Positions 1 to 44,217 of a stretch of DNA of 44,217 nt are shown here, one piece after another. Below the pieces are notes generated by a model that was not told the DNA's origin, searched no databases, and saw nothing but the letters and a program-made list of their open reading frames with translations. Origin of the DNA: a virus. The first letter of the stretch is position 1. Each line of letters begins with the position of its first letter. Where the stretch lies: the IMG/VR virus record IMGVR_UViG_3300032205_000001, positions 1 through 44,217 of that record; one strand, 5' to 3'. Both the position numbers and the translations under genes were made by a program.

Positions 1-285
1 CCAGCCCCCGTATTTATCGGTGACAGCGACGAGCTTCTTGCTGCTTTCTCGCAGCATTTCCTGCATGCCATTGAGGTTCAGCTCGCCTTCTCCGGCGATA
101 GCCATGGCCACAGCTGCGCCGCCGCCGTGGCATACGGATCGGACATCATCGAGAGCGAGGAGATCATCGTCGGACATCGCAGCGTTCTGCAGAAGCGCAA
201 CGCTTCTGCATAGGTCCATGTATTCAGTGCAGTAGACGCAGTACTCAAGGTTGGTTTGATCTGTACCGCAGCGATTGCAGCTCAT
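1..285 (-). CDS. Small zinc-ribbon-type protein (3' part outside window)
   Basis: The ATG at 285 opens a frame that runs off the left edge, so at least 95 residues are present and the C-terminus is missing. The N-terminus has Cys pairs (CNRC at 3-6 and CVYC at 16-19) typical of a small zinc ribbon. The rest is helical and Ala-rich. The start overlaps the stop of the upstream gene in an ATGA tetranucleotide, so it is probably translationally coupled as the last visible gene of the leftward operon. Function unknown. Confidence 0.65.
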   Translation of the reverse strand, partial: MSCNRCGTDQTNLEYCVYCTEYMDLCRSVALLQNAAMSDDDLLALDDVRSVCHGGGAAVAMAIAGEGELNLNGMQEMLRESSKKLVAVTDKYGGW

Positions 286-563
286 TTCTTGCTCTTTTTC
301 TCGGTAGCCTTGTGAACTTCCGGGCTGGTGTACGGAAGTAGATCGCGCACCATGTTCCAGCGGGCGATGGACTCCGTGATGCCGGCAGCGTTGACGACGA
401 GGTGAGCGTCAAGAGCCTTGCCGTCCCGGAGAGATTCGACGGCGTTGTTGACCCGAACCTGGAGGTTCTTCAGTTCGGACAGAAGAATAGCGGCAACCCG
501 CTCGTGTTCCTTCTGCAGCCGGCTTTTCAGCTGGCCGTATAGCCATTCCTCGTCGGGGCTCAC
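282..563 (-). CDS. Hypothetical helical protein, 93 aa
   Basis: Begins with GTG at 563, which overlaps the upstream TGA (GTGA), and ends in ATGA with the next gene. The protein is predicted almost wholly helical, with many Leu, Glu and Lys residues and a lysine-rich tail (EKKSKK). I see no catalytic motif. The double overlap supports it as a real operon member. Confidence 0.7.
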   Translation of the reverse strand: MSPDEEWLYGQLKSRLQKEHERVAAILLSELKNLQVRVNNAVESLRDGKALDAHLVVNAAGITESIARWNMVRDLLPYTSPEVHKATEKKSKK

Positions 564-1120
564 AGCGGCTTACCGCCAAGCTTCAGCATGCGCTGAAGGC
601 TCTTGCCAGGAACCGGCGAGATGTCGACGACGGCCACATCACCATCGCAGGTGGTGACATACAACGGCAGCTTGAGCTGCTGTGCATCGCTGATGGCATG
701 CGCCCATTCACGGTGCGGGACCGTGATGTGCGGCTTGCCTTCTTGGTCGTAGCGATCGACGAAAGAGCCTTCCCGCCCGTTGCGCTTGGTCTGACCGAAG
801 GGGACACCGACAACGGCCGGATCACCGTGACCGGCAATCTTCTTGATGCCGAGGTAATGTTCGTAGACGAGCATGTACGTACAACGGGTGTTGTACCCAC
901 GCGGATCGTCACGCTCCCAGTGCATCTGCAGGCGAGGAAGCGGAAGGTCGCTGTACTCCATCTCGCGACCCAAGGACCAGCCGAGGTTGTCGTCCTTCAG
1001 CTGCCGCTCGAAATGCTTGGCGTTGTCCTCGGCCTTGAGCGCGCGTTCCTCGCTAGCCTGAAGCTTCTGCTTCAGTTCGTCGATGAGGGTGTTGAGCTGC
1101 TCCTCAGTCTTCGGCGTCAT
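560..1120 (-). CDS. Hypothetical protein with N-terminal coiled coil, 186 aa
   Basis: Residues about 5-45 form a charged Leu/Glu/Lys heptad region consistent with a coiled coil. The remainder is a mixed domain rich in Arg, His and Asp without a motif I recognise. The ATG lies exactly 7 nt after TGTAG of the GAAA-type promoter at 1121-1153 (here GGAA), so a leaderless transcript is likely. It also overlaps the stop of the preceding gene (ATGA), so it could be translated from both short and long mRNAs. Confidence 0.75.
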   Translation of the reverse strand: MTPKTEEQLNTLIDELKQKLQASEERALKAEDNAKHFERQLKDDNLGWSLGREMEYSDLPLPRLQMHWERDDPRGYNTRCTYMLVYEHYLGIKKIAGHGDPAVVGVPFGQTKRNGREGSFVDRYDQEGKPHITVPHREWAHAISDAQQLKLPLYVTTCDGDVAVVDISPVPGKSLQRMLKLGGKPL

Positions 1121-1476
1121 GCCTTATCTACAGGCGACTCAGGCGGCTTTTCCATCCCTGGCGGGGTTGTTCCGCCGCACCGCTGGCAGTAGCCGCTGTA
1201 GAAGCCAATGCATCCAATGGCTTCGCAAGCCACACGAGCGCCTCTCAGATGCCCGTGGATGTATGCAGAGGTGAAGTCCTTGCACTTCTGGTCGTACTCC
1301 TTGAACTGCGCCTGAGAGCCTCCGATCGAGCCCCAGGGGCCACGGAGAACGGGTCCGCCGGTATAGGCGTGGTCGCCGACCATGTACGGCGTGCGGTCCA
1401 GGCCGATGATCTCGCGTTCCTTGCGGAGCACGAGCACCACGCATTCAAGGGTCCATTCGGTGACAGCTGCGCTCAT
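1117..1476 (-). CDS. Hypothetical Cys-rich protein, 119 aa
   Basis: I chose the ATG at 1476 because GGAAAG stands 5 nt upstream; a longer frame starts at 1518. The middle is Gly-rich, and a C-terminal Cys cluster includes a CQRC pair followed by a Pro-rich tail, suggesting metal binding. Its last codons contain the -35/-10 elements of the next promoter. Function unknown. Confidence 0.65.
   Translation of the reverse strand: MSAAVTEWTLECVVLVLRKEREIIGLDRTPYMVGDHAYTGGPVLRGPWGSIGGSQAQFKEYDQKCKDFTSAYIHGHLRGARVACEAIGCIGFYSGYCQRCGGTTPPGMEKPPESPVDKA
1121..1153 (-). promoter_or_regulatory. Leaderless-type promoter of 560-1120
   Basis: On the minus strand GGAA (1153-1150) and TGTAG (1132-1128) are separated by 17 nt, followed by 7 nt and ATG. 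It has one mismatch to the GAAA-N17-TGTAG consensus. The promoter lies inside the 3' end of the upstream gene. Confidence 0.7.
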
Positions 1477-1777
1477 GGTCTTTCCATAGGTTGATGCCCC
1501 AGTCGCTGACGCACTCACGTGCGTAGTAGAGGCCTTGGTTTTGTTCCTTGGTGTCTTTCAGCTCTTGTTCGAGAACCTTGACCCGTTGGTCCATCTTGGT
1601 CACCGCATCATGGTAGCGACCAACCTGAACGATCATGACGATGGTCCAGGTCACGAATGCGAATCCGAAGAAAAAGATGGAGGCCGGAAGCCAGCGGATC
1701 CAGTTCGCCACGATCTTGTCGATCGGCGTCTGTGGGTCCCGAATCAACTTGGCGATGGGTGGCTCGTTTTCCTTCAT
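1445..1777 (-). CDS. Single-pass membrane protein with coiled coil, 110 aa
   Basis: A hydrophobic segment at about residues 31-52 is followed by a charged heptad region at about 58-82 rich in Val, Leu, Lys and Glu. This gives an N-in topology with an extracytoplasmic coiled coil, or the reverse. The size and layout resemble phage spanin or lysis-accessory proteins, but no lipobox or signal-anchor-release motif is visible, so that role is only a possibility. The start (1777) sits in an ATGA overlap with the preceding stop. Confidence 0.65.
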   Translation of the reverse strand: MKENEPPIAKLIRDPQTPIDKIVANWIRWLPASIFFFGFAFVTWTIVMIVQVGRYHDAVTKMDQRVKVLEQELKDTKEQNQGLYYARECVSDWGINLWKDHERSCHRMDP

Positions 1778-2001
1778 TTCTGAGTAAGTAATCCGATGAC
1801 GTAGCGATTGGCAAGGCAGCCTGCGCAAAGCGTCGGAGATCCTGGCTTCGCTGCGCAACTGTCGCACTCCACGAACTCGCCGCGAAGGAAGTCAGCGCCT
1901 CGACACTCTCCAAGCGACTTGGCAATCATCGAGACCCAGTAGACCTCCTCGTCCCTGGAGTCCGGTCGGTCAGCAGCAACGATTGTGATCTTTGTGGGCA
2001 T
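1774..2001 (-). CDS. Small zinc-ribbon protein, 75 aa
   Basis: The C-terminal half carries CDSC and CAGC pairs separated by about ten residues, a likely four-Cys zinc site. The N-terminus is short and hydrophobic (beta). AAGAAG lies upstream of the ATG as a weak ribosome-binding site. It overlaps a 45-codon ORF upstream by 32 nt and ends in ATGA with the next gene. Confidence 0.65.
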   Translation of the reverse strand: MPTKITIVAADRPDSRDEEVYWVSMIAKSLGECRGADFLRGEFVECDSCAAKPGSPTLCAGCLANRYVIGLLTQK

Positions 2002-2107
2002 GGGTCTTCTTGGGGAATTTGGAACGAAGCCAGACGAGGCTGAAGCCGACGAACGGCATGCTCATTAACAGAACCTGGGCTTCGTCCCAGCAGAAATGAA
2101 AGGGCAT
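1970..2107 (-). CDS. Tiny membrane protein, 45 aa
   Basis: The ORF starts with ATG at 2107 inside a TAATG overlap with the preceding stop. Residues about 10-28 form a hydrophobic helix, followed by a basic and Cys-rich tail ending NRCC. It fills an otherwise empty 105 nt interval in a gap-free operon, which is the main support. Function unknown. Confidence 0.5.
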   Translation of the reverse strand: MPFHFCWDEAQVLLMSMPFVGFSLVWLRSKFPKKTHAHKDHNRCC

Positions 2108-2484
2108 TATTTGATCTCCGCCGCAGCCTCAACGAGGTCATGGGCTTCCTGCTTGGATACGACTCGACTTGGGATACAGCCGTGCGGGCACAGCATTCCG
2201 TCAGCGACTCCATAGAGCCGACAGATCATTGGCCGTGCCGAATAGATGGTGCAGCGCTGCTTCTTGAGATAGCTGCAGTTCAACTCTTCCGTCGGCCGCA
2301 ACATTACGTGGTTCTTGTGAATCGGCGCCACGACATCCGGGATGGTCTTTACTCGACGTCCCGTGAGGACAGCGATGGCATCCTTCTCGGCCTTGGAGCA
2401 CATGATGACGCCGCAGGCATCATGGCAGAGGCCCTTGCACGAGATCGAAGGCAGCTTCGCGTATAGGTCAGCGAGCTTCAGCAC
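2107..2484 (-). CDS. YkgJ-like cysteine-cluster protein, 125 aa
   Basis: The pattern resembles the YkgJ/UPF0153 family of putative zinc/iron-chelating proteins: Cys residues near positions 16, 20, 24 and 29, then NCSYL, QRCTIY, ARPMICRLYG and CPHGC. GTG start at 2484, overlapping the upstream stop. Members of this family bind metal through the conserved Cys set, but their role in phages is not known. Confidence 0.75.
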   Translation of the reverse strand: MLKLADLYAKLPSISCKGLCHDACGVIMCSKAEKDAIAVLTGRRVKTIPDVVAPIHKNHVMLRPTEELNCSYLKKQRCTIYSARPMICRLYGVADGMLCPHGCIPSRVVSKQEAHDLVEAAAEIK

Positions 2485-2837
2485 CAGCCGAACATCTTCG
2501 TGGTGATCTTGTGAAAGGCGTCATAGCGAGCCTCGTAATACTTCTCTTGTTCGAGCTGCTGCTTCTCGGTCAGCTTGTCGTACTTCTTGGGATGCTTCAG
2601 AAGAGCGAGCCGCATAGGCTCCAACTTCTTGAACTTGTCCGGTGCAAGCAGCTTGATGACGATATCTGGAACTTCGAGGCCGTTCTTGGCTTTGAGATCC
2701 TGACTGCCGCCGGAATCGATGTCTGTTCCGCGATAAGGCTCAAGCAGGATCTTGAGTAGCCTTACCTTGAGAAGACCGGCGTTATATGCCCCCATGACGG
2801 TCTCTTCCATGAACCTGTATGCCTGATTGTTACCCAC
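2478..2837 (-). CDS. Hypothetical protein, 119 aa
   Basis: GTG start at 2837, with AGGA about 7 nt upstream inside the previous gene. The sequence is Lys/Leu-rich and mostly helical, with no Cys pair except a terminal GWC. It overlaps both neighbours by 7-8 nt. No family recognised. Confidence 0.7.
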   Translation of the reverse strand: MGNNQAYRFMEETVMGAYNAGLLKVRLLKILLEPYRGTDIDSGGSQDLKAKNGLEVPDIVIKLLAPDKFKKLEPMRLALLKHPKKYDKLTEKQQLEQEKYYEARYDAFHKITTKMFGWC

Positions 2838-3192
2838 GCTTTTTCCTTTTGCTGACCATCTTGATTTTGACCGGCTCTTCGGTGTGCCGGTCTGCGGAAT
2901 AGCAGGCGCTGGATAGCCGCTCCCAGCCGATGACCATCATGTCCATGATGGCGCTGAGGTCAGGCCGGTACGTCAGCTTCTGAAATTTCTTCTCAGCCTT
3001 GGACTTCATCATCCATGGGTTGAGGTCACGAAGACCGGGTTGAGCGAAGATCGTATGTCCTCGTTCGAGCTTCGTGGTCCCGTCGCTATAGAACACCTCA
3101 TAAAGGAGATGGACGTGGCAGCCGGCCTTCCCCTTGCTGAGGTACATGCCGATCTCGCGGCGGTCCAGCACTCTGGGTTTACGCTTAGCCAC
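2830..3192 (-). CDS. Hypothetical basic protein, 120 aa
   Basis: GTG start at 3192, overlapping the previous stop. The basic N-terminus (KRKPRVLDRRE) and basic C-terminus (KRKKRG) flank a beta-rich core with HVHLLYEVFYSDG. This suggests nucleic-acid contact, but no named domain can be assigned. Confidence 0.7.
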   Translation of the reverse strand: MAKRKPRVLDRREIGMYLSKGKAGCHVHLLYEVFYSDGTTKLERGHTIFAQPGLRDLNPWMMKSKAEKKFQKLTYRPDLSAIMDMMVIGWERLSSACYSADRHTEEPVKIKMVSKRKKRG

Positions 3193-3598
3193 GGAGCCCT
3201 GCCTTCCGCAGCACGTCGCTCGCGCGCATGAAGATGCTGGTCACCTGGCTCTCGGTCATGCCCAGCGCCTTCTGGAGGTCTTGCTGCATGACCGTCCACT
3301 GGCCTTCGTCGATCGACTGCATGGCCATGATCTCGTAGATCAGACGAGCGAACTGCAGCTCGTTGTTGAACCAGGGGTCGTCCTTACCGTCGCGAATCTC
3401 CAGCTTCTGAATGCCGCCAGGCTGGTTTGTCCAGCGGGTGCCATCTGCCTTGAGAGCGCCCTCCTTGGGCTTCAACCGGCGCGGCTTCTTGTTGCGCGCT
3501 TGATTGTCGTGGTACTCGGCCTCCTGGCACGTGCTCTTGAGGCACGTCACCGTGGAGCCGGTCTTCAGAGGTTCGCCGCATTGACGACAGCTGGGCAT
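3185..3598 (-). CDS. Zinc-ribbon plus helical-domain protein, 137 aa
   Basis: CRQC (4-7) and the downstream CLKSTC make an N-terminal zinc ribbon. A basic linker (NKKPRRLKPK) follows, then a helical C-terminal domain of about 60 residues with a possible helix-turn-helix (ALGMTESQVTSIF). The ATG lies exactly 7 nt after TGTAG of an exact GAAA-N17-TGTAG module, so a leaderless mRNA is expected. A DNA-binding regulator is possible but unproven. Confidence 0.75.
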   Translation of the reverse strand: MPSCRQCGEPLKTGSTVTCLKSTCQEAEYHDNQARNKKPRRLKPKEGALKADGTRWTNQPGGIQKLEIRDGKDDPWFNNELQFARLIYEIMAMQSIDEGQWTVMQQDLQKALGMTESQVTSIFMRASDVLRKAGLRG

Positions 3599-3631
3599 AA
3601 CCTACCTACAGACCTACTCCTCAACTATTTC
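3599..3631 (-). promoter_or_regulatory. Leaderless-type promoter of 3185-3598
   Basis: GAAA at 3631-3628, 17 nt, TGTAG at 3610-3606, 7 nt, ATG at 3598. Exact match to the window consensus. No Shine-Dalgarno sequence lies between TGTAG and the start. Confidence 0.85.
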
Positions 3632-3799
3632 ATCGAACATGTGGCCGTTGATGCCGCTGTCTTTGAACCAGCGATCTGGCGGTGGGGCCTTGATGCAGAC
3701 CGGCAGGTCAGACTTCACGCCCTTAGCCAGGTCTTCGAGGGTTATCGATTCATCGCCTGGCCACGGCAATTTGCAGTAGCGACACACCTTTTTTGACAT
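3614..3799 (-). CDS. Small zinc-ribbon protein, 61 aa
   Basis: CRYC near the N-terminus is a half zinc ribbon, with a second Cys near position 35. I preferred the ATG at 3799 over the in-frame GTG directly before it, because the ATG is exactly 7 nt after TGTAG of the promoter at 3800-3832. It lies just upstream of another promoter, so this is probably a short monocistronic unit or an operon head. Confidence 0.65.
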   Translation of the reverse strand: MSKKVCRYCKLPWPGDESITLEDLAKGVKSDLPVCIKAPPPDRWFKDSGINGHMFDEIVEE

Positions 3800-3832
3800 C
3801 ACCTGCCTACAATCCGCCTAGAACGGGCTTTC
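3800..3832 (-). promoter_or_regulatory. Leaderless-type promoter of 3614-3799
   Basis: GAAA at 3832-3829, 17 nt, TGTAG at 3811-3807, 7 nt, ATG. Exact consensus match. It lies inside the last codons of the upstream gene. Confidence 0.85.
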
Positions 3833-4282
3833 ACTAAAATCAGACAGGCTGTCGACCGGGCAACGAATCTGGTAGCCGGAGTCGGCGTTGAGATTCTTCG
3901 TGCAGCCGACGTCGCCCATCCGGCTAGCCATCACCACGCGCACTCGGTCTCCTTTGGAGACGCCCAGCCAGTCATTTCCTTGGTAGGTGGCGAATAGCTT
4001 TGGGTATGGTTCCTTAAGCAGCATCCCATGCGCTGGCATGCGAGCGCGATCAAGGAACTTGCGCAGGCATTCCGGCTGAGACTGGTCTTCGATGTACTCG
4101 TCGCAGTGCTTGAACGACTGCGAGATTAGATCGAGCGTAGGGTCCAGTTCTTTGCCGGGTTCGTCGGCCGGCGTTGTCCTTGTGGCCAGAGGATCTCCTC
4201 CTTCTGGCACAACGTCCGCCGGGATTAGAAGTGCCACAACTCCGGCGAGACCCTCGCTACGCTGCTTTTTTCTTTTGGTCAT
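3818..4282 (-). CDS. Hypothetical protein, 154 aa
   Basis: I set the start at ATG 4282, inside the 3' end of the DUF5131 gene. The longer frame would overlap that gene by 100 nt. A basic start (TKRKKQR) precedes a hydrophobic stretch (GVVALLIPADVV). The C-terminal half has the beta-rich character of a small OB- or SH3-like fold (KGDRVRVVMASR). No family recognised. Confidence 0.65.
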   Translation of the reverse strand: MTKRKKQRSEGLAGVVALLIPADVVPEGGDPLATRTTPADEPGKELDPTLDLISQSFKHCDEYIEDQSQPECLRKFLDRARMPAHGMLLKEPYPKLFATYQGNDWLGVSKGDRVRVVMASRMGDVGCTKNLNADSGYQIRCPVDSLSDFSESPF

Positions 4283-5297
4283 CTGGGAAGGCCTGGTGCT
4301 GGACGCCGTCCAGGTAAGGCCTCTCGATAACACCGCCGGGCTTGATTTTCGAGCCATTTCCGCCGCTGACCACGTCGACCACTTCCGAGCGTGCAGCCTG
4401 TCCGCTCGGATACAGCCTGTGTCCGCCCTCTTGCGCAGCAGTTGCCTGCTTCAAGAAATACGGAACGCCAGCAGCCTCACACTGATCACGCAGCAGCCTG
4501 AGCCATCTGTGGTCGCACGCACGCATTCCAGGTCCGCTCTCGCAACCAGCAATGACCCAGCCCAGGCCGTGGTTAAGCTTGATCTTGAGCTGGTACTGGC
4601 GCGTGTTGTTGTGCGTGCGGAACTTGCCCGTCGGCTCCATCAGCCACTCGGACAAGTCAACCTGACCGATCAGCGGCTCACAGGACAGGAACCGAACAAC
4701 AGCCGGCGTCGCCAGCAGGTCGGGAATGCGCTTGTCGGCCGCTTCCTGGTCCTCTACAGACACGCCAAGCCACACGTTCGGCAACGGCCACACGTAGCCG
4801 CCCATGTTCGAGTCGGCCTTGGCGAACGCCTTGAGGTCGTCAGGACGGTCCTTGAGCGCTCTATACGCGTATCCGAGCAGCTCTGGCATCGAGAGCCTGC
4901 CGGCCCACGCAAACCATTCCTTCATGCGCGCAGAGCGCTTGGTGAGAACCTGGAACGTGTGCTGCTTACAGACCGCCATGATTCCGAAGATGGCGGCGAT
5001 TTCTTCGTTTGTGAGCTTCTCGAAGAACAAATCGCTCATCGAGTTAACGAAGATTTTCCTCGCTTTGCTCCAGCGGACCGGGTCGATGAGATGCTCGGTG
5101 ATGAACCGGACTTCACCCGTCCAGCGAGCCCCTTTGGGGGTGCGCTTGACGAGCTGATAGTACGGCTGACCCTCGTCGGAGAAACGGCCAGCCATCGTCT
5201 CGGCGTAGCAGTGCCGGCAACCTTCAGAGACACGTGCGCAGCCTCTGATTGGATTCCAAGTAGCTGAGGTCCATGAGATTCCGGTCTTATCGCCCAT
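4257..5297 (-). CDS. DUF5131 (phage Gp37/Gp68) family protein, 346 aa
   Basis: The N-terminus begins GISWTSATWNP and has the family signature GCARVSEGCRHCYAE, with Cys at 20, 27 and 30. Later blocks VLTKRSARM, NVWLGVSVEDQ, RFLSCEPLIG and WVIAGCESG match the Gp37/Gp68 family, which has a radical-SAM-like cysteine arrangement and no settled function. At 346 residues it is longer than the roughly 230-260 I recall for most members; the extra length includes the C-terminal tail after VPYFLKQ. It overlaps its neighbours on both sides. Confidence 0.9.
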   Translation of the reverse strand: MGDKTGISWTSATWNPIRGCARVSEGCRHCYAETMAGRFSDEGQPYYQLVKRTPKGARWTGEVRFITEHLIDPVRWSKARKIFVNSMSDLFFEKLTNEEIAAIFGIMAVCKQHTFQVLTKRSARMKEWFAWAGRLSMPELLGYAYRALKDRPDDLKAFAKADSNMGGYVWPLPNVWLGVSVEDQEAADKRIPDLLATPAVVRFLSCEPLIGQVDLSEWLMEPTGKFRTHNNTRQYQLKIKLNHGLGWVIAGCESGPGMRACDHRWLRLLRDQCEAAGVPYFLKQATAAQEGGHRLYPSGQAARSEVVDVVSGGNGSKIKPGGVIERPYLDGVQHQAFPDDQKKKAA

Positions 5298-5517
5298 CTA
5301 ACTTTCTCCGCTTCACACAAGAGGAACAGTCACAGTCAGGCGGGATTTTGGCTGGACCGTCGCGCCCAAGCAAGAACTTCATGACGGACTCTCGGGATTT
5401 CTTGTCCAACGTGTGGAACGTCTTCACAAAGAAATCCTCGACAGCCTTGTCATCCTTCGGGTCGACGTCGCCCCACTTCTGAGCGGCCATGTTGTACCAG
5501 TGCATTGCGGTCGGCAT
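5287..5517 (-). CDS. Hypothetical protein with C-terminal Cys cluster, 76 aa
   Basis: A helical N-terminus (WYNMAAQKWGD) is followed by CDCSSC near the end and a basic tail RRKLDGR. It overlaps the DUF5131 start by 11 nt and abuts the next gene, so it is co-transcribed with it. Function unknown. Confidence 0.7.
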   Translation of the reverse strand: MPTAMHWYNMAAQKWGDVDPKDDKAVEDFFVKTFHTLDKKSRESVMKFLLGRDGPAKIPPDCDCSSCVKRRKLDGR

Positions 5518-5714
5518 TAGAGCTTCAACGCGTCAAGCGCCTCCTGAATCGGACGGTTTGCATCGCTCGCTCCGCAGTTGCACGGAGCGTAGCTCTCTGG
5601 ATCTTCCATCGGACAGAAGTTGCTATGCCCTCTGCCCCTTGGAGCCTTCTCTAGAGCGATCTTTGCGCGGATGATTTTCTCGATTAGCTGTTCGTATGTG
5701 TATTTCTGGTTCAT
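5517..5714 (-). CDS. Hypothetical Cys/Asn-rich protein, 65 aa
   Basis: The ATG at 5714 lies in an ATGA overlap with the cupin-like gene, preferred over a longer upstream frame. An N-terminal amphipathic helix (YEQLIEKIIRAKIALEK) is followed by a FCPM...CNCG segment that could bind zinc. No family recognised. Confidence 0.65.
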   Translation of the reverse strand: MNQKYTYEQLIEKIIRAKIALEKAPRGRGHSNFCPMEDPESYAPCNCGASDANRPIQEALDALKL

Positions 5715-6202
5715 TGGTAAAACAATTTGAAGCGCTCCATGAGCCCAGCAACGCGATCCGGTCCCATCGGGGATAGCGGTTCGTTGCTGCGCGGCGCTTC
5801 TCGCTCCCACGGCTTGCCGGTGACCATCAGACTGAGCGATGGAGCGTTGATGGGCCGGACGTAGTGCCATCCGTCGGGCTCGATCATCTCGTAGCAGAAG
5901 GCCGTGTTTGCTAGGATCTTACAGGCCACAGGTGGAGGATCTATCCCCTTGCCGTAGCCGATTCCCATCTCGTAGGAGCCTTCAAGAACTCGAATCGCCG
6001 ACGGCCACGGATGCGGATGGAAGAGCGCTTGTTCGGGCGTACACGGATGGATGCGGTGCAAGTACACGCGATGGTCGCCAAGCTGTCGCCAGAGCCGTTC
6101 GACGACAGGCGGGTGGTAGTTGATGTACAGGCTGTGCCAGCCAGGCAGCATCAACAGCGTGTGCATGTCGTCTTCGATTCTGTAGAGCACGTCAAGCATC
6201 AC
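5711..6202 (-). CDS. Cupin-like protein, 163 aa
   Basis: FHPHPWPSAIRVLEGSYEMG at about 61-80 matches the metal-binding start of a cupin barrel (HxHPWP, then a Gly-rich turn and Tyr/Glu). The length suits a single-domain cupin. A second protein in the window (13254-13802) has the same HxHPWP core. Possible roles include sugar or small-molecule isomerase or oxygenase, but substrate and metal are unknown. Confidence 0.65.
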   Translation of the reverse strand: MMLDVLYRIEDDMHTLLMLPGWHSLYINYHPPVVERLWRQLGDHRVYLHRIHPCTPEQALFHPHPWPSAIRVLEGSYEMGIGYGKGIDPPPVACKILANTAFCYEMIEPDGWHYVRPINAPSLSLMVTGKPWEREAPRSNEPLSPMGPDRVAGLMERFKLFYQ

Positions 6203-6429
6203 TCACCTTCCAGGTGTTTCAGCTCGGCAAGGCGAGCCTCCAATGCTGGGATGCTCGCTGCGAGCCTTTGGGCGTTCTCTAATTGCACTTCGAGACAGCA
6301 GCGCTCGCAACGGGGCGTAAACATGCCGTGTACAGCGGCAATGATGCCCTCGTCGGTCCACCAGGCGGTAGCGGGCCGCTTGTTACAACGAGAGCATGTT
6401 TGTCCGTTTGGCTTCTCGGTCAGCATCAC
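6199..6429 (-). CDS. Small four-Cys zinc-finger protein, 76 aa
   Basis: CSRC (12-15) and CERC (about 41-44) form a four-Cys zinc site around WWTDEGIIA, followed by a Leu/Ala-rich helix. The start (6429) is in an ATGA overlap with the upstream gene. Confidence 0.7.
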   Translation of the reverse strand: MMLTEKPNGQTCSRCNKRPATAWWTDEGIIAAVHGMFTPRCERCCLEVQLENAQRLAASIPALEARLAELKHLEGE

Positions 6430-6935
6430 TTCTGGTCCTGGCGGTTCGCTTCCTGCCCGGCGGCGATGCCTTTGCTGAGCTGCTGTACGAGATACAGGGC
6501 GATCGAATCGACGATGTGCTCTTCGATAGACGCACCGAGGGCAGTCCTGAGAGTCGAATGAACTGTCTCTGCTGAGACGACCTGTTCAGCTGAAACGCCA
6601 GCTCGTACGCTGTTGACACCAAGCCGGAAAGCAATCATGCCGGCTTCTTTGACGTGCGCTGCCATTCGGACAGCCGGCCCAGGATCTGCTTCGTTTGTGC
6701 GCTTGGCATCTTCGCTGGCGTCCTCCTGATCGGTTTGACGATTGATCTGTGCGGCATAGGCTGCACGTCCCTCGGGAGTGATCGCAAAGAACACAATTCC
6801 CTCGAAATCATGAAACTCGGCGAACTTCTGCTTGAGAAGTGCGTCTCCCACTGGATTCGGCTTGTAGTTCTCGCGCCGAATGCTGCCGACGATCAGCTGC
6901 TTGAGTAGTTCCATCTGTGGCTGGGGGATTCTCAT
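6426..6935 (-). CDS. Hypothetical helical protein, 169 aa
   Basis: The start at ATG 6935 overlaps the upstream TGA (ATGA), chosen over a longer frame with an unlikely Arg/Cys-rich extension. The N-terminal 70 residues look like a small mixed domain. A charged linker follows, then a helical C-terminal half (VSAEQVVSAETVHSTL). No catalytic motif seen. Confidence 0.7.
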   Translation of the reverse strand: MRIPQPQMELLKQLIVGSIRRENYKPNPVGDALLKQKFAEFHDFEGIVFFAITPEGRAAYAAQINRQTDQEDASEDAKRTNEADPGPAVRMAAHVKEAGMIAFRLGVNSVRAGVSAEQVVSAETVHSTLRTALGASIEEHIVDSIALYLVQQLSKGIAAGQEANRQDQK

Positions 6936-7096
6936 TTTGTCTCGTCCGTTGGTGGGAATTGTTTTCTTGCAACGAACCCTTTTCCGTTGCAGATCTTGCA
7001 AGCTGTCTTCTTCGGCACCCAGAGAAAACCACGACCTTCGCAGTTCGAGCACTCCATGAGTCGATCGTCGCCAGGCTTAGCTTCGGTCTTCCTCAT
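6932..7096 (-). CDS. DnaJ-type zinc-finger mini-protein, 54 aa
   Basis: Two CxxCxGxG repeats (CSNCEGRG and CKICNGKG), the signature of the DnaJ cysteine-rich zinc domain, make up nearly the whole protein; no J domain is present. The start at 7096 overlaps the preceding TGA as ATGA. It probably binds one zinc. Free-standing versions are common in phages and bacteria, often without known function. Confidence 0.75.
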   Translation of the reverse strand: MRKTEAKPGDDRLMECSNCEGRGFLWVPKKTACKICNGKGFVARKQFPPTDETK

Positions 7097-7347
7097 AGAT
7101 AGATGTACTCCTTGCTCTTGTCTCCGTTCGGCCTTCTGCGACCCGTGTACGGGTGTCGCATCCAACCCTCGGGTTCAGAGCTGCCGTCCCAGGCGATCAG
7201 GGTAGCGACCGCTACCGCAGGTTCGTCGTATCACCAGCCGTCGTCAACCACTGCACCATCACCGATGATGATGCGGGCTCGTCCGAAGGTTAGTTCAACA
7301 ACCTCGGCGATTCTGCCGTCGGGCATGATCTTCTTGTAGAGCGTCAT
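7093..7347 (-). CDS. 84-codon gene interrupted by an in-frame UGA (candidate selenocysteine, readthrough or broken gene)
   Basis: From ATG 7347 (ATGA overlap with the gene before) the frame codes 38 residues ending DDGW, meets TGA at 7233-7231, then continues 45 more residues (YDEPAVAVA...GWMRHPYTGRRRP...) to a TGA at 7095-7093 that forms ATGA with the next gene. The second half looks strongly protein-like and keeps operon coupling at both ends. From memory, proteins of this kind carry Cys after the Trp (WCYD). Fourteen nt after the UGA lies a GGUAGC-GGUC-GCUACC hairpin. Two separate short ORFs or a pseudogene remain possible. Confidence 0.55.
7201..7216 (-). other. GGUC-loop hairpin 14 nt after in-frame UGA
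   Basis: The minus strand folds as GGTAGC-GGTC-GCTACC, a perfect 6-bp stem with a GGUC loop. The bacterial SECIS of E. coli fdhF also has a GGUC apical loop on a GGU/ACC-containing stem about 11 nt after UGA, but with a bulged U that is absent here. Confidence 0.5.
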
Positions 7348-7739
7348 TGTGGGAACTTGCACTCGTTGCCCTTACCGTCGCCGTGCCAGTCGTACTTGGG
7401 ATGGGCCCAGGTTTTACAGACCGGACACTGCCTGAATTGGGCTGCGTTCTTCTCGAATTCTTCTTTGTATAGCTCTTCTAGGCTGTCGATTTGATCGATG
7501 AGGTCTCGAAGTGCTGACCGTACGCTGTCAGCATCGCCGTCGATGTAGAGGCAATCGCCGGAGAAGAACGGCTTGGTCTCCTTGCCGTTCTCATCGTGCT
7601 CCGGCTGGCTGCTGTCGACCACGAGGCACTCGACGCGCATGCCCTTCCACTTCGGCGGGGCGTCGATGGTGCTGCCATACGGATGGGCGCTGCACGTCGC
7701 CTGAGGCTGCTTGCCATGGAACTCGTGGACGATTCTCAT
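7344..7739 (-). CDS. Zinc-ribbon protein, 131 aa
   Basis: The ATG at 7739 follows a 58 nt gap, the first clear break in this part of the operon. The N-terminal domain is beta-rich (MRIVHEFHG). A helical region (SVRSALRDLIDQIDSLEELY) follows, and a C-terminal CPVC...Cys set with HGDGKGNEC could bind zinc. It ends in ATGA with the UGA-containing gene. Confidence 0.7.
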   Translation of the reverse strand: MRIVHEFHGKQPQATCSAHPYGSTIDAPPKWKGMRVECLVVDSSQPEHDENGKETKPFFSGDCLYIDGDADSVRSALRDLIDQIDSLEELYKEEFEKNAAQFRQCPVCKTWAHPKYDWHGDGKGNECKFPQ

Positions 7740-7797
7740 CGAGGGCACTATCTCGCTCACAACCCCAATTGTCCAGTGGAGCGCAAGCGTTTGCGCG

Positions 7798-8193
7798 CTA
7801 TCCACTCTCGGGCGGGCTGATGACGTTCTCTTCGACGAGCAGCTTGTTTGTGAGGTTGTCGGCACCCTTGAGCAGCCGCTGATGGGTGGCTCGGTATCTC
7901 AGGTATTGGTAGCCGGAGTCCCTAAAGTCGGTGGCCCGCCAGAAGAGGCCAAGGACGCCAGCGGTGCCGATCGGAATCGAGCCAACAAGTGGTCCGGCAG
8001 CCACGAGCGCACCACACCCAACGATGAACAGTGCATTGAACGCCAGCGCAAGACGCGCAAGGCTGAGCTGGCGCTGTACTTGTTCGATTCGGACCAGCTT
8101 GCGTTCGAGTTTCTCGTCGGTGGTCGGCTGAGATCTTACCTTGGCTAACGCTTTGGTAAACCTACCCTTGGCATCTCGACGCATCTTACCCAT
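7798..8193 (-). CDS. Membrane protein with two TM helices, 131 aa
   Basis: A basic N-terminus and coiled-coil-like segment (EKLERKLVRIEQVQRQL, 27-43) precede two hydrophobic segments at about 47-69 and 71-86. This leaves both ends on the same side, probably cytoplasmic. The start at 8193 is in a TGATG overlap. A holin is conceivable from size and topology, but nothing specific supports it. Confidence 0.65.
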   Translation of the reverse strand: MGKMRRDAKGRFTKALAKVRSQPTTDEKLERKLVRIEQVQRQLSLARLALAFNALFIVGCGALVAAGPLVGSIPIGTAGVLGLFWRATDFRDSGYQYLRYRATHQRLLKGADNLTNKLLVEENVISPPESG

Positions 8194-8489
8194 CAGCCTA
8201 TCGGATCTGGCCTATGATAGTCCATCGAACGCTGCTGCGCCTCGTGGAGCTTATTCTCCTCCTCGGCGAGGTTCTCGCTGAACTCGGCGGCGATTTCAAT
8301 GTGGCGCATGGCAGTGGCCATACAGCTTTCGAGCTTCTCGTCGTCGGTGAACTCCGGCCCGTTGCTGGTGACGGGTCCGTGGAAGATCTGGCGCTGCTTG
8401 TAGTGGCCGCTCTGAGCAGAGGCAAGCCACCACTGTGCTCGCAGCATCGAGAGCTGAATTTGACGCCGACAGTATTCGAGGTTCTTCAC
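8193..8489 (-). CDS. Hypothetical helical protein, 98 aa
   Basis: GTG start at 8489, 8 nt after TGTAG of the promoter at 8490-8523. The sequence is all-helical, Gln/Glu/His-rich with several Trp. No Shine-Dalgarno sequence precedes the start, which fits leaderless translation. Function unknown. Confidence 0.7.
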   Translation of the reverse strand: MKNLEYCRRQIQLSMLRAQWWLASAQSGHYKQRQIFHGPVTSNGPEFTDDEKLESCMATAMRHIEIAAEFSENLAEEENKLHEAQQRSMDYHRPDPIG

Positions 8490-8523
8490 AGGTCTATCTA
8501 CAGGCCGGGTTGACGAGGTTTAC
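8490..8523 (-). promoter_or_regulatory. Leaderless-type promoter of 8193-8489
   Basis: GTAA (8523-8520), 17 nt, TGTAG (8502-8498), then 8 nt and GTG. One -35 mismatch and one extra base before the start. The -10 contains the stop-proximal codons of the upstream gene. Confidence 0.65.
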
Positions 8524-8817
8524 GCCCTTCTTGCCGCGTTCCTTCTTGGAAACCTTCTGGAGGTGCTGGAAGCGCGGCTTCGGGTTCTCGATGAAGTTGC
8601 GAAGGTCCCGAACGACTCGGTCACGCTCGACGATCAGAGCCTGGATGGTGGCCATGTCGTTGAGCTGGTCCCGCTGCCAAATGCCCTGAGGGTTCATCTG
8701 GTTCGGGTTGTTCTTGATGTGCTCGACGATGTTCTCCCAGGCACGCTTGGCCTCATTCAGGTGGTATTCCTGAAGCGACAGGAAGTCTTCGAGCAACCTC
8801 TTGGACTCGGCGCGCAT
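8494..8817 (-). CDS. Hypothetical helical protein, 107 aa
   Basis: Long amphipathic helices (RAESKRLLEDFLSLQEYH and similar) suggest a helical bundle or coiled coil, with a basic C-terminus. Its last three codons (TGT AGA TAG) supply the -10 element of the next promoter. It overlaps the upstream gene by one base. Confidence 0.7.
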   Translation of the reverse strand: MRAESKRLLEDFLSLQEYHLNEAKRAWENIVEHIKNNPNQMNPQGIWQRDQLNDMATIQALIVERDRVVRDLRNFIENPKPRFQHLQKVSKKERGKKGVNLVNPACR

Positions 8818-9185
8818 TACTCTTCCACGCGCTCGTAGACCAGATCGTCATCCGCCTCGATGGTGAGCCGGGTGCTGTACTTGTGCTCTGGCTGGTCGAT
8901 CGTGTACTTCCACGGCGGGATACTGCGCTCCTCTTCGACCATGGACACGGAGAAGCTCCAGGTGCCGTCGTAGAAGGCGTAGACGAAGCACACACGCGAA
9001 CCGCCGATGTTCGACACTTTGATCTTGGTTGGCTTCTCGTCGGAGCCGTAGGAGCCAAGCTCGTCATCATCGTCGCGTACGGAGTCGCCACGAGCATCGC
9101 AATATTCGACCGTTTTCACACGGTGAACGCTGATGATGTCGTCGGAGTGTCCGGTGAATTCCAGCCTGCAGCTTGATCCGCTCAT
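8817..9185 (-). CDS. Hypothetical acidic beta-rich protein, 122 aa
   Basis: The ATG at 9185 overlaps the preceding TGA (ATGA); the longer frame reads through the upstream gene. The protein is acidic, with DDDDE and EADDD runs, and rich in alternating hydrophobic strands. No family recognised. Confidence 0.7.
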   Translation of the reverse strand: MSGSSCRLEFTGHSDDIISVHRVKTVEYCDARGDSVRDDDDELGSYGSDEKPTKIKVSNIGGSRVCFVYAFYDGTWSFSVSMVEEERSIPPWKYTIDQPEHKYSTRLTIEADDDLVYERVEE

Positions 9186-9469
9186 GTTTCGCACCATTCT
9201 GGACGCCCGCAAAACGGGCAAACGGGTTCTCTGAATCCTGCCTTTCGCCACCAGGCAGGGAAGTTCCTTCCCTGTTCTCTCCAAGTTCCCCGCCATTGTC
9301 CACACGGGCAGCGGGTCGGCGTGTTGTGTCCGCAGAGGCAGTTCGCAGGAAGGCAGGAATGCGCGATTTTGTACAGAAGGTCGTCTGGAATCTCAGAACG
9401 CTTGCAGATGCGTTCCGCCATACCGGGGAACAGCTGCTTATACTGCTCAGCGACCTCTTCCCAGGTCAC
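9182..9469 (-). CDS. Cys-rich zinc-binding protein, 95 aa
   Basis: A helical N-terminus (EEVAEQYKQLFPGMAERI) precedes two Cys clusters: CLPANCLCG...CPCG, then CPFCGRPEWC at the C-terminus, enough for two zinc sites. It overlaps both neighbours by 4 nt. Confidence 0.7.
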   Translation of the reverse strand: MTWEEVAEQYKQLFPGMAERICKRSEIPDDLLYKIAHSCLPANCLCGHNTPTRCPCGQWRGTWREQGRNFPAWWRKAGFREPVCPFCGRPEWCET

Positions 9470-9798
9470 TTTGTAACTCGACGGATGCCATCCATCACGA
9501 ACCGAACCTCATCCCAATCCAGGTCCGTCGGGTTACTGAACCAGTTCTCGGCAACGGCTTTCAGATCGGCCAGGGAGTCGATGGGCTTCCACTGGGCACC
9601 TGGCGCGCGGGGAGATGGAGGCTTTGGGCGTTCGGACATGTCTGGCATTGTTTTTTCTTCGCGTGGCTGCGGAAACTTGAACCACTTTGAACAAGAAGGA
9701 CACAGCGCTTCTGGTCCGTTGTAACCAGTGTCCGGGTTGAGGCCTGACACCACAGAGCAGTCGTTTTCTTTATGGCAACGTGGACATGTCGCTCTCAT
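9466..9798 (-). CDS. Zinc-ribbon protein with Pro-rich linker, 110 aa
   Basis: CPRC (5-8) and CPSC (33-36) form a classic zinc ribbon. A Pro/Arg-rich linker joins it to a helical tail (SLADLKAVAENWF). An internal ATG (MPDMSERP) could give a second product, but no strong ribosome-binding site favours it. Function unknown. Confidence 0.7.
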   Translation of the reverse strand: MRATCPRCHKENDCSVVSGLNPDTGYNGPEALCPSCSKWFKFPQPREEKTMPDMSERPKPPSPRAPGAQWKPIDSLADLKAVAENWFSNPTDLDWDEVRFVMDGIRRVTK

Positions 9799-9810
9799 CC
9801 AGTCGCCATA

Positions 9811-10263
9811 TCACAAGATCCCAATGAACTCCTCGGCGTGCTTCTTGTTCTTGAACAGGAAGAACGGACTTTCCGCGAGAGCCCACCAGGCATCGTACAG
9901 GTTGAAGTTTTTGCCCTTCACGGGATGGTAGCTCTCGTAGATGTATGTGATCTCTTTGAACTTGAACTTGCGCTCGCTCCAGGTCTCCTTGAGCTGGTCC
10001 TCAAAGACCTGAGTGGCGATGCCGATCATGTCGGGTGCGCCGTAGAAGTACGCGGTGTCCTTGCCGACGGTGATCGACCGGACCTTCCACTCGTCGCTCT
10101 TGTTCGCGCGCATCGCCTTGAGCGCCTTGGGAATGGTCCCGAACTCGAACTCGGAGCTACCCATGTAGTCCAGCTCGAAGATTCGATCGAAGCCCTTTTG
10201 GTGCTCTGCGACCTGGGACCGGCGGCGAACGCGCTGAATCAGGTAGGGGATTCCGTCGGCCAT
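9811..10263 (-). CDS. Conserved phage protein with YMGSSEFE motif, 150 aa
   Basis: The block FELDYMGSSEFEFGTIPKAL recalls a family I have seen in large phages (YMGSAEFEWG), of unknown function. The rest alternates strands and helices with many aromatic residues. The ATG is exactly 7 nt after TGTAG of an exact consensus promoter and has no Shine-Dalgarno sequence. Confidence 0.75.
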   Translation of the reverse strand: MADGIPYLIQRVRRRSQVAEHQKGFDRIFELDYMGSSEFEFGTIPKALKAMRANKSDEWKVRSITVGKDTAYFYGAPDMIGIATQVFEDQLKETWSERKFKFKEITYIYESYHPVKGKNFNLYDAWWALAESPFFLFKNKKHAEEFIGIL

Positions 10264-10296
10264 GCTGTACCTACAGTTGAGGCCGACAGTTCTTTC
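10264..10296 (-). promoter_or_regulatory. Leaderless-type promoter of 9811-10263
   Basis: GAAA (10296-10293), 17 nt, TGTAG (10275-10271), 7 nt, ATG. Exact match. It occupies the entire gap between two genes. Confidence 0.85.
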
Positions 10297-10795
10297 AGAA
10301 AAACAGTCGATAGGCTACGGGCAGGGCGCTGATCAGAACGGCAGCCACTGATAAGACACGGAGCATGCTGATGTTCTTGATTTCAGCCAGTTCGGCGCAC
10401 GTCCAAGCGTCGTTTCTTCGCTCTGGCCCGTAGAAGATGCCGACCGTGTTGAATGAGAAGTCCATGAGCGCCGCAATCTGCCAGGCCTGCAGAATGGTGT
10501 TCGCCCAGGCGTTGGCCGGCTGCACGGCGACTGTGACCGCAATGATCAACAGGTCGACGATCCGTGGCGCTGCCGAGATGACCAGACGAAGCTTCTGAGG
10601 CAGAAGCGTTTGGCACTGCCACGTCGAGAAGGCCATGTACCAGCGTCCATTCTCGAACTTTGGCCACGGGTAGATCTTTACCTTGCATCCCTTAAACAAC
10701 GGGATGAGGGCGTGGCTGCTTTCGTGGACGACGTTTTGTAGAAACCAGACGACTGGGATAATCGCAAGCCCGAACCAGAGGATGATGTTGTGCAT
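10295..10795 (-). CDS. M50-like membrane metalloprotease candidate, 166 aa
   Basis: HESSH at 24-28 fits the HExxH zinc motif and lies inside the first hydrophobic segment, as in site-2/M50 proteases and their small bacterial relatives. Further hydrophobic helices lie at about 70-90, 97-115 and 140-162. The second metal ligand (NxxPxxxxDG-type) is not evident. It could be an inactive relative or a zinc-dependent membrane peptidase acting on host envelope proteins. Confidence 0.55.
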   Translation of the reverse strand: MHNIILWFGLAIIPVVWFLQNVVHESSHALIPLFKGCKVKIYPWPKFENGRWYMAFSTWQCQTLLPQKLRLVISAAPRIVDLLIIAVTVAVQPANAWANTILQAWQIAALMDFSFNTVGIFYGPERRNDAWTCAELAEIKNISMLRVLSVAAVLISALPVAYRLFF

Positions 10796-10812
10796 CCCCG
10801 GAGGGTATCAGA

Positions 10813-11430
10813 TCAGTCCCAATAGGCGGTGCAGCTGTTGTAGTCCGGGTATCCGTTATCGACGAGCCACTGAGCGCACTTGGCGCGCAGTTCCTTCTCG
10901 ACTTCCTCACTGGCCGAATAATCCCGGCGCCCATCCTTCTTGGGCATCGGGGCCTCGACGCTGAACACAGCCTTCTTGGCGTCCCGAACCTGCATTTCGA
11001 TGAGGTCGTCGGTGTCCTTGCGCTCGTAGTTGCGCTCGATCGTGAACCGACGAACCGGGTGGATGTTCGCATCGCGGTCGTAGAATGCCGCCTTGTAGAA
11101 GAAGCTGGCGCGGACACGGCCCTTGTTGTCGACCACGTTGTTCCACATCGAATGGTCGGTGGCGACTTTCTTCCAGCCCTTGGGCAGCTCGACGAACGTG
11201 AACAGGCTGTCCTTGGTCGGAAGGTCATCGCGGATCTTGATGCCCATCGCTTCCCAGACGGGACGATCAGCGCCCAGAAGGCCACGGGTAGGCAGCTGGT
11301 CCGAGTTGACGGCGTCTTGCTGACCACGTGCTTCCTGCGCCTGGATCATTGGTCCGGCGCCACCACGCGCCATGGCGTCGAGAAGAACGAAGGCAGGGTC
11401 AGTCTTGCTGGTATCTGGAACTTTCTTCAC
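10813..11430 (-). CDS. Conserved hypothetical protein, 205 aa
   Basis: GTG start at 11430 in a GTGA overlap with the preceding gene. The block MWNNVVDNKGRVRASFFYK followed by AAFYDRDA resembles a protein I have seen repeatedly in phage and proteobacterial genomes without a function. The N-terminal 50 residues are Ala/Gly/Gln-rich and probably flexible. The C-terminus has two Cys. Confidence 0.75.
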   Translation of the reverse strand: MKKVPDTSKTDPAFVLLDAMARGGAGPMIQAQEARGQQDAVNSDQLPTRGLLGADRPVWEAMGIKIRDDLPTKDSLFTFVELPKGWKKVATDHSMWNNVVDNKGRVRASFFYKAAFYDRDANIHPVRRFTIERNYERKDTDDLIEMQVRDAKKAVFSVEAPMPKKDGRRDYSASEEVEKELRAKCAQWLVDNGYPDYNSCTAYWD

Positions 11431-11588
11431 ACAATCCTCTTTTTGATGGCGTATTCGAATTCGAGCTTCATCGCCAGCTCCGTGACGATGACATCCAGCT
11501 CGTCTGGGTTGTTCAAGTCGAAGTCAGTGCGGTTCTTCAACACCCCACGGATTGTGTCGTAGAAACCAGCCCGGTCTTTGAGCTTCAC
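11427..11588 (-). CDS. Small leaderless-start protein, 53 aa
   Basis: This short gene is recovered from the promoter pattern: GTG at 11588 lies exactly 7 nt after TGTAG, and the frame runs 53 codons to a TGA overlapping the next GTG (GTGA). The product begins VKLKDRAGFYD and ends in a helix with KKRIV. Both ends are fixed by signals, so the ORF is convincing although short. Confidence 0.7.
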   Translation of the reverse strand: MKLKDRAGFYDTIRGVLKNRTDFDLNNPDELDVIVTELAMKLEFEYAIKKRIV

Positions 11589-11621
11589 GTTCTATCTACA
11601 GTGCGGCTAGTCGCCTGTTTC
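11589..11621 (-). promoter_or_regulatory. Leaderless-type promoter of 11427-11588
   Basis: GAAA (11621-11618), 17 nt, TGTAG (11600-11596), 7 nt, GTG. Exact match with a GTG start. Confidence 0.85.
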
Positions 11622-11819
11622 AGGCTTTACGACTTCGCAGTATTCATCTAGGAATTCCTGGTCATACGAGCTAACTGGCGTGTTGTTGTCCCAACGGACG
11701 CAAATGTCGCCTGGTAGCTTGAAGTTGGGAACGACGGTGCCGTAGACGAGCTTGTCGCCATAGTCCTTGCTGCGCTTGAACAGCAGGCGAGCGCCGACTG
11801 GGTACTTCTCATCGGTCAC
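11607..11819 (-). CDS. SH3-like small beta protein, 70 aa
   Basis: The pattern YPVGARLLFKRSKDYGDKL, then VRWDNNTP, suggests a small five-strand barrel of the SH3/KOW or Tudor kind. It overlaps the previous gene by 11 nt. Function unknown. Confidence 0.65.
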   Translation of the reverse strand: MTDEKYPVGARLLFKRSKDYGDKLVYGTVVPNFKLPGDICVRWDNNTPVSSYDQEFLDEYCEVVKPETGD

Positions 11820-12009
11820 GCTGCACCAGCTTGAACTCAGTCTCGGAGAGACACGGGTTGACCTCGTTCAAGATCTGCTGAACCGTGAAGCACATGCCAC
11901 GATGGCCGCCACGGGCGTCCTTGATGGCCTTCGCAAGGTCGAATGCAGCTCCGAATACGGCGTCGATCAGTCTGCCTTCAGCGGCGGCGTCGTGTGGTCC
12001 AGAACTCAT
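11809..12009 (-). CDS. Hypothetical helical protein, 66 aa
   Basis: Ala-rich helices (LIDAVFGAAFDLAKAIKDA) are followed by FTVQQILNEV and a charged C-terminus. ATGA overlap with the upstream gene at its start. No motif recognised. Confidence 0.65.
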   Translation of the reverse strand: MSSGPHDAAAEGRLIDAVFGAAFDLAKAIKDARGGHRGMCFTVQQILNEVNPCLSETEFKLVQRDR

Positions 12010-12200
12010 TTCTTTTTGTTCCTTTTGTCCTTCTTGCAGGCTTCAACGGCTTGGTCGTGTGTTCCGAACTCGCCGATAAAGCGTCCGCGCACCGTTCTGG
12101 CGCTGTACCAGCGGTCTGGCGAATCGTAGCCACGTATCTCGTGGTACGAGATCTTGTAGCCCTTTGGGGCGCTACAATCGGTCGTTTCTTCCCAGGTCAT
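12006..12200 (-). CDS. Hypothetical protein, 64 aa
   Basis: ATG at 12200, one base after the stop of the phosphoribosyltransferase gene (TAGGATG). Aromatic and beta-rich with a Lys-rich tail (KKDKRNKKK). The middle (RWYSARTVRGRFIGEFGTHDQAVEAC) resembles small DNA- or RNA-binding beta-beta-alpha modules. Function unknown. Confidence 0.65.
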   Translation of the reverse strand: MTWEETTDCSAPKGYKISYHEIRGYDSPDRWYSARTVRGRFIGEFGTHDQAVEACKKDKRNKKK

Positions 12201-12201
12201 C

Positions 12202-12732
12202 CTAGTACTTGATGAGGCTGGCAACCTTGTAGTCGCTCAGCGGCTTGCGCCCGTTGAGAGCCTGAATCTCGACTACAAAGACGACGCCCGCCACCTTGCC
12301 GCCGAGACGCTCCACGAGCCGGCAAGCAGCTGCAGCGGTACCACCAGTGGCAAGCACATCGTCCACGACCACGTAATTGGCACCAGGACGAACGATATCA
12401 GCGCCGACCTCAATGGTCGCCGTGCCGTATTCCAGGGCATAGGACTCGCTCTCTATCTTGCCAGGGGTTTTGCCCGCTTTGCGCAGCATCACCTTGCCGG
12501 ACTTGGCAGCCTGAGCCAGGGCAGCGCTGAAGATGAAACCGCGCGATTCGATGCCGACGAAGGCGTGTGGATTGCCAGACCACTGCAGCATCAGCTCGAT
12601 GGTGCGATTGAAGAATGCGCCGTCCTCTAGAAGCGGCTGGATGTTGCGGAACAGGACGCCCTTGACCGGGAAATCCTGGTGGTCCGTGATGAGCGCGCGG
12701 ATATTGTGGTCGTCTTCTGGATGGAGCTTCAT
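12202..12732 (-). CDS. apt: Adenine phosphoribosyltransferase
   Basis: Catalyses adenine + PRPP to AMP + PPi (purine salvage). The PRPP-binding loop VVVDDVLATGGTAAA is at 121-135. The N-terminal FPVKGVLFRNI block and the substrate flap region IESRGFIF (61-68) are typical of type I PRTases of the Apt family. At 176 residues it has the usual bacterial length and looks intact. It is the only clear housekeeping enzyme in this part and may help recycle host purines with the MazG-like and dCMP deaminase genes at 20-21.5 kb. Confidence 0.9.
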   Translation of the reverse strand: MKLHPEDDHNIRALITDHQDFPVKGVLFRNIQPLLEDGAFFNRTIELMLQWSGNPHAFVGIESRGFIFSAALAQAAKSGKVMLRKAGKTPGKIESESYALEYGTATIEVGADIVRPGANYVVVDDVLATGGTAAAACRLVERLGGKVAGVVFVVEIQALNGRKPLSDYKVASLIKY

Positions 12733-12738
12733 GTTGTC

Positions 12739-13257
12739 CTACTTGACGGGGACTGGGCCGCCGACGATTTCGAAGTACTTGAGGTCGCCGATCGCCTTCT
12801 GCACCTTGGCCAGGTCGCCTTCGAGCTTGCGCTTGGCGTCGGTCATTTGCATTTGCACCTTGGCGGATTCTCCAAGCTGCTTCGTGCGCGTGTCGGCTTC
12901 CTCTTTGTACGTATCGCGCTCTTTGCGAACCTTGTCGAACTCGGCCAGGTTCTCTTTGTGCTTCTCGTTGGTGTTCTTGATGATGTTCTCCAGCTGGATT
13001 TCGCGAGATTCGATATCGCCATCCTTCCAGAGCAGGAACATCGGCTCGCGAACGATCACGGGAGATTCCACCGGAACTGTCATGCCGGACTGGTAGCTGC
13101 TGTACCCGCTGTTGTTGGGGTTGTTGTTCACCACCTGAGCCGGGGCCGAGTGATGGTGGTTCGTGGCCTTGTCCTGGCTGAGGATTTCCTTCAGCTCCCA
13201 GCCTGACCGTGTGAGGTTTTCTAGCTCGTGAGGTGAGCAGCACTTATAGATCTTCAC
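12739..13257 (-). CDS. Coiled-coil protein with N-terminal Cys pair, 172 aa
   Basis: Starts with GTG (13257) in a GTGA overlap. KIYKCCSPHELENLTRSGWELKEI resembles the DUF4177-like 'sgWel' module. A low-complexity His/Asn/Ser linker follows, and then a coiled coil from about 95 to 150 rich in Glu, Lys and Gln. Probably a structural or scaffolding role; unknown. Confidence 0.7.
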   Translation of the reverse strand: MKIYKCCSPHELENLTRSGWELKEILSQDKATNHHHSAPAQVVNNNPNNSGYSSYQSGMTVPVESPVIVREPMFLLWKDGDIESREIQLENIIKNTNEKHKENLAEFDKVRKERDTYKEEADTRTKQLGESAKVQMQMTDAKRKLEGDLAKVQKAIGDLKYFEIVGGPVPVK

Positions 13258-13802
13258 TTGGGCCTCATGTGCGGATTGATGGCGCGGAGCTTGTCCAGAA
13301 ACTCGTTGTCGGCGAACTTCGGATCACGTGCGGAGATGTACACGCCGGTTTGGGTGTCTAGGTAGCCCCACTCGTTGTTTGGCGCTGCCTTTCCGCAGGT
13401 CAAACGAGTGACGGTCTTGGGCTGCACGTCATGAACGACGTGGAAGACGTTCGCGGGCATGTCGTTGATGTCGCCAGCCCGATAGGTCTTCGTTTCGGTT
13501 TTGACCACCCTGCCAGCGTGCGGGAAATGGGTCTCTTCCGCAGTTTCCTCGACCCAGTAGCGAGTCTCGCTGTAGCCGCCGCTGAGGATTTCCGACTTGA
13601 ACGGCCACGGGTGGTTGTGGGGCTCCGGGCGCGGGTCGTCGGAGTGCCACCACAAGATCTTGACGGTCTTGTCTGGCGTGCGCTCGATGGCCAGCTCGGT
13701 CTTGTAGGCGCCGCCCTTCCCGTCAGGGATGTGGATCGGCGGGCTTTCGAGCTGTGCGGATTGGAGCGGCTGTCCGCCAGTGGTTGTAGCTACCTTTTCC
13801 AT
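13254..13802 (-). CDS. Cupin-like protein, 182 aa
   Basis: PHNHPWPFKSEILSGGY at 61-77 gives two metal-ligand His and a Gly-rich turn. A later DMPANVFHVVHDV block supplies the second cupin motif with another His. The order fits one cupin barrel, related at the motif level to 5711-6202. Reaction unknown; a non-haem iron or manganese enzyme or a binding protein is possible. Confidence 0.65.
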   Translation of the reverse strand: MEKVATTTGGQPLQSAQLESPPIHIPDGKGGAYKTELAIERTPDKTVKILWWHSDDPRPEPHNHPWPFKSEILSGGYSETRYWVEETAEETHFPHAGRVVKTETKTYRAGDINDMPANVFHVVHDVQPKTVTRLTCGKAAPNNEWGYLDTQTGVYISARDPKFADNEFLDKLRAINPHMRPK

Positions 13803-14389
13803 GGTCCGACTCCTCTGATGTCGCGCAGGATGAGAAACAGGAACGTCCAGACCTTGTATTCAGATCCAATGCACAGCGAGAACTTGCGCTTGTCCTGGCT
13901 GTACGGTCCGAACTGAAGCTCCTCGGGGAATCCTTGGAAGAAGCAGTAGCCCCAGGAGCGGCCTGCCTTCCAGGGCTCGCTCTCGAAGCGCTTCTTGTCG
14001 CTGTCCGAGAAATCCAGCTCGAAGCCACTGAGATCTGTCTCGATGGGCTTCTCGGAGACCACGGAGACGTTCCAGTCATGGTAGTTGTCGCGGAGGACGA
14101 TCTGGATGCCAAGATCTGGCCGCTCCAACGAATACACCGGAAGATTCACGCTCTTTGAGCTGTGCTCGCCGACAACAAAACAGCTCACCCTACAGTCGGT
14201 GCGCTCGGATTCGTTTTCCCGCTTGTCGTACGGGATGTCCGCCCAGAGCATGCCGCAAAGGTCGTCGCGCACGAAGTGAAGCTGATGCAGCGATGGCTCC
14301 CCACGACTATTGACGGGGACGAAGCGGCGGTTGGTGTTGTCAGGATCTTTAAGCCACTTATCATACCAACCCTGCAGATGGATTTTCAT
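13790..14389 (-). CDS. Hypothetical protein, 199 aa
   Basis: A well-formed ORF overlapping both neighbours. Trp/Tyr-rich N-terminus (MKIHLQGWYDKWLKD). The middle alternates strands (DYHDWNVSVVSEKP-like), and the C-terminus is hydrophobic (VWTFLFLILRDI). No family recognised. Confidence 0.7.
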   Translation of the reverse strand: MKIHLQGWYDKWLKDPDNTNRRFVPVNSRGEPSLHQLHFVRDDLCGMLWADIPYDKRENESERTDCRVSCFVVGEHSSKSVNLPVYSLERPDLGIQIVLRDNYHDWNVSVVSEKPIETDLSGFELDFSDSDKKRFESEPWKAGRSWGYCFFQGFPEELQFGPYSQDKRKFSLCIGSEYKVWTFLFLILRDIRGVGPWKR

Positions 14390-14859
14390 CGAAATTCCTC
14401 CCTCGGCTTAGACGGTTTCCGGTCCGCCCACTCTTGGTCGTCCCAGTCGGGTAGATTGATTTCTAGCGATGGGTCTCTCTCCCATTCGGAATCGTATCGG
14501 CGCCAGTACTCGATCACTCGCCAGTCGATGCAGTTCATCGTGGAACCTGCATGATCGGTCTCAACGTGGCTGGGCGGATCTCCGTAGTGCAGGTGACCTT
14601 CACGAATCGAGTGCGCAAGGGTCATGGGCTCGTTGCCCATCAGCTGAGCCCGCACCATGTCCATCGAATCGAGCGTGAAAGAAACCAACCAGGTCTGGTC
14701 GCATCCCTGGCAGCCGATTTCCACCAGTGCAACCTCATTTGCGTAGATGCTCGGGGCATTTTTAGGATGGAACTTGCCGTAGCGAGGGACGCCGTTGTCG
14801 TCGTACCAGGTCGGCTCCTCCGCAATCCGGCTGCGGATATCTGAATACTCTGGCGTCAT
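14386..14859 (-). CDS. Hypothetical protein with Cys pair, 157 aa
   Basis: The ATG at 14859 overlaps the stop of a 43-codon zinc-ribbon gene (ATGA), so I preferred it over an earlier in-frame start. CQGC lies in the middle (ALVEIGCQGCDQTW), followed by a His-rich stretch (HLHYGDPPSHVETDH) that could complete a metal site. The C-terminus is acidic and Trp-rich. The pattern looks like a family of predicted zinc-binding phage proteins. Confidence 0.7.
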   Translation of the reverse strand: MTPEYSDIRSRIAEEPTWYDDNGVPRYGKFHPKNAPSIYANEVALVEIGCQGCDQTWLVSFTLDSMDMVRAQLMGNEPMTLAHSIREGHLHYGDPPSHVETDHAGSTMNCIDWRVIEYWRRYDSEWERDPSLEINLPDWDDQEWADRKPSKPREEFR

Positions 14860-14987
14860 CTTCTCTGCTTTGGGCGCTCGCACGGACAGACCGGACCGAT
14901 GAAGCTACGCCGGCAGTACCGACACGGCTTCCAACTCGTGGCCCAGGCCATGAACTCTTCGTCGGAGATGATTTTCTTGTAGGCCAT
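14856..14987 (-). CDS. Mini zinc-ribbon protein, 43 aa
   Basis: A short ORF joined by TAATG to the gene before and by ATGA to the gene after, filling an otherwise empty 100 nt. It has CRYC and CPC motifs near the C-terminus and a basic tail KQRR. Too short for most gene finders but supported at both ends. Confidence 0.65.
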   Translation of the reverse strand: MAYKKIISDEEFMAWATSWKPCRYCRRSFIGPVCPCERPKQRR

Positions 14988-15178
14988 TACTCAGTGACCC
15001 TCCGTTGACAGTGCCTACACACAAGGCCGTTAATTGTACAGCTCAGGCATGTGAAGGCACCGCAGTACTCGCATTTGTGCGGCTCCCTGCCGCAAGCGGT
15101 GCATTCGTAGTGAGCCGGTATAGGATAACGGCGTTCCCCGTCCGGCTTCACCTTGCGCTTGAACCGCTGACGCTGCAT
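14987..15178 (-). CDS. Double zinc-finger protein, 63 aa
   Basis: CTAC, CEYC, CLSC and CRHC pairs fall within 45 residues, enough for two interleaved zinc sites (RING or B-box-like spacing). A basic N-terminus (QRQRFKRKVK) precedes them. TGATG overlap with the upstream gene. Confidence 0.7.
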   Translation of the reverse strand: MQRQRFKRKVKPDGERRYPIPAHYECTACGREPHKCEYCGAFTCLSCTINGLVCRHCQRRVTE

Positions 15179-15459
15179 CAGTACGAGTTGTAGAAGCGGA
15201 TGACTGTGACGTCGGGCGGAAGCTTCTTAATGTCGACCTCGAAGCCATCCCGCATATCGTCGCTGTACTTCTTGGTGCAGGGATGCTTCTCAATGGCGAC
15301 TTCGACACCACGGTCATCAGGCGGCCCGTTGCTGAAGAAATCCTCGACATCCTCGGGCGGATTGATGCCAGCAGCATGACAGGCGTCGTAGACGGCCTTC
15401 ATCTTCTTCCACTTGTCGTCGGGCGGCTTGAAGCCGAGGACGTGCGTACTCATGCTCAT
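15178..15459 (-). CDS. Conserved small phage protein ending FYNSY, 93 aa
   Basis: STHVLGFKPPDDKWKKM at the start, PPEDVEDFF in the middle and KLPPDVTVIRFYNSY at the end match a small acidic family I recall from many bacterial and phage genomes, of unknown role. The second Met (residue 3) is an alternative start. Confidence 0.75.
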   Translation of the reverse strand: MSMSTHVLGFKPPDDKWKKMKAVYDACHAAGINPPEDVEDFFSNGPPDDRGVEVAIEKHPCTKKYSDDMRDGFEVDIKKLPPDVTVIRFYNSY

Positions 15460-15468
15460 GATGTTCTC

Positions 15469-15813
15469 CTAGTGCCAGTGCAGGATGATCTTGGTATCTG
15501 GCGGCAGCGACCTGAGATAGGCAGCTGCGCCAGCTTGAGGCTTGAAACGTTCAAGAACGGCAGCGAGGCGCTCGGCAGTGACCCAGGTGTAGTCGCCGCC
15601 GTACGGATCCTTCTTTAGCTGCTTGCCGTCAGGCGTGAGGTTGGCAGCGAGAACATCCGAGCCCTCCGGGATTTTCTCTGGCTTCAGCTCGTCGATAGCT
15701 TCCCAGCACAGGCTTTGGCGCCCGAGTGCGAGCTGCGTCTTGCACATGGCGTCCCACTTGCCATCTCGAACGTGGAAGTGGGAAACCGGCAGAAGCGTCA
15801 GATCGACGCCCAT
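15469..15813 (-). CDS. Conserved hypothetical protein, 114 aa
   Basis: ATG at 15813 in a TAATG overlap; the longer frame is antisense-like low-complexity sequence. MGVDLTLLPVSHFHVRDG is typical of a small phage family that begins MGVDLTLLP. The C-terminus has WVTAERLAAVLERF and ends in HWH. Function unknown. Confidence 0.75.
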   Translation of the reverse strand: MGVDLTLLPVSHFHVRDGKWDAMCKTQLALGRQSLCWEAIDELKPEKIPEGSDVLAANLTPDGKQLKKDPYGGDYTWVTAERLAAVLERFKPQAGAAAYLRSLPPDTKIILHWH

Positions 15814-16151
15814 TAGCGCCTCCGATCCTGGAGCTGCGCGAGCGCCTTGGTTGCGACGGTCTTTGCCTTGTTGATGGCCGTCTGGATGTCGTCGTCCTTG
15901 GTCGCCGTGGAATCGGCGTGGTACTCGACCATCACGTAGCCGTGCATGACCTGGTTGTCGACCTGAGCGCGCCAGCCGATCATGACGGGCATGTGGGGCT
16001 CCTGGTAGCCGCCGCACCAGCGGTCCACGCGGGCCAGCTCGGTGTTCATGCCGTCGAGCTTGACGTAGTTGGACGGGTGGCTGTTGTCCGTCTGCCAGTC
16101 CGTGACCATCCCCTTGAGCCGTGCCTGAATGCTCGCAATCGTTTCCGCCAT
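15813..16151 (-). CDS. Hypothetical protein, 112 aa
   Basis: The ATG is exactly 7 nt after TGTAG of an exact consensus promoter with no Shine-Dalgarno sequence, so it heads a new leaderless unit. Helical ends flank an aromatic, Met-rich core (HMPVMIGWRAQVDNQVMHGY). No family recognised. Confidence 0.7.
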   Translation of the reverse strand: MAETIASIQARLKGMVTDWQTDNSHPSNYVKLDGMNTELARVDRWCGGYQEPHMPVMIGWRAQVDNQVMHGYVMVEYHADSTATKDDDIQTAINKAKTVATKALAQLQDRRR

Positions 16152-16184
16152 GCCCTAACTACAACCCAGCTCTATCCCTTTTTC
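16152..16184 (-). promoter_or_regulatory. Leaderless-type promoter of 15813-16151
   Basis: GAAA within TGTGAAAAAGGG (GAAA at 16184-16181), 17 nt, TGTAG (16163-16159), 7 nt, ATG. Exact match, filling the gap between two genes. Confidence 0.88.
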
Positions 16185-16965
16185 ACAGCGTCCTGGTGTC
16201 AATGAACCAAGTGATGAGAAACGACAGCGTTTTCTCGTAGTCGGTCCTGACGGGATTCCACTTGCGATGGGTGTGCGGGTGGCAGTGGATGCGGCCAATG
16301 ATCATTGGGTCGCCGCGACGAGCCTTACGACGACCTGGAACGCAACCCATATCGTCGAAGATCAGGCTGTCCATCGCCTGCTTGGTCGCCATCATGATCT
16401 CAGGCTTGACCATCTTGAACGGGAACTCGACGATGTCGTGCTTCGTGGTCCACGCCTGCTGCAGGTAGTGCTGCTGGCCCTGCTTGTCGACAGCGCCAGT
16501 GATCTTCCTCTGCTCGTAGTCGGCCGTGGCATTGACGAACTGCCCCTCGCCCTGAGGCGGACATTCGCTGGCCTGGTCGCTGGGGATCACAGTGCCGTGA
16601 ATGGCGTCCTGAGAAACCCAGTTACGGTCAGGACGGCCCTTATCTGTGCGGATGGCGAAGATGTCGATGTCGTCGAAGTTTGGGATGATCGTGTACCCCA
16701 ATTCTAGAGCGCACTTGAGCTTCTCGTAGAACTGGTACTGCTCGACGCAGCGGTTGACGATCTTGGAGAACGCAGAAGACTTCCACTTGTTCTTCTTGGC
16801 GGTCTCCAGGTTGTCCCAAGCCTCTTTGCGCTCGGCAGAGATGACTTCGAGCTTCTTGTCGACCCAGCTGACGAGCTGAGCCTGAGCGACCTGCATCTGC
16901 TGCGGATTGCTCGCAACAGCAATCAGGTGCTTTTCGGGTTCGCCAGGTTGTGCGTCATCGGTCAT
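16183..16965 (-). CDS. Hypothetical protein, 260 aa
   Basis: A helical, Lys/Gln-rich N-terminal half (WVDKKLEVISAERKEAW) looks like a long helical hairpin. The C-terminal half is mixed, with IHCHPHTHRKW near the end, a His cluster that might bind metal. It ends in ITWFIDTRTL. One of the larger unassigned genes here. Confidence 0.75.
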   Translation of the reverse strand: MTDDAQPGEPEKHLIAVASNPQQMQVAQAQLVSWVDKKLEVISAERKEAWDNLETAKKNKWKSSAFSKIVNRCVEQYQFYEKLKCALELGYTIIPNFDDIDIFAIRTDKGRPDRNWVSQDAIHGTVIPSDQASECPPQGEGQFVNATADYEQRKITGAVDKQGQQHYLQQAWTTKHDIVEFPFKMVKPEIMMATKQAMDSLIFDDMGCVPGRRKARRGDPMIIGRIHCHPHTHRKWNPVRTDYEKTLSFLITWFIDTRTL

Positions 16966-17497
16966 GGTGCGTCCAATCGCTGACGATACTGTCGAATTTG
17001 ACCGTAATTGTCTTGCCGTTTTTGGTGTTCTTCATCAGGTAGAACACCGGACGCGCACCGTTCGGAACGGATTTCCAGCCGACACAGGCGTACTGCACAC
17101 GCCGGCTTCCTCGACGAGCCCAGACGCCGTCCTTGGTGGCCAGCTCTTGGGTGTACGCCTCAGCGCGGTCTTTGGGCTTTGGGCCATTGATCACGACCTT
17201 GCCGGAGCCTTTGATCACCTGCGTATAGCCGTTCTTCGAGTGACCGTTCTTTGGCGACCCGTGAACTTCGAGCGGCTTGGGTGGTTCGATGGACGGCATG
17301 GTGGCCTTGGCTTCGTTGCCGTCCCACGAGAGTCGGCCGACAGCAATCGCCTTCGGCATGTCGGAGATGATCTCAGCGGCGTATTTCCACGCCAGCGCTG
17401 TGACCTCAACCCGGAAGGCGATTGATAACTGTTCCATGCTCACCACGTACTTGTCGATGAGCCTGTTCGCCTCGTCCATCATCCTCTTGGTCGACAT
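16955..17497 (-). CDS. Hypothetical protein, 180 aa
   Basis: The N-terminal 50 residues are helical (MSTKRMMDEANRLIDKYVV). A Pro/Lys/Gly linker (EVHGSPKNGHSKNGYTQV) follows, then a C-terminal beta domain. Overlaps the next gene by 11 nt. No motif recognised. Confidence 0.7.
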   Translation of the reverse strand: MSTKRMMDEANRLIDKYVVSMEQLSIAFRVEVTALAWKYAAEIISDMPKAIAVGRLSWDGNEAKATMPSIEPPKPLEVHGSPKNGHSKNGYTQVIKGSGKVVINGPKPKDRAEAYTQELATKDGVWARRGSRRVQYACVGWKSVPNGARPVFYLMKNTKNGKTITVKFDSIVSDWTHHDR

Positions 17498-17502
17498 GTC
17501 GG

Positions 17503-17820
17503 CTACTCCTGGATCCAGGCCTTGTCTTTTTTTGCTTGCTCCGTGATCTCTTTGACGAGGTCACGAAGCAGCTTCGCAGTGGAGTCTTGGTCTTTGACGT
17601 ACGCTTCGCCGGCTCGCTTCTTCAGCTCGGCCATGACCCATTTGAAGCCAAGGTCGAAGCCTTCCTTGCGGCCCTTGTCCCATTCGCGAGACAGACAGGC
17701 GTCGCAGCGAAGCTTGCGTTCGTGCTCGCACGGATCGAACTGTTCGTCTAGTTCTTCCAGCTCTTCGGAGCTGAAAAGCGGCTGCAAATCGGCGATGTGG
17801 TCTTCTTTACGCTTCGGCAA
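17503..17820 (-). CDS. Cys-containing helical protein, 105 aa, TTG start
   Basis: The start is TTG at 17820 with a strong AGGAG 7 nt upstream, inside the 3' end of the previous gene. CEHERKLRCDAC gives a possible zinc site. Helices rich in Lys and Glu follow (LLRDLVKEITEQAKKDK). Unlike the promoter-proximal genes, this one uses a canonical ribosome-binding site. Confidence 0.65.
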   Translation of the reverse strand: MPKRKEDHIADLQPLFSSEELEELDEQFDPCEHERKLRCDACLSREWDKGRKEGFDLGFKWVMAELKKRAGEAYVKDQDSTAKLLRDLVKEITEQAKKDKAWIQE

Positions 17821-18223
17821 TTTGCCGCTCCTGAGCGACGATGATGCACGGATCGTCGAGCTGGTGACCAGGCTTGCGCAGCTCGATCTGCCAATCCCTG
17901 GGAATTGGAATGGTGTCGGTTGGTTCGCCTGTGAAGCCGAAGAGGCCGGCGATCAGTAGAACCGACTGAGGCGAGGGGTAGTCCTTGGGCGTGCTGATGG
18001 ACAGGTGCCGGTAGTAGATCGACTTGCTCGGTCCCAGCGTATAGCTGAACACACAGCGGTATCCATCAGGGATGACCAGCTGCAGGTTCGCGTTGTTGCC
18101 AGGAATGCGGTCCATCCAACCATCGGACTTGTCCGTTGGGTCGAACCGATTGTCTTCAGCGTAATCCAGGATGGCGCCGATGCGCTCCTTGACCACCTCG
18201 TCGATGATGAGGAAGCGCTTCAC
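17807..18223 (-). CDS. Hypothetical protein, 138 aa, GTG start
   Basis: GTG at 18223 overlaps the upstream TGA (GTGA), preferred over a longer frame. The N-terminus VKRFLIIDEVVKERIGAI is followed by an aromatic beta-rich core and a PIPRDWQIELRKPG block. The spacing suggests a single compact domain; function unknown. Confidence 0.7.
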   Translation of the reverse strand: MKRFLIIDEVVKERIGAILDYAEDNRFDPTDKSDGWMDRIPGNNANLQLVIPDGYRCVFSYTLGPSKSIYYRHLSISTPKDYPSPQSVLLIAGLFGFTGEPTDTIPIPRDWQIELRKPGHQLDDPCIIVAQERQIAEA

Positions 18224-18417
18224 TTGGTGATGTTGAGCAGGCGGCAGCGACCAGCGATGACAGCTGACCGAGCCTCCTTGTTGGTGAGCGCAAAGAAGGC
18301 GAAGCGAGGCCACGAGCGAAACTGCACCATCTTCGATGGTGAGACGCCTGGCGGCTTCGAGACGTCCGTGGCGTAGTGCAGGACGTACTTGGTCTTTGGG
18401 TCAAGCTCGTCGGTCAT
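18220..18417 (-). CDS. Hypothetical protein, 65 aa
   Basis: ATGA overlap at the start and GTGA at the end. KTKYVLHYATDVSKPPG looks beta-rich, and FFALTNKEARSAVIAGRCRLL looks helical. Unknown function. Confidence 0.65.
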   Translation of the reverse strand: MTDELDPKTKYVLHYATDVSKPPGVSPSKMVQFRSWPRFAFFALTNKEARSAVIAGRCRLLNITK

Positions 18418-18623
18418 GGCTTGGTCTTCTCTAGTCCTCTACAAATGGCCCGCTTGATTCTTTCATCGGCAAGCGATTCAGCGTGCGCTCTCAGCTCGCT
18501 CTCGGTCACCGGAACGCCGTAAAGACGCATAGTTCCGCCGGCTTCCTCGACGAGGATGCACAACGCTTTAATGGGGTCCGTCTTGATGAGGACGTCCATC
18601 TCCTCGTCAGACAGCTTTGCCAC
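18414..18623 (-). CDS. Hypothetical helical protein, 69 aa
   Basis: GTG start at 18623, overlapping the previous gene by 17 nt. Acidic N-terminal helix (AKLSDEEMDVLIK), then alternating helices with one internal Cys. Nothing diagnostic. Confidence 0.65.
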   Translation of the reverse strand: MAKLSDEEMDVLIKTDPIKALCILVEEAGGTMRLYGVPVTESELRAHAESLADERIKRAICRGLEKTKP

Positions 18624-18981
18624 GCTTCTTCGCTACGGCCTTGGGAAGTGTCGGCTTCTCAGGCTTCTTTTTCTCGGAGGTTTGGCCACGAGCAAGTTTG
18701 ACGGCGTCCTTGTGGCCGGACTTGGCGTCGCGTTCTGACGTGTAACGCTTGCACCACTCGTCGTATGGGCCGCCGAAGATCATCGTCTCCCAGAGCACAG
18801 GCTTGCCCTTGCCTGTGAAGTTGTGGTCGATTCCGAGGAAGACGGTGGAGACGCGGACCTTCCGGCCGATCTGTGTTTCAGCAACGCTTCGGTCGGTATT
18901 TTCGAACCACGCTGCAAACTGGAAGATGTCCACGACCTTCTGCGGTCGTCCCCACTTGTTGAGAATGTAGTTTCGGCTCAT
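18607..18981 (-). CDS. Conserved hypothetical protein with IFGGPYDEW motif, 124 aa
   Basis: VSTVFLGIDHNFTGKGKPVLWETMIFGGPYDEW (about 44-76, one continuous block) is a conserved core I have met in many phage and bacterial ORFs of about 100-130 residues, never with a function. A Lys-rich C-terminal tail (EKKKPEKP... KKRGKAV) suggests nucleic-acid contact. Confidence 0.75.
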   Translation of the reverse strand: MSRNYILNKWGRPQKVVDIFQFAAWFENTDRSVAETQIGRKVRVSTVFLGIDHNFTGKGKPVLWETMIFGGPYDEWCKRYTSERDAKSGHKDAVKLARGQTSEKKKPEKPTLPKAVAKKRGKAV

Positions 18982-19241
18982 GGATACACCGTGAATCTGA
19001 TCATGCAGGTTTGCTTGTTCAGGTAATTGGCCATGCGGTACAGAAAGAGAGGATCTCCGAGCGGCGTAAACCTGGGGTATGCCTCGCCCGGATGTGTGTC
19101 CCAGACCATTTCATGCAGGCCACCGCTGTCGACGTGCCGCTTGAGGTCTTTCACCATCCCAGAGTCGCCCACGACTGTGCCGTCCTCGAACAACGTAACG
19201 AGCAGCTTAAGCTCTGGATTTCGGCACTCCATGCGGTTCAT
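18978..19241 (-). CDS. Hypothetical protein, 87 aa
   Basis: ATGA overlaps at both ends. MNRMECRNPELKLLVTLFEDGTVVGD suggests beta strands. His-rich middle (KRHVDSGGLHEMVWDTHPG) and an aromatic C-terminus. No family recognised. Confidence 0.7.
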   Translation of the reverse strand: MNRMECRNPELKLLVTLFEDGTVVGDSGMVKDLKRHVDSGGLHEMVWDTHPGEAYPRFTPLGDPLFLYRMANYLNKQTCMIRFTVYP

Positions 19242-19435
19242 GGATCCTCGTAGACGATGTGTTTCTCTAACTTTCGGTTCATTTCTTCGACGACAGCATC
19301 CGGATCTTTACCGTTTAGCTCGATACGAGCCCTACATTGGTCGCATGGGCCAAGAAAGCGAATGCAGTCCTCATGGTCGTCGAGCTTCCAGCCGCGCGCG
19401 ATCCAACGAAGCCGAAGCCAGCGGAAGACCGTCAT
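19238..19435 (-). CDS. Small Cys-pair protein, 65 aa
   Basis: CIRFLGPCDQC in the centre may bind zinc. Basic N-terminus (FRWLRLRWIARGWK), acidic C-terminus. ATGA overlaps with both neighbours. Confidence 0.65.
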   Translation of the reverse strand: MTVFRWLRLRWIARGWKLDDHEDCIRFLGPCDQCRARIELNGKDPDAVVEEMNRKLEKHIVYEDP

Positions 19436-19776
19436 GGAAAGTTGCCCTCGATGCGCGTTAGATCTCCCGCAACCACACGTTCGCCGATGCAGTTATCGCA
19501 GACCGGATCTGCAGCGGCCTTTGGTGGGTTTTGGACCCAGCGCCACAACGTGCAGTCGTCGTTAGATCCGTAGTGGGCATTGGCCATCCATTCGCCAACC
19601 GTGGAAATGACGCCTTTCTCGGCAAGGCGCAACCGAGTCTCCTCAGTAACCTGCCAGACGTTCGTGGCGCAGCTATCTCCAAGCGTTTCATCGCCATCCA
19701 TGACGCTGCGATGCTTGTTGTTGCACCACTGGCACACGACGGGCCGTTCGAAGCGGCTGTTGTCCTCGGCGATCAC
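19432..19776 (-). CDS. Zinc-binding protein, 114 aa
   Basis: CQWC near the N-terminus and CDNC near the C-terminus bracket a helical segment (VTEETRLRLAEKGV) and a Trp-rich stretch, which would give a split zinc site. Overlaps both neighbours by 4 nt. Confidence 0.7.
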   Translation of the reverse strand: MIAEDNSRFERPVVCQWCNNKHRSVMDGDETLGDSCATNVWQVTEETRLRLAEKGVISTVGEWMANAHYGSNDDCTLWRWVQNPPKAAADPVCDNCIGERVVAGDLTRIEGNFP

Positions 19777-20147
19777 TTGAACTCCTGAAGCAGCTCTTCG
19801 ATCTCTTCGATTTCATCAACAGCCGAAGTCCAACGTTTGCCGTAGACCGGAACTTTGTCGATGATCGCTTGCTGTTCTTCGGCCTTTTTCTGCAAATAGG
19901 AGCGCACAAGCTTGAAGCCTGCCTTTGTCAGCTGCTTGTGCTTCTTCCTTTTGACCCAGATGACATAGAGGCCGCACGTCTGGCACCGAATCTGCCGGTG
20001 CGTCTTGCTCTTTTCCTCGGCAAAAGCATGCCACTGAAGGTAGCCCTCTGGCTCCTTCGAGTGTTTGCTGCGCGCTGGACAAGTATCCTTGTCGTACAGC
20101 GACTCCTTGAGCTTCTTCCGCATCCGTGAACCAGATGCGTGCAACAT
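19773..20147 (-). CDS. Phage zinc-ribbon/coiled-coil protein, 124 aa
   Basis: CPARSKHSKEPEGYLQWHAFAEEKSKTHRQIRC-type block, then CGLYVIWV. This recalls a conserved small phage protein with a Cys/His metal site (EGYxxWxxWAxxKSKTHxQxxC). The C-terminal helix is Lys/Glu-rich. An alternative start lies 8 codons in. Confidence 0.7.
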   Translation of the reverse strand: MLHASGSRMRKKLKESLYDKDTCPARSKHSKEPEGYLQWHAFAEEKSKTHRQIRCQTCGLYVIWVKRKKHKQLTKAGFKLVRSYLQKKAEEQQAIIDKVPVYGKRWTSAVDEIEEIEELLQEFK

Positions 20148-20161
20148 TCTCGGCTAATTGT

Positions 20162-20665
20162 CTAGGTCTGCTTGATGGACACAGCCGGAGGAGCCGGCTC
20201 CCAGAACTTTAGGCAGTCTTTAAGCGGCAGATACTGCATGGCAATTCCGCGCTCCTTGGCTATCGCCTCGACGTCGACGCTGGTTCCACCGATGTACTCG
20301 GTGCCGTAGACCACCCGGCAGATGCCGACCTGCGCCACCCTCTTGAGGCAGTTGTAACAGGTGCTGGCCGTCGTGTAGAGCGTGCCTCCCAGGAGTGGAA
20401 CGCCGTGCTTTGCAGCTGTGACGATGGCGTTTTCTTCGGAGTGGATAGTACGGACGCAGCTCTGCCGGCCGTTGATCTCCATCATCTCGTGGCCAACCTC
20501 GTCGCAGCTTGGCCAGCCGCTGGGAGCACCACCGTAGCCAGTGGAGAGAATTCTCTTGTCGGCTGATACGACGATGGCGCCAATGCGAGCACGGTCGCAG
20601 GACATCCGCAGCGAAACGGCATCCGCAATGATCATGAAGTAGCTATCCCAGTCAGGTCTCGTCAT
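20162..20665 (-). CDS. dCMP deaminase (deoxycytidylate deaminase)
   Basis: Converts dCMP to dUMP, the substrate of thymidylate synthase. The zinc-dependent deaminase motifs are present: HSEENAI (75-81) with His and catalytic Glu, and TCYNC (102-106) with the two Cys ligands. STGYGGAPSGWPSC (41-54) matches the dCMP-specific loop. The third ligand context has Thr-Cys instead of the usual Pro-Cys, a mild oddity. Full length at 167 residues. Such genes raise dTTP supply during phage replication. Confidence 0.88.
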   Translation of the reverse strand: MTRPDWDSYFMIIADAVSLRMSCDRARIGAIVVSADKRILSTGYGGAPSGWPSCDEVGHEMMEINGRQSCVRTIHSEENAIVTAAKHGVPLLGGTLYTTASTCYNCLKRVAQVGICRVVYGTEYIGGTSVDVEAIAKERGIAMQYLPLKDCLKFWEPAPPAVSIKQT

Positions 20666-20906
20666 CGATGATGTCCTTGATCGTTACCGTGCCGTAGTAG
20701 TCGGTTCTCAGAACTGCCTCTGCATAGCGCGTAGTAAGACCAGGCCGGTTCTTGATAGCCTCGTCGATGGCTCGCTTCAACTCAGCGTCGTGGCAGTCGT
20801 AGCACTCCAGGACGCGACCTATGACCTTGTTCTCAGGATAGAGAACCTGATCGTAGATGACAAAATTAGGCCCTTTGCACTTCGGGCATTCCGTCGGGTC
20901 GGCCAT
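20652..20906 (-). CDS. Zinc-ribbon protein, 84 aa
   Basis: CPKC (7-10) and CYDC (35-38) with beta strands between them make a typical zinc ribbon. The C-terminus is helical then strand-rich. Overlaps the dCMP deaminase start by 14 nt, so it is translated just upstream of it. Confidence 0.7.
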   Translation of the reverse strand: MADPTECPKCKGPNFVIYDQVLYPENKVIGRVLECYDCHDAELKRAIDEAIKNRPGLTTRYAEAVLRTDYYGTVTIKDIIDDET

Positions 20907-21218
20907 TTAGTCTACGAAGGTAACACGGTCAGGCTGCTGATCGATCATTGTCAGCACGCGCATGATGATGCCTTCGCGTAGTCCCCGGTTTCCACAGTTG
21001 TGGTTGGAACCCCAGATGTCCTCGCCCAGCTCGACGCCAATGGTGATCTTGTAGACGTCGTGCTGTTCGGGCGGTGCTGTGTCCTTGCCGGTTCCGACTT
21101 GAGCATGGAGGTAGTCTTCAAGAAGGTCGATGACCTTCTCATGCTTGGCGTTGGTCTTGATCTGGACCTTGTCCGCCTTCATGTCGAATTCCATCTCGAT
21201 CACGATGTCTGGCTTCAC
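20907..21218 (-). CDS. Hypothetical protein, 103 aa, GTG start
   Basis: GTG at 21218 is in a GTGA overlap with the MazG-like gene. VKPDIVIEMEFDMKADKVQIKTN gives several strands, a helix follows (EKVIDLLEDYLHAQV), then strands again. No known domain. Confidence 0.7.
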   Translation of the reverse strand: MKPDIVIEMEFDMKADKVQIKTNAKHEKVIDLLEDYLHAQVGTGKDTAPPEQHDVYKITIGVELGEDIWGSNHNCGNRGLREGIIMRVLTMIDQQPDRVTFVD

Positions 21219-21547
21219 GGGATAGCGGTCGCCTTGTAGTTGTTCGAGTCGATGGCGATGTGGTGCAGGTACTGACCAATCCGCTCCCACTTGCGGTTCC
21301 TACCGAAATTGATCTCGGTTTGACTGATGACGCCAAGCTGGACCATCATTTCGGATACGGCGATGAGCTGGCCGATTTCCTTGGCGATCTCAACACGGTT
21401 CAGCTCTGCGTATTGGATCAGTGGATGCTTGGAGTCGATGCCGTGCCGCATCGCCTTCATGATGATTTGCACGATTTCCCCGGACTCCTCTGCGGCACAG
21501 CAAAGGATTTCGTGCTCGTGGGGAGCGAGTTTCGCGAATTGGGACAT
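21215..21547 (-). CDS. MazG-like nucleotide pyrophosphohydrolase, 110 aa
   Basis: AAEESGEIVQIIMKAMRHG (18-36) carries the EExxE half of the metal-binding motif of the all-alpha NTP-PPase superfamily, followed by EIAKEIGQLIAV (54-65). The second half normally reads ExxD (ELGDLLAV); here the Asp is Gln 60, so catalysis may be altered or lost. Family members hydrolyse NTPs or dNTPs to monophosphates. Confidence 0.7.
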   Translation of the reverse strand: MSQFAKLAPHEHEILCCAAEESGEIVQIIMKAMRHGIDSKHPLIQYAELNRVEIAKEIGQLIAVSEMMVQLGVISQTEINFGRNRKWERIGQYLHHIAIDSNNYKATAIP

Positions 21548-21783
21548 TACTCAGTCTCACCGCGAAACTCGCCAAAAACGCTCGCCTGTCGATCGGGAAG
21601 CTCTTCGAGCGTCTTAATCATGGTGGCCGCATCCCATTTGCTGAATGGGTTTGGCCATTGGCCGTGCCGGTTGATGGGCTTCCCCTTCTGCTGGCACAGC
21701 TTGAAGATGATGTCCTTCTGCTCCTCAGTCGCAGCTTCGTTCATGAATTCGAAGCCCTTGACCGGAAAGTCCTCGTGTTCCAT
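21547..21783 (-). CDS. Hypothetical protein, 78 aa
   Basis: Helical, with EEQKDIIFKLCQQKGKPINRHGQW resembling a short RNA- or DNA-binding helix pair. Shares its last base with the start of the MazG-like gene. A 44 nt gap upstream contains TTGACA-N17-TACCCA, a weak sigma-70-like possibility. Confidence 0.65.
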   Translation of the reverse strand: MEHEDFPVKGFEFMNEAATEEQKDIIFKLCQQKGKPINRHGQWPNPFSKWDAATMIKTLEELPDRQASVFGEFRGETE

Positions 21784-21827
21784 ACCGCAAATGGGTACGA
21801 GGAGCAGGCGTAAATGTCAAACGCGGA

Positions 21828-22433
21828 CTACTTCGCGTCTGCCTGAGGAATGCTCTGCTGTACGGCCGGGAACTCCTTCTGGTAGTCCTCGATCGTAAGG
21901 AACCGAGCAACTTTCTTCCCGAGCCGTCCCTTGTGGACGAACTGCGCCCACGTCTTCTTGCCGATGAACTCCTTCGGGTCGCCGATGCTCAGGTTCTCGA
22001 CGAGGTACGAGAGCATCTCGGCGGCTTCGGAAGAGGCCTCGGGGTCCTCGGTGGTGACGAAGACGTACGGGTTACCCTTCCACTGGCAGGTGCCTTCCAG
22101 CCTCGTCTTGGTTTCGCTGCCCTTGCCCTGTCTCACCGACGTGAACTCGACCATGACCCATCCGCCATCTTCGATGACGTCGGCGATGTTCTGCCGGCCT
22201 TTGGTGAAGTTCCACAACTCCTTCTCGGTCGGTGGAACGACCGCAGCAGGAGGAGCCTTGACCTCAACGAGCTTCGGAGCAGGCGTGTTCTCCTTGAGTC
22301 CGGTCAGTACAGCCTCGACATCAACTGCGTTGATCCGGTGAGCAGCCGAGTGGGCGTGTCGCTCAGGAATGCCGAAGCGCTCGAAGGTCTTGAACAATTC
22401 GATTCTCAGATCCGTCATCTCTTGCGTAGCCAT
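21828..22433 (-). CDS. Hypothetical protein, 201 aa
   Basis: ATG at 22433 with GGAGG about 8 nt upstream, a canonical leadered start. The N-terminal helical domain (ELFKTFERFGIPERHAHSAAHRI) is linked by an Ala/Pro-rich segment to a C-terminal domain that includes MVEFTSVRQGKGSETKTR. No family recognised. Confidence 0.7.
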   Translation of the reverse strand: MATQEMTDLRIELFKTFERFGIPERHAHSAAHRINAVDVEAVLTGLKENTPAPKLVEVKAPPAAVVPPTEKELWNFTKGRQNIADVIEDGGWVMVEFTSVRQGKGSETKTRLEGTCQWKGNPYVFVTTEDPEASSEAAEMLSYLVENLSIGDPKEFIGKKTWAQFVHKGRLGKKVARFLTIEDYQKEFPAVQQSIPQADAK

Positions 22434-22506
22434 TTTAGTGGCCTCCTATGCCCCTTGTTGGGCGCATCGTTGATACGCTCCCCCTCTGACAAATGTCTAG
22501 ATCTGG

Positions 22507-22602
22507 TCAGCAAACATTCAACATGAAAGCGAAAAGGGCCATCGCAATCATCCATGCGATGGCCCAGCGGCGAGCAAACGACTTGTCGTGCTCGTGGAGC
22601 AT
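22507..22602 (-). CDS. 31-aa single-TM peptide next to protease gene
   Basis: The start (22602) is in a TGATG overlap with the protease stop. A charged N-terminus (MLHEHDKSFARRW) is followed by AIAWMIAMALFAFMLNVC, one hydrophobic helix to the C-terminus. Size and topology fit a phage micro-membrane protein, for example a pinholin- or toxin-like peptide. Only the overlap and hydrophobicity support it. Confidence 0.5.
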   Translation of the reverse strand: MLHEHDKSFARRWAIAWMIAMALFAFMLNVC

Positions 22603-23564
22603 CAGATCGGCGCGCTGACGACAGCCCAGAAGTCAGAGCACAGGTTCGTGTTCTGGACGTAGTCGTACGACATCCAAAAGTATCCCTGAAGACCCCAGCT
22701 GGGACCCCACGAGTTGCGAACCAGGAACATCTTCTTCGTGTCGTCATAGCCGACGAGCACCACGGCGTGGCCGCCTTCCTGCTGTTCGGTTGCCGTTGGG
22801 AGATGGAGAACTCCCTTCGTGGCCATGTCCTGGCTCATGAAGTAGCTGTAGACGGTGAAGCCGAACTCAATCAGGTAACCCTGCGCGAGCGTCGCCTTCA
22901 TCGTGGCCAGGTCACCGTCGGCGATCGAGTGGTAGCTCGTCACCTTGTGGCCGGCAGCAGCTGTCCAGATCGCTTGTGGCGGGTTCTGGGTGAACTTGCT
23001 GACGTCGTACGGGTATGCAGCCTCGTCGGCCACGCCGTACGTCACGCCGCATTTGATGGCGTCACGGATTGACGCGCCAGAGTCCTCGCCCGTGGTGCCT
23101 TCGATCTTGCGCGTGCCGTAGTACTCGAAGAGACGGCTGACCCGCTCCAATGTGGCCGGCTTCGGCGGAGTGGGCGTTGGCGTAGGAGTCGGGGTAGGAG
23201 CAGGAGCTGATGGCGTCACCGCTACATGAAAACCAACCACGCCGTTGACGTTGGTGATGCTCGAAACAGCGACAGCCGGAGCGCCGGTTGGCGAAACCAC
23301 CGCCTTTGCGTTACCGCCGAGTCTCTTGATCTCGTTGCTCTCAATGAGAGCAGAGAATGCGTTGGCCGTGCAGCTGCCAAGATCACCCTGGTCGACGATC
23401 GGACTGCAGATGTTTCGGTTGTCCCAGCTTGGTGGCGTTGCGGTGAACGCGCTGTGGAACTTGAGGCGGTAGGCCTCGTCCCGTGAGTCGTTCATCTGCT
23501 TCTTCCACCCCGCCATGTGGCGAACGTGGACTGATCCGTCGGCGTGGTGAGCGTTCTTGTGCAT
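22602..23564 (-). CDS. Papain-like (C1A) cysteine protease, 320 aa
   Basis: All C1 motifs are visible: the oxyanion Gln and catalytic Cys in DQGDLGSCTANAF (Cys 65), His 266 in GGHAVVLVGYD, and Asn 284 in VRNSWG. An insert with (TP)n repeats and VSRLFEYYG separates the halves. The mature N-terminus is preceded by RHMAGWKKQ. I placed the start at ATG 23564 (AAGGGG upstream); an in-frame GTG at 23594 would add 10 residues. No signal peptide, so it is probably cytoplasmic and may act on host or phage proteins. Confidence 0.88.
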   Translation of the reverse strand: MHKNAHHADGSVHVRHMAGWKKQMNDSRDEAYRLKFHSAFTATPPSWDNRNICSPIVDQGDLGSCTANAFSALIESNEIKRLGGNAKAVVSPTGAPAVAVSSITNVNGVVGFHVAVTPSAPAPTPTPTPTPTPPKPATLERVSRLFEYYGTRKIEGTTGEDSGASIRDAIKCGVTYGVADEAAYPYDVSKFTQNPPQAIWTAAAGHKVTSYHSIADGDLATMKATLAQGYLIEFGFTVYSYFMSQDMATKGVLHLPTATEQQEGGHAVVLVGYDDTKKMFLVRNSWGPSWGLQGYFWMSYDYVQNTNLCSDFWAVVSAPI

Positions 23565-23600
23565 GCTATCCCCTTTGGGGCATAGCTTATCCACGCATGC

Positions 23601-23627
23601 AGATCCAAAATCAAGATCTTTGGATCT
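23601..23627. repeat. 9-bp inverted repeat before the protease
   Basis: AGATCCAAA and TTTGGATCT flank a 9 nt spacer (ATCAAGATC). It lies 37 bp upstream of the protease start and 14 bp past the end of 23641-23910. There is no T-run, so it is more operator-like than terminator-like. Confidence 0.5.
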
Positions 23628-23640
23628 ACTTAACAGTCGC

Positions 23641-23910
23641 TTATTGGCGCTGTCCTCGAATCAGATCTGCTAGAGCAACCTCTTCCGCTGTTGGTGGACG
23701 ATTGATTTCCGCCAAGTTTACGCGAAGTCCGTTCCAATGCTCTGGGCAGCGCACGTTGACGAGCCTGCCGTTACTGTCGAACTCGTGGCCATTGACGACG
23801 ATGGGTCCAGGACGAATGCATCCACCTCTGTACTCATAGTCGTACGCAACAACAGGACGTCCGCAGATTTGGCAGACGCCACGCGACGGTCTCTTATTGG
23901 GCCCGTGCAT
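23641..23910 (-). CDS. Zinc-binding small protein, 89 aa
   Basis: CQIC (near position 13) plus a CPEHWNG segment could form a four-ligand zinc site. Start at ATG 23910, overlapping the previous gene by 17 nt. The C-terminus is helical. Last gene before the 76 nt gap upstream of the protease. Confidence 0.65.
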   Translation of the reverse strand: MHGPNKRPSRGVCQICGRPVVAYDYEYRGGCIRPGPIVVNGHEFDSNGRLVNVRCPEHWNGLRVNLAEINRPPTAEEVALADLIRGQRQ

Positions 23911-24139
23911 TGATTTTCTCCATCCTGCAACCCTCACCGATTCCAGGATCTCCAGGCTGGATTTTGTAGATGGGCGTGTACTCGACTTCGCAGATCTGGA
24001 TGTCCTCGCAGCCTTCGTCGAGCAGCTGTAGGGCGATGGTCTTAGCGCTTAGTTCATTGAGCGAATCAAAGCGATAGACGAGCGGAGAGGTGGTCTTGTC
24101 GCCATCCGAGTCTATGTACGTGACGATGTAGCCCTTCAT
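23894..24139 (-). CDS. Hypothetical protein, 81 aa
   Basis: MKGYIVTYIDSDGDKT at the start forms a beta hairpin. A helix follows (ELSAKTIALQLLDEGCEDIQI), then another strand, in a ferredoxin-like or ubiquitin-like order. ATGA at its start. Confidence 0.7.
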   Translation of the reverse strand: MKGYIVTYIDSDGDKTTSPLVYRFDSLNELSAKTIALQLLDEGCEDIQICEVEYTPIYKIQPGDPGIGEGCRMEKINARAQ

Positions 24140-24567
24140 TTAAGGCCGTGCATCCGACGGCTGGTCCAGTCGTGGAACCGGAAGAAAAACCGCACAGGAA
24201 TGAAGGCGATCAGCGGATGAGCTACCGCATTGTGCAGAACCCACCAGAACGTGTGCCGTGCCCACGGCGTCTTGGCTCGACGGTCGGCGTAGCGCTTCCC
24301 TGATCCATCCTCCGGCGTCTTGAAGCCGAACTCCTGCTGGAGTGGATGAGCCACAGGCGCAGGCGGCGTATCGTCTTTGACGACGCGGAGCGGCACCTTA
24401 TTGAAAGGGAACTCTGACCTCGGCTCCGACTTGGGCAGGGCGCATTTGCCGTCAGGACAACGCCAACCGCCTCCAATCGGCTTGCCATCTGTGCCCGTCA
24501 TACGGACCATGCCCATCCGGTAGTCTTCCTTGCCGCAGAGAGCGCAGGCCACTTCCGTGAAGTCCAT
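24136..24567 (-). CDS. Zinc-finger protein with amphipathic tail, 143 aa
   Basis: CALCG (8-12) and CPDGKC (about 37-42) make a zinc site. A Pro-rich linker leads to an aromatic, hydrophobic C-terminus with LHNAVAHPLIAFIPVRFFF, which may associate with membrane. ATGA at its end. Confidence 0.7.
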   Translation of the reverse strand: MDFTEVACALCGKEDYRMGMVRMTGTDGKPIGGGWRCPDGKCALPKSEPRSEFPFNKVPLRVVKDDTPPAPVAHPLQQEFGFKTPEDGSGKRYADRRAKTPWARHTFWWVLHNAVAHPLIAFIPVRFFFRFHDWTSRRMHGLK

Positions 24568-24812
24568 CAGTTCATCCCCATCTGGTTAGTCATCCCGAAA
24601 GCGCGCTCGATGGTGAGCAGCTCCCAGACCTTGTCGAGCTGCTTCTTGATCTTGACGTTCTCTTCCCACTCGAACTCGAAAATTGTTCCAAGTTCTGGGT
24701 ACTGATCAAGCAGATGAACGCTCTGTTTCCAGGCGAAGTACGTCTTGTACGCTTGGATTTCCCACTTCAGCAGCTTGATTTTCATCCGAGTCATCAGACG
24801 CATAGCGTCCAT
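24567..24812 (-). CDS. Hypothetical helical protein, 81 aa
   Basis: Long helices with Trp and Lys (MKIKLLKWEIQAYKTYF). Several in-frame Met near the start (residues 1, 4, 7, 10) make the exact start uncertain. Shares one base with the downstream start. Confidence 0.65.
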   Translation of the reverse strand: MDAMRLMTRMKIKLLKWEIQAYKTYFAWKQSVHLLDQYPELGTIFEFEWEENVKIKKQLDKVWELLTIERAFGMTNQMGMN

Positions 24813-24830
24813 TGACTCGCATAACCAAGC

Positions 24831-25040
24831 TCAATTGTACAGCTGTTCCTCGGGGATAAACCTGACAACCTGGCCGGTCACGCTGAGGATAGGGCACTCG
24901 GTGCAAGTCGTGGCGTGGGGGGCTGGCCGCCTCCGCGCAGGCGTTTTCGCCGTTGGTTCGTAGCGCATAAACCTGCAGCAGTGCGCGCATTTCACCCGGT
25001 AGTCTTTGGCGCGGTACTCGTCGAACTTGTTCTTCTTCAT
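24831..25040 (-). CDS. Zinc-ribbon protein, 69 aa
   Basis: CAHC and CTEC pairs with a basic Pro/Arg linker (KTPARRRPAPH) between them. I chose ATG 25040 because it overlaps the upstream TGA (ATGA); an ATG 9 nt further upstream is also possible. Confidence 0.65.
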   Translation of the reverse strand: MKKNKFDEYRAKDYRVKCAHCCRFMRYEPTAKTPARRRPAPHATTCTECPILSVTGQVVRFIPEEQLYN

Positions 25041-25297
25041 GACTTCCATTCCTTGGTGAGCAGCGGTTTCCCCTTGGCAGCGCGTTCCTTGTTGATGGCC
25101 GCCAGCGACATACCCCAGGAAAGGTCATAGCAATCGCAGCACAGATCTTTGTGCTCGCTCACGTGGTCGCAGTCGATGATGAACATGCAATGCTTGCAGC
25201 GCACCACGGAATGGATCGGGTGCTCGGGCGTAAGTCCGCAGTCGTTGCACTCGTAGTCGGGCAGGCTGGATGCCCAGCAGAATTCATGTGGCTTCAT
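25037..25297 (-). CDS. Double zinc-finger protein, 86 aa
   Basis: CNDC, CKHC and CCDC pairs with a His between (CDHVSEH) could hold two zinc ions in a treble-clef or RING-like pattern. The tail is basic. Overlaps both neighbours. Confidence 0.7.
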   Translation of the reverse strand: MKPHEFCWASSLPDYECNDCGLTPEHPIHSVVRCKHCMFIIDCDHVSEHKDLCCDCYDLSWGMSLAAINKERAAKGKPLLTKEWKS

Positions 25298-25478
25298 TCA
25301 GTTCTCGTTGGAATCGTTTCTTCAGCACGGCGCGTTCCTTCATCAGGATGCGCTTCCTGTACTCTTTAACGCCACGAGCTGGCTTTCCGTGAGGTGTGAC
25401 GCCCTTCTCCAGCATGAGAATCTTGGCGCCCTTCGAGATGTCGCCAGGCAGGTGCCCGTGTTTGATGCCGCGTTTCAT
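25284..25478 (-). CDS. Basic protein, 64 aa
   Basis: Strongly basic (KRGIKHGHLPGDISKGAK, and later KEYRKRILMKERAVLKKRF), likely to contact nucleic acid. ATGA at the start, 14 nt overlap at the end. No named domain. Confidence 0.65.
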   Translation of the reverse strand: MKRGIKHGHLPGDISKGAKILMLEKGVTPHGKPARGVKEYRKRILMKERAVLKKRFQRELNEAT

Positions 25479-25927
25479 TTTTGTTCCGGTGGCTTGGGTG
25501 GATCGTAGCGGTAGCCGGCCTCATGAAGCAACGCGCTGCCCACGTTGGTCACGATCCACTGGATCAATGTGGTCGCCACCAGCCAGTCATGTGGTGTAAC
25601 CTTGTCAAATCCAAGGATATTTGCCAGCTTGAAGTCAGGCGTTCCCGTGCCGATGCCCTTGAAGTATCGGCGCCAGGCGTCAGCGATGGCAGCCTCACGT
25701 GGGTTGAACTGACGGCGGTGTTCGTGGTTGCCGACGTACCGCCACTCGGTCTCGGTTTCGAGCGCACGTTTGGCTACACATACAGGGCACATGCAGACAG
25801 GTTCATCCTCGTCGGGATGCATCTCGTGCAGGCAGTCGCCGTAGTTGGCGATGATCCGTAGCGCCATGTCGGCGTTGGCCATCCGGCGTTCGATCGTCTG
25901 TTCACGTTCGTAATTAGGGCTCGTCAT
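25475..25927 (-). CDS. Cys-cluster helical protein, 150 aa
   Basis: Start at ATG 25927, 14 nt inside the upstream gene. CLHEM...CMCPVC in the first half may bind zinc. The second half is helical (AAIADAWRRYFKGIG) and ends in a Pro/Lys tail. Unknown. Confidence 0.7.
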   Translation of the reverse strand: MTSPNYEREQTIERRMANADMALRIIANYGDCLHEMHPDEDEPVCMCPVCVAKRALETETEWRYVGNHEHRRQFNPREAAIADAWRRYFKGIGTGTPDFKLANILGFDKVTPHDWLVATTLIQWIVTNVGSALLHEAGYRYDPPKPPEQK

Positions 25928-26216
25928 TTTTACGTTCCTCGCAAATCCACTTCCTGTCGGATCCGTACACGGCGTACACATGATCAGCGCCGAAGAACAC
26001 CCTAGCCTTGCAGTTCGGGCACCTGATGTCCGGCATCTCCATCGGCTTCACCTCGATCAGCGTGACCTCGAACATCGGGGTCGGCTTCACCATTGGAGGT
26101 GGCTGCGCAAATGGCGCGTGACAGCACCAAAGAACAGCTCCAGTCAGCTCTGAGACGTGGATATCCCGTTGCGGATTCGTGTGACACGGACAGCGGCACG
26201 GAACAAGGTCGGCCAC
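25914..26216 (-). CDS. Zinc-binding protein, 100 aa
   Basis: CRCPC at the N-terminus and CPNCKARVFFG towards the C-terminus suggest two Cys sites, separated by a Met/Pro-rich stretch (KPTPMFEVTLIEVKPMEMP). Abuts the next gene by one base. Confidence 0.7.
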   Translation of the reverse strand: MADLVPCRCPCHTNPQRDIHVSELTGAVLWCCHAPFAQPPPMVKPTPMFEVTLIEVKPMEMPDIRCPNCKARVFFGADHVYAVYGSDRKWICEERKNDEP

Positions 26217-26440
26217 TACTCAGGCTCCAGGGCCATGATCGTGACATTGACTTCACCGCACTGATAGATGTTGGCCATGCCCAGCGTCGTGTTGACACCC
26301 ATGCTGAACTGATCTTCCCAGCCAATTTCCTTGGCTGCGATGACTGCCGACTTCCAGCTCTTGAACAGTCGGTACTGTTGGTTGTACGGCAGGAACCGGC
26401 TCTTCTCGTCCGTGTTCTTGTTGATGACCAAGATCATCAT
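26216..26440 (-). CDS. Hypothetical protein, 74 aa
   Basis: Small alpha/beta protein: MMILVINKNTDEKSRF strand, KSWKSAVIAAKEIGWED helix, NVTIMALEPE strand. ATGA at the start. Function unknown. Confidence 0.7.
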   Translation of the reverse strand: MMILVINKNTDEKSRFLPYNQQYRLFKSWKSAVIAAKEIGWEDQFSMGVNTTLGMANIYQCGEVNVTIMALEPE

Positions 26441-26649
26441 GCGCTGCCGTACCTGAACGACTTGAACTGCTCTTCGCCGTAGCTCTTGCTGACGAAGAAC
26501 CCGAGCTTGTCGAGCTTCTTCTTATCGGCTTCAGAGACATCCTTGGGCTCGATGCCGCAGATAATCAGCTCGTCGTGCTCGCAGTGCGTGGGATTGGCCG
26601 GATTGCCGTATTTGAGGAGAATGGTCAGAGCTTCGATCAGGTCTTTCAT
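26437..26649 (-). CDS. Conserved small protein of the KDLIEAL type, 70 aa
   Basis: ATG 26649 has AGGAAA upstream and an ATGA overlap with the preceding short gene. The sequence MKDLIEALTILLKYGNP, THCEHDEL and KLDKLGFF, ending SFRYGSA, matches a common small family that begins exactly here, so the longer frame starting at 26736 is rejected. Function unknown. Confidence 0.75.
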   Translation of the reverse strand: MKDLIEALTILLKYGNPANPTHCEHDELIICGIEPKDVSEADKKKLDKLGFFVSKSYGEEQFKSFRYGSA

Positions 26650-26822
26650 GGTTTCCTGGGTTGTCGACACGCTAGGTGCCAGCAGCTTGCCGGACCAGAT
26701 GTCTTGGTTGATTCGTCCAAGATCGCCTTGCAGCATTTAGCGATCAGCTGGCCGTTGATTCGTTTCTGCATAGCGACATGGGTCTTTGGCCACTTACTGC
26801 CCCTAACACGGTAGACGTTCAT
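26646..26822 (-). CDS. Small basic protein, 58 aa
   Basis: Just under 60 codons, joined by ATGA overlaps at both ends, filling a gap of about 170 nt. Basic (VYRVRGSKWPK ... CRQPRKP) with four Cys. Its stop overlaps the canonical start of the next gene, supporting it as real. Confidence 0.65.
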   Translation of the reverse strand: MNVYRVRGSKWPKTHVAMQKRINGQLIAKCCKAILDESTKTSGPASCWHLACRQPRKP

Positions 26823-27337
26823 TTGTCGTAGAAGACCACATGCGTTGCCCAGCTGGGAGGCTTGAACCCTTCTTTGATCTCACTCGGCTGAACAACGATG
26901 TTCGAGCACTGCGTAGCGGTAGCCAGGTCGGCGTGGCACTCGCTGTCGAAGAAACCGCCGCCCTTCATCATCTGTTCGAACTCAGCCCACGGAATGTGAT
27001 CGCCGAACTTCTTCTTGATGGGACGGAAGTCGACGTTTCTTAGGTCTTCCAAGTCCAGACGGCTTGGAGATGGTTCACGCTCGTTTTGAGCGTCCCACCA
27101 GACGCCACCGTTGACGTCCTCGTGCTTGCCGCCATGGTTCTTGTCCTGGCCACAGAACAGGAAGTACGTGTGCCCGTTGATTTCGACGGGCTTGCTGTTG
27201 AACTCGTGCAGGCACATCTTCGGCAACCGCGAGACGTATACATCCACCATCGAGATGTGAATGTCGATGCGGCCCATCAGGATGGAGCGCCAGTACGCCT
27301 CGTTCTTTACAGGCTGTCCTTGTCGATTCCGTCCCAT
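26819..27337 (-). CDS. Hypothetical protein, 172 aa
   Basis: The ATG is exactly 7 nt after TGTAG of its promoter. The core has YFLFCGQDKNHGGKHEDVNGGVWW, rich in Gly, His and Asp. The C-terminal half is mixed. Heads a leaderless unit that continues leftward. No domain recognised. Confidence 0.7.
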   Translation of the reverse strand: MGRNRQGQPVKNEAYWRSILMGRIDIHISMVDVYVSRLPKMCLHEFNSKPVEINGHTYFLFCGQDKNHGGKHEDVNGGVWWDAQNEREPSPSRLDLEDLRNVDFRPIKKKFGDHIPWAEFEQMMKGGGFFDSECHADLATATQCSNIVVQPSEIKEGFKPPSWATHVVFYDK

Positions 27338-27585
27338 CCCTTACCTACAGTCGAGCTGGTGTCCTGTTCCAGGACTAATGGCTGTAACGACTTGACCTCA
27401 AAGATTGTGATGAGAACGCTATCTGGTTCGCACACCTGGAGCTTGTGGGGCTCCCAGAACTTCGGATTGAACGGATAGGTCTTCATGAACGTGTACGCCG
27501 CCTCGTACGCGCTCTGGCCTTCCACGGATGCTGAGGCATCGAACTTAGAGAGGCCTGCCCAGCCCCAGACGTGCCATATCTTCAT
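27307..27585 (-). CDS. Hypothetical protein, 92 aa
   Basis: MKIWHVWGWAGLSKFDAS at the start and AYEAAYTFMKTYPFN suggest a small alpha/beta fold like phage proteins that begin with a 'xxFHVWG' strand. Its 3' 31 nt overlap the next gene and contain that gene's promoter. Confidence 0.7.
   Translation of the reverse strand: MKIWHVWGWAGLSKFDASASVEGQSAYEAAYTFMKTYPFNPKFWEPHKLQVCEPDSVLITIFEVKSLQPLVLEQDTSSTVGKGWDGIDKDSL
27338..27370 (-). promoter_or_regulatory. Leaderless-type promoter of 26819-27337
   Basis: GGAA (27370-27367), 17 nt, TGTAG (27349-27345), 7 nt, ATG. One -35 mismatch. It lies within the 3' end of the upstream gene. Confidence 0.72.
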
Positions 27586-27920
27586 GTCCGGCTCAGGATG
27601 GTTTCAACCATTGAGAACATGGCGAGCAGCAGGATGTCGCGATCACGATCCAGGTATTCTTTGTACGTGTCCACGTGGTGGTAGAGACGTGCGCGTGCTG
27701 TCTCGATCTTGTTCTTGTTGTGATGCGTGTACATGGGCGCCACAAAGCGATCGACGAATGCGCCGATAGAAGCCTTGTCGCGCTTCTCTTTGCGTTCCTT
27801 GCGTTCCTGGCTGCGCTGATAGGCGTACGGATCTGCAGCGCGAGCCTCACGAGCCTCCTTGCGCTTCTGTCGTTGTCGGAAACTTCCGACACGTGAAGGT
27901 GTTTTTCGACGTGACGTCAT
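27582..27920 (-). CDS. Very basic coiled-coil protein, 112 aa
   Basis: ATG 27920 (ATGA overlap) starts TSRRKTPSRVGSFRQRQKRKE. The first 60 residues are dominated by Arg and Lys with heptad spacing; the C-terminal half is helical with a hydrophobic end (DILLLAMFSMVETIL). A nucleic-acid binder is likely; function unknown. Confidence 0.65.
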   Translation of the reverse strand: MTSRRKTPSRVGSFRQRQKRKEAREARAADPYAYQRSQERKERKEKRDKASIGAFVDRFVAPMYTHHNKNKIETARARLYHHVDTYKEYLDRDRDILLLAMFSMVETILSRT

Positions 27921-28300
27921 TCTGGCAGCTTGCTTTCCCAGCGCGAATCGCTGGAGTGACCGGGCCTGAAGCGAACGATGCACGTGCGCTTTGTCTTGAA
28001 CATCCACGTTTCATCGTGGCTGTCGATGATTGCCTGGATATCCTCGGCAGAGATGTGATCGCCGGGGAAGTTGATGAACGAATTCGTGATGCCGAACAGG
28101 AACGCTCGCTCTCTGAACGGCGGAGCATACTGATCTGTGTTCTCTGGCGGTTTGTGAAGCGTATCGTGCGCGCTGATCAGTCCTCGTGAGCCATCGCGCC
28201 ACCACACAGCATGACGCCCGCACTCACAGAACCGTGGTTTTAGGTTCTTTCGTGACGGCGCAATGATGTCACCACATTCCTGGCAGAACAGGACTTTCAT
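27917..28300 (-). CDS. Zinc-ribbon phage protein, 127 aa
   Basis: MKVLFCQECGD and RFCECGRHAVWW supply a four-Cys ribbon at the N-terminus, as in a small phage/bacterial family with 'MKxLFCxxCxD...CxCGR'. The rest is a mixed domain including FLFGITNSFINFPG. ATGA at both ends. Confidence 0.75.
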   Translation of the reverse strand: MKVLFCQECGDIIAPSRKNLKPRFCECGRHAVWWRDGSRGLISAHDTLHKPPENTDQYAPPFRERAFLFGITNSFINFPGDHISAEDIQAIIDSHDETWMFKTKRTCIVRFRPGHSSDSRWESKLPE

Positions 28301-28551
28301 TTCCACTCCGAGTCGTTGGGGTCGTACCAAGATGGAAATTCACCCCGTGTAGCCCTCTTGATCTCCCAGATGAGATTCTTGCGAGCCTCCTCGGAAACCA
28401 CGGACTGCACAGCCGTGAGCGCCATCAGTTCGATGAACTTCAGGCGATCTCTGAGCTTCTCGACTTCCTCGATGAGCTGAGGAATTGGTTCAGCAAGATG
28501 CTTCCACCAATCGAGTTGCTGTTGGGTGATGGCCATCCTGTGGCACATCAC
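28297..28551 (-). CDS. Hypothetical helical protein, 84 aa
   Basis: Helix-rich (DWWKHLAEPIPQLIEEVEKLRDRLKF). Start uncertain: ATG 28551 or the Met five codons later. The 48 nt gap upstream contains TTGACA about 20 nt before the start, a possible ordinary promoter. ATGA at its end. Confidence 0.6.
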   Translation of the reverse strand: MMCHRMAITQQQLDWWKHLAEPIPQLIEEVEKLRDRLKFIELMALTAVQSVVSEEARKNLIWEIKRATRGEFPSWYDPNDSEWK

Positions 28552-28599
28552 TGCGTTAGCGCGCCATTGTCAAGAACAGCGCAAGCGTCTGCGTTCTAC

Positions 28600-28824
28600 T
28601 TACGGCCGGTAACCGTAACGATCGACCTCTTCGTAGTAGCAGTTGCTGCATTTGCGGCGAGCTGTCTCGTCGCCGCTAAAGAGGCCAACGCCGCATTTGC
28701 TGCACTTCTGTTCGGCCTGGGCGCGTCCTCGGCACGAGATGCAGACCTGACCGGCATGGAGAAAGTGGCAGGTACATCCATTTGGGGATACGTCTTCCAT
28801 CGCTACCTCCGTTTCAAGATCCAT
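28600..28824 (-). CDS. Zinc-finger protein, 74 aa
   Basis: CTCHFLHAGQVCISC and CSKCGVGLF...CSNC give six or more Cys, enough for two zinc sites. Overlaps the previous gene by 22 nt. The C-terminus ends in YEEVDRYGYRP. Confidence 0.7.
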   Translation of the reverse strand: MDLETEVAMEDVSPNGCTCHFLHAGQVCISCRGRAQAEQKCSKCGVGLFSGDETARRKCSNCYYEEVDRYGYRP

Positions 28825-29033
28825 CGTCCACGATCGTCATGGTTGTTGTACGTGGTCGTCCGGCTTGGAGTCCACAGGCGTTTGTACAACTTCTTCAGCG
28901 TGATGCTTGTGCGGATATGGCGGCTATTCTTCGGCTTGTAGCGCGATACCGAGATCACCCTGCGCTCAGCGCCGGACGACACCTCGATGATGATGTCCCC
29001 CGGCAGGAGCTGGAGCCACTCCTCCTTGGTCAT
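28803..29033 (-). CDS. Hypothetical basic protein, 76 aa
   Basis: ATG 29033 with AGAGGACA upstream, inside the 3' region of the next gene upstream. TKEEWLQLLPGDIIIEVSSGAERRV forms a short beta barrel-like start, followed by a basic, Arg/Lys-rich tail. Function unknown. Confidence 0.65.
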   Translation of the reverse strand: MTKEEWLQLLPGDIIIEVSSGAERRVISVSRYKPKNSRHIRTSITLKKLYKRLWTPSRTTTYNNHDDRGRWILKRR

Positions 29034-29169
29034 TGTCCTCTGGCGGATCGAACTCGCAGCGACCACGGCACCAGGACGCACGCTGCGCACGAGGCGTGAT
29101 GGTCACGCCATTCGGCACCGGCTTCGGAACTGCAGCCGATGCGAACACGAGCCGTCGTGGTTTCTTCAT
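28966..29169 (-). CDS. Basic Pro-rich protein, 67 aa
   Basis: Starts in a TGATG overlap with the upstream gene. KKPRRLVFASAAVPKPVPN at the start, a Cys pair in the middle, and a Gly/His/Arg-rich end. It overlaps the next gene by 67 nt, unusually long for this operon, so its 3' half may be less constrained. Confidence 0.5.
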   Translation of the reverse strand: MKKPRRLVFASAAVPKPVPNGVTITPRAQRASWCRGRCEFDPPEDNDQGGVAPAPAGGHHHRGVVRR

Positions 29170-29534
29170 CAGTCACCCTTGTCACCCTGGAGCGGCTGAG
29201 AGAACGGCATGGAGATCTTGTCGGGCGCAATGATCAGTCGAACCTTGCCCGGAAGACCGCCAGCACCAACGAACATCGTGACGAGCTGGCTGATGTGGTC
29301 CTCGGTCAGGGCGTCACGCATCGCCAGCTTGAGCATCAGGAGGAACGTTTCTTCCTGGTCTAGCGTGCCGGAGAACGAGGACAGTGCTTCGTCGGTCGCA
29401 CAGCACCACGCTTCCCTGGAATCGGCGTCGAGCTGTTCCCAGGTCTTGTTTAGCTGCTTCTTTTTGGCGTACGCAGCAAACGCTACCCTGGCGTAGTTCT
29501 CACGTGCCCTCTTTGGATCCACCTTGCTTCTCAT
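29169..29534 (-). CDS. Hypothetical helical protein, 121 aa
   Basis: ATG 29534 with AGAGGG upstream. The basic N-terminus (RSKVDPKRARENYAR) leads into helices with two adjacent Cys (AWCCATDEAL). Overlaps the previous gene by 35 nt. No family recognised. Confidence 0.65.
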   Translation of the reverse strand: MRSKVDPKRARENYARVAFAAYAKKKQLNKTWEQLDADSREAWCCATDEALSSFSGTLDQEETFLLMLKLAMRDALTEDHISQLVTMFVGAGGLPGKVRLIIAPDKISMPFSQPLQGDKGD

Positions 29535-29658
29535 GCGCCCTCTTTTGCTTGTACTCCTCGCGCACTTTTTCGAGATATGCAAGCGCATCCTTAGGATCCA
29601 TGTCGCCTACATCGATGTAGAAGACGTGGCGATTCGGTATTCCTGGGATGATTTTCAT
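29500..29658 (-). CDS. Portal-segment-like mini-protein, 52 aa
   Basis: MKIIPGIPNRHVFYIDVGDM followed by ALAYLEKVREEYKQKR closely recalls, from memory, the IPNRRVFYIDVGNLP segment of the T4-type portal protein gp20. Here it is a free-standing ORF bounded by ATGA and a 35 nt overlap. It may be a relic or a small independent family sharing this fold element. Confidence 0.6.
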   Translation of the reverse strand: MKIIPGIPNRHVFYIDVGDMDPKDALAYLEKVREEYKQKRAHEKQGGSKEGT

Positions 29659-29849
29659 GGCGCTTTCCTCTGGCCACCTTTTGGGCCGTTCTGACACAGC
29701 GGGGTCATTGCCGCCTTGTAGCTCTCAGGAGTCATCGCTCCGTCGCCCTCGGGGCGCGAGCACCAAATAGCCCTGCAGTTCACACAAAAGATGTAATGGC
29801 CGCCTGAGCCAAAGCTGACGGTCTCATGAGCGCATGGCTCGTCAGACAT
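29655..29849 (-). CDS. Small zinc-binding protein, 64 aa
   Basis: ATG 29849, 8 nt inside the previous gene. SDEPCAHETVSFGSGGHYIFCVNCRAIWC-like Cys/His arrangement (split here) implies one zinc site. The tail is basic. ATGA at its end. Confidence 0.65.
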   Translation of the reverse strand: MSDEPCAHETVSFGSGGHYIFCVNCRAIWCSRPEGDGAMTPESYKAAMTPLCQNGPKGGQRKAP

Positions 29850-30132
29850 TTTGGTCCTCCTTCTCGAAGGTATCAAACAGGTCGTCATAGCCCAGTGCCT
29901 TTAGTTCCTCGTCAGCCTGTTTTTTGCTCTCGGTGACATAGATCTGTAAAGCTTCTGCAGCCGACACCATCTCCTGCGCCTGTGACCATTTCTGGAACTT
30001 GGCGATACAGGTGCCGTTGGCTGCAATCACTTCCCAGGTCCAGTCTTGCTCGACCTTCCAGGGCAGCGGGTTCTTCATGATCTGACGCCAGAGCAGCTCC
30101 CTTGCCCACTCAGTCATGCTGAGATCGTTCAT
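29842..30132 (-). CDS. Hypothetical protein, 96 aa
   Basis: N-terminal helix (MTEWARELLWRQIM), a beta hairpin (WTWEVIAANGTCIAKF) and a C-terminal acidic helix pair. ATGA at its start. No family recognised. Confidence 0.7.
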   Translation of the reverse strand: MNDLSMTEWARELLWRQIMKNPLPWKVEQDWTWEVIAANGTCIAKFQKWSQAQEMVSAAEALQIYVTESKKQADEELKALGYDDLFDTFEKEDQNV

Positions 30133-30326
30133 GGCGTTTTCCCTAACGCCTTGGCAACTGCGGAGATGAACTCATCGGGTGTCATCGAGTTGAACTTCTC
30201 GCACATCGGTAGCCCGTGAATAATCCCGTCGGTCTTGTCGGTCTTTGGATCTATAGACTCCGAGAGCAGGAGCCCACAGAACGGACATGGGCATAGCGGC
30301 TTGGCGTGAAATGTCTGTTCAGTCAT
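30129..30326 (-). CDS. Cys-pair protein, 65 aa
   Basis: CPCPFCG near the N-terminus and a later Cys (LPMCEKF) suggest zinc binding. The C-terminal MTPDEFISAVAKALGKTP is an amphipathic helix. ATGA to the next gene. Confidence 0.65.
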   Translation of the reverse strand: MTEQTFHAKPLCPCPFCGLLLSESIDPKTDKTDGIIHGLPMCEKFNSMTPDEFISAVAKALGKTP

Positions 30327-30726
30327 TGGGGAGCCTTGTGGTGTGCAGCTCTCGCGCGAGCTTGCCGTTTATCCACACAGACTCGTAGATTTCATGTTTG
30401 AATGCAATTTCGAGCAGCTCGAACAAAGTCTGCTCAGCATCCTCGTCATTTAGCCAGTCACCGATGGGCTGGCGCGTCTTGACCGTGATGGGCTCTCTAG
30501 TGGTGCGCTCTAGGACGAATAGCTCCACAGCCATCTGCCACCGTCGGCTGCCGTTCTCTGTGCTCGTCCTGCCTGCGTCAGCGGGCTCCATGAACACTTC
30601 AACTCGGAACGGAAACGTCAGCTTCACACGCTTGCAGAAGTCTTTCCAGAGCACCTCCTGCATGTCGATCGGTGGACCGCATGTGCAATCGGCAGGGTGT
30701 TGTTCACAGCCTGGGCAGATCGTCAT
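30319..30726 (-). CDS. Hypothetical protein with N-terminal Cys cluster, 135 aa
   Basis: MTICPGCEQHPADCTCGPP gives four Cys, a compact metal site. The main domain is beta-rich, with Thr/Arg-rich strands, then an acidic helix (NDEDAEQTLFELLEIAF). Function unknown. Confidence 0.7.
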   Translation of the reverse strand: MTICPGCEQHPADCTCGPPIDMQEVLWKDFCKRVKLTFPFRVEVFMEPADAGRTSTENGSRRWQMAVELFVLERTTREPITVKTRQPIGDWLNDEDAEQTLFELLEIAFKHEIYESVWINGKLARELHTTRLPND

Positions 30727-30734
30727 GACTCAGC

Positions 30735-31007
30735 TTACCTCATCGACCACTTGGACTTGCTCTTCCATTGCTTTGGCTTACGATTACCACGAGCGATGCG
30801 ACCACGTTGCTCGGAATCTCGGATGCATCCGGCCCGTTGGAGAATCATCTGAATGTAGCTGACCTTCTGGTTGTATGTCCTCGGTTCATCGAGGTACGAG
30901 AAGATCATGTCGTAGATCTCGTGCGACTTGACGTCACTTCTGTAGAGAGCAACTACACGTTGTTGTTGTTCTGGTGAAGCAATGACTGGTCGACGTTTTG
31001 CCGCCAT
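30735..31007 (-). CDS. Helix-turn-helix-like basic protein, 90 aa
   Basis: ATG 31007 in a TGATG overlap. SPEQQQRVVALYRSDVKSHEIYDMIFSYL resembles a recombinase/transposase-type HTH start, then VSYIQMILQRAGCIRDSEQRGR. A strongly basic tail (KPKQWKSKSKWSMR) follows. A small DNA-binding protein is likely; target unknown. Confidence 0.65.
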   Translation of the reverse strand: MAAKRRPVIASPEQQQRVVALYRSDVKSHEIYDMIFSYLDEPRTYNQKVSYIQMILQRAGCIRDSEQRGRIARGNRKPKQWKSKSKWSMR

Positions 31008-31519
31008 CAGTAGTAGCTGAAGCTGTCCTTCTTGCTCTTTGTCCTGTCCTTGCAGATCTTCTCGAACGTGATGTCCTCGCGGATTGGTTGGCCAACTGCC
31101 GCAGCCAGCACCCACTCAGCGTTGTAGACGAAACGCCAGTTCGGCGAACCATCCATGCCTTCGGCCTGCCAGCGAGCATCGGGGTTCCACTCGATGTAGC
31201 CGTGGAAGGTGTCGATGTCGGTGTCCAGGTTGCGGCACCATTCCGAGAACTCCTCGCCATCGAACTCCAGCTCGGAGACCTTGTAGCCGCACTTCGAGCA
31301 GTACTCGGCCTTTGGATCTTTGGCCTTGGTTGCCTCGCAGCACTTCTTGAGCTTCGGTGCGTTCTCGACGAGATATTGTTCTTTGAGGTACTCGGCTAGG
31401 TCGACGAGCGCCTCTTTGGCGTCCTTAAACGTCTTCTTTGATGTCCACGGCATGTACGCGAGCCGCTGGCTCTCGACGTAGCCAAAGTTCAGAACCAACG
31501 TGTATCGTTTTCCAGCCAC
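31007..31519 (-). CDS. Zinc-ribbon-containing protein, 170 aa
   Basis: KKCCEATKAKDPKAEYCSKCG in the middle forms a four-Cys site between an N-terminal strand/helix region and a C-terminal aromatic domain (WCRNLDTDIDTFHGYIEW). Shares one base with the upstream stop. Function unknown. Confidence 0.7.
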   Translation of the reverse strand: MAGKRYTLVLNFGYVESQRLAYMPWTSKKTFKDAKEALVDLAEYLKEQYLVENAPKLKKCCEATKAKDPKAEYCSKCGYKVSELEFDGEEFSEWCRNLDTDIDTFHGYIEWNPDARWQAEGMDGSPNWRFVYNAEWVLAAAVGQPIREDITFEKICKDRTKSKKDSFSYY

Positions 31520-31749
31520 TATCCCTCCAAGTTCTCTTCGATGTATTTGCGCAGCTTGCCAGGCGTTACAGGAAGACCCTTGGCAGTGCAGTGCTCATCA
31601 AAACAAAAGTGACCCTCCGGCGTCCGGCCGCCGATGTACCAGTTCAGAATGCGCAGCTTCTTGCCGGACGGCTTCCACAGTGTGGTGGCCATATTGCCGA
31701 CGAGGTAGCGCCAAATTCCCGATTCGAGCGTGAGCTTCCGTGGTTTCAT
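31519..31749 (-). CDS. Hypothetical protein, 76 aa
   Basis: ATG 31749 (ATGA). KPRKLTLESGIWRYLVGN then RILNWYIGGR and FCFDEHC look like a small beta sheet followed by a helix (PGKLRKYIEENL). No family recognised with certainty. Confidence 0.7.
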   Translation of the reverse strand: MKPRKLTLESGIWRYLVGNMATTLWKPSGKKLRILNWYIGGRTPEGHFCFDEHCTAKGLPVTPGKLRKYIEENLEG

Positions 31750-32084
31750 GGCTTCCAGAACCCGCATTCTGAGATAGAGCAGAGCTTGTGCTCGTGGCAC
31801 ATGTCGCAGTGGTGGTCTTTGTACTCGCACCCCTTGAGCTTGCCGCGTTCCCAGCGTGGCTCATGGTCATGACAACCAAAGCATGAGCAGTCGCGTGGTC
31901 CATCACCTGGAACACGTAGTGGCCAAGGATGCGCTGGGTCTTCACAGTTACAGAGTCCCCAGGTTTCGCCATCGGTCCAGCCGTACGAGCAGTTGTGCAT
32001 GTCGTCGACATGCCAAGATGGTGCCGCCGGAAGCGGATAGTTCGGCGTTCCCATTTCCTCTAGCAGCTCGTTGATCGTCTTCAT
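31746..32084 (-). CDS. Cys/His-rich protein, 112 aa
   Basis: Thirteen Cys and many His spread over 112 residues (GLCNCEDPAHPWPL, CSCFGCHDHEP, HHCDMCHEHKLC), so several zinc ions are likely. ATG at 32084 is only 21 nt from the divergent ATG at 32106. Confidence 0.7.
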   Translation of the reverse strand: MKTINELLEEMGTPNYPLPAAPSWHVDDMHNCSYGWTDGETWGLCNCEDPAHPWPLRVPGDGPRDCSCFGCHDHEPRWERGKLKGCEYKDHHCDMCHEHKLCSISECGFWKP

Positions 32085-32105
32085 GGTTTAGGCTAGTGTC
32101 CTTGC

Positions 32106-32402
32106 ATGGTTCCAGCGGACGTCAACACTCTCACTACCGATGGGCACGTTCACCAGGTCTCCAGCAGAGTGCCGATTGAAACCACGAGAAATGTCGGCGA
32201 AATCGGCACAGTAACTGCTGAAGACCCTGAAAATCCTGGACAGTATATTCAGGTGCTGGGTCGATTGACGAACGTTTTTGAGACGGTTCCTGCAACACGG
32301 TACGTCTGCAACTGCAACATCGCGTTTGATCGGGTCGACTCCGACTTGACCGCCGATGAATTCTTTACACAAGGCGCAGCGGTCAACTGTCCGAATTGCT
32401 AG
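32106..32402 (+). CDS. Lone rightward gene inside the leftward block, 98 aa
   Basis: Protein-like sequence with strand-rich N-terminal two thirds and a C-terminal CNCN...CPNC cluster. It is the only plausible plus-strand gene before 34.8 kb. Its TAG stop overlaps the TAG of the convergent gene in a shared CTAG. No GAAA/TGTAG promoter or ribosome-binding site is visible before the ATG. The complementary frame is less protein-like. Confidence 0.55.
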   Translation: MVPADVNTLTTDGHVHQVSSRVPIETTRNVGEIGTVTAEDPENPGQYIQVLGRLTNVFETVPATRYVCNCNIAFDRVDSDLTADEFFTQGAAVNCPNC

Positions 32403-32794
32403 CGCTCCGACAGAGGCGGCAGGGTGACCTTGGCGCGAATTTCCGCAGCCAGCTCCTTTGCACGAGCCAAAGGCACGAAGCCTGGCTCTTGTGAGTTGCG
32501 AGGCGACGAGAACAGGTAGCCACCCTCGACCTTTTCGACAGCGCACCGCTTGAACGATTCCGAGTGACCGTTCTCGATGGCAGCCGCCAGCTCGATTATC
32601 TCCCAGGCCGTGCCCTCGACGCAGGCATCGGAGATCCTGCCAGAGTACATGAGCGCAGCCCCGTACTCGGTCGGCTTCATCCAGCGCTCGTTCGGGTGTT
32701 CGGCGCGCTCGATCGTCCACCAGTCGCCCATGTGTTCGGACTTGACGACAGCCAGCTTGACGTCGTTTCCAGGCTGCAAAACGTACTCGTTCAT
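32399..32794 (-). CDS. Hypothetical protein, 131 aa
   Basis: ATG 32794 (ATGA). Beta-rich N-terminus (NEYVLQPGNDVKLAVVKSEH), a Trp pair (DWWTIERAEH) and a helical C-terminus (LARAKELAAEIRAKV). Its stop is shared with the convergent rightward gene. Confidence 0.7.
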   Translation of the reverse strand: MNEYVLQPGNDVKLAVVKSEHMGDWWTIERAEHPNERWMKPTEYGAALMYSGRISDACVEGTAWEIIELAAAIENGHSESFKRCAVEKVEGGYLFSSPRNSQEPGFVPLARAKELAAEIRAKVTLPPLSER

Positions 32795-33069
32795 GACTTC
32801 CCTTTGGATGGTGCCTCGTACTCGTGATCGCAGATTTGGCAGGTGAACAGCCCCGTGTTGGCCGATAGGATCTTGGTCGCCTTCGAGCCGCAGTTCGGGC
32901 ATGTCCGCCAGGTCGAAACCCTCTTGGGCTTCTTCATGTCGGCGACGCACGGAATGATCTCCAGCTCACCCGGGGCCGTAGTTCGCTCGTGGTAGCGCGG
33001 GCCATTCACACCATCCCGCAGCCCAAGCCAGCCCGGCTCTTTGCACCCACGGCATTCTGCGTTCGCCAC
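32791..33069 (-). CDS. Zinc-ribbon protein, 92 aa, leaderless GTG start
   Basis: CRGC near the N-terminus and CPNC/CQIC in the C-terminal half; the latter is a complete ribbon (CPNCGSKATKIL ... CQICDHEY). GTG at 33069 is exactly 7 nt after TGTAG of an exact consensus promoter. Confidence 0.72.
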   Translation of the reverse strand: MANAECRGCKEPGWLGLRDGVNGPRYHERTTAPGELEIIPCVADMKKPKRVSTWRTCPNCGSKATKILSANTGLFTCQICDHEYEAPSKGKS

Positions 33070-33102
33070 GAGCTACCTACAGGCTACCTTCGAGATACTT
33101 TC
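33070..33102 (-). promoter_or_regulatory. Leaderless-type promoter of 32791-33069
   Basis: GAAA (33102-33099), 17 nt, TGTAG (33081-33077), 7 nt, GTG. Exact match. A perfect CGCAAGTACTTGCG palindrome begins 11 bp further upstream. Confidence 0.87.
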
Positions 33103-33112
33103 AAGCTACCCA

Positions 33113-33126
33113 CGCAAGTACTTGCG
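33113..33126. promoter_or_regulatory. Perfect palindrome CGCAAGTACTTGCG
   Basis: A 14-bp perfect dyad just upstream of the -35 element of the promoter at 33070-33102. A near copy (CGCAAGTATATGCG) lies at 34268-34281. Probably a protein-binding site. Confidence 0.5.
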
Positions 33127-33130
33127 CGGC

Positions 33131-33334
33131 TCAGCCAATGGTCCAACCTTTGGCGCGCTCTGCCCGTCCCAAAGCCACCATGATGTCCTCGCGATCGTAC
33201 TTTGAGCCCATGGTGTAGAGCAGCACGCGGAACTTCAAGGCTTCTTGAGTATTTGCGACACCGAATTCCTTTTCTAGTTCAGCGAATTGCTCGGCGTTCT
33301 TGGGCTTGTAGTCGGGATAGTAAATAGTGGACAT
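33131..33334 (-). CDS. Hypothetical protein, 67 aa
   Basis: ATG 33334 is 7 nt after GGTAG, but the expected GAAA 17 nt further is missing (ATCT), so a leaderless promoter is doubtful. STIYYPDYKPKNAEQFAELEKEFG then helices. No family recognised. Confidence 0.65.
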   Translation of the reverse strand: MSTIYYPDYKPKNAEQFAELEKEFGVANTQEALKFRVLLYTMGSKYDREDIMVALGRAERAKGWTIG

Positions 33335-33341
33335 GATTGAC

Positions 33342-33635
33342 CTACCAGTCAGAGAAATCGGTGAGATTGCACCGGGCAGCACCCGTATCGTCTTCCTTGT
33401 CGGTCCTTCGGGTGTCGAAGACAGCCTCTAAGATCCGGTCCTTCAGCTCGTTGCGTACGCAAATACCGCATTCAACAGCTAAAAATGTCCCGAGCCCCGT
33501 TGGCGTGATGACGTACGAAATCCTGCCGCCGGCAGCCCCGCAATAGGGCTCCTCGCCGTCATGAGCCTCAGCAAGGTGCTTCTTGTACCAGGCGTCGTAC
33601 TTGGCGCGCTCAGCTTCATCCAGCTCGAACTTCAT
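33342..33635 (-). CDS. Conserved small protein with PYCGAAGG and CGICV motifs, 97 aa
   Basis: An N-terminal charged helix (DEAERAKYDAWYKKHLAEA) is followed by EPYCGAAGGRISYVITPTGLG, CGICVRNELKD and LTDFSDW. I recall similar small proteins in phages and bacteria. Function unknown. Confidence 0.7.
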   Translation of the reverse strand: MKFELDEAERAKYDAWYKKHLAEAHDGEEPYCGAAGGRISYVITPTGLGTFLAVECGICVRNELKDRILEAVFDTRRTDKEDDTGAARCNLTDFSDW

Positions 33636-33874
33636 GTGCGCTCACCGGCAGCTTCGGCCTCAGCGATGATCCACGCCGCCAGGCGCTTGCCCTGGACCAT
33701 GTCTTCGGCCATGAGCTTCTCCAGCTGCACGGTCTCGGAACATTCGAGGCCGACCATGTCGTCGTCCTCCAGCTTCTTATACAGCTCGTCTCGGAGCCTC
33801 TGGCGCCCTTCGAACTGGAGGGCACAAACGAGAGCTTCCTGACGTGATGTGATGGGCTCGTGGGACGTAATCAT
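33632..33874 (-). CDS. Hypothetical helical protein, 80 aa
   Basis: Acidic, helical (RLRDELYKKLEDDDMVG and later LEKLMAEDMVQGKRLAAWII). ATGA overlap with the next gene. Unknown. Confidence 0.65.
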   Translation of the reverse strand: MITSHEPITSRQEALVCALQFEGRQRLRDELYKKLEDDDMVGLECSETVQLEKLMAEDMVQGKRLAAWIIAEAEAAGERT

Positions 33875-33901
33875 GCGCCAGACGAGCTATCACCCATAAT
33901 C

Positions 33902-34159
33902 TCAATTGTCACGCGATACAGAGACAACCACGCGCCCAATGGTGAGGAGGAGCCTCATGCCCTCGCTTAGCTTGTTGATCATCTGCATGAGGCCTGGTTC
34001 AGGAACTCGTGGGTCGATGTGTTCTGAGATATTGAAGTGCGCCTGGAATAGTTCAGACCGCGCCTTACTCAGCGACACGTCGAACGTGGCTTTGCAGGTA
34101 GCTACAACCAGCGCCATGACGTGAGGAGAAACGATTCGTCGACGAGCGAGACTTTCCAT
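33902..34159 (-). CDS. First gene of the leftward block, 85 aa
   Basis: ATG 34159 has AGGAAGG about 10 nt upstream, so this operon head uses an ordinary ribosome-binding site; a TTG at 34186 is an alternative. Helical throughout with many Val, Leu and Ser (SPHVMALVVATCKATF). It faces the non-coding hub, so its promoter should lie within 34160-34500. Confidence 0.65.
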   Translation of the reverse strand: MESLARRRIVSPHVMALVVATCKATFDVSLSKARSELFQAHFNISEHIDPRVPEPGLMQMINKLSEGMRLLLTIGRVVVSVSRDN

Positions 34160-34488
34160 TTCTAACCACCCTTCCTGTTTTGACAATCGTTACTGCTGGC
34201 GGGAAGGAATCACCTATGAAAGTGCTCTGTCAATAGTCTAAGCCTAAGACCTTCCAACGGTCGCCCGCGCAAGTATATGCGTGGATTCACGTACAAAGCA
34301 GGAATGATCATATAATGCCGAGGCATTTCCCATAGGTACCCTCGGTATTTGACGTTCACTTCAAGACTATCCTACATCGATCGATGAACCATGCTTTGTC
34401 CAGCTGTGGTTGAAGCAGGTTAGACTTCGGCGCCGTAAATACTTTCACATCTTGACAACCATCAACCACCTACGCGGACAAGGACTTA

Positions 34489-34506
34489 GAAAACTCACGA
34501 GTTTTC
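34489..34506. promoter_or_regulatory. Operator palindrome 1 (GAAAACTC-AC-GAGTTTTC)
   Basis: Perfect 8-bp arms with a 2-bp centre. First of five full copies in the window. Confidence 0.65.
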
Positions 34507-34630
34507 CGAACAGTAAGAGAAGAACTGGAGGCAGGAACTAGGAGGAGAGGGTATTCGTTCCAAGAATAGGGGAGGAGAAGGAGGAGTAGAATCAGGTCGA
34601 CTATCAAGCGCCCGTCCCTCTACGGGGCCT

Positions 34631-34638
34631 GAAAACTC
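34631..34638 (-). promoter_or_regulatory. Operator half site (GAAAACTC)
   Basis: One arm of the palindrome in reverse orientation, between palindromes 1 and 2. Confidence 0.45.
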
Positions 34639-34665
34639 TCGCAAATGATCGACGCAAGTGGATCG

Positions 34666-34683
34666 GAAAACTCATGAGTTTTC
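34666..34683. promoter_or_regulatory. Operator palindrome 2 (GAAAACTC-AT-GAGTTTTC)
   Basis: Identical to palindrome 3 at 35313, including the AT centre; the two flank the ribbon-helix-helix gene. Confidence 0.68.
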
Positions 34684-34785
34684 TCGGTTTGCGTTAGATC
34701 TGCCAAGATCCTGCTCAGGCCGCCCTTCTACGCAAGTGGATCTATGGCTGCCCTGTACATGATCGGATCAGATCAAGCCTGGGTA

Positions 34786-34794
34786 GAGTTTTCC
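34786..34794 (+). promoter_or_regulatory. Operator half site (GAGTTTTCC)
   Basis: 29 bp before the next half site and 46 bp before the regulator start codon. Confidence 0.5.
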
Positions 34795-34814
34795 GATTGG
34801 GGTATCCAATCCTG

Positions 34815-34823
34815 GAGTTTTCC
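34815..34823 (+). promoter_or_regulatory. Operator half site at the regulator promoter
   Basis: GAGTTTTCC directly abuts CATATACT, a likely -10 (TATACT, 34825-34830) for the regulator gene, so binding here should block that promoter. Confidence 0.55.
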
Positions 34824-34839
34824 ATATACTGTCTGCGTC

Positions 34840-35226
34840 ATGAGTTCTAAGCAGACGCGCAGATCTATTAGTGTTTCTCAGGATGTGTACGACAGGTTGA
34901 AGGCCTGGTGCGACGCCAATGGGCGCTCTCAGTCCGATGTTGTGGAGCAGGAGACTCGTAAGTTCCTAGGGATGGAACCACGCACGAAAGTTTCGGTCAG
35001 ACTTCCTCAAGTTTCGGCGAAAGTCCCCCGAGTTTCGGCGAAAGTGTCTACTGTTTCGGAGAGGTTGAAAGAAACTACGCCCGAGTCCACGTGGACGCCG
35101 GCCATCGAGCTTCCTGCTGGAGTTCGCAACTCCGGCTCACGAGTAGAGACCATCAAGGAGGTCGTGGAGTCCAAGAAGGTAGAGCCGCCGCCTGGGGACA
35201 AGGCTTCCAAGATCTTTACGTTCTAG
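34840..35226 (+). CDS. Ribbon-helix-helix DNA-binding regulator, 128 aa
   Basis: RRSISVSQDVYDRLKAW followed by GRSQSDVVEQETRKFL (about 7-43) is a clear Arc/CopG/MetJ-type ribbon-helix-helix, with a beta strand then two helices. The remaining 85 residues are Pro/Ser/Val/Lys-rich with a repeated VSxKVPxVSxKV pattern, probably extended. ATG 34840 was chosen because the fold starts there. Operator-like sites lie on both sides, implying autorepression. It is the best candidate master regulator of the rightward block. Confidence 0.8.
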   Translation: MSSKQTRRSISVSQDVYDRLKAWCDANGRSQSDVVEQETRKFLGMEPRTKVSVRLPQVSAKVPRVSAKVSTVSERLKETTPESTWTPAIELPAGVRNSGSRVETIKEVVESKKVEPPPGDKASKIFTF

Positions 35227-35233
35227 AGAACGT

Positions 35234-35253
35234 CGTCTACCGATCAGTAGACG
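35234..35253 (+). terminator. Hairpin after the regulator gene
   Basis: CGTCTAC and GTAGACG pair (7 bp) around CGATCA, 8 nt after the stop; followed by TTGTCTGTT, a weak U-tract. Confidence 0.5.
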
Positions 35254-35312
35254 TTGTCTGTTCGTGATCGGTCATCGTCTATTGGTTGGATGATCAAGGC
35301 GCCGAGGGTATG

Positions 35313-35330
35313 GAAAACTCATGAGTTTTC
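35313..35330. promoter_or_regulatory. Operator palindrome 3 (GAAAACTC-AT-GAGTTTTC)
   Basis: Perfect dyad in the gap between the regulator and the ATPase unit, about 135 bp before the next promoter's -35 element. Confidence 0.65.
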
Positions 35331-35464
35331 TACTTCCCACCCTGATCGCCGGCCCAGACCTTGACAGTTGCTAGTGCCGCCTGCTGGTACAGAACAGCGG
35401 GGATTGCGTTTGATCTCGGAGTATCTCTCCATACTCGCGTACCCTGGACAATGCACGAATCTCC

Positions 35465-35497
35465 GAAAATCCGTACGAGCTGAGCTGTAGTGCGGGA
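35465..35497 (+). promoter_or_regulatory. Promoter of the leader ORF/ATPase unit
   Basis: GAAA (35465-35468), 17 nt, TGTAG (35486-35490), exact consensus. There is no start codon 7 nt on; the predicted RNA begins ATACGGAGG and carries a 13 nt leader with a ribosome-binding site. Confidence 0.75.
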
Positions 35498-35510
35498 ATA
35501 CGGAGGATTG

Positions 35511-35579
35511 ATGGCACTGAACCTAAATCCAGTATCGGGGATGAAAATGTTCTGCTGCTCGCCGGTAGTGTCTCCATGA
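35511..35579 (+). CDS. 22-codon leader ORF before the ATPase
   Basis: ATG 35511 has GGAGG 4 nt upstream and the ORF (MALNLNPVSG...CCSPVVSP) ends in TGA overlapping the ATPase ATG (ATGA). The overlap and ribosome-binding site suggest a translational-coupling leader. The second promoter (35543-35575) lies inside it, so a leaderless ATPase mRNA would bypass it. Confidence 0.5.
   Translation: MALNLNPVSGMKMFCCSPVVSP
35543..35575 (+). promoter_or_regulatory. Leaderless-type promoter of the ATPase
   Basis: GAAA (35543-35546), 17 nt, GGTAG (35564-35568), 7 nt, ATG. One mismatch in the -10. Confidence 0.65.
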
Positions 35580-36865
35580 TGAAGCTGCCGCTCACCTTGG
35601 GGACCACGCCCGACGGCGATGAAGTTCAGCTGCCTATCGATGCACTGCGCCGCCACATGCTGGCGCTCGGTGCTTCGGGTAGCGGCAAGACCGTGCTCTG
35701 TAAGGTCGTCGTCGAGGAGTGCATCCGTAAGCGGCTGCCCGTGATTGCGGTCGACCCGCAGGGGGACCTAGCTTCGCTGGCACTCTCGGAGGACCCGGCC
35801 GTGCTGGTCAAGATGGGAGTCGACGAGCGCACGGCCCACGAATTCCGTGAGCGTGTGGACGTGAAAATCTGGACCCCGGGCGCAACCATCGGCATCCCGG
35901 TTTCGTTCACGCCCAACATGACCGTTCCCGACGGAGTGAGGCCGGAGGACAGGCTCCGGGCATTCGGCGCTGTGGCGCAAGCCCTTGCGTCGATGGTGGG
36001 TGCGCAAAACGAGACCACGGCGACGGCTTTCTCCATGGTTTTGGAGTACGCCGACAACAACGGACTGGCCTGCGAAAATATCCAGGATTTCATCAACTTC
36101 CTGGCTGACCCGCCGGCACCGCTCGCGCGCTCGATGGATGTCGTGTTCGATTCCAAGGCCCGGAGCAAGGCCCACAAAGCCTTTCTCATCAAGACCTTGG
36201 GCGCGAATCGCCTGCTCTTTGACTTGGGCGCTCCCATCGATATCGATGAGATGTTCGGCCTGTACACGGGCGGACCGTCGGACACTGGGAAAGCGCGGCT
36301 GTCAATCATCTACCTGAACACCCTCACTTCACAGGAGGACAAGGAAATTTTCGTGTCTCTGCTTTGTAGTGCCCTGTACCAGTGGATGCTGACGCTTGAT
36401 GGTTCGCAGCTCTGGGGGATGCTCTACATGGATGAGGTCGCACCCTACCTGCCGCCGGTCAAGAATCCCGCTTCCAAGCAAGCGCTAATGATGCTGATTC
36501 GCCAGGCCCGGAAGTACGGCTTGTGCTGTCTGCTCGCAACGCAGAGCCCAGGGGACATCGATTACAAGGCGATGGGGCAGGTGGGCACGATGGCCATCGG
36601 CCGCATCATGGGCGAGCGTGCTCTCGGCAAGGTCGAGCCGCTCATTCGTGCGCAGCCGGGGACGGATACGGATGCCATCATTCAAGGGCTGCCGGGCATG
36701 TCCAAGGGTCGATTCGTGCTCGTGAATCCCGACGTGTACGAGCATCCGACGGAGGCGCAAGTGCGTTGGCTGGTGAGCAAGCATGTCAACGTGACGGCGG
36801 ACGGAGTCGCCGACCTAGTTACAGACGAGGACCGTGAAAATCTCGGTCGTGGCGGTTGTAGTTAG
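35576..36865 (+). CDS. HerA/FtsK-superfamily ATPase (DUF853/HerA-like), 429 aa
   Basis: Walker A GASGSGKT at 32-39 directly after LPIDALRRHMLAL. Walker B-like LYMDEVAPYLPP near 282-293, and the Q-containing sensor segment LLATQSPGDIDYKAMGQ follows. This order matches HerA-type DNA-translocating ATPases, where an N-terminal HAS barrel may be shortened here. The C-terminal half has GRIMGERALGKVEPLI. It could pump or unwind DNA in replication, repair or transfer; in phages of this kind a packaging role cannot be excluded. Confidence 0.85.
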   Translation: MMKLPLTLGTTPDGDEVQLPIDALRRHMLALGASGSGKTVLCKVVVEECIRKRLPVIAVDPQGDLASLALSEDPAVLVKMGVDERTAHEFRERVDVKIWTPGATIGIPVSFTPNMTVPDGVRPEDRLRAFGAVAQALASMVGAQNETTATAFSMVLEYADNNGLACENIQDFINFLADPPAPLARSMDVVFDSKARSKAHKAFLIKTLGANRLLFDLGAPIDIDEMFGLYTGGPSDTGKARLSIIYLNTLTSQEDKEIFVSLLCSALYQWMLTLDGSQLWGMLYMDEVAPYLPPVKNPASKQALMMLIRQARKYGLCCLLATQSPGDIDYKAMGQVGTMAIGRIMGERALGKVEPLIRAQPGTDTDAIIQGLPGMSKGRFVLVNPDVYEHPTEAQVRWLVSKHVNVTADGVADLVTDEDRENLGRGGCS

Positions 36866-36868
36866 GTC
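36836..36868 (+). promoter_or_regulatory. Leaderless-type promoter at the ATPase 3' end
   Basis: GAAA (36836-36839), 17 nt, TGTAG (36857-36861), exact. The base 7 nt on begins ATT, not ATG. Confidence 0.72.
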
Positions 36869-36967
36869 ATTGGAAGCGCAGGCCAGCTGTACCGCGTCGT
36901 GGACGCCATAGGCTCCGGCTGGTTTGCGTTTCCGCTTTGCGCAGAGAGTTTTCCAAATCCTCTGTGA
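36869..36967 (+). other. Possible ATT-started ORF (32 aa) or small RNA
   Basis: From the predicted +1 (36869) an in-frame ATT opens 32 codons to TGA 36965-36967, ending at the -35 of the next promoter. The product would begin (I/M)GSAGQLYRVVDAIG. ATT initiation is rare, so a short non-coding RNA is equally likely. An operator half site lies near its 3' end. Confidence 0.35.
36946..36954 (+). promoter_or_regulatory. Operator half site (GAGTTTTCC)
   Basis: Lies 11 bp upstream of the -35 element of the promoter at 36966. Confidence 0.5.
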
Positions 36968-36998
36968 AAAAGAAGACTGGCTCAGGAGTAGTAGCACC
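36966..36998 (+). promoter_or_regulatory. Leaderless-type promoter of 36999-37424
   Basis: GAAA (36966-36969), 17 nt, AGTAG (36987-36991), 7 nt, ATG. One -10 mismatch. Confidence 0.75.
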
Positions 36999-37424
36999 AT
37001 GTTCCTTGACGAAGACAACAGCAAGAAGCGCAAGAGCAACATGTTCTTCTCGTGCGGCCCGAGCGAAGAGGACCGCCGAATTGTCCCGTCGAAGTTCTAT
37101 CGAACCGACGATATGGACTGCACCTACTTCAAGCTGACGGCGCCGGTTCATGTTCGTCTCAAGGACATCAACGGAGTCGAGCGGCTGACAGCGGTGAGCG
37201 GCCCGGTCGTCTTCATCGCCAAGGGTGACGATTTCTGGGGCGGCGAGAACGCCAAGGACTATCGCTCGAAGGTTATCGAGCACCCTACCTACAGGGCGCT
37301 GCTGGGAGCCGCTCAGGCTTCTCAGAAGTTCACGCGCGACTACCACCACTCGTTCATCGAGGGCGTGACGTTCAAGGGTTACGAGGGCACCACCATGATC
37401 CTCCAGTTGCAGTTCGGGTCGTAG
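36999..37424 (+). CDS. Hypothetical protein, 141 aa
   Basis: The ATG at 36999 is fixed by the promoter spacing; the longer frame from 36924 is rejected. FLDEDNSKKRKSNMFFSCG starts a compact mixed domain. RLTAVSGPVVFIAKGDDFWGG and TFKGYEGTTMILQLQFGS are strand-rich. GC-rich codon choice suggests good expression. No family recognised. Confidence 0.72.
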   Translation: MFLDEDNSKKRKSNMFFSCGPSEEDRRIVPSKFYRTDDMDCTYFKLTAPVHVRLKDINGVERLTAVSGPVVFIAKGDDFWGGENAKDYRSKVIEHPTYRALLGAAQASQKFTRDYHHSFIEGVTFKGYEGTTMILQLQFGS

Positions 37425-37437
37425 ACCCCTGCGCCTG

Positions 37438-37446
37438 GAGTTTTCC
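37438..37446 (+). promoter_or_regulatory. Operator half site (GAGTTTTCC)
   Basis: 14 bp after the stop of 36999-37424 and 17 bp upstream of the weak promoter at 37464. Confidence 0.5.
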
Positions 37447-37463
37447 ATCTGAAAGGAGCGCTT

Positions 37464-37496
37464 GGTAATTTAGGCCTGCTGGATTGTAGCTATCTC
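37464..37496 (+). promoter_or_regulatory. Degenerate promoter of 37510-37686
   Basis: TGTAG (37485-37489) is intact but the -35 reads GGTA. The predicted +1 (37497) gives a leader AAAGGAATCAATC with an AAAGGA ribosome-binding site, so this one would be leadered. Confidence 0.45.
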
Positions 37497-37509
37497 AAAG
37501 GAATCAATC

Positions 37510-37686
37510 ATGACCGACAAGCAGAAGTTAGAACTGGCGTTACAGAACAACAAGAACCTGGAGAAGCGGGTCATTGATCTAGAAGAGCAGATGGCACTGG
37601 TGCTGCGGGCTCTTCGAGTTGTGACAGAGAAGAAGGCACAAGAGAAAGACCCGAGCTTCAAGGTTCACGAAACAAACGAGGCCTGA
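37510..37686 (+). CDS. Small coiled-coil protein, 58 aa
   Basis: ATG 37510 with AAAGGA upstream. TDKQKLELALQNNKNLEKRV then IDLEEQMALVLRALRVVTEKK makes a clear parallel coiled coil, probably dimeric. The downstream promoter's -35 lies in its last codons. Confidence 0.7.
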   Translation: MTDKQKLELALQNNKNLEKRVIDLEEQMALVLRALRVVTEKKAQEKDPSFKVHETNEA

Positions 37687-37701
37687 GGTTGTAGTGCTGC
37701 C
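37669..37701 (+). promoter_or_regulatory. Leaderless-type promoter of 37702-38103
   Basis: GAAA (37669-37672), 17 nt, TGTAG (37690-37694), 7 nt, ATG. Exact; overlaps the upstream coding end. Confidence 0.87.
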
Positions 37702-38103
37702 ATGAACTACAAGTGGAAGAAGCTGTTCAAGGCGAAGGGTGGCCACAAGTATTTCCGTGATGAGATCACGGGGATGATTGCGGTCGCCGACGATTCGGGC
37801 TCCACGCCAGACCAGACCGAAGACGGCGTGCTGTGGCTGGACTACAAGCGGTGCGTGTGCATCGCGACCGACAAGAACGGCAGAACCTGGATCACAATTC
37901 CAGTTCTCAAGGAGAGCCGCTACGGTGGTCCGGTTACTCAGAGCTGCACGCCGGCATCAGCTCACGAAGCTGTCGAGGTGTGTGCCCGTTTCAACATGCG
38001 GCTGGTGCTCGACGGTGACAGGTTCGTGCTAGTACGCGAGAAGGTGGCCGATCAGGGCGGTGACGATCACGGCGCTGATCAGCAAGACAGCGTACAGGCC
38101 TAG
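37702..38103 (+). CDS. Hypothetical protein, 133 aa
   Basis: Leaderless start. Basic N-terminus (NYKWKKLFKAKGGHKYF), a central beta domain (GVLWLDYKRCVCIATDKNG), then a helix and an Asp/Gln-rich acidic tail. No family recognised. Confidence 0.72.
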   Translation: MNYKWKKLFKAKGGHKYFRDEITGMIAVADDSGSTPDQTEDGVLWLDYKRCVCIATDKNGRTWITIPVLKESRYGGPVTQSCTPASAHEAVEVCARFNMRLVLDGDRFVLVREKVADQGGDDHGADQQDSVQA

Positions 38104-38125
38104 GCTGCTGTTTCGCTTATCCTTG

Positions 38126-38149
38126 GGCATTCTGTGTACAATGCCCTTG
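38126..38149 (+). other. Hairpin GGGCATT...AATGCCC
   Basis: A 7-bp stem (GGGCATT/AATGCCC) with an 8 nt loop shortly after the stop at 38103. No U-run; may be a processing or weak termination signal. The approximate position is by eye. Confidence 0.4.
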
Positions 38150-38209
38150 AGTAGCTCGCGCCGATGCACGCCTCCTTATCGGTGATGCAGCACGTAATGT
38201 CCACTGTGT

Positions 38210-38242
38210 GAAAAAACAGCCAATCACAGGTGTAGTACAACC
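38210..38242 (+). promoter_or_regulatory. Leaderless-type promoter of 38243-38551
   Basis: TGTGAAAAAAC with GAAA at 38210-38213, 17 nt, TGTAG (38231-38235), 7 nt, ATG. Exact. Confidence 0.88.
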
Positions 38243-38551
38243 ATGATTCTCTTCCTCTGCTACGTGTTCCCGCCGCTTGCGGTGTTGCTCATGGGGAGGC
38301 CATTCAGTGCCGTACTGAATTTCTTTCTCACGTGCTTCATGTGGTTCCCGGGTATCGGCCACGCGCTCGTGTGCTACGCCGACTACAAGGGCGACAAGAT
38401 GACCAACAAGGTTGTGAGAGCCGTCAATCGTCCCACGTGGACGCAAGCTGCACCGGCTCCAGTTCGTCAGCGCAGGCAGAGAGTCGAGGCGGTGTACATC
38501 GATGACCCGGGCGTTGGCATGAACGGTACGCAGTTCCGTCGTAAGGCTTAG
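38243..38551 (+). CDS. Pmp3/YqaE-like (UPF0057) membrane protein, 102 aa
   Basis: FPPLAVLLMGRPFSAVLNFF and TCFMWFPGIGHALVCY match the Pmp3/YqaE family: two TM helices (about 1-17 and 22-46) with the signature PLAVLL...G...N..LT...PG..HA. A basic tail of about 55 residues follows, longer than in the roughly 50-residue bacterial members. Family members modulate membrane potential and stress tolerance; in a phage it may protect the infected cell's membrane or block superinfection. Confidence 0.8.
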   Translation: MILFLCYVFPPLAVLLMGRPFSAVLNFFLTCFMWFPGIGHALVCYADYKGDKMTNKVVRAVNRPTWTQAAPAPVRQRRQRVEAVYIDDPGVGMNGTQFRRKA

Positions 38552-38605
38552 TCGGCTGGAAGGGCCGCATCAACTTCACGTTTGGAGTACTACAAGCGTG
38601 ATGCA

Positions 38606-38625
38606 CTCATTGTGCGCACAATGAG
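38606..38625. repeat. Perfect 20-bp palindrome CTCATTGTGCGCACAATGAG
   Basis: Both halves are exact complements with no spacer, more typical of a protein-binding site than of an RNA hairpin. Confidence 0.55.
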
Positions 38626-38661
38626 AAACGGTGCTGCCCTTCGAGTCGACCAGGGGGAAAG

Positions 38662-38679
38662 GAAAACTCAGGAGTTTTC
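38662..38679. promoter_or_regulatory. Operator palindrome 4 (GAAAACTC-AG-GAGTTTTC)
   Basis: Perfect arms; inside the structured non-coding stretch. Confidence 0.62.
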
Positions 38680-38812
38680 TGTTCCACGCAAGGGCTTGCG
38701 TTGGTGGCAGGTTCGACTCCTGCCGGAGTACGTGCTACCGCCGCAGCCTGTACAGCGGTGTAGCGCAGTGCGTCAGACGAATTGCGGACGCTATGAAGAC
38801 TACAATTGAAAC

Positions 38813-38830
38813 GCCCTGATTTTTCAGGGC
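38813..38830. terminator. Convergent hairpin terminator GCCCTGA/TCAGGGC
   Basis: 7-bp GC-rich stem with a TTTT loop between the end of the structured stretch and the leftward gene 38858-39052; no long U-run on either side. Confidence 0.55.
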
Positions 38831-38833
38831 AAA

Positions 38834-38842
38834 GAGTTTTCC
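38834..38842 (+). promoter_or_regulatory. Operator half site (GAGTTTTCC)
   Basis: Four bp after the terminator hairpin. Confidence 0.48.
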
Positions 38843-38857
38843 ATCCCCGCCCCGCCG

Positions 38858-39052
38858 TCAGACCTTCTTGCCATAGTTGATGCGAAACCACGTGCCACCG
38901 TGCATCTCGGCATCGCTACGGGCTACGAAGCACTGGAAACCGGCACGCTTTAAGTCCGCCGGCATGGTGCGTAACCCGTATCGTTCGGCTTGCTTACGCG
39001 TCATCGGCTTGTCGAGCGTGGTCAATCCGACCTTGACGGGGAGCTTCTCCAT
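38858..39052 (-). CDS. Small leftward gene in the rightward block, 64 aa
   Basis: Leaderless ATG at 39052, exactly 7 nt after TGTAG. EKLPVKVGLTTLDKPMTRKQAERYGLR then a mixed C-terminus with FVARSDAEMHGG. It diverges from the DUF932 gene with overlapping control regions. Function unknown. Confidence 0.7.
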   Translation of the reverse strand: MEKLPVKVGLTTLDKPMTRKQAERYGLRTMPADLKRAGFQCFVARSDAEMHGGTWFRINYGKKV

Positions 39053-39085
39053 GCCCGGACTACAACCGGGGCAGGACGATTTTTC
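39053..39085 (-). promoter_or_regulatory. Leaderless-type promoter of 38858-39052
   Basis: GAAA (39085-39082), 17 nt, TGTAG (39064-39060), 7 nt, ATG. Exact. It diverges from the promoter at 39097. Confidence 0.87.
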
Positions 39086-39096
39086 TGAAGTTCGGT

Positions 39097-39129
39097 GAAA
39101 AAGAATCTCCGGCGATTTGTAGTTCGGGC
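39097..39129 (+). promoter_or_regulatory. Leaderless-type promoter of the DUF932 gene
   Basis: GAAA (39097-39100), 17 nt, TGTAG (39118-39122), 7 nt, ATG. Exact. Back to back with the leftward promoter; the -35 elements are 11 bp apart. Confidence 0.88.
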
Positions 39130-40584
39130 ATGACGACGAACCTCAACATCAAGGATGCGAACATGGATGACGCTTCGGCCCGCTTCTCTCTCATCGAGAT
39201 GGACAACACCCCGACGTTCGTGGCGAAGCCGGACCCGACTCCGGTTCCCGCCCCGACCCCCGACATCACGGGTCAGGAAATGTACGGCTCGCCCGGTGTC
39301 AGCGCCGAGGGCAAGGCTCGTGCGCTCGCCGACCAGGCTGCCGCCGAGGCCAGCGGCTGGAACCTCGCGCCCCCGGTCTACGAGATCGGCCGTGTGGTCA
39401 ACAGCATGGGCGTTGGCAACTACCGCGCTTCCCGCACGGAGCACGACGACATGCCGAGCACCACCGAGGGGCTCAACAAGCTGATCGACGTGGTCAAGAG
39501 CGAGAACCGCAGGGATCTCGTGTGCGCGGTCCCGTCCCTCAAGATGCTGCCCGATGGTCGCATCACCCGTGGCCAGGCCGTGCTCCCCATCTCGGAGCGT
39601 GCGATCTCCGGTGTCGGCACCCACATCACGCCCGGTGGTGCTGGCTACCTGAAGCAGTGCCCGCCCGAGCTGCGCGCGGTCAACTTCAACCACTGGGCGG
39701 CGAACGGCTTCCGTGAGGACGTCCGCGCCACCGTGGCTGCCAAGGAGGAGTGGGTCAACAATGGTTCCAAGGGGCAGGAGCCTGGCCCGGTCATGAAGGA
39801 GAAGGAGGTCACCGTCCGCACGCGCCTCAACCACGCCACGAATGGCCGTGAGGCATGGAGCATCGTCGGACCCCGCTACGGTGCGCACGACGTCGACAAG
39901 ATCGCCGAGCAGATCTTGACGTCCCCGAGCATCCCGGGCGATGCCAAGTGCGACATCGTGTACGACGGCTACCGTGCCCGGATCGACGTGCTGTTCCACA
40001 GCAACGTTCAGCCGGAGAAGGTGGTTGCCGGCGAGATCTTCAAGGCTGGCATCATGGTCAAGACTGCCGACGACGGCAGCGGCTCGATCCAGATCTCGGC
40101 TCAGGTCTGGCGCAACCTCTGCCTCAACCTCATCATCATCGATCACGCGAAGGATCTCGTGACCCGCCGCAAGCACTACGGCACGGGGATCCAGGCCGAT
40201 GTCGAGGCCGGCATCGTCACGGCGATGGGGAAGATCAAGCATTTCGCCGACAAGTGGTCCGAGGCGACCCTGGAGAACGTGCTGGAGAAGTACGGTGTTG
40301 CCGACGTCGACGCCGTGTTCCGTGGCCTGGTCTACAACAAGGTGGTCCACGTCCCGGGCATCAAGCCGGAGGAGATGATGGAGCGGCTTCAGCGCGCCTA
40401 CCAGGCCGAGCCTGGCTACGGCAAGGATGCCATCGTCAACGCGGTGACTCGTGCGGCTCATACGGAAACGTGGGGCTCGTGGACCGATGTCGAGGACATG
40501 GAGCGGACGGGCGGCGCCCTGCTGTTTCAGCCGGTCTGGAACCTCACCGTCCCGGCGGAAGAGCTGCCCGAACTGGGCTACTAG
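39130..40584 (+). CDS. DUF932-type phage/plasmid protein, 484 aa
   Basis: Largest gene of the window. The core AGEIFKAGIMVKTADDGSGS followed by AQVWRNLCLNLIIIDHAKD (about 295-345) matches the DUF932 (YubP/YfjQ-like) pattern of phage and plasmid proteins. The N-terminal 80 residues are Pro/Ala-rich and flexible. Codons are strongly biased to C and G in the third position compared with neighbours, suggesting high expression. Members are linked to single-strand DNA metabolism and mobile elements, without a settled activity. No Shine-Dalgarno sequence; leaderless. Confidence 0.72.
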   Translation: MTTNLNIKDANMDDASARFSLIEMDNTPTFVAKPDPTPVPAPTPDITGQEMYGSPGVSAEGKARALADQAAAEASGWNLAPPVYEIGRVVNSMGVGNYRASRTEHDDMPSTTEGLNKLIDVVKSENRRDLVCAVPSLKMLPDGRITRGQAVLPISERAISGVGTHITPGGAGYLKQCPPELRAVNFNHWAANGFREDVRATVAAKEEWVNNGSKGQEPGPVMKEKEVTVRTRLNHATNGREAWSIVGPRYGAHDVDKIAEQILTSPSIPGDAKCDIVYDGYRARIDVLFHSNVQPEKVVAGEIFKAGIMVKTADDGSGSIQISAQVWRNLCLNLIIIDHAKDLVTRRKHYGTGIQADVEAGIVTAMGKIKHFADKWSEATLENVLEKYGVADVDAVFRGLVYNKVVHVPGIKPEEMMERLQRAYQAEPGYGKDAIVNAVTRAAHTETWGSWTDVEDMERTGGALLFQPVWNLTVPAEELPELGY

Positions 40585-40594
40585 TCAGCGGCTC

Positions 40595-40618
40595 GCCGAT
40601 TCCGTGAAAACGGTCGGC
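40595..40618 (+). terminator. GAAA-tetraloop hairpin after DUF932 gene
   Basis: GCCGA/TCGGC and CCGT/ACGG stems (with a TT bulge) closed by a GAAA loop, 11 nt after the stop. The loop GAAA is also the -35 of the next promoter. Confidence 0.55.
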
Positions 40619-40638
40619 GCCTCGGTTGTAGTAACCCT
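40606..40638 (+). promoter_or_regulatory. Promoter without a start codon (small-RNA type)
   Basis: GAAA (40606-40609), 17 nt, TGTAG (40627-40631), exact. No start codon 7-8 nt on; +1 would be near 40639. Confidence 0.75.
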
Positions 40639-40701
40639 GAGGGGAGACCCTCGGGGTTGTTCTCTTGGCCAAGAGAGTTTTCCTGGCCATGAGAATCCTC
40701 T
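40639..40701 (+). ncRNA. Candidate small RNA with 5' hairpin
   Basis: The predicted transcript starts with GAGGG-GAGA-CCCTC, a 5'-terminal hairpin, followed by the perfect palindrome TCTCTTGGCCAAGAGA (40661-40676) and an operator half site. It reaches the next promoter after about 60 nt. No ORF of note. It may be a regulatory RNA or a leader of the next gene. Confidence 0.4.
40675..40683 (+). promoter_or_regulatory. Operator half site (GAGTTTTCC)
   Basis: 18 bp upstream of the -35 of the promoter at 40702. Confidence 0.5.
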
Positions 40702-40734
40702 GAAAAACGAAGCGACAACGGTTGTAGTGGAACC
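40702..40734 (+). promoter_or_regulatory. Leaderless-type promoter of 40735-41091
   Basis: GAAA (40702-40705), 17 nt, TGTAG (40723-40727), 7 nt, ATG. Exact. Confidence 0.88.
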
Positions 40735-41091
40735 ATGGCTGACTGGAAGCAAGATCGCCCCGTCATCAAGCGAGAGCACGTGATGATGGTGTACACCGGC
40801 AAGCAAGGCTGCATGTGTGGCTGCAACGGCAAGTACAAGTACCGCAAGGATGCGGTTGCCGCTGGCAAGACCAATCGCGGCTACGATGTGAAGCCGGATG
40901 AGGTCAACGAAGGCGTGGTCACTCGTGTTCTGAACGAACTCGCTACGCTCGACAATGTCGAGGTGGGTGAGATCTACAGCCGCGAGAAGGGCGACTCCCT
41001 GTTCTACCTCTGGGACAATCCCGAGACCGGCCGTCGTGTCGCTGTGTACACGCTGCCAGGCGCTCCGTACGTCAAGCCGGAGGGTGTGTAA
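40735..41091 (+). CDS. Conserved protein with YTGKQGCMCGC motif, 118 aa
   Basis: VMMVYTGKQGCMCGCNGKY at about 16-34 is a conserved Cys-rich block I recall from many phage and bacterial ORFs (YSGKxGCxCGCRGKY), followed by RGYDVKPDEVNEGVV and a beta-rich end. Probably metal-binding; function unknown. Stop overlaps the next start (TAATG). Confidence 0.78.
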   Translation: MADWKQDRPVIKREHVMMVYTGKQGCMCGCNGKYKYRKDAVAAGKTNRGYDVKPDEVNEGVVTRVLNELATLDNVEVGEIYSREKGDSLFYLWDNPETGRRVAVYTLPGAPYVKPEGV

Positions 41092-41768
41092 TGGGGATGT
41101 TCAGCTGGAACTGTCTCGCATGTGGTTTCTCGCTGCGAGAGTGCAAGAATTGCTCGGTCGACAGCTGGATGGCCCAAGGCGTGGCGCTCTCGCCGAACGG
41201 CACCCGAGTGATCGGCTGGTACAACAGCTACGGCCAGCTGGGGGACACGTACAATCTCGCCGACCAGATGGGCGATTTCAGCGTGTACCACAAGGCCTGC
41301 TGGGAACTTGTCGGCAAGCCCGAATTCACCAAGCAAGCTTCGCACGCGCACGATCAGGGATTCTGCCTGCCAACGCACGGCAACCCGCTCCCCCTCCCCA
41401 CGCATCAGTGGCTGGAGAAGTGCCCGATGGCTCATGCGATCGATCGTGTGTGCCATGCGTACTCTCGATGGGCTGCTGATCGTCGTTACAACGAAGGCGA
41501 GGCTCAGTTCCTGACGCTCAGCGCAGATGATCAGAGGCTCTGCCTTGCTGCGTACAAGGCCGACGAAGACGCTCGCAACGCTGCCCACCGTGCGGCGATG
41601 GATGCGTACTACAACTCAGACGACGACAACGCTCGCGCGCCAGAGCGCCCGGAGAAGCCGGAGCTGTTCCTCTTCAACGGTGTGAACTACTACGGCTCGG
41701 TGCTGTGGGTTCGCAATCGATGGCTCGAAGACGACGAACTTCGAAAAAACAGGAAGTCCCGGTTGTAG
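41091..41768 (+). CDS. Conserved hypothetical protein starting MGMFSW, 225 aa
   Basis: GMFSWNCLACGFSLRECKNC places four Cys at the N-terminus (zinc ribbon). GWYNSYGQLGDTYN and FSVYHKACWELVGKPEFTK are conserved blocks of a family I know from bacteria and phages without function. The C-terminus is Ala/Asp-rich, then aromatic. Translated by TAATG coupling to the gene before. Its last codons carry the promoter of the next gene. Confidence 0.78.
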   Translation: MGMFSWNCLACGFSLRECKNCSVDSWMAQGVALSPNGTRVIGWYNSYGQLGDTYNLADQMGDFSVYHKACWELVGKPEFTKQASHAHDQGFCLPTHGNPLPLPTHQWLEKCPMAHAIDRVCHAYSRWAADRRYNEGEAQFLTLSADDQRLCLAAYKADEDARNAAHRAAMDAYYNSDDDNARAPERPEKPELFLFNGVNYYGSVLWVRNRWLEDDELRKNRKSRL

Positions 41769-41775
41769 TCGAAGC
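41743..41775 (+). promoter_or_regulatory. Leaderless-type promoter of 41776-42063
   Basis: GAAA (41743-41746), 17 nt, TGTAG (41764-41768), 7 nt, ATG. Exact; the TAG of TGTAG is the stop codon of the upstream gene. Confidence 0.88.
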
Positions 41776-42063
41776 ATGCCTAGAGACGCCAAGCCCTACT
41801 GGATCAGGGGAAGAACCAGCGACGGTGGAGCAGCACGGTACATCGAGCACTGGCTGCTCGCCGAGCACGACAGCGAAGAAACCGGCAAGTGGGAGATGTT
41901 CTGCGTCGACTACAAGCCGGACATCCATCACGAAGGTGGAAAATGGCTGGAGTTCTACTGGGAGGGAGACTTCCAGGAGACCATCCCGTACGTGCCCGTG
42001 ACGAACGCGAAGTTTCAGCTCATGCAGTTCATCGAGTTCTGGATGGATGAAAATCGCGGCTGA
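41776..42063 (+). CDS. Hypothetical aromatic protein, 95 aa
   Basis: Leaderless start. Rich in Trp, Tyr and Glu (YIEHWLLAEHDSEETGKWEMF, one block cut short here). Beta-rich with an acidic character and a C-terminal helix (LMQFIEFWMDE). No family recognised. Confidence 0.72.
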   Translation: MPRDAKPYWIRGRTSDGGAARYIEHWLLAEHDSEETGKWEMFCVDYKPDIHHEGGKWLEFYWEGDFQETIPYVPVTNAKFQLMQFIEFWMDENRG

Positions 42064-42081
42064 TTCAGGTGTAGTGCTCGC
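42049..42081 (+). promoter_or_regulatory. Leaderless-type promoter of 42082-42330
   Basis: GAAA (42049-42052), 17 nt, TGTAG (42070-42074), 7 nt, ATG. Exact; starts within the previous gene. Confidence 0.88.
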
Positions 42082-42330
42082 ATGAGCGAAACCAAAAACG
42101 TGCTCGATGTCGAGTACAAGATCTTCGATGCACGGACCGATGCCCTGCTGATCATTCGCGAGAGCCCGGAATGTCCCGGCATCACCGAGTTGGTGATGCA
42201 AGAGAAAGAGGACCGCGCCTCGCACAAGTACGGCACGCACATCACCGTCGATGATGACGATTTGCCGCTCCTCATCGAGGCTCTTCAGCGTCGATGCCAG
42301 GACGTGCAGAGGAATCCCAAAGAGCCATGA
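42082..42330 (+). CDS. Hypothetical acidic protein, 82 aa
   Basis: VLDVEYKIFDARTDALLII forms strands, then a helix at the end (DLPLLIEALQRRCQDVQ). Ends in ATGA with the next gene. Small alpha/beta protein of unknown role. Confidence 0.7.
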   Translation: MSETKNVLDVEYKIFDARTDALLIIRESPECPGITELVMQEKEDRASHKYGTHITVDDDDLPLLIEALQRRCQDVQRNPKEP

Positions 42331-42584
42331 CCGAATCCGTTTTCGTTGTTCAGTACACGCACAAGCACGGCGATGGCGTGAACATCTACAGCACGATCAA
42401 GAAGGCGGAGAGCGCCGCTGCCAACCTCATGGACGATCGGATCGCCGAATCATGGGACGACAGCGATCGAGCTGCCTACGATAGGTGCAAGACGTTCGAG
42501 GCGAAGCTGAAGTATTTTCACACGGTCGAGCGAGACGTGAGCTATGGCGAACGGATCAACGTGTTCGAGTGCGTCGTGGAGTAG
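42327..42584 (+). CDS. Hypothetical protein, 85 aa
   Basis: ATG 42327 overlaps the previous stop (ATGA), chosen over an earlier in-frame ATG. SVFVVQYTHKHGDGVNIYST is a strand-rich start, followed by an Ala/Asp-rich helix and a C-terminal strand. Last gene before the convergent hairpin. Confidence 0.7.
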   Translation: MTESVFVVQYTHKHGDGVNIYSTIKKAESAAANLMDDRIAESWDDSDRAAYDRCKTFEAKLKYFHTVERDVSYGERINVFECVVE

Positions 42585-42617
42585 CAGGCCGGCGGTCCCC
42601 ACCGCCTACCAGCAACA

Positions 42618-42635
42618 GAAAACTCTAGAGTTTTC
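42618..42635. promoter_or_regulatory. Operator palindrome 5 (GAAAACTC-TA-GAGTTTTC)
   Basis: Perfect dyad 33 bp after the last rightward gene and just before the terminator hairpin, consistent with a transcription roadblock. Confidence 0.62.
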
Positions 42636-42655
42636 CAGTTTGTACAACGAATGTG

Positions 42656-42685
42656 CGGCTAAGATAAAACCCTTTACCTTAGCCG
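42656..42685. terminator. 13-bp hairpin between convergent genes
   Basis: CGGCTAAGATAAA pairs with TTTACCTTAGCCG around a 4 nt loop, with one mismatch/wobble position. No U-run, but a strong hairpin between 42584 (+) and 42710 (-). The adjacent text resembles a tRNA D-arm by coincidence. Confidence 0.6.
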
Positions 42686-42709
42686 ACTGAGCCACCCGTG
42701 CTGCCGGAT

Positions 42710-43174
42710 CTAGAACTCCTCGGCAGCCTCGGTGGTGACGGTCACGCCATGCTCTGCGAGCACTGCTAGTGCTTCCTTGACCTCGGCAGGCTGCTCGGTC
42801 TTGGTTTCGGCCTTCGACGGCTTGTGCTTCTTCGGAGCCGGAGACTCCACTTCATCGGCCAGCTTCTTCAGCTTGTTGAGGCCGGCGAGCGTGATGCGAT
42901 ACTTGCCGTCACCGATGTCCTCGGAGTGCGTGGCCCAGTTCGAGCGCACGAGGCGGCGCAAGGTGTTACGAACCTTGCTGTTTCCACGGGCCTTGCCCAT
43001 GCGCCCGAGGTGCCATCCGAGACCTTCCATGATCTCCTTGATGGTGAAGACCGGGCGGCCTTCGACGCCGAGGAACGTGACGAGCTGCTGCTCGTTCTCG
43101 CTTAGCTCCTCGAACGTGAGACGGAGCGGCGAAGCTTGCTGACCTTGATTCGACTTGAGGGTTTGGGTGCTCAT
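42710..43174 (-). CDS. Winged-helix-like protein, 154 aa
   Basis: LTFEELSENEQQLVTFL, FTIKEIMEGLGW and GNSKVRNTLRRLVRSNW (64-80) form a winged-helix-type layout with a recognition-helix candidate. A Lys/Glu/Pro tail follows. The GNSKVRNxLRRLxR block is shared with the gene at 43890, so the two are paralogous. ATG 43174 is fixed by the promoter; the longer frame is rejected. Possibly a replication or transcription regulator bound to the CACAG-rich region nearby. Confidence 0.72.
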   Translation of the reverse strand: MSTQTLKSNQGQQASPLRLTFEELSENEQQLVTFLGVEGRPVFTIKEIMEGLGWHLGRMGKARGNSKVRNTLRRLVRSNWATHSEDIGDGKYRITLAGLNKLKKLADEVESPAPKKHKPSKAETKTEQPAEVKEALAVLAEHGVTVTTEAAEEF

Positions 43175-43207
43175 GTCCTTACTACACCCTGGAGCAAACC
43201 TTTTTTC
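43175..43207 (-). promoter_or_regulatory. Leaderless-type promoter of 42710-43174
   Basis: GAAA (43207-43204), 17 nt, TGTAG (43186-43182), 7 nt, ATG. Exact. Confidence 0.88.
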
Positions 43208-43284
43208 ATCACTGATCATCGTAATCAAACCACTTTTTTGTAAACGCAAGTGATTACCTGATCTTAGTTCTTCTCGACAATCAC

Positions 43285-43318
43285 GAAAAAACAGAGGATT
43301 TGGCTTGTAGTGCAGGGT
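43285..43318 (+). promoter_or_regulatory. Leaderless-type promoter of 43319-43654
   Basis: GAAA (43285-43288), 17 nt, TGTAG (43306-43310), then 8 nt and ATG. Exact elements; one extra base before the start. Confidence 0.82.
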
Positions 43319-43654
43319 ATGACGCTCCAAGAAATTGTCGATGCGCTGGCCCCGCTGGTGGATCCCGAGTTCGCCAAGCCGACCGGTGACGGCATGAAGA
43401 TGGTCGTGTACCTCAGCCGAGATCAGTACAAGACCATCGAGACCGTCGTGTCTGCGATGCAGCTGGCGAACCTGATGAACTACAAGGCGGCGCAGGATGC
43501 GTTCCCTCGTTTGCTCAATGCGGTCAAGCTGGTGCTGGCCATCGCAGATCATCCCGACCAAAACCCATACGAGCAGATCTCCCTCGCACCGAAAACGCGC
43601 GCTCAACTTGACTCGGCCCTGAAGTTCGCCGAGAACAAAGATCGTCTGAAGTAG
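43319..43654 (+). CDS. Hypothetical helical protein, 111 aa
   Basis: TLQEIVDALAPLVDPEFAK then a strand (MKMVVYLSRDQY) and helices (TIETVVSAMQLANLMNY). The C-terminus is helical and charged. Start at ATG 43319 rather than the GTG three codons earlier, because of the promoter spacing. No family recognised. Confidence 0.7.
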   Translation: MTLQEIVDALAPLVDPEFAKPTGDGMKMVVYLSRDQYKTIETVVSAMQLANLMNYKAAQDAFPRLLNAVKLVLAIADHPDQNPYEQISLAPKTRAQLDSALKFAENKDRLK

Positions 43655-43889
43655 CGCCTGTGAAATCCTGTGGACAACAACAAGTCACAGGGACTGTGGT
43701 TTCGTAAAACTCCTAGCAACTGCAAATGGTTGCAAGACGTTACCCACAGAATATCCGCAAGTCAGCGAATTCACAGACAATTCACAGCTTAATTCTCTTG
43801 CGCTGTGCGATGCAGCGATGGTAGTACGCGCGAGAATCTGAAAAACATAGGAGCCCTGAGCTGTACATAGGGTGAGGGATACCTGAGCA
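43655..43889. other. CACAG-rich region, possible iteron origin
   Basis: At least eight CACAG/CTGTG motifs in about 150 bp, including the tandem repeat AATTCACAG at 43768-43776 and 43779-43787 (11 bp apart, one helical turn), and two DnaA-box-like 9-mers: TGTGGACAA (43669-43677) and TTACCCACA (43740-43748). No gene. The repeat set, the DnaA-like boxes and the neighbouring winged-helix genes suggest a replication origin or a regulator-binding array. Confidence 0.5.
43840..43873 (+). promoter_or_regulatory. Degenerate promoter before the partial last gene
   Basis: GAAA (43840-43843), 18 nt, TGTAC (43862-43866). Spacer and -10 each deviate by one. The transcript would have a leader of about 16 nt before ATG 43890. 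Confidence 0.35.
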
Positions 43890-44217
43890 ATGGATGACTT
43901 GATGGTGGCCAGGAATCACAACGAGCTGTCGTTCGAGGATATGCGCTCCGAGGAGAAGATGATCATCAGGGCGCTGGAGCATGCGGCTGCTTCAGGTCAG
44001 CACGAGATGAGAATCGCCGAGCTGCAAATTGCGGCTGGCTGGGATGAGGTGGATGAGCACGAATGCCCCGAGGGTCTTTGTGCTGTCTGCGCGGAGGCGC
44101 TTCGCAAGGGCAACAGCAAGGTGCGCAACAACCTTCGCCGGCTCATGCGGTACGGTTGGATTCATCGTCCGATCGATGGAACGTACGCACTGACCACGGA
44201 GCCCCAGGTCGAAGCGG
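43890..44217 (+). CDS. Winged-helix-like protein, partial (109 codons to window end)
   Basis: MDDLMVARNHNELSFEDM, RIAELQIAAGWDEV and GNSKVRNNLRRLMRYGW (74-90), then a strand with DGTYALTTEP. Its 17-residue recognition-helix-like block matches that of 42710-43174 with five substitutions (GNSKVRN-x-LRRL-x-R). An extra ECPEGLCAVC segment (58-67) may bind zinc. The frame runs off the right end of the window without a stop. Possibly an initiator- or repressor-type DNA-binding protein. Confidence 0.7.
   Translation, partial: MDDLMVARNHNELSFEDMRSEEKMIIRALEHAAASGQHEMRIAELQIAAGWDEVDEHECPEGLCAVCAEALRKGNSKVRNNLRRLMRYGWIHRPIDGTYALTTEPQVEA

Follow-up and report, generated by a model that had tools for sequence, protein, structure and literature searches.

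An invariant 8-mer at transcription-unit ends in one block of a T4-superfamily phage genome: possible stoperator-like roadblock sites

We identified an exact 8-mer, GAAAACTC/GAGTTTTC, that stands singly or as inverted pairs at the 3′ boundary of nearly every transcription unit in one block of a phage genome. Sequence comparison gives roughly even chances that a phage-encoded dimer uses these sites as stoperator-like roadblocks where transcription units end and as operators at the block edges.

Genome and relatives

The window, the 44,217-nt stretch of DNA analysed here, opens a virus record that is 175,284 bp long. Because this record carries a Gp20-type portal (match 7e-72) and a Gp23-type major capsid protein (1e-71), the window phage (G000) is placed in the T4-superfamily. 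Against the best-ranked phage records, its capsid protein reaches no more than 36.5% identity. The record also has 47 predicted tRNAs at 108–129 kb.

A pattern scan yielded three further records rich in the word. One (G003) is near-identical to the window phage, and the others, G001 (199.6 kb) and G002 (197.3 kb), are diverged phages whose HerA-like ATPases are 49% and 74% identical, respectively, to that of the window phage. A fourth relative (L044, HerA identity 38%) has neither these sites nor any other dominant repeat. Fifteen other loci from the pattern scan (L013–L016, L018, L021, L023–L029, L031 and L032) have one dyad each and lack the block's promoter type described below, and were treated as chance. 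A search of phage records for DNA closely similar to the block gave no match, and a search for the HerA protein among phage records found none.

An all-or-none word confined to one block

The sequence-only reading had listed five exact dyads and seven lone half sites in the window. All are present, and the resulting 5 dyads and 17 half sites far exceed dinucleotide shuffles, which gave 0.15 dyads (maximum 1) and 1.6 half sites (maximum 5). The sites and the genes relevant to them are as follows.

34489–34506, no strand: full dyad GAAAACTC-AC-GAGTTTTC; belongs to a cluster at the left edge, ahead of the RHH gene, that is conserved in G001 and G002
34631–34638, minus strand: lone half site (GAAAACTC on plus); left-edge cluster
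34666–34683, no strand: full dyad, spacer AT; left-edge cluster
34786–34793, plus strand: lone half site GAGTTTTCC; precedes the RHH gene
34815–34822, plus strand: lone half site GAGTTTTCC; falls between the RHH gene's -35 region and its TATACT
34840–35226, plus strand: probable ribbon-helix-helix (RHH) protein, 128 aa, first candidate binder (Pfam, PHROG, structure model, synteny in G001 and G002)
35313–35330, no strand: full dyad between the RHH and HerA-like genes; counterparts at 55146 (G001) and 23448 (G002)
35576–36865, plus strand: HerA/DUF87-type ATPase, conserved neighbour
36946–36953, plus strand: lone half site; closes a short non-coding unit, with the next leaderless promoter downstream
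37438–37445, plus strand: lone half site; 14 nt past the stop of 36999–37424
38662–38679, no strand: full dyad, spacer AG; convergent junction
38834–38841, plus strand: lone half site; in the convergent junction that also holds the 38662 dyad
40675–40682, plus strand: lone half site; closes a short non-coding unit at a tandem junction
40702–40728, plus strand: example block promoter GAAAA-N15-GTTGTAGT, six nt before ATG, leaderless
42618–42635, no strand: full dyad, spacer TA; convergent junction of 42327–42584 (plus) and 42710–43174 (minus)
42710–43174, minus strand: winged-helix protein, 154 aa, second candidate binder (sequence conservation, structure model)

The 8-mer occurs 44 times in the whole record, and 43 of these copies lie at 34.4–56.7 kb; the 44th, at 170,999, is inside a called gene. 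The limits of 34.4–42.7 kb first given thus reflect the end of the window: the block runs on for about 12 kb past it, and the set of sites is larger than first described. Confinement to one block recurs in the diverged phages, with 48 of 49 copies at 53.2–77.5 kb of G001 and all 101 at 20.7–65.1 kb of G002 (binomial p from 1e-37 to 1e-66 across the three phages). In each of the three blocks the word ranks first or second among over-represented 8-mers.

The word is all-or-none. GAGTTTTC is invariant across 192 block copies, and the base that follows is nearly always C or T. One-mismatch copies show no excess, at 0.33–0.36 per kb inside the block versus 0.22–0.34 outside. Across the window phage's record, exact dyads number 12, one pair is spaced by 3 nt and several are widely spaced; no dyad carries a mismatch. 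The same word is kept in phages that differ in GC content (about 0.51–0.61) and promoter sequence, and the sequence flanking the sites is hardly conserved. Operators of regulators normally vary, and a total lack of imperfect copies is unusual for them; this counts against the roadblock model set out below.

Placement at the ends of transcription units

Units in the block are short, most hold a single gene, and their promoters are leaderless. The block promoter of the window phage is GAAAA-N15-[GT]TGTAGT-N6-ATG, with 26 of the record's 27 copies in the block (36.8–55.5 kb); that of G001 is TGAAATTC...GGTGTTTA. Rfam gave chance-level matches only on the block, and ARAGORN found no tRNA there. 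T-arm-like ends are present in several units adjoining sites.

By our own crude gene calls, under which some junction exceptions are probably miscalls, sites occupy 26/27 convergent junctions in the blocks, 59/69 tandem ones and 3/31 divergent ones. The 10 tandem units without a site may in part reflect gene-call errors. Among gaps of 60–150 nt, a site is present in 49 of 54 convergent or tandem gaps versus none of 25 divergent ones (p=6e-16). Outside the block, no convergent junction (0/16) has a site.

This distribution does not support the initial view that the sites are chiefly promoter operators, since the majority stand at 3′ ends in convergent or tandem junctions and hardly any in the promoter regions of divergent genes. 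Some sites do adjoin promoters, as had been noted. Those at 36946 and 40675 lie about 12–19 bp upstream of GAAAA -35 elements, 37438 lies about 6 bp upstream of TGAAAG, a -35-like element, and 34815 abuts TATACT, inside a promoter. In tandem units, the following start codon mostly comes about 45–75 nt after the end of a lone site, which places the site just upstream of the -35. A promoter-proximal operator or activator site serving the downstream gene would explain these positions, but it predicts neither the occupied convergent junctions, where no gene starts, nor the lack of sites at divergent promoter pairs of the same type. Moreover, the dyads of tandem units stand at no fixed distance from the start codon (60–100 nt). 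We consider this explanation improbable.

A GC-rich hairpin usually lies between the stop codon and the site. Since this hairpin precedes the site at a distance of 0–70 nt, the site is distinct from the U tract of a terminator. The dyad does not itself resemble an intrinsic terminator, as it is AT-rich, its U run is inside the stem and the GC hairpins are upstream. Scanning for terminators with a generic model gave no excess over shuffled sequence. The 42618 dyad comes after the last gene of the rightward run, as first described.

Sites at 3′ ends are retained at 16 of 26 orthologous genes in G002 and 7 of 11 in G001, and 5′ sites are mostly absent. Some of the genes that keep their 3′ site are inverted and have new neighbours (for example 48468–49034, 49153–49362 and 50346–50867). 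In a T4-superfamily phage, block genes that are reordered and inverted between relatives with 3′ sites staying attached could suggest recombination boundaries for the shuffling of gene cassettes, as in the PeSLs of T4-like phages. Homology-based shuffling, however, needs neither sense-biased lone halves nor phased spacing, the flanks of the sites are hardly conserved and the edge clusters are not cassette joints. This role for the sites is very unlikely.

Pairing, spacing and orientation

Inverted pairs fall into discrete spacer classes of 2 bp (n=19), 3 bp (n=28), 10–12 bp (n=3), 16–22 bp (n=16) and 28–34 bp (n=11), and no inverted pair has a spacer of 4–9, 13–15 or 23–27 bp. The 26 non-redundant wide spacers are periodic (p=0.0004, periods 6–14), with a best period of 9.5 bp and 10.5 nearly as good. 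At orthologous ends, a 2-bp spacer is swapped for one of 3, 19 or 20 bp, and nearly all 2-bp pairs of G001 and G002 are located close to the RHH gene. The clustering of spacers points to a dimer bound to DNA more than to a hairpin in RNA.

Lone halves in tandem units are oriented in the sense of transcription in 18 cases versus 5 antisense (p=0.011). Without three doubtful sites the ratio becomes 18 versus 2, but this exclusion was post hoc, so 18 versus 5 is the figure to use. The bias is thus significant without being absolute, and symmetric dyads cannot be oriented. Lone halves are also commoner at tandem ends (17/59) than at convergent ends (2/26, p=0.046).

We considered whether the word acts at the RNA level, with the transcript GAGUUUUC(C) or the dyad hairpin serving as a terminator, a processing site or an RNA–protein site. 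Position at 3′ ends and the sense bias of lone sites are consistent with such a signal, and a dyad with a 3-nt loop folds at -6.4 kcal/mol. Several observations argue instead for protein-bound DNA, which the sequence-only reading had already preferred to an A/U-rich hairpin. First, the dyad arms are exact, and compensatory change is never seen. Second, lone halves cannot fold (the one lone site tested gave no fold). Third, the spacers are phased, with classes expected of DNA rather than of loops. Finally, the edge clusters stand where no gene ends, and the hairpin-to-site distance is variable, with stronger GC-rich hairpins usually in front of the site. An RNA-level signal is therefore unlikely.

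Candidate binding proteins

Two proteins encoded in the window are candidate binders. The product of 34840–35226 is probably a ribbon-helix-helix protein: it matches Pfam RHH_5 at 4.5e-5, under the curated cut-off, and a PHROG Arc-like repressor. Its structure model has helices at residues 14–27 and 31–43 and resembles Arc, MatP and CopG best, although all matches are weak (E about 0.9 or worse); a comparison with PDB sequences gave no match. The gene is syntenic in the three phages, with sites upstream in each. Within the RHH domain, 44 aa align with G002 at 52% identity, and 24 aa align with G001 at 42%, the G001 match having a non-significant E-value. The protein thus diverges much faster than the site, which stays unchanged. 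Because the site cluster lies 200–280 bp upstream of the RHH start in G001 and G002, autoregulation is plain only in the window phage.

The second candidate, a predicted winged-helix protein, is 58% (G002) and 50% (G001) identical over about 110 aa, with a largely invariant recognition helix (S-[KR]-VRN-T-[LV]-RRLV). Its model has good local confidence, and MarR/ArsR-like folds are among the nearest structures, none of which reaches E 0.001. MarR/ArsR-like dimers commonly read palindromes of such size. By sequence conservation, the invariant word would fit this slower-evolving protein at least as well as the RHH protein. The two appear about equally likely to be the binder.

The RHH domain is common to MatP and ParG, and the clustered sites beside the RHH gene look centromere-like. 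The word might thus be a structural or partition element at which a MatP-like or ParG-like protein marks a genome domain, with sites intergenic only to avoid genes; confinement to one region recalls matS. A gene-end rule is not known for matS. A partition element predicts neither one site per 3′ end nor absence from length-matched divergent gaps, and the sense orientation of lone halves is likewise unexpected. A ParA-type ATPase was not found (PF13614, five records), and the neighbour of the RHH gene is HerA-like. This possibility seems slim. ParG-like ACTC boxes were also considered and rejected, ParA not having been found.

Proposed mechanism

Each of the four alternatives weighed above is less consistent with at least one measured feature than the roadblock model. 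In the roadblock model, the 8-mer would be the half site for a phage-encoded, sequence-specific, dimeric DNA-binding protein, and almost every transcription unit of the block, where units are mostly single-gene, would have one binding site at its 3′ boundary. The bound protein would form a roadblock behind the intrinsic terminator and keep polymerase out of the next unit. A dyad would act in both directions and be used at convergent ends; a lone half aligned with transcription may suffice, one-way, at some tandem ends.

Both edges of the block also hold clusters of sites; long outward operons start there, and the candidate regulator gene is located there. The edge clusters probably act as operators. 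Strand skew, checked for an origin at the left edge, tracks gene direction. A tyrosine recombinase is present in G001 and G002; an integrase was not found in the window phage, whose record is incomplete, so repression during lysogeny cannot be assumed.

More tentatively, the sites could form a punctuation code, in which, across a family of large T4-superfamily phages, one conserved phage protein marks nearly every unit end over 22–44 kb of single-gene units, with a half giving one-way and a pair two-way insulation. The word would then have been frozen for a long time while other genes, the candidate regulator included, diverged. If the roadblock model is true, the word would provide a small kit of insulators to test, some working in one direction and others in both. 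The near-total gene-end rule offers a simple transcription-unit marker for unannotated phage genomes of this group.

Comparison with known systems

Protein roadblocks to RNA polymerase are known for Reb1, Rap1 and LacI, and the effect of Rap1 is orientation-dependent (PMC10310618). The mechanism proposed here is similar in that a bound protein would delimit transcription units. Those cases are from yeast or engineered bacteria, in contrast to phage-encoded sites at every unit of a block.

The MatP/matS system shares with these sites a short repeat restricted to one genome region, and MatP has an RHH domain. The matS target is 13 bp long and has 23 repeats over an 800-kb chromosome domain (PMC3330122).

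PeSLs of T4-like phages (cited in PMC4503421) are cassettes that join an early promoter and a terminator stem-loop in one mobile unit. Like them, the word is an intergenic repeat next to a stem-loop and a promoter, and the block too is a region of small, reshuffled genes in a T4-superfamily phage. The word differs in being an exact DNA sequence set apart from the stem-loop and downstream of it, and in being present at promoterless convergent ends as well.

The closest likeness raised at the outset was to the stoperators of mycobacteriophage L5. Stoperators of cluster A mycobacteriophages (L5, Bxb1, TipsytheTRex) are asymmetric 13-mers spread over the genome and bound by a monomer with HTH and Stoperator domains (PMC9283540, PMC6550527). 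For L5-type sites this protein is the immunity repressor of a temperate phage (one with an integrase or parABS), and its binding halts elongation. Like them, the window-phage sites repeat a single repressor-type sequence many times in short gaps between genes, include probable operators in promoter regions and accompany a candidate regulator gene with sites of its own; lone sites, moreover, mostly point along transcription. The likeness holds for placement and, among the lone sites, for orientation but not for the form of the site: the window-phage sites are exact 8-mers, mostly in inverted pairs, in one block of a T4-superfamily phage, and an HTH-Stoperator repressor was not identified in this phage. 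On this analysis, with similar placement and orientation, palindromic sites and the known repressor absent, they should not be filed as L5-type stoperators. Among the open-licence papers searched, stoperators are described almost only from actinobacteriophages. If the roadblock model is true, finding the principle in unrelated large phages, in palindromic and all-or-none form, would suggest that roadblock insulation arose more than once.

Promoters within the block

A highly regular class of leaderless promoters, GAAAA-N15-[GT]TGTAGT-N6-ATG, occupies 36836-43311 of the window and continues to 55.5 kb of the record (in L005, a stretch past the window end). Many are arranged back-to-back as divergent pairs. 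Two sigma factors encoded inside this block could serve the class:

record 50346-50867, + strand, ECF-type sigma factor
record 55586-56122, - strand, ECF-type sigma factor

We also observed promoters with no downstream ORF at 36866-36953 and 40640-40682. Each would yield a predicted RNA of 45-90 nt with strong hairpins, ending at a lone half site.

Left edge of the block

The phage (G000) and its two diverged relatives (G001 and G002) share AAATACTTTCA and CGCAARYG motifs at the left edge, and two of the three carry purine-rich AAGAATAGGGG repeats there. The left edge appears origin-like, a putative assignment.

Left edge in the three phages
G000 34160-34840
G001 52720-53774
G002 20440-21330

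Elements near the dyads

A second palindrome, GCAARCGYTTGC, frequently adjoins gene-end dyads. It occurs at 44687, 50881 and 55556, among other places throughout the analysed sequence of G000, G001 and G002 (8, 6 and 11 copies, respectively). Separately, tRNA-like T-arms (e.g., GGCAGGTTCGACTCCTGCC) adjoin or surround dyads:

window 38630-38731
L005 1577-1687
L005 2480-2551
G002 48566-48649

ARAGORN predicted tRNA genes in neither the window nor L005. The 47 predicted tRNA genes, representing most amino acids, lie in L008-L009 (108-129 kb of the record).

Recombinases and other genes

The leftward gene block includes:

4257-5297, DUF5131 protein (1.1e-78)
22602-23564, papain-like cysteine protease (4.9e-19)

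Both relatives encode a tyrosine recombinase:

G001 41008-41523, tyrosine recombinase
G002 21832-22371, tyrosine recombinase, immediate neighbour of the RHH (probable ribbon-helix-helix) gene

These genes hint that this group of T4-superfamily phages may be temperate.
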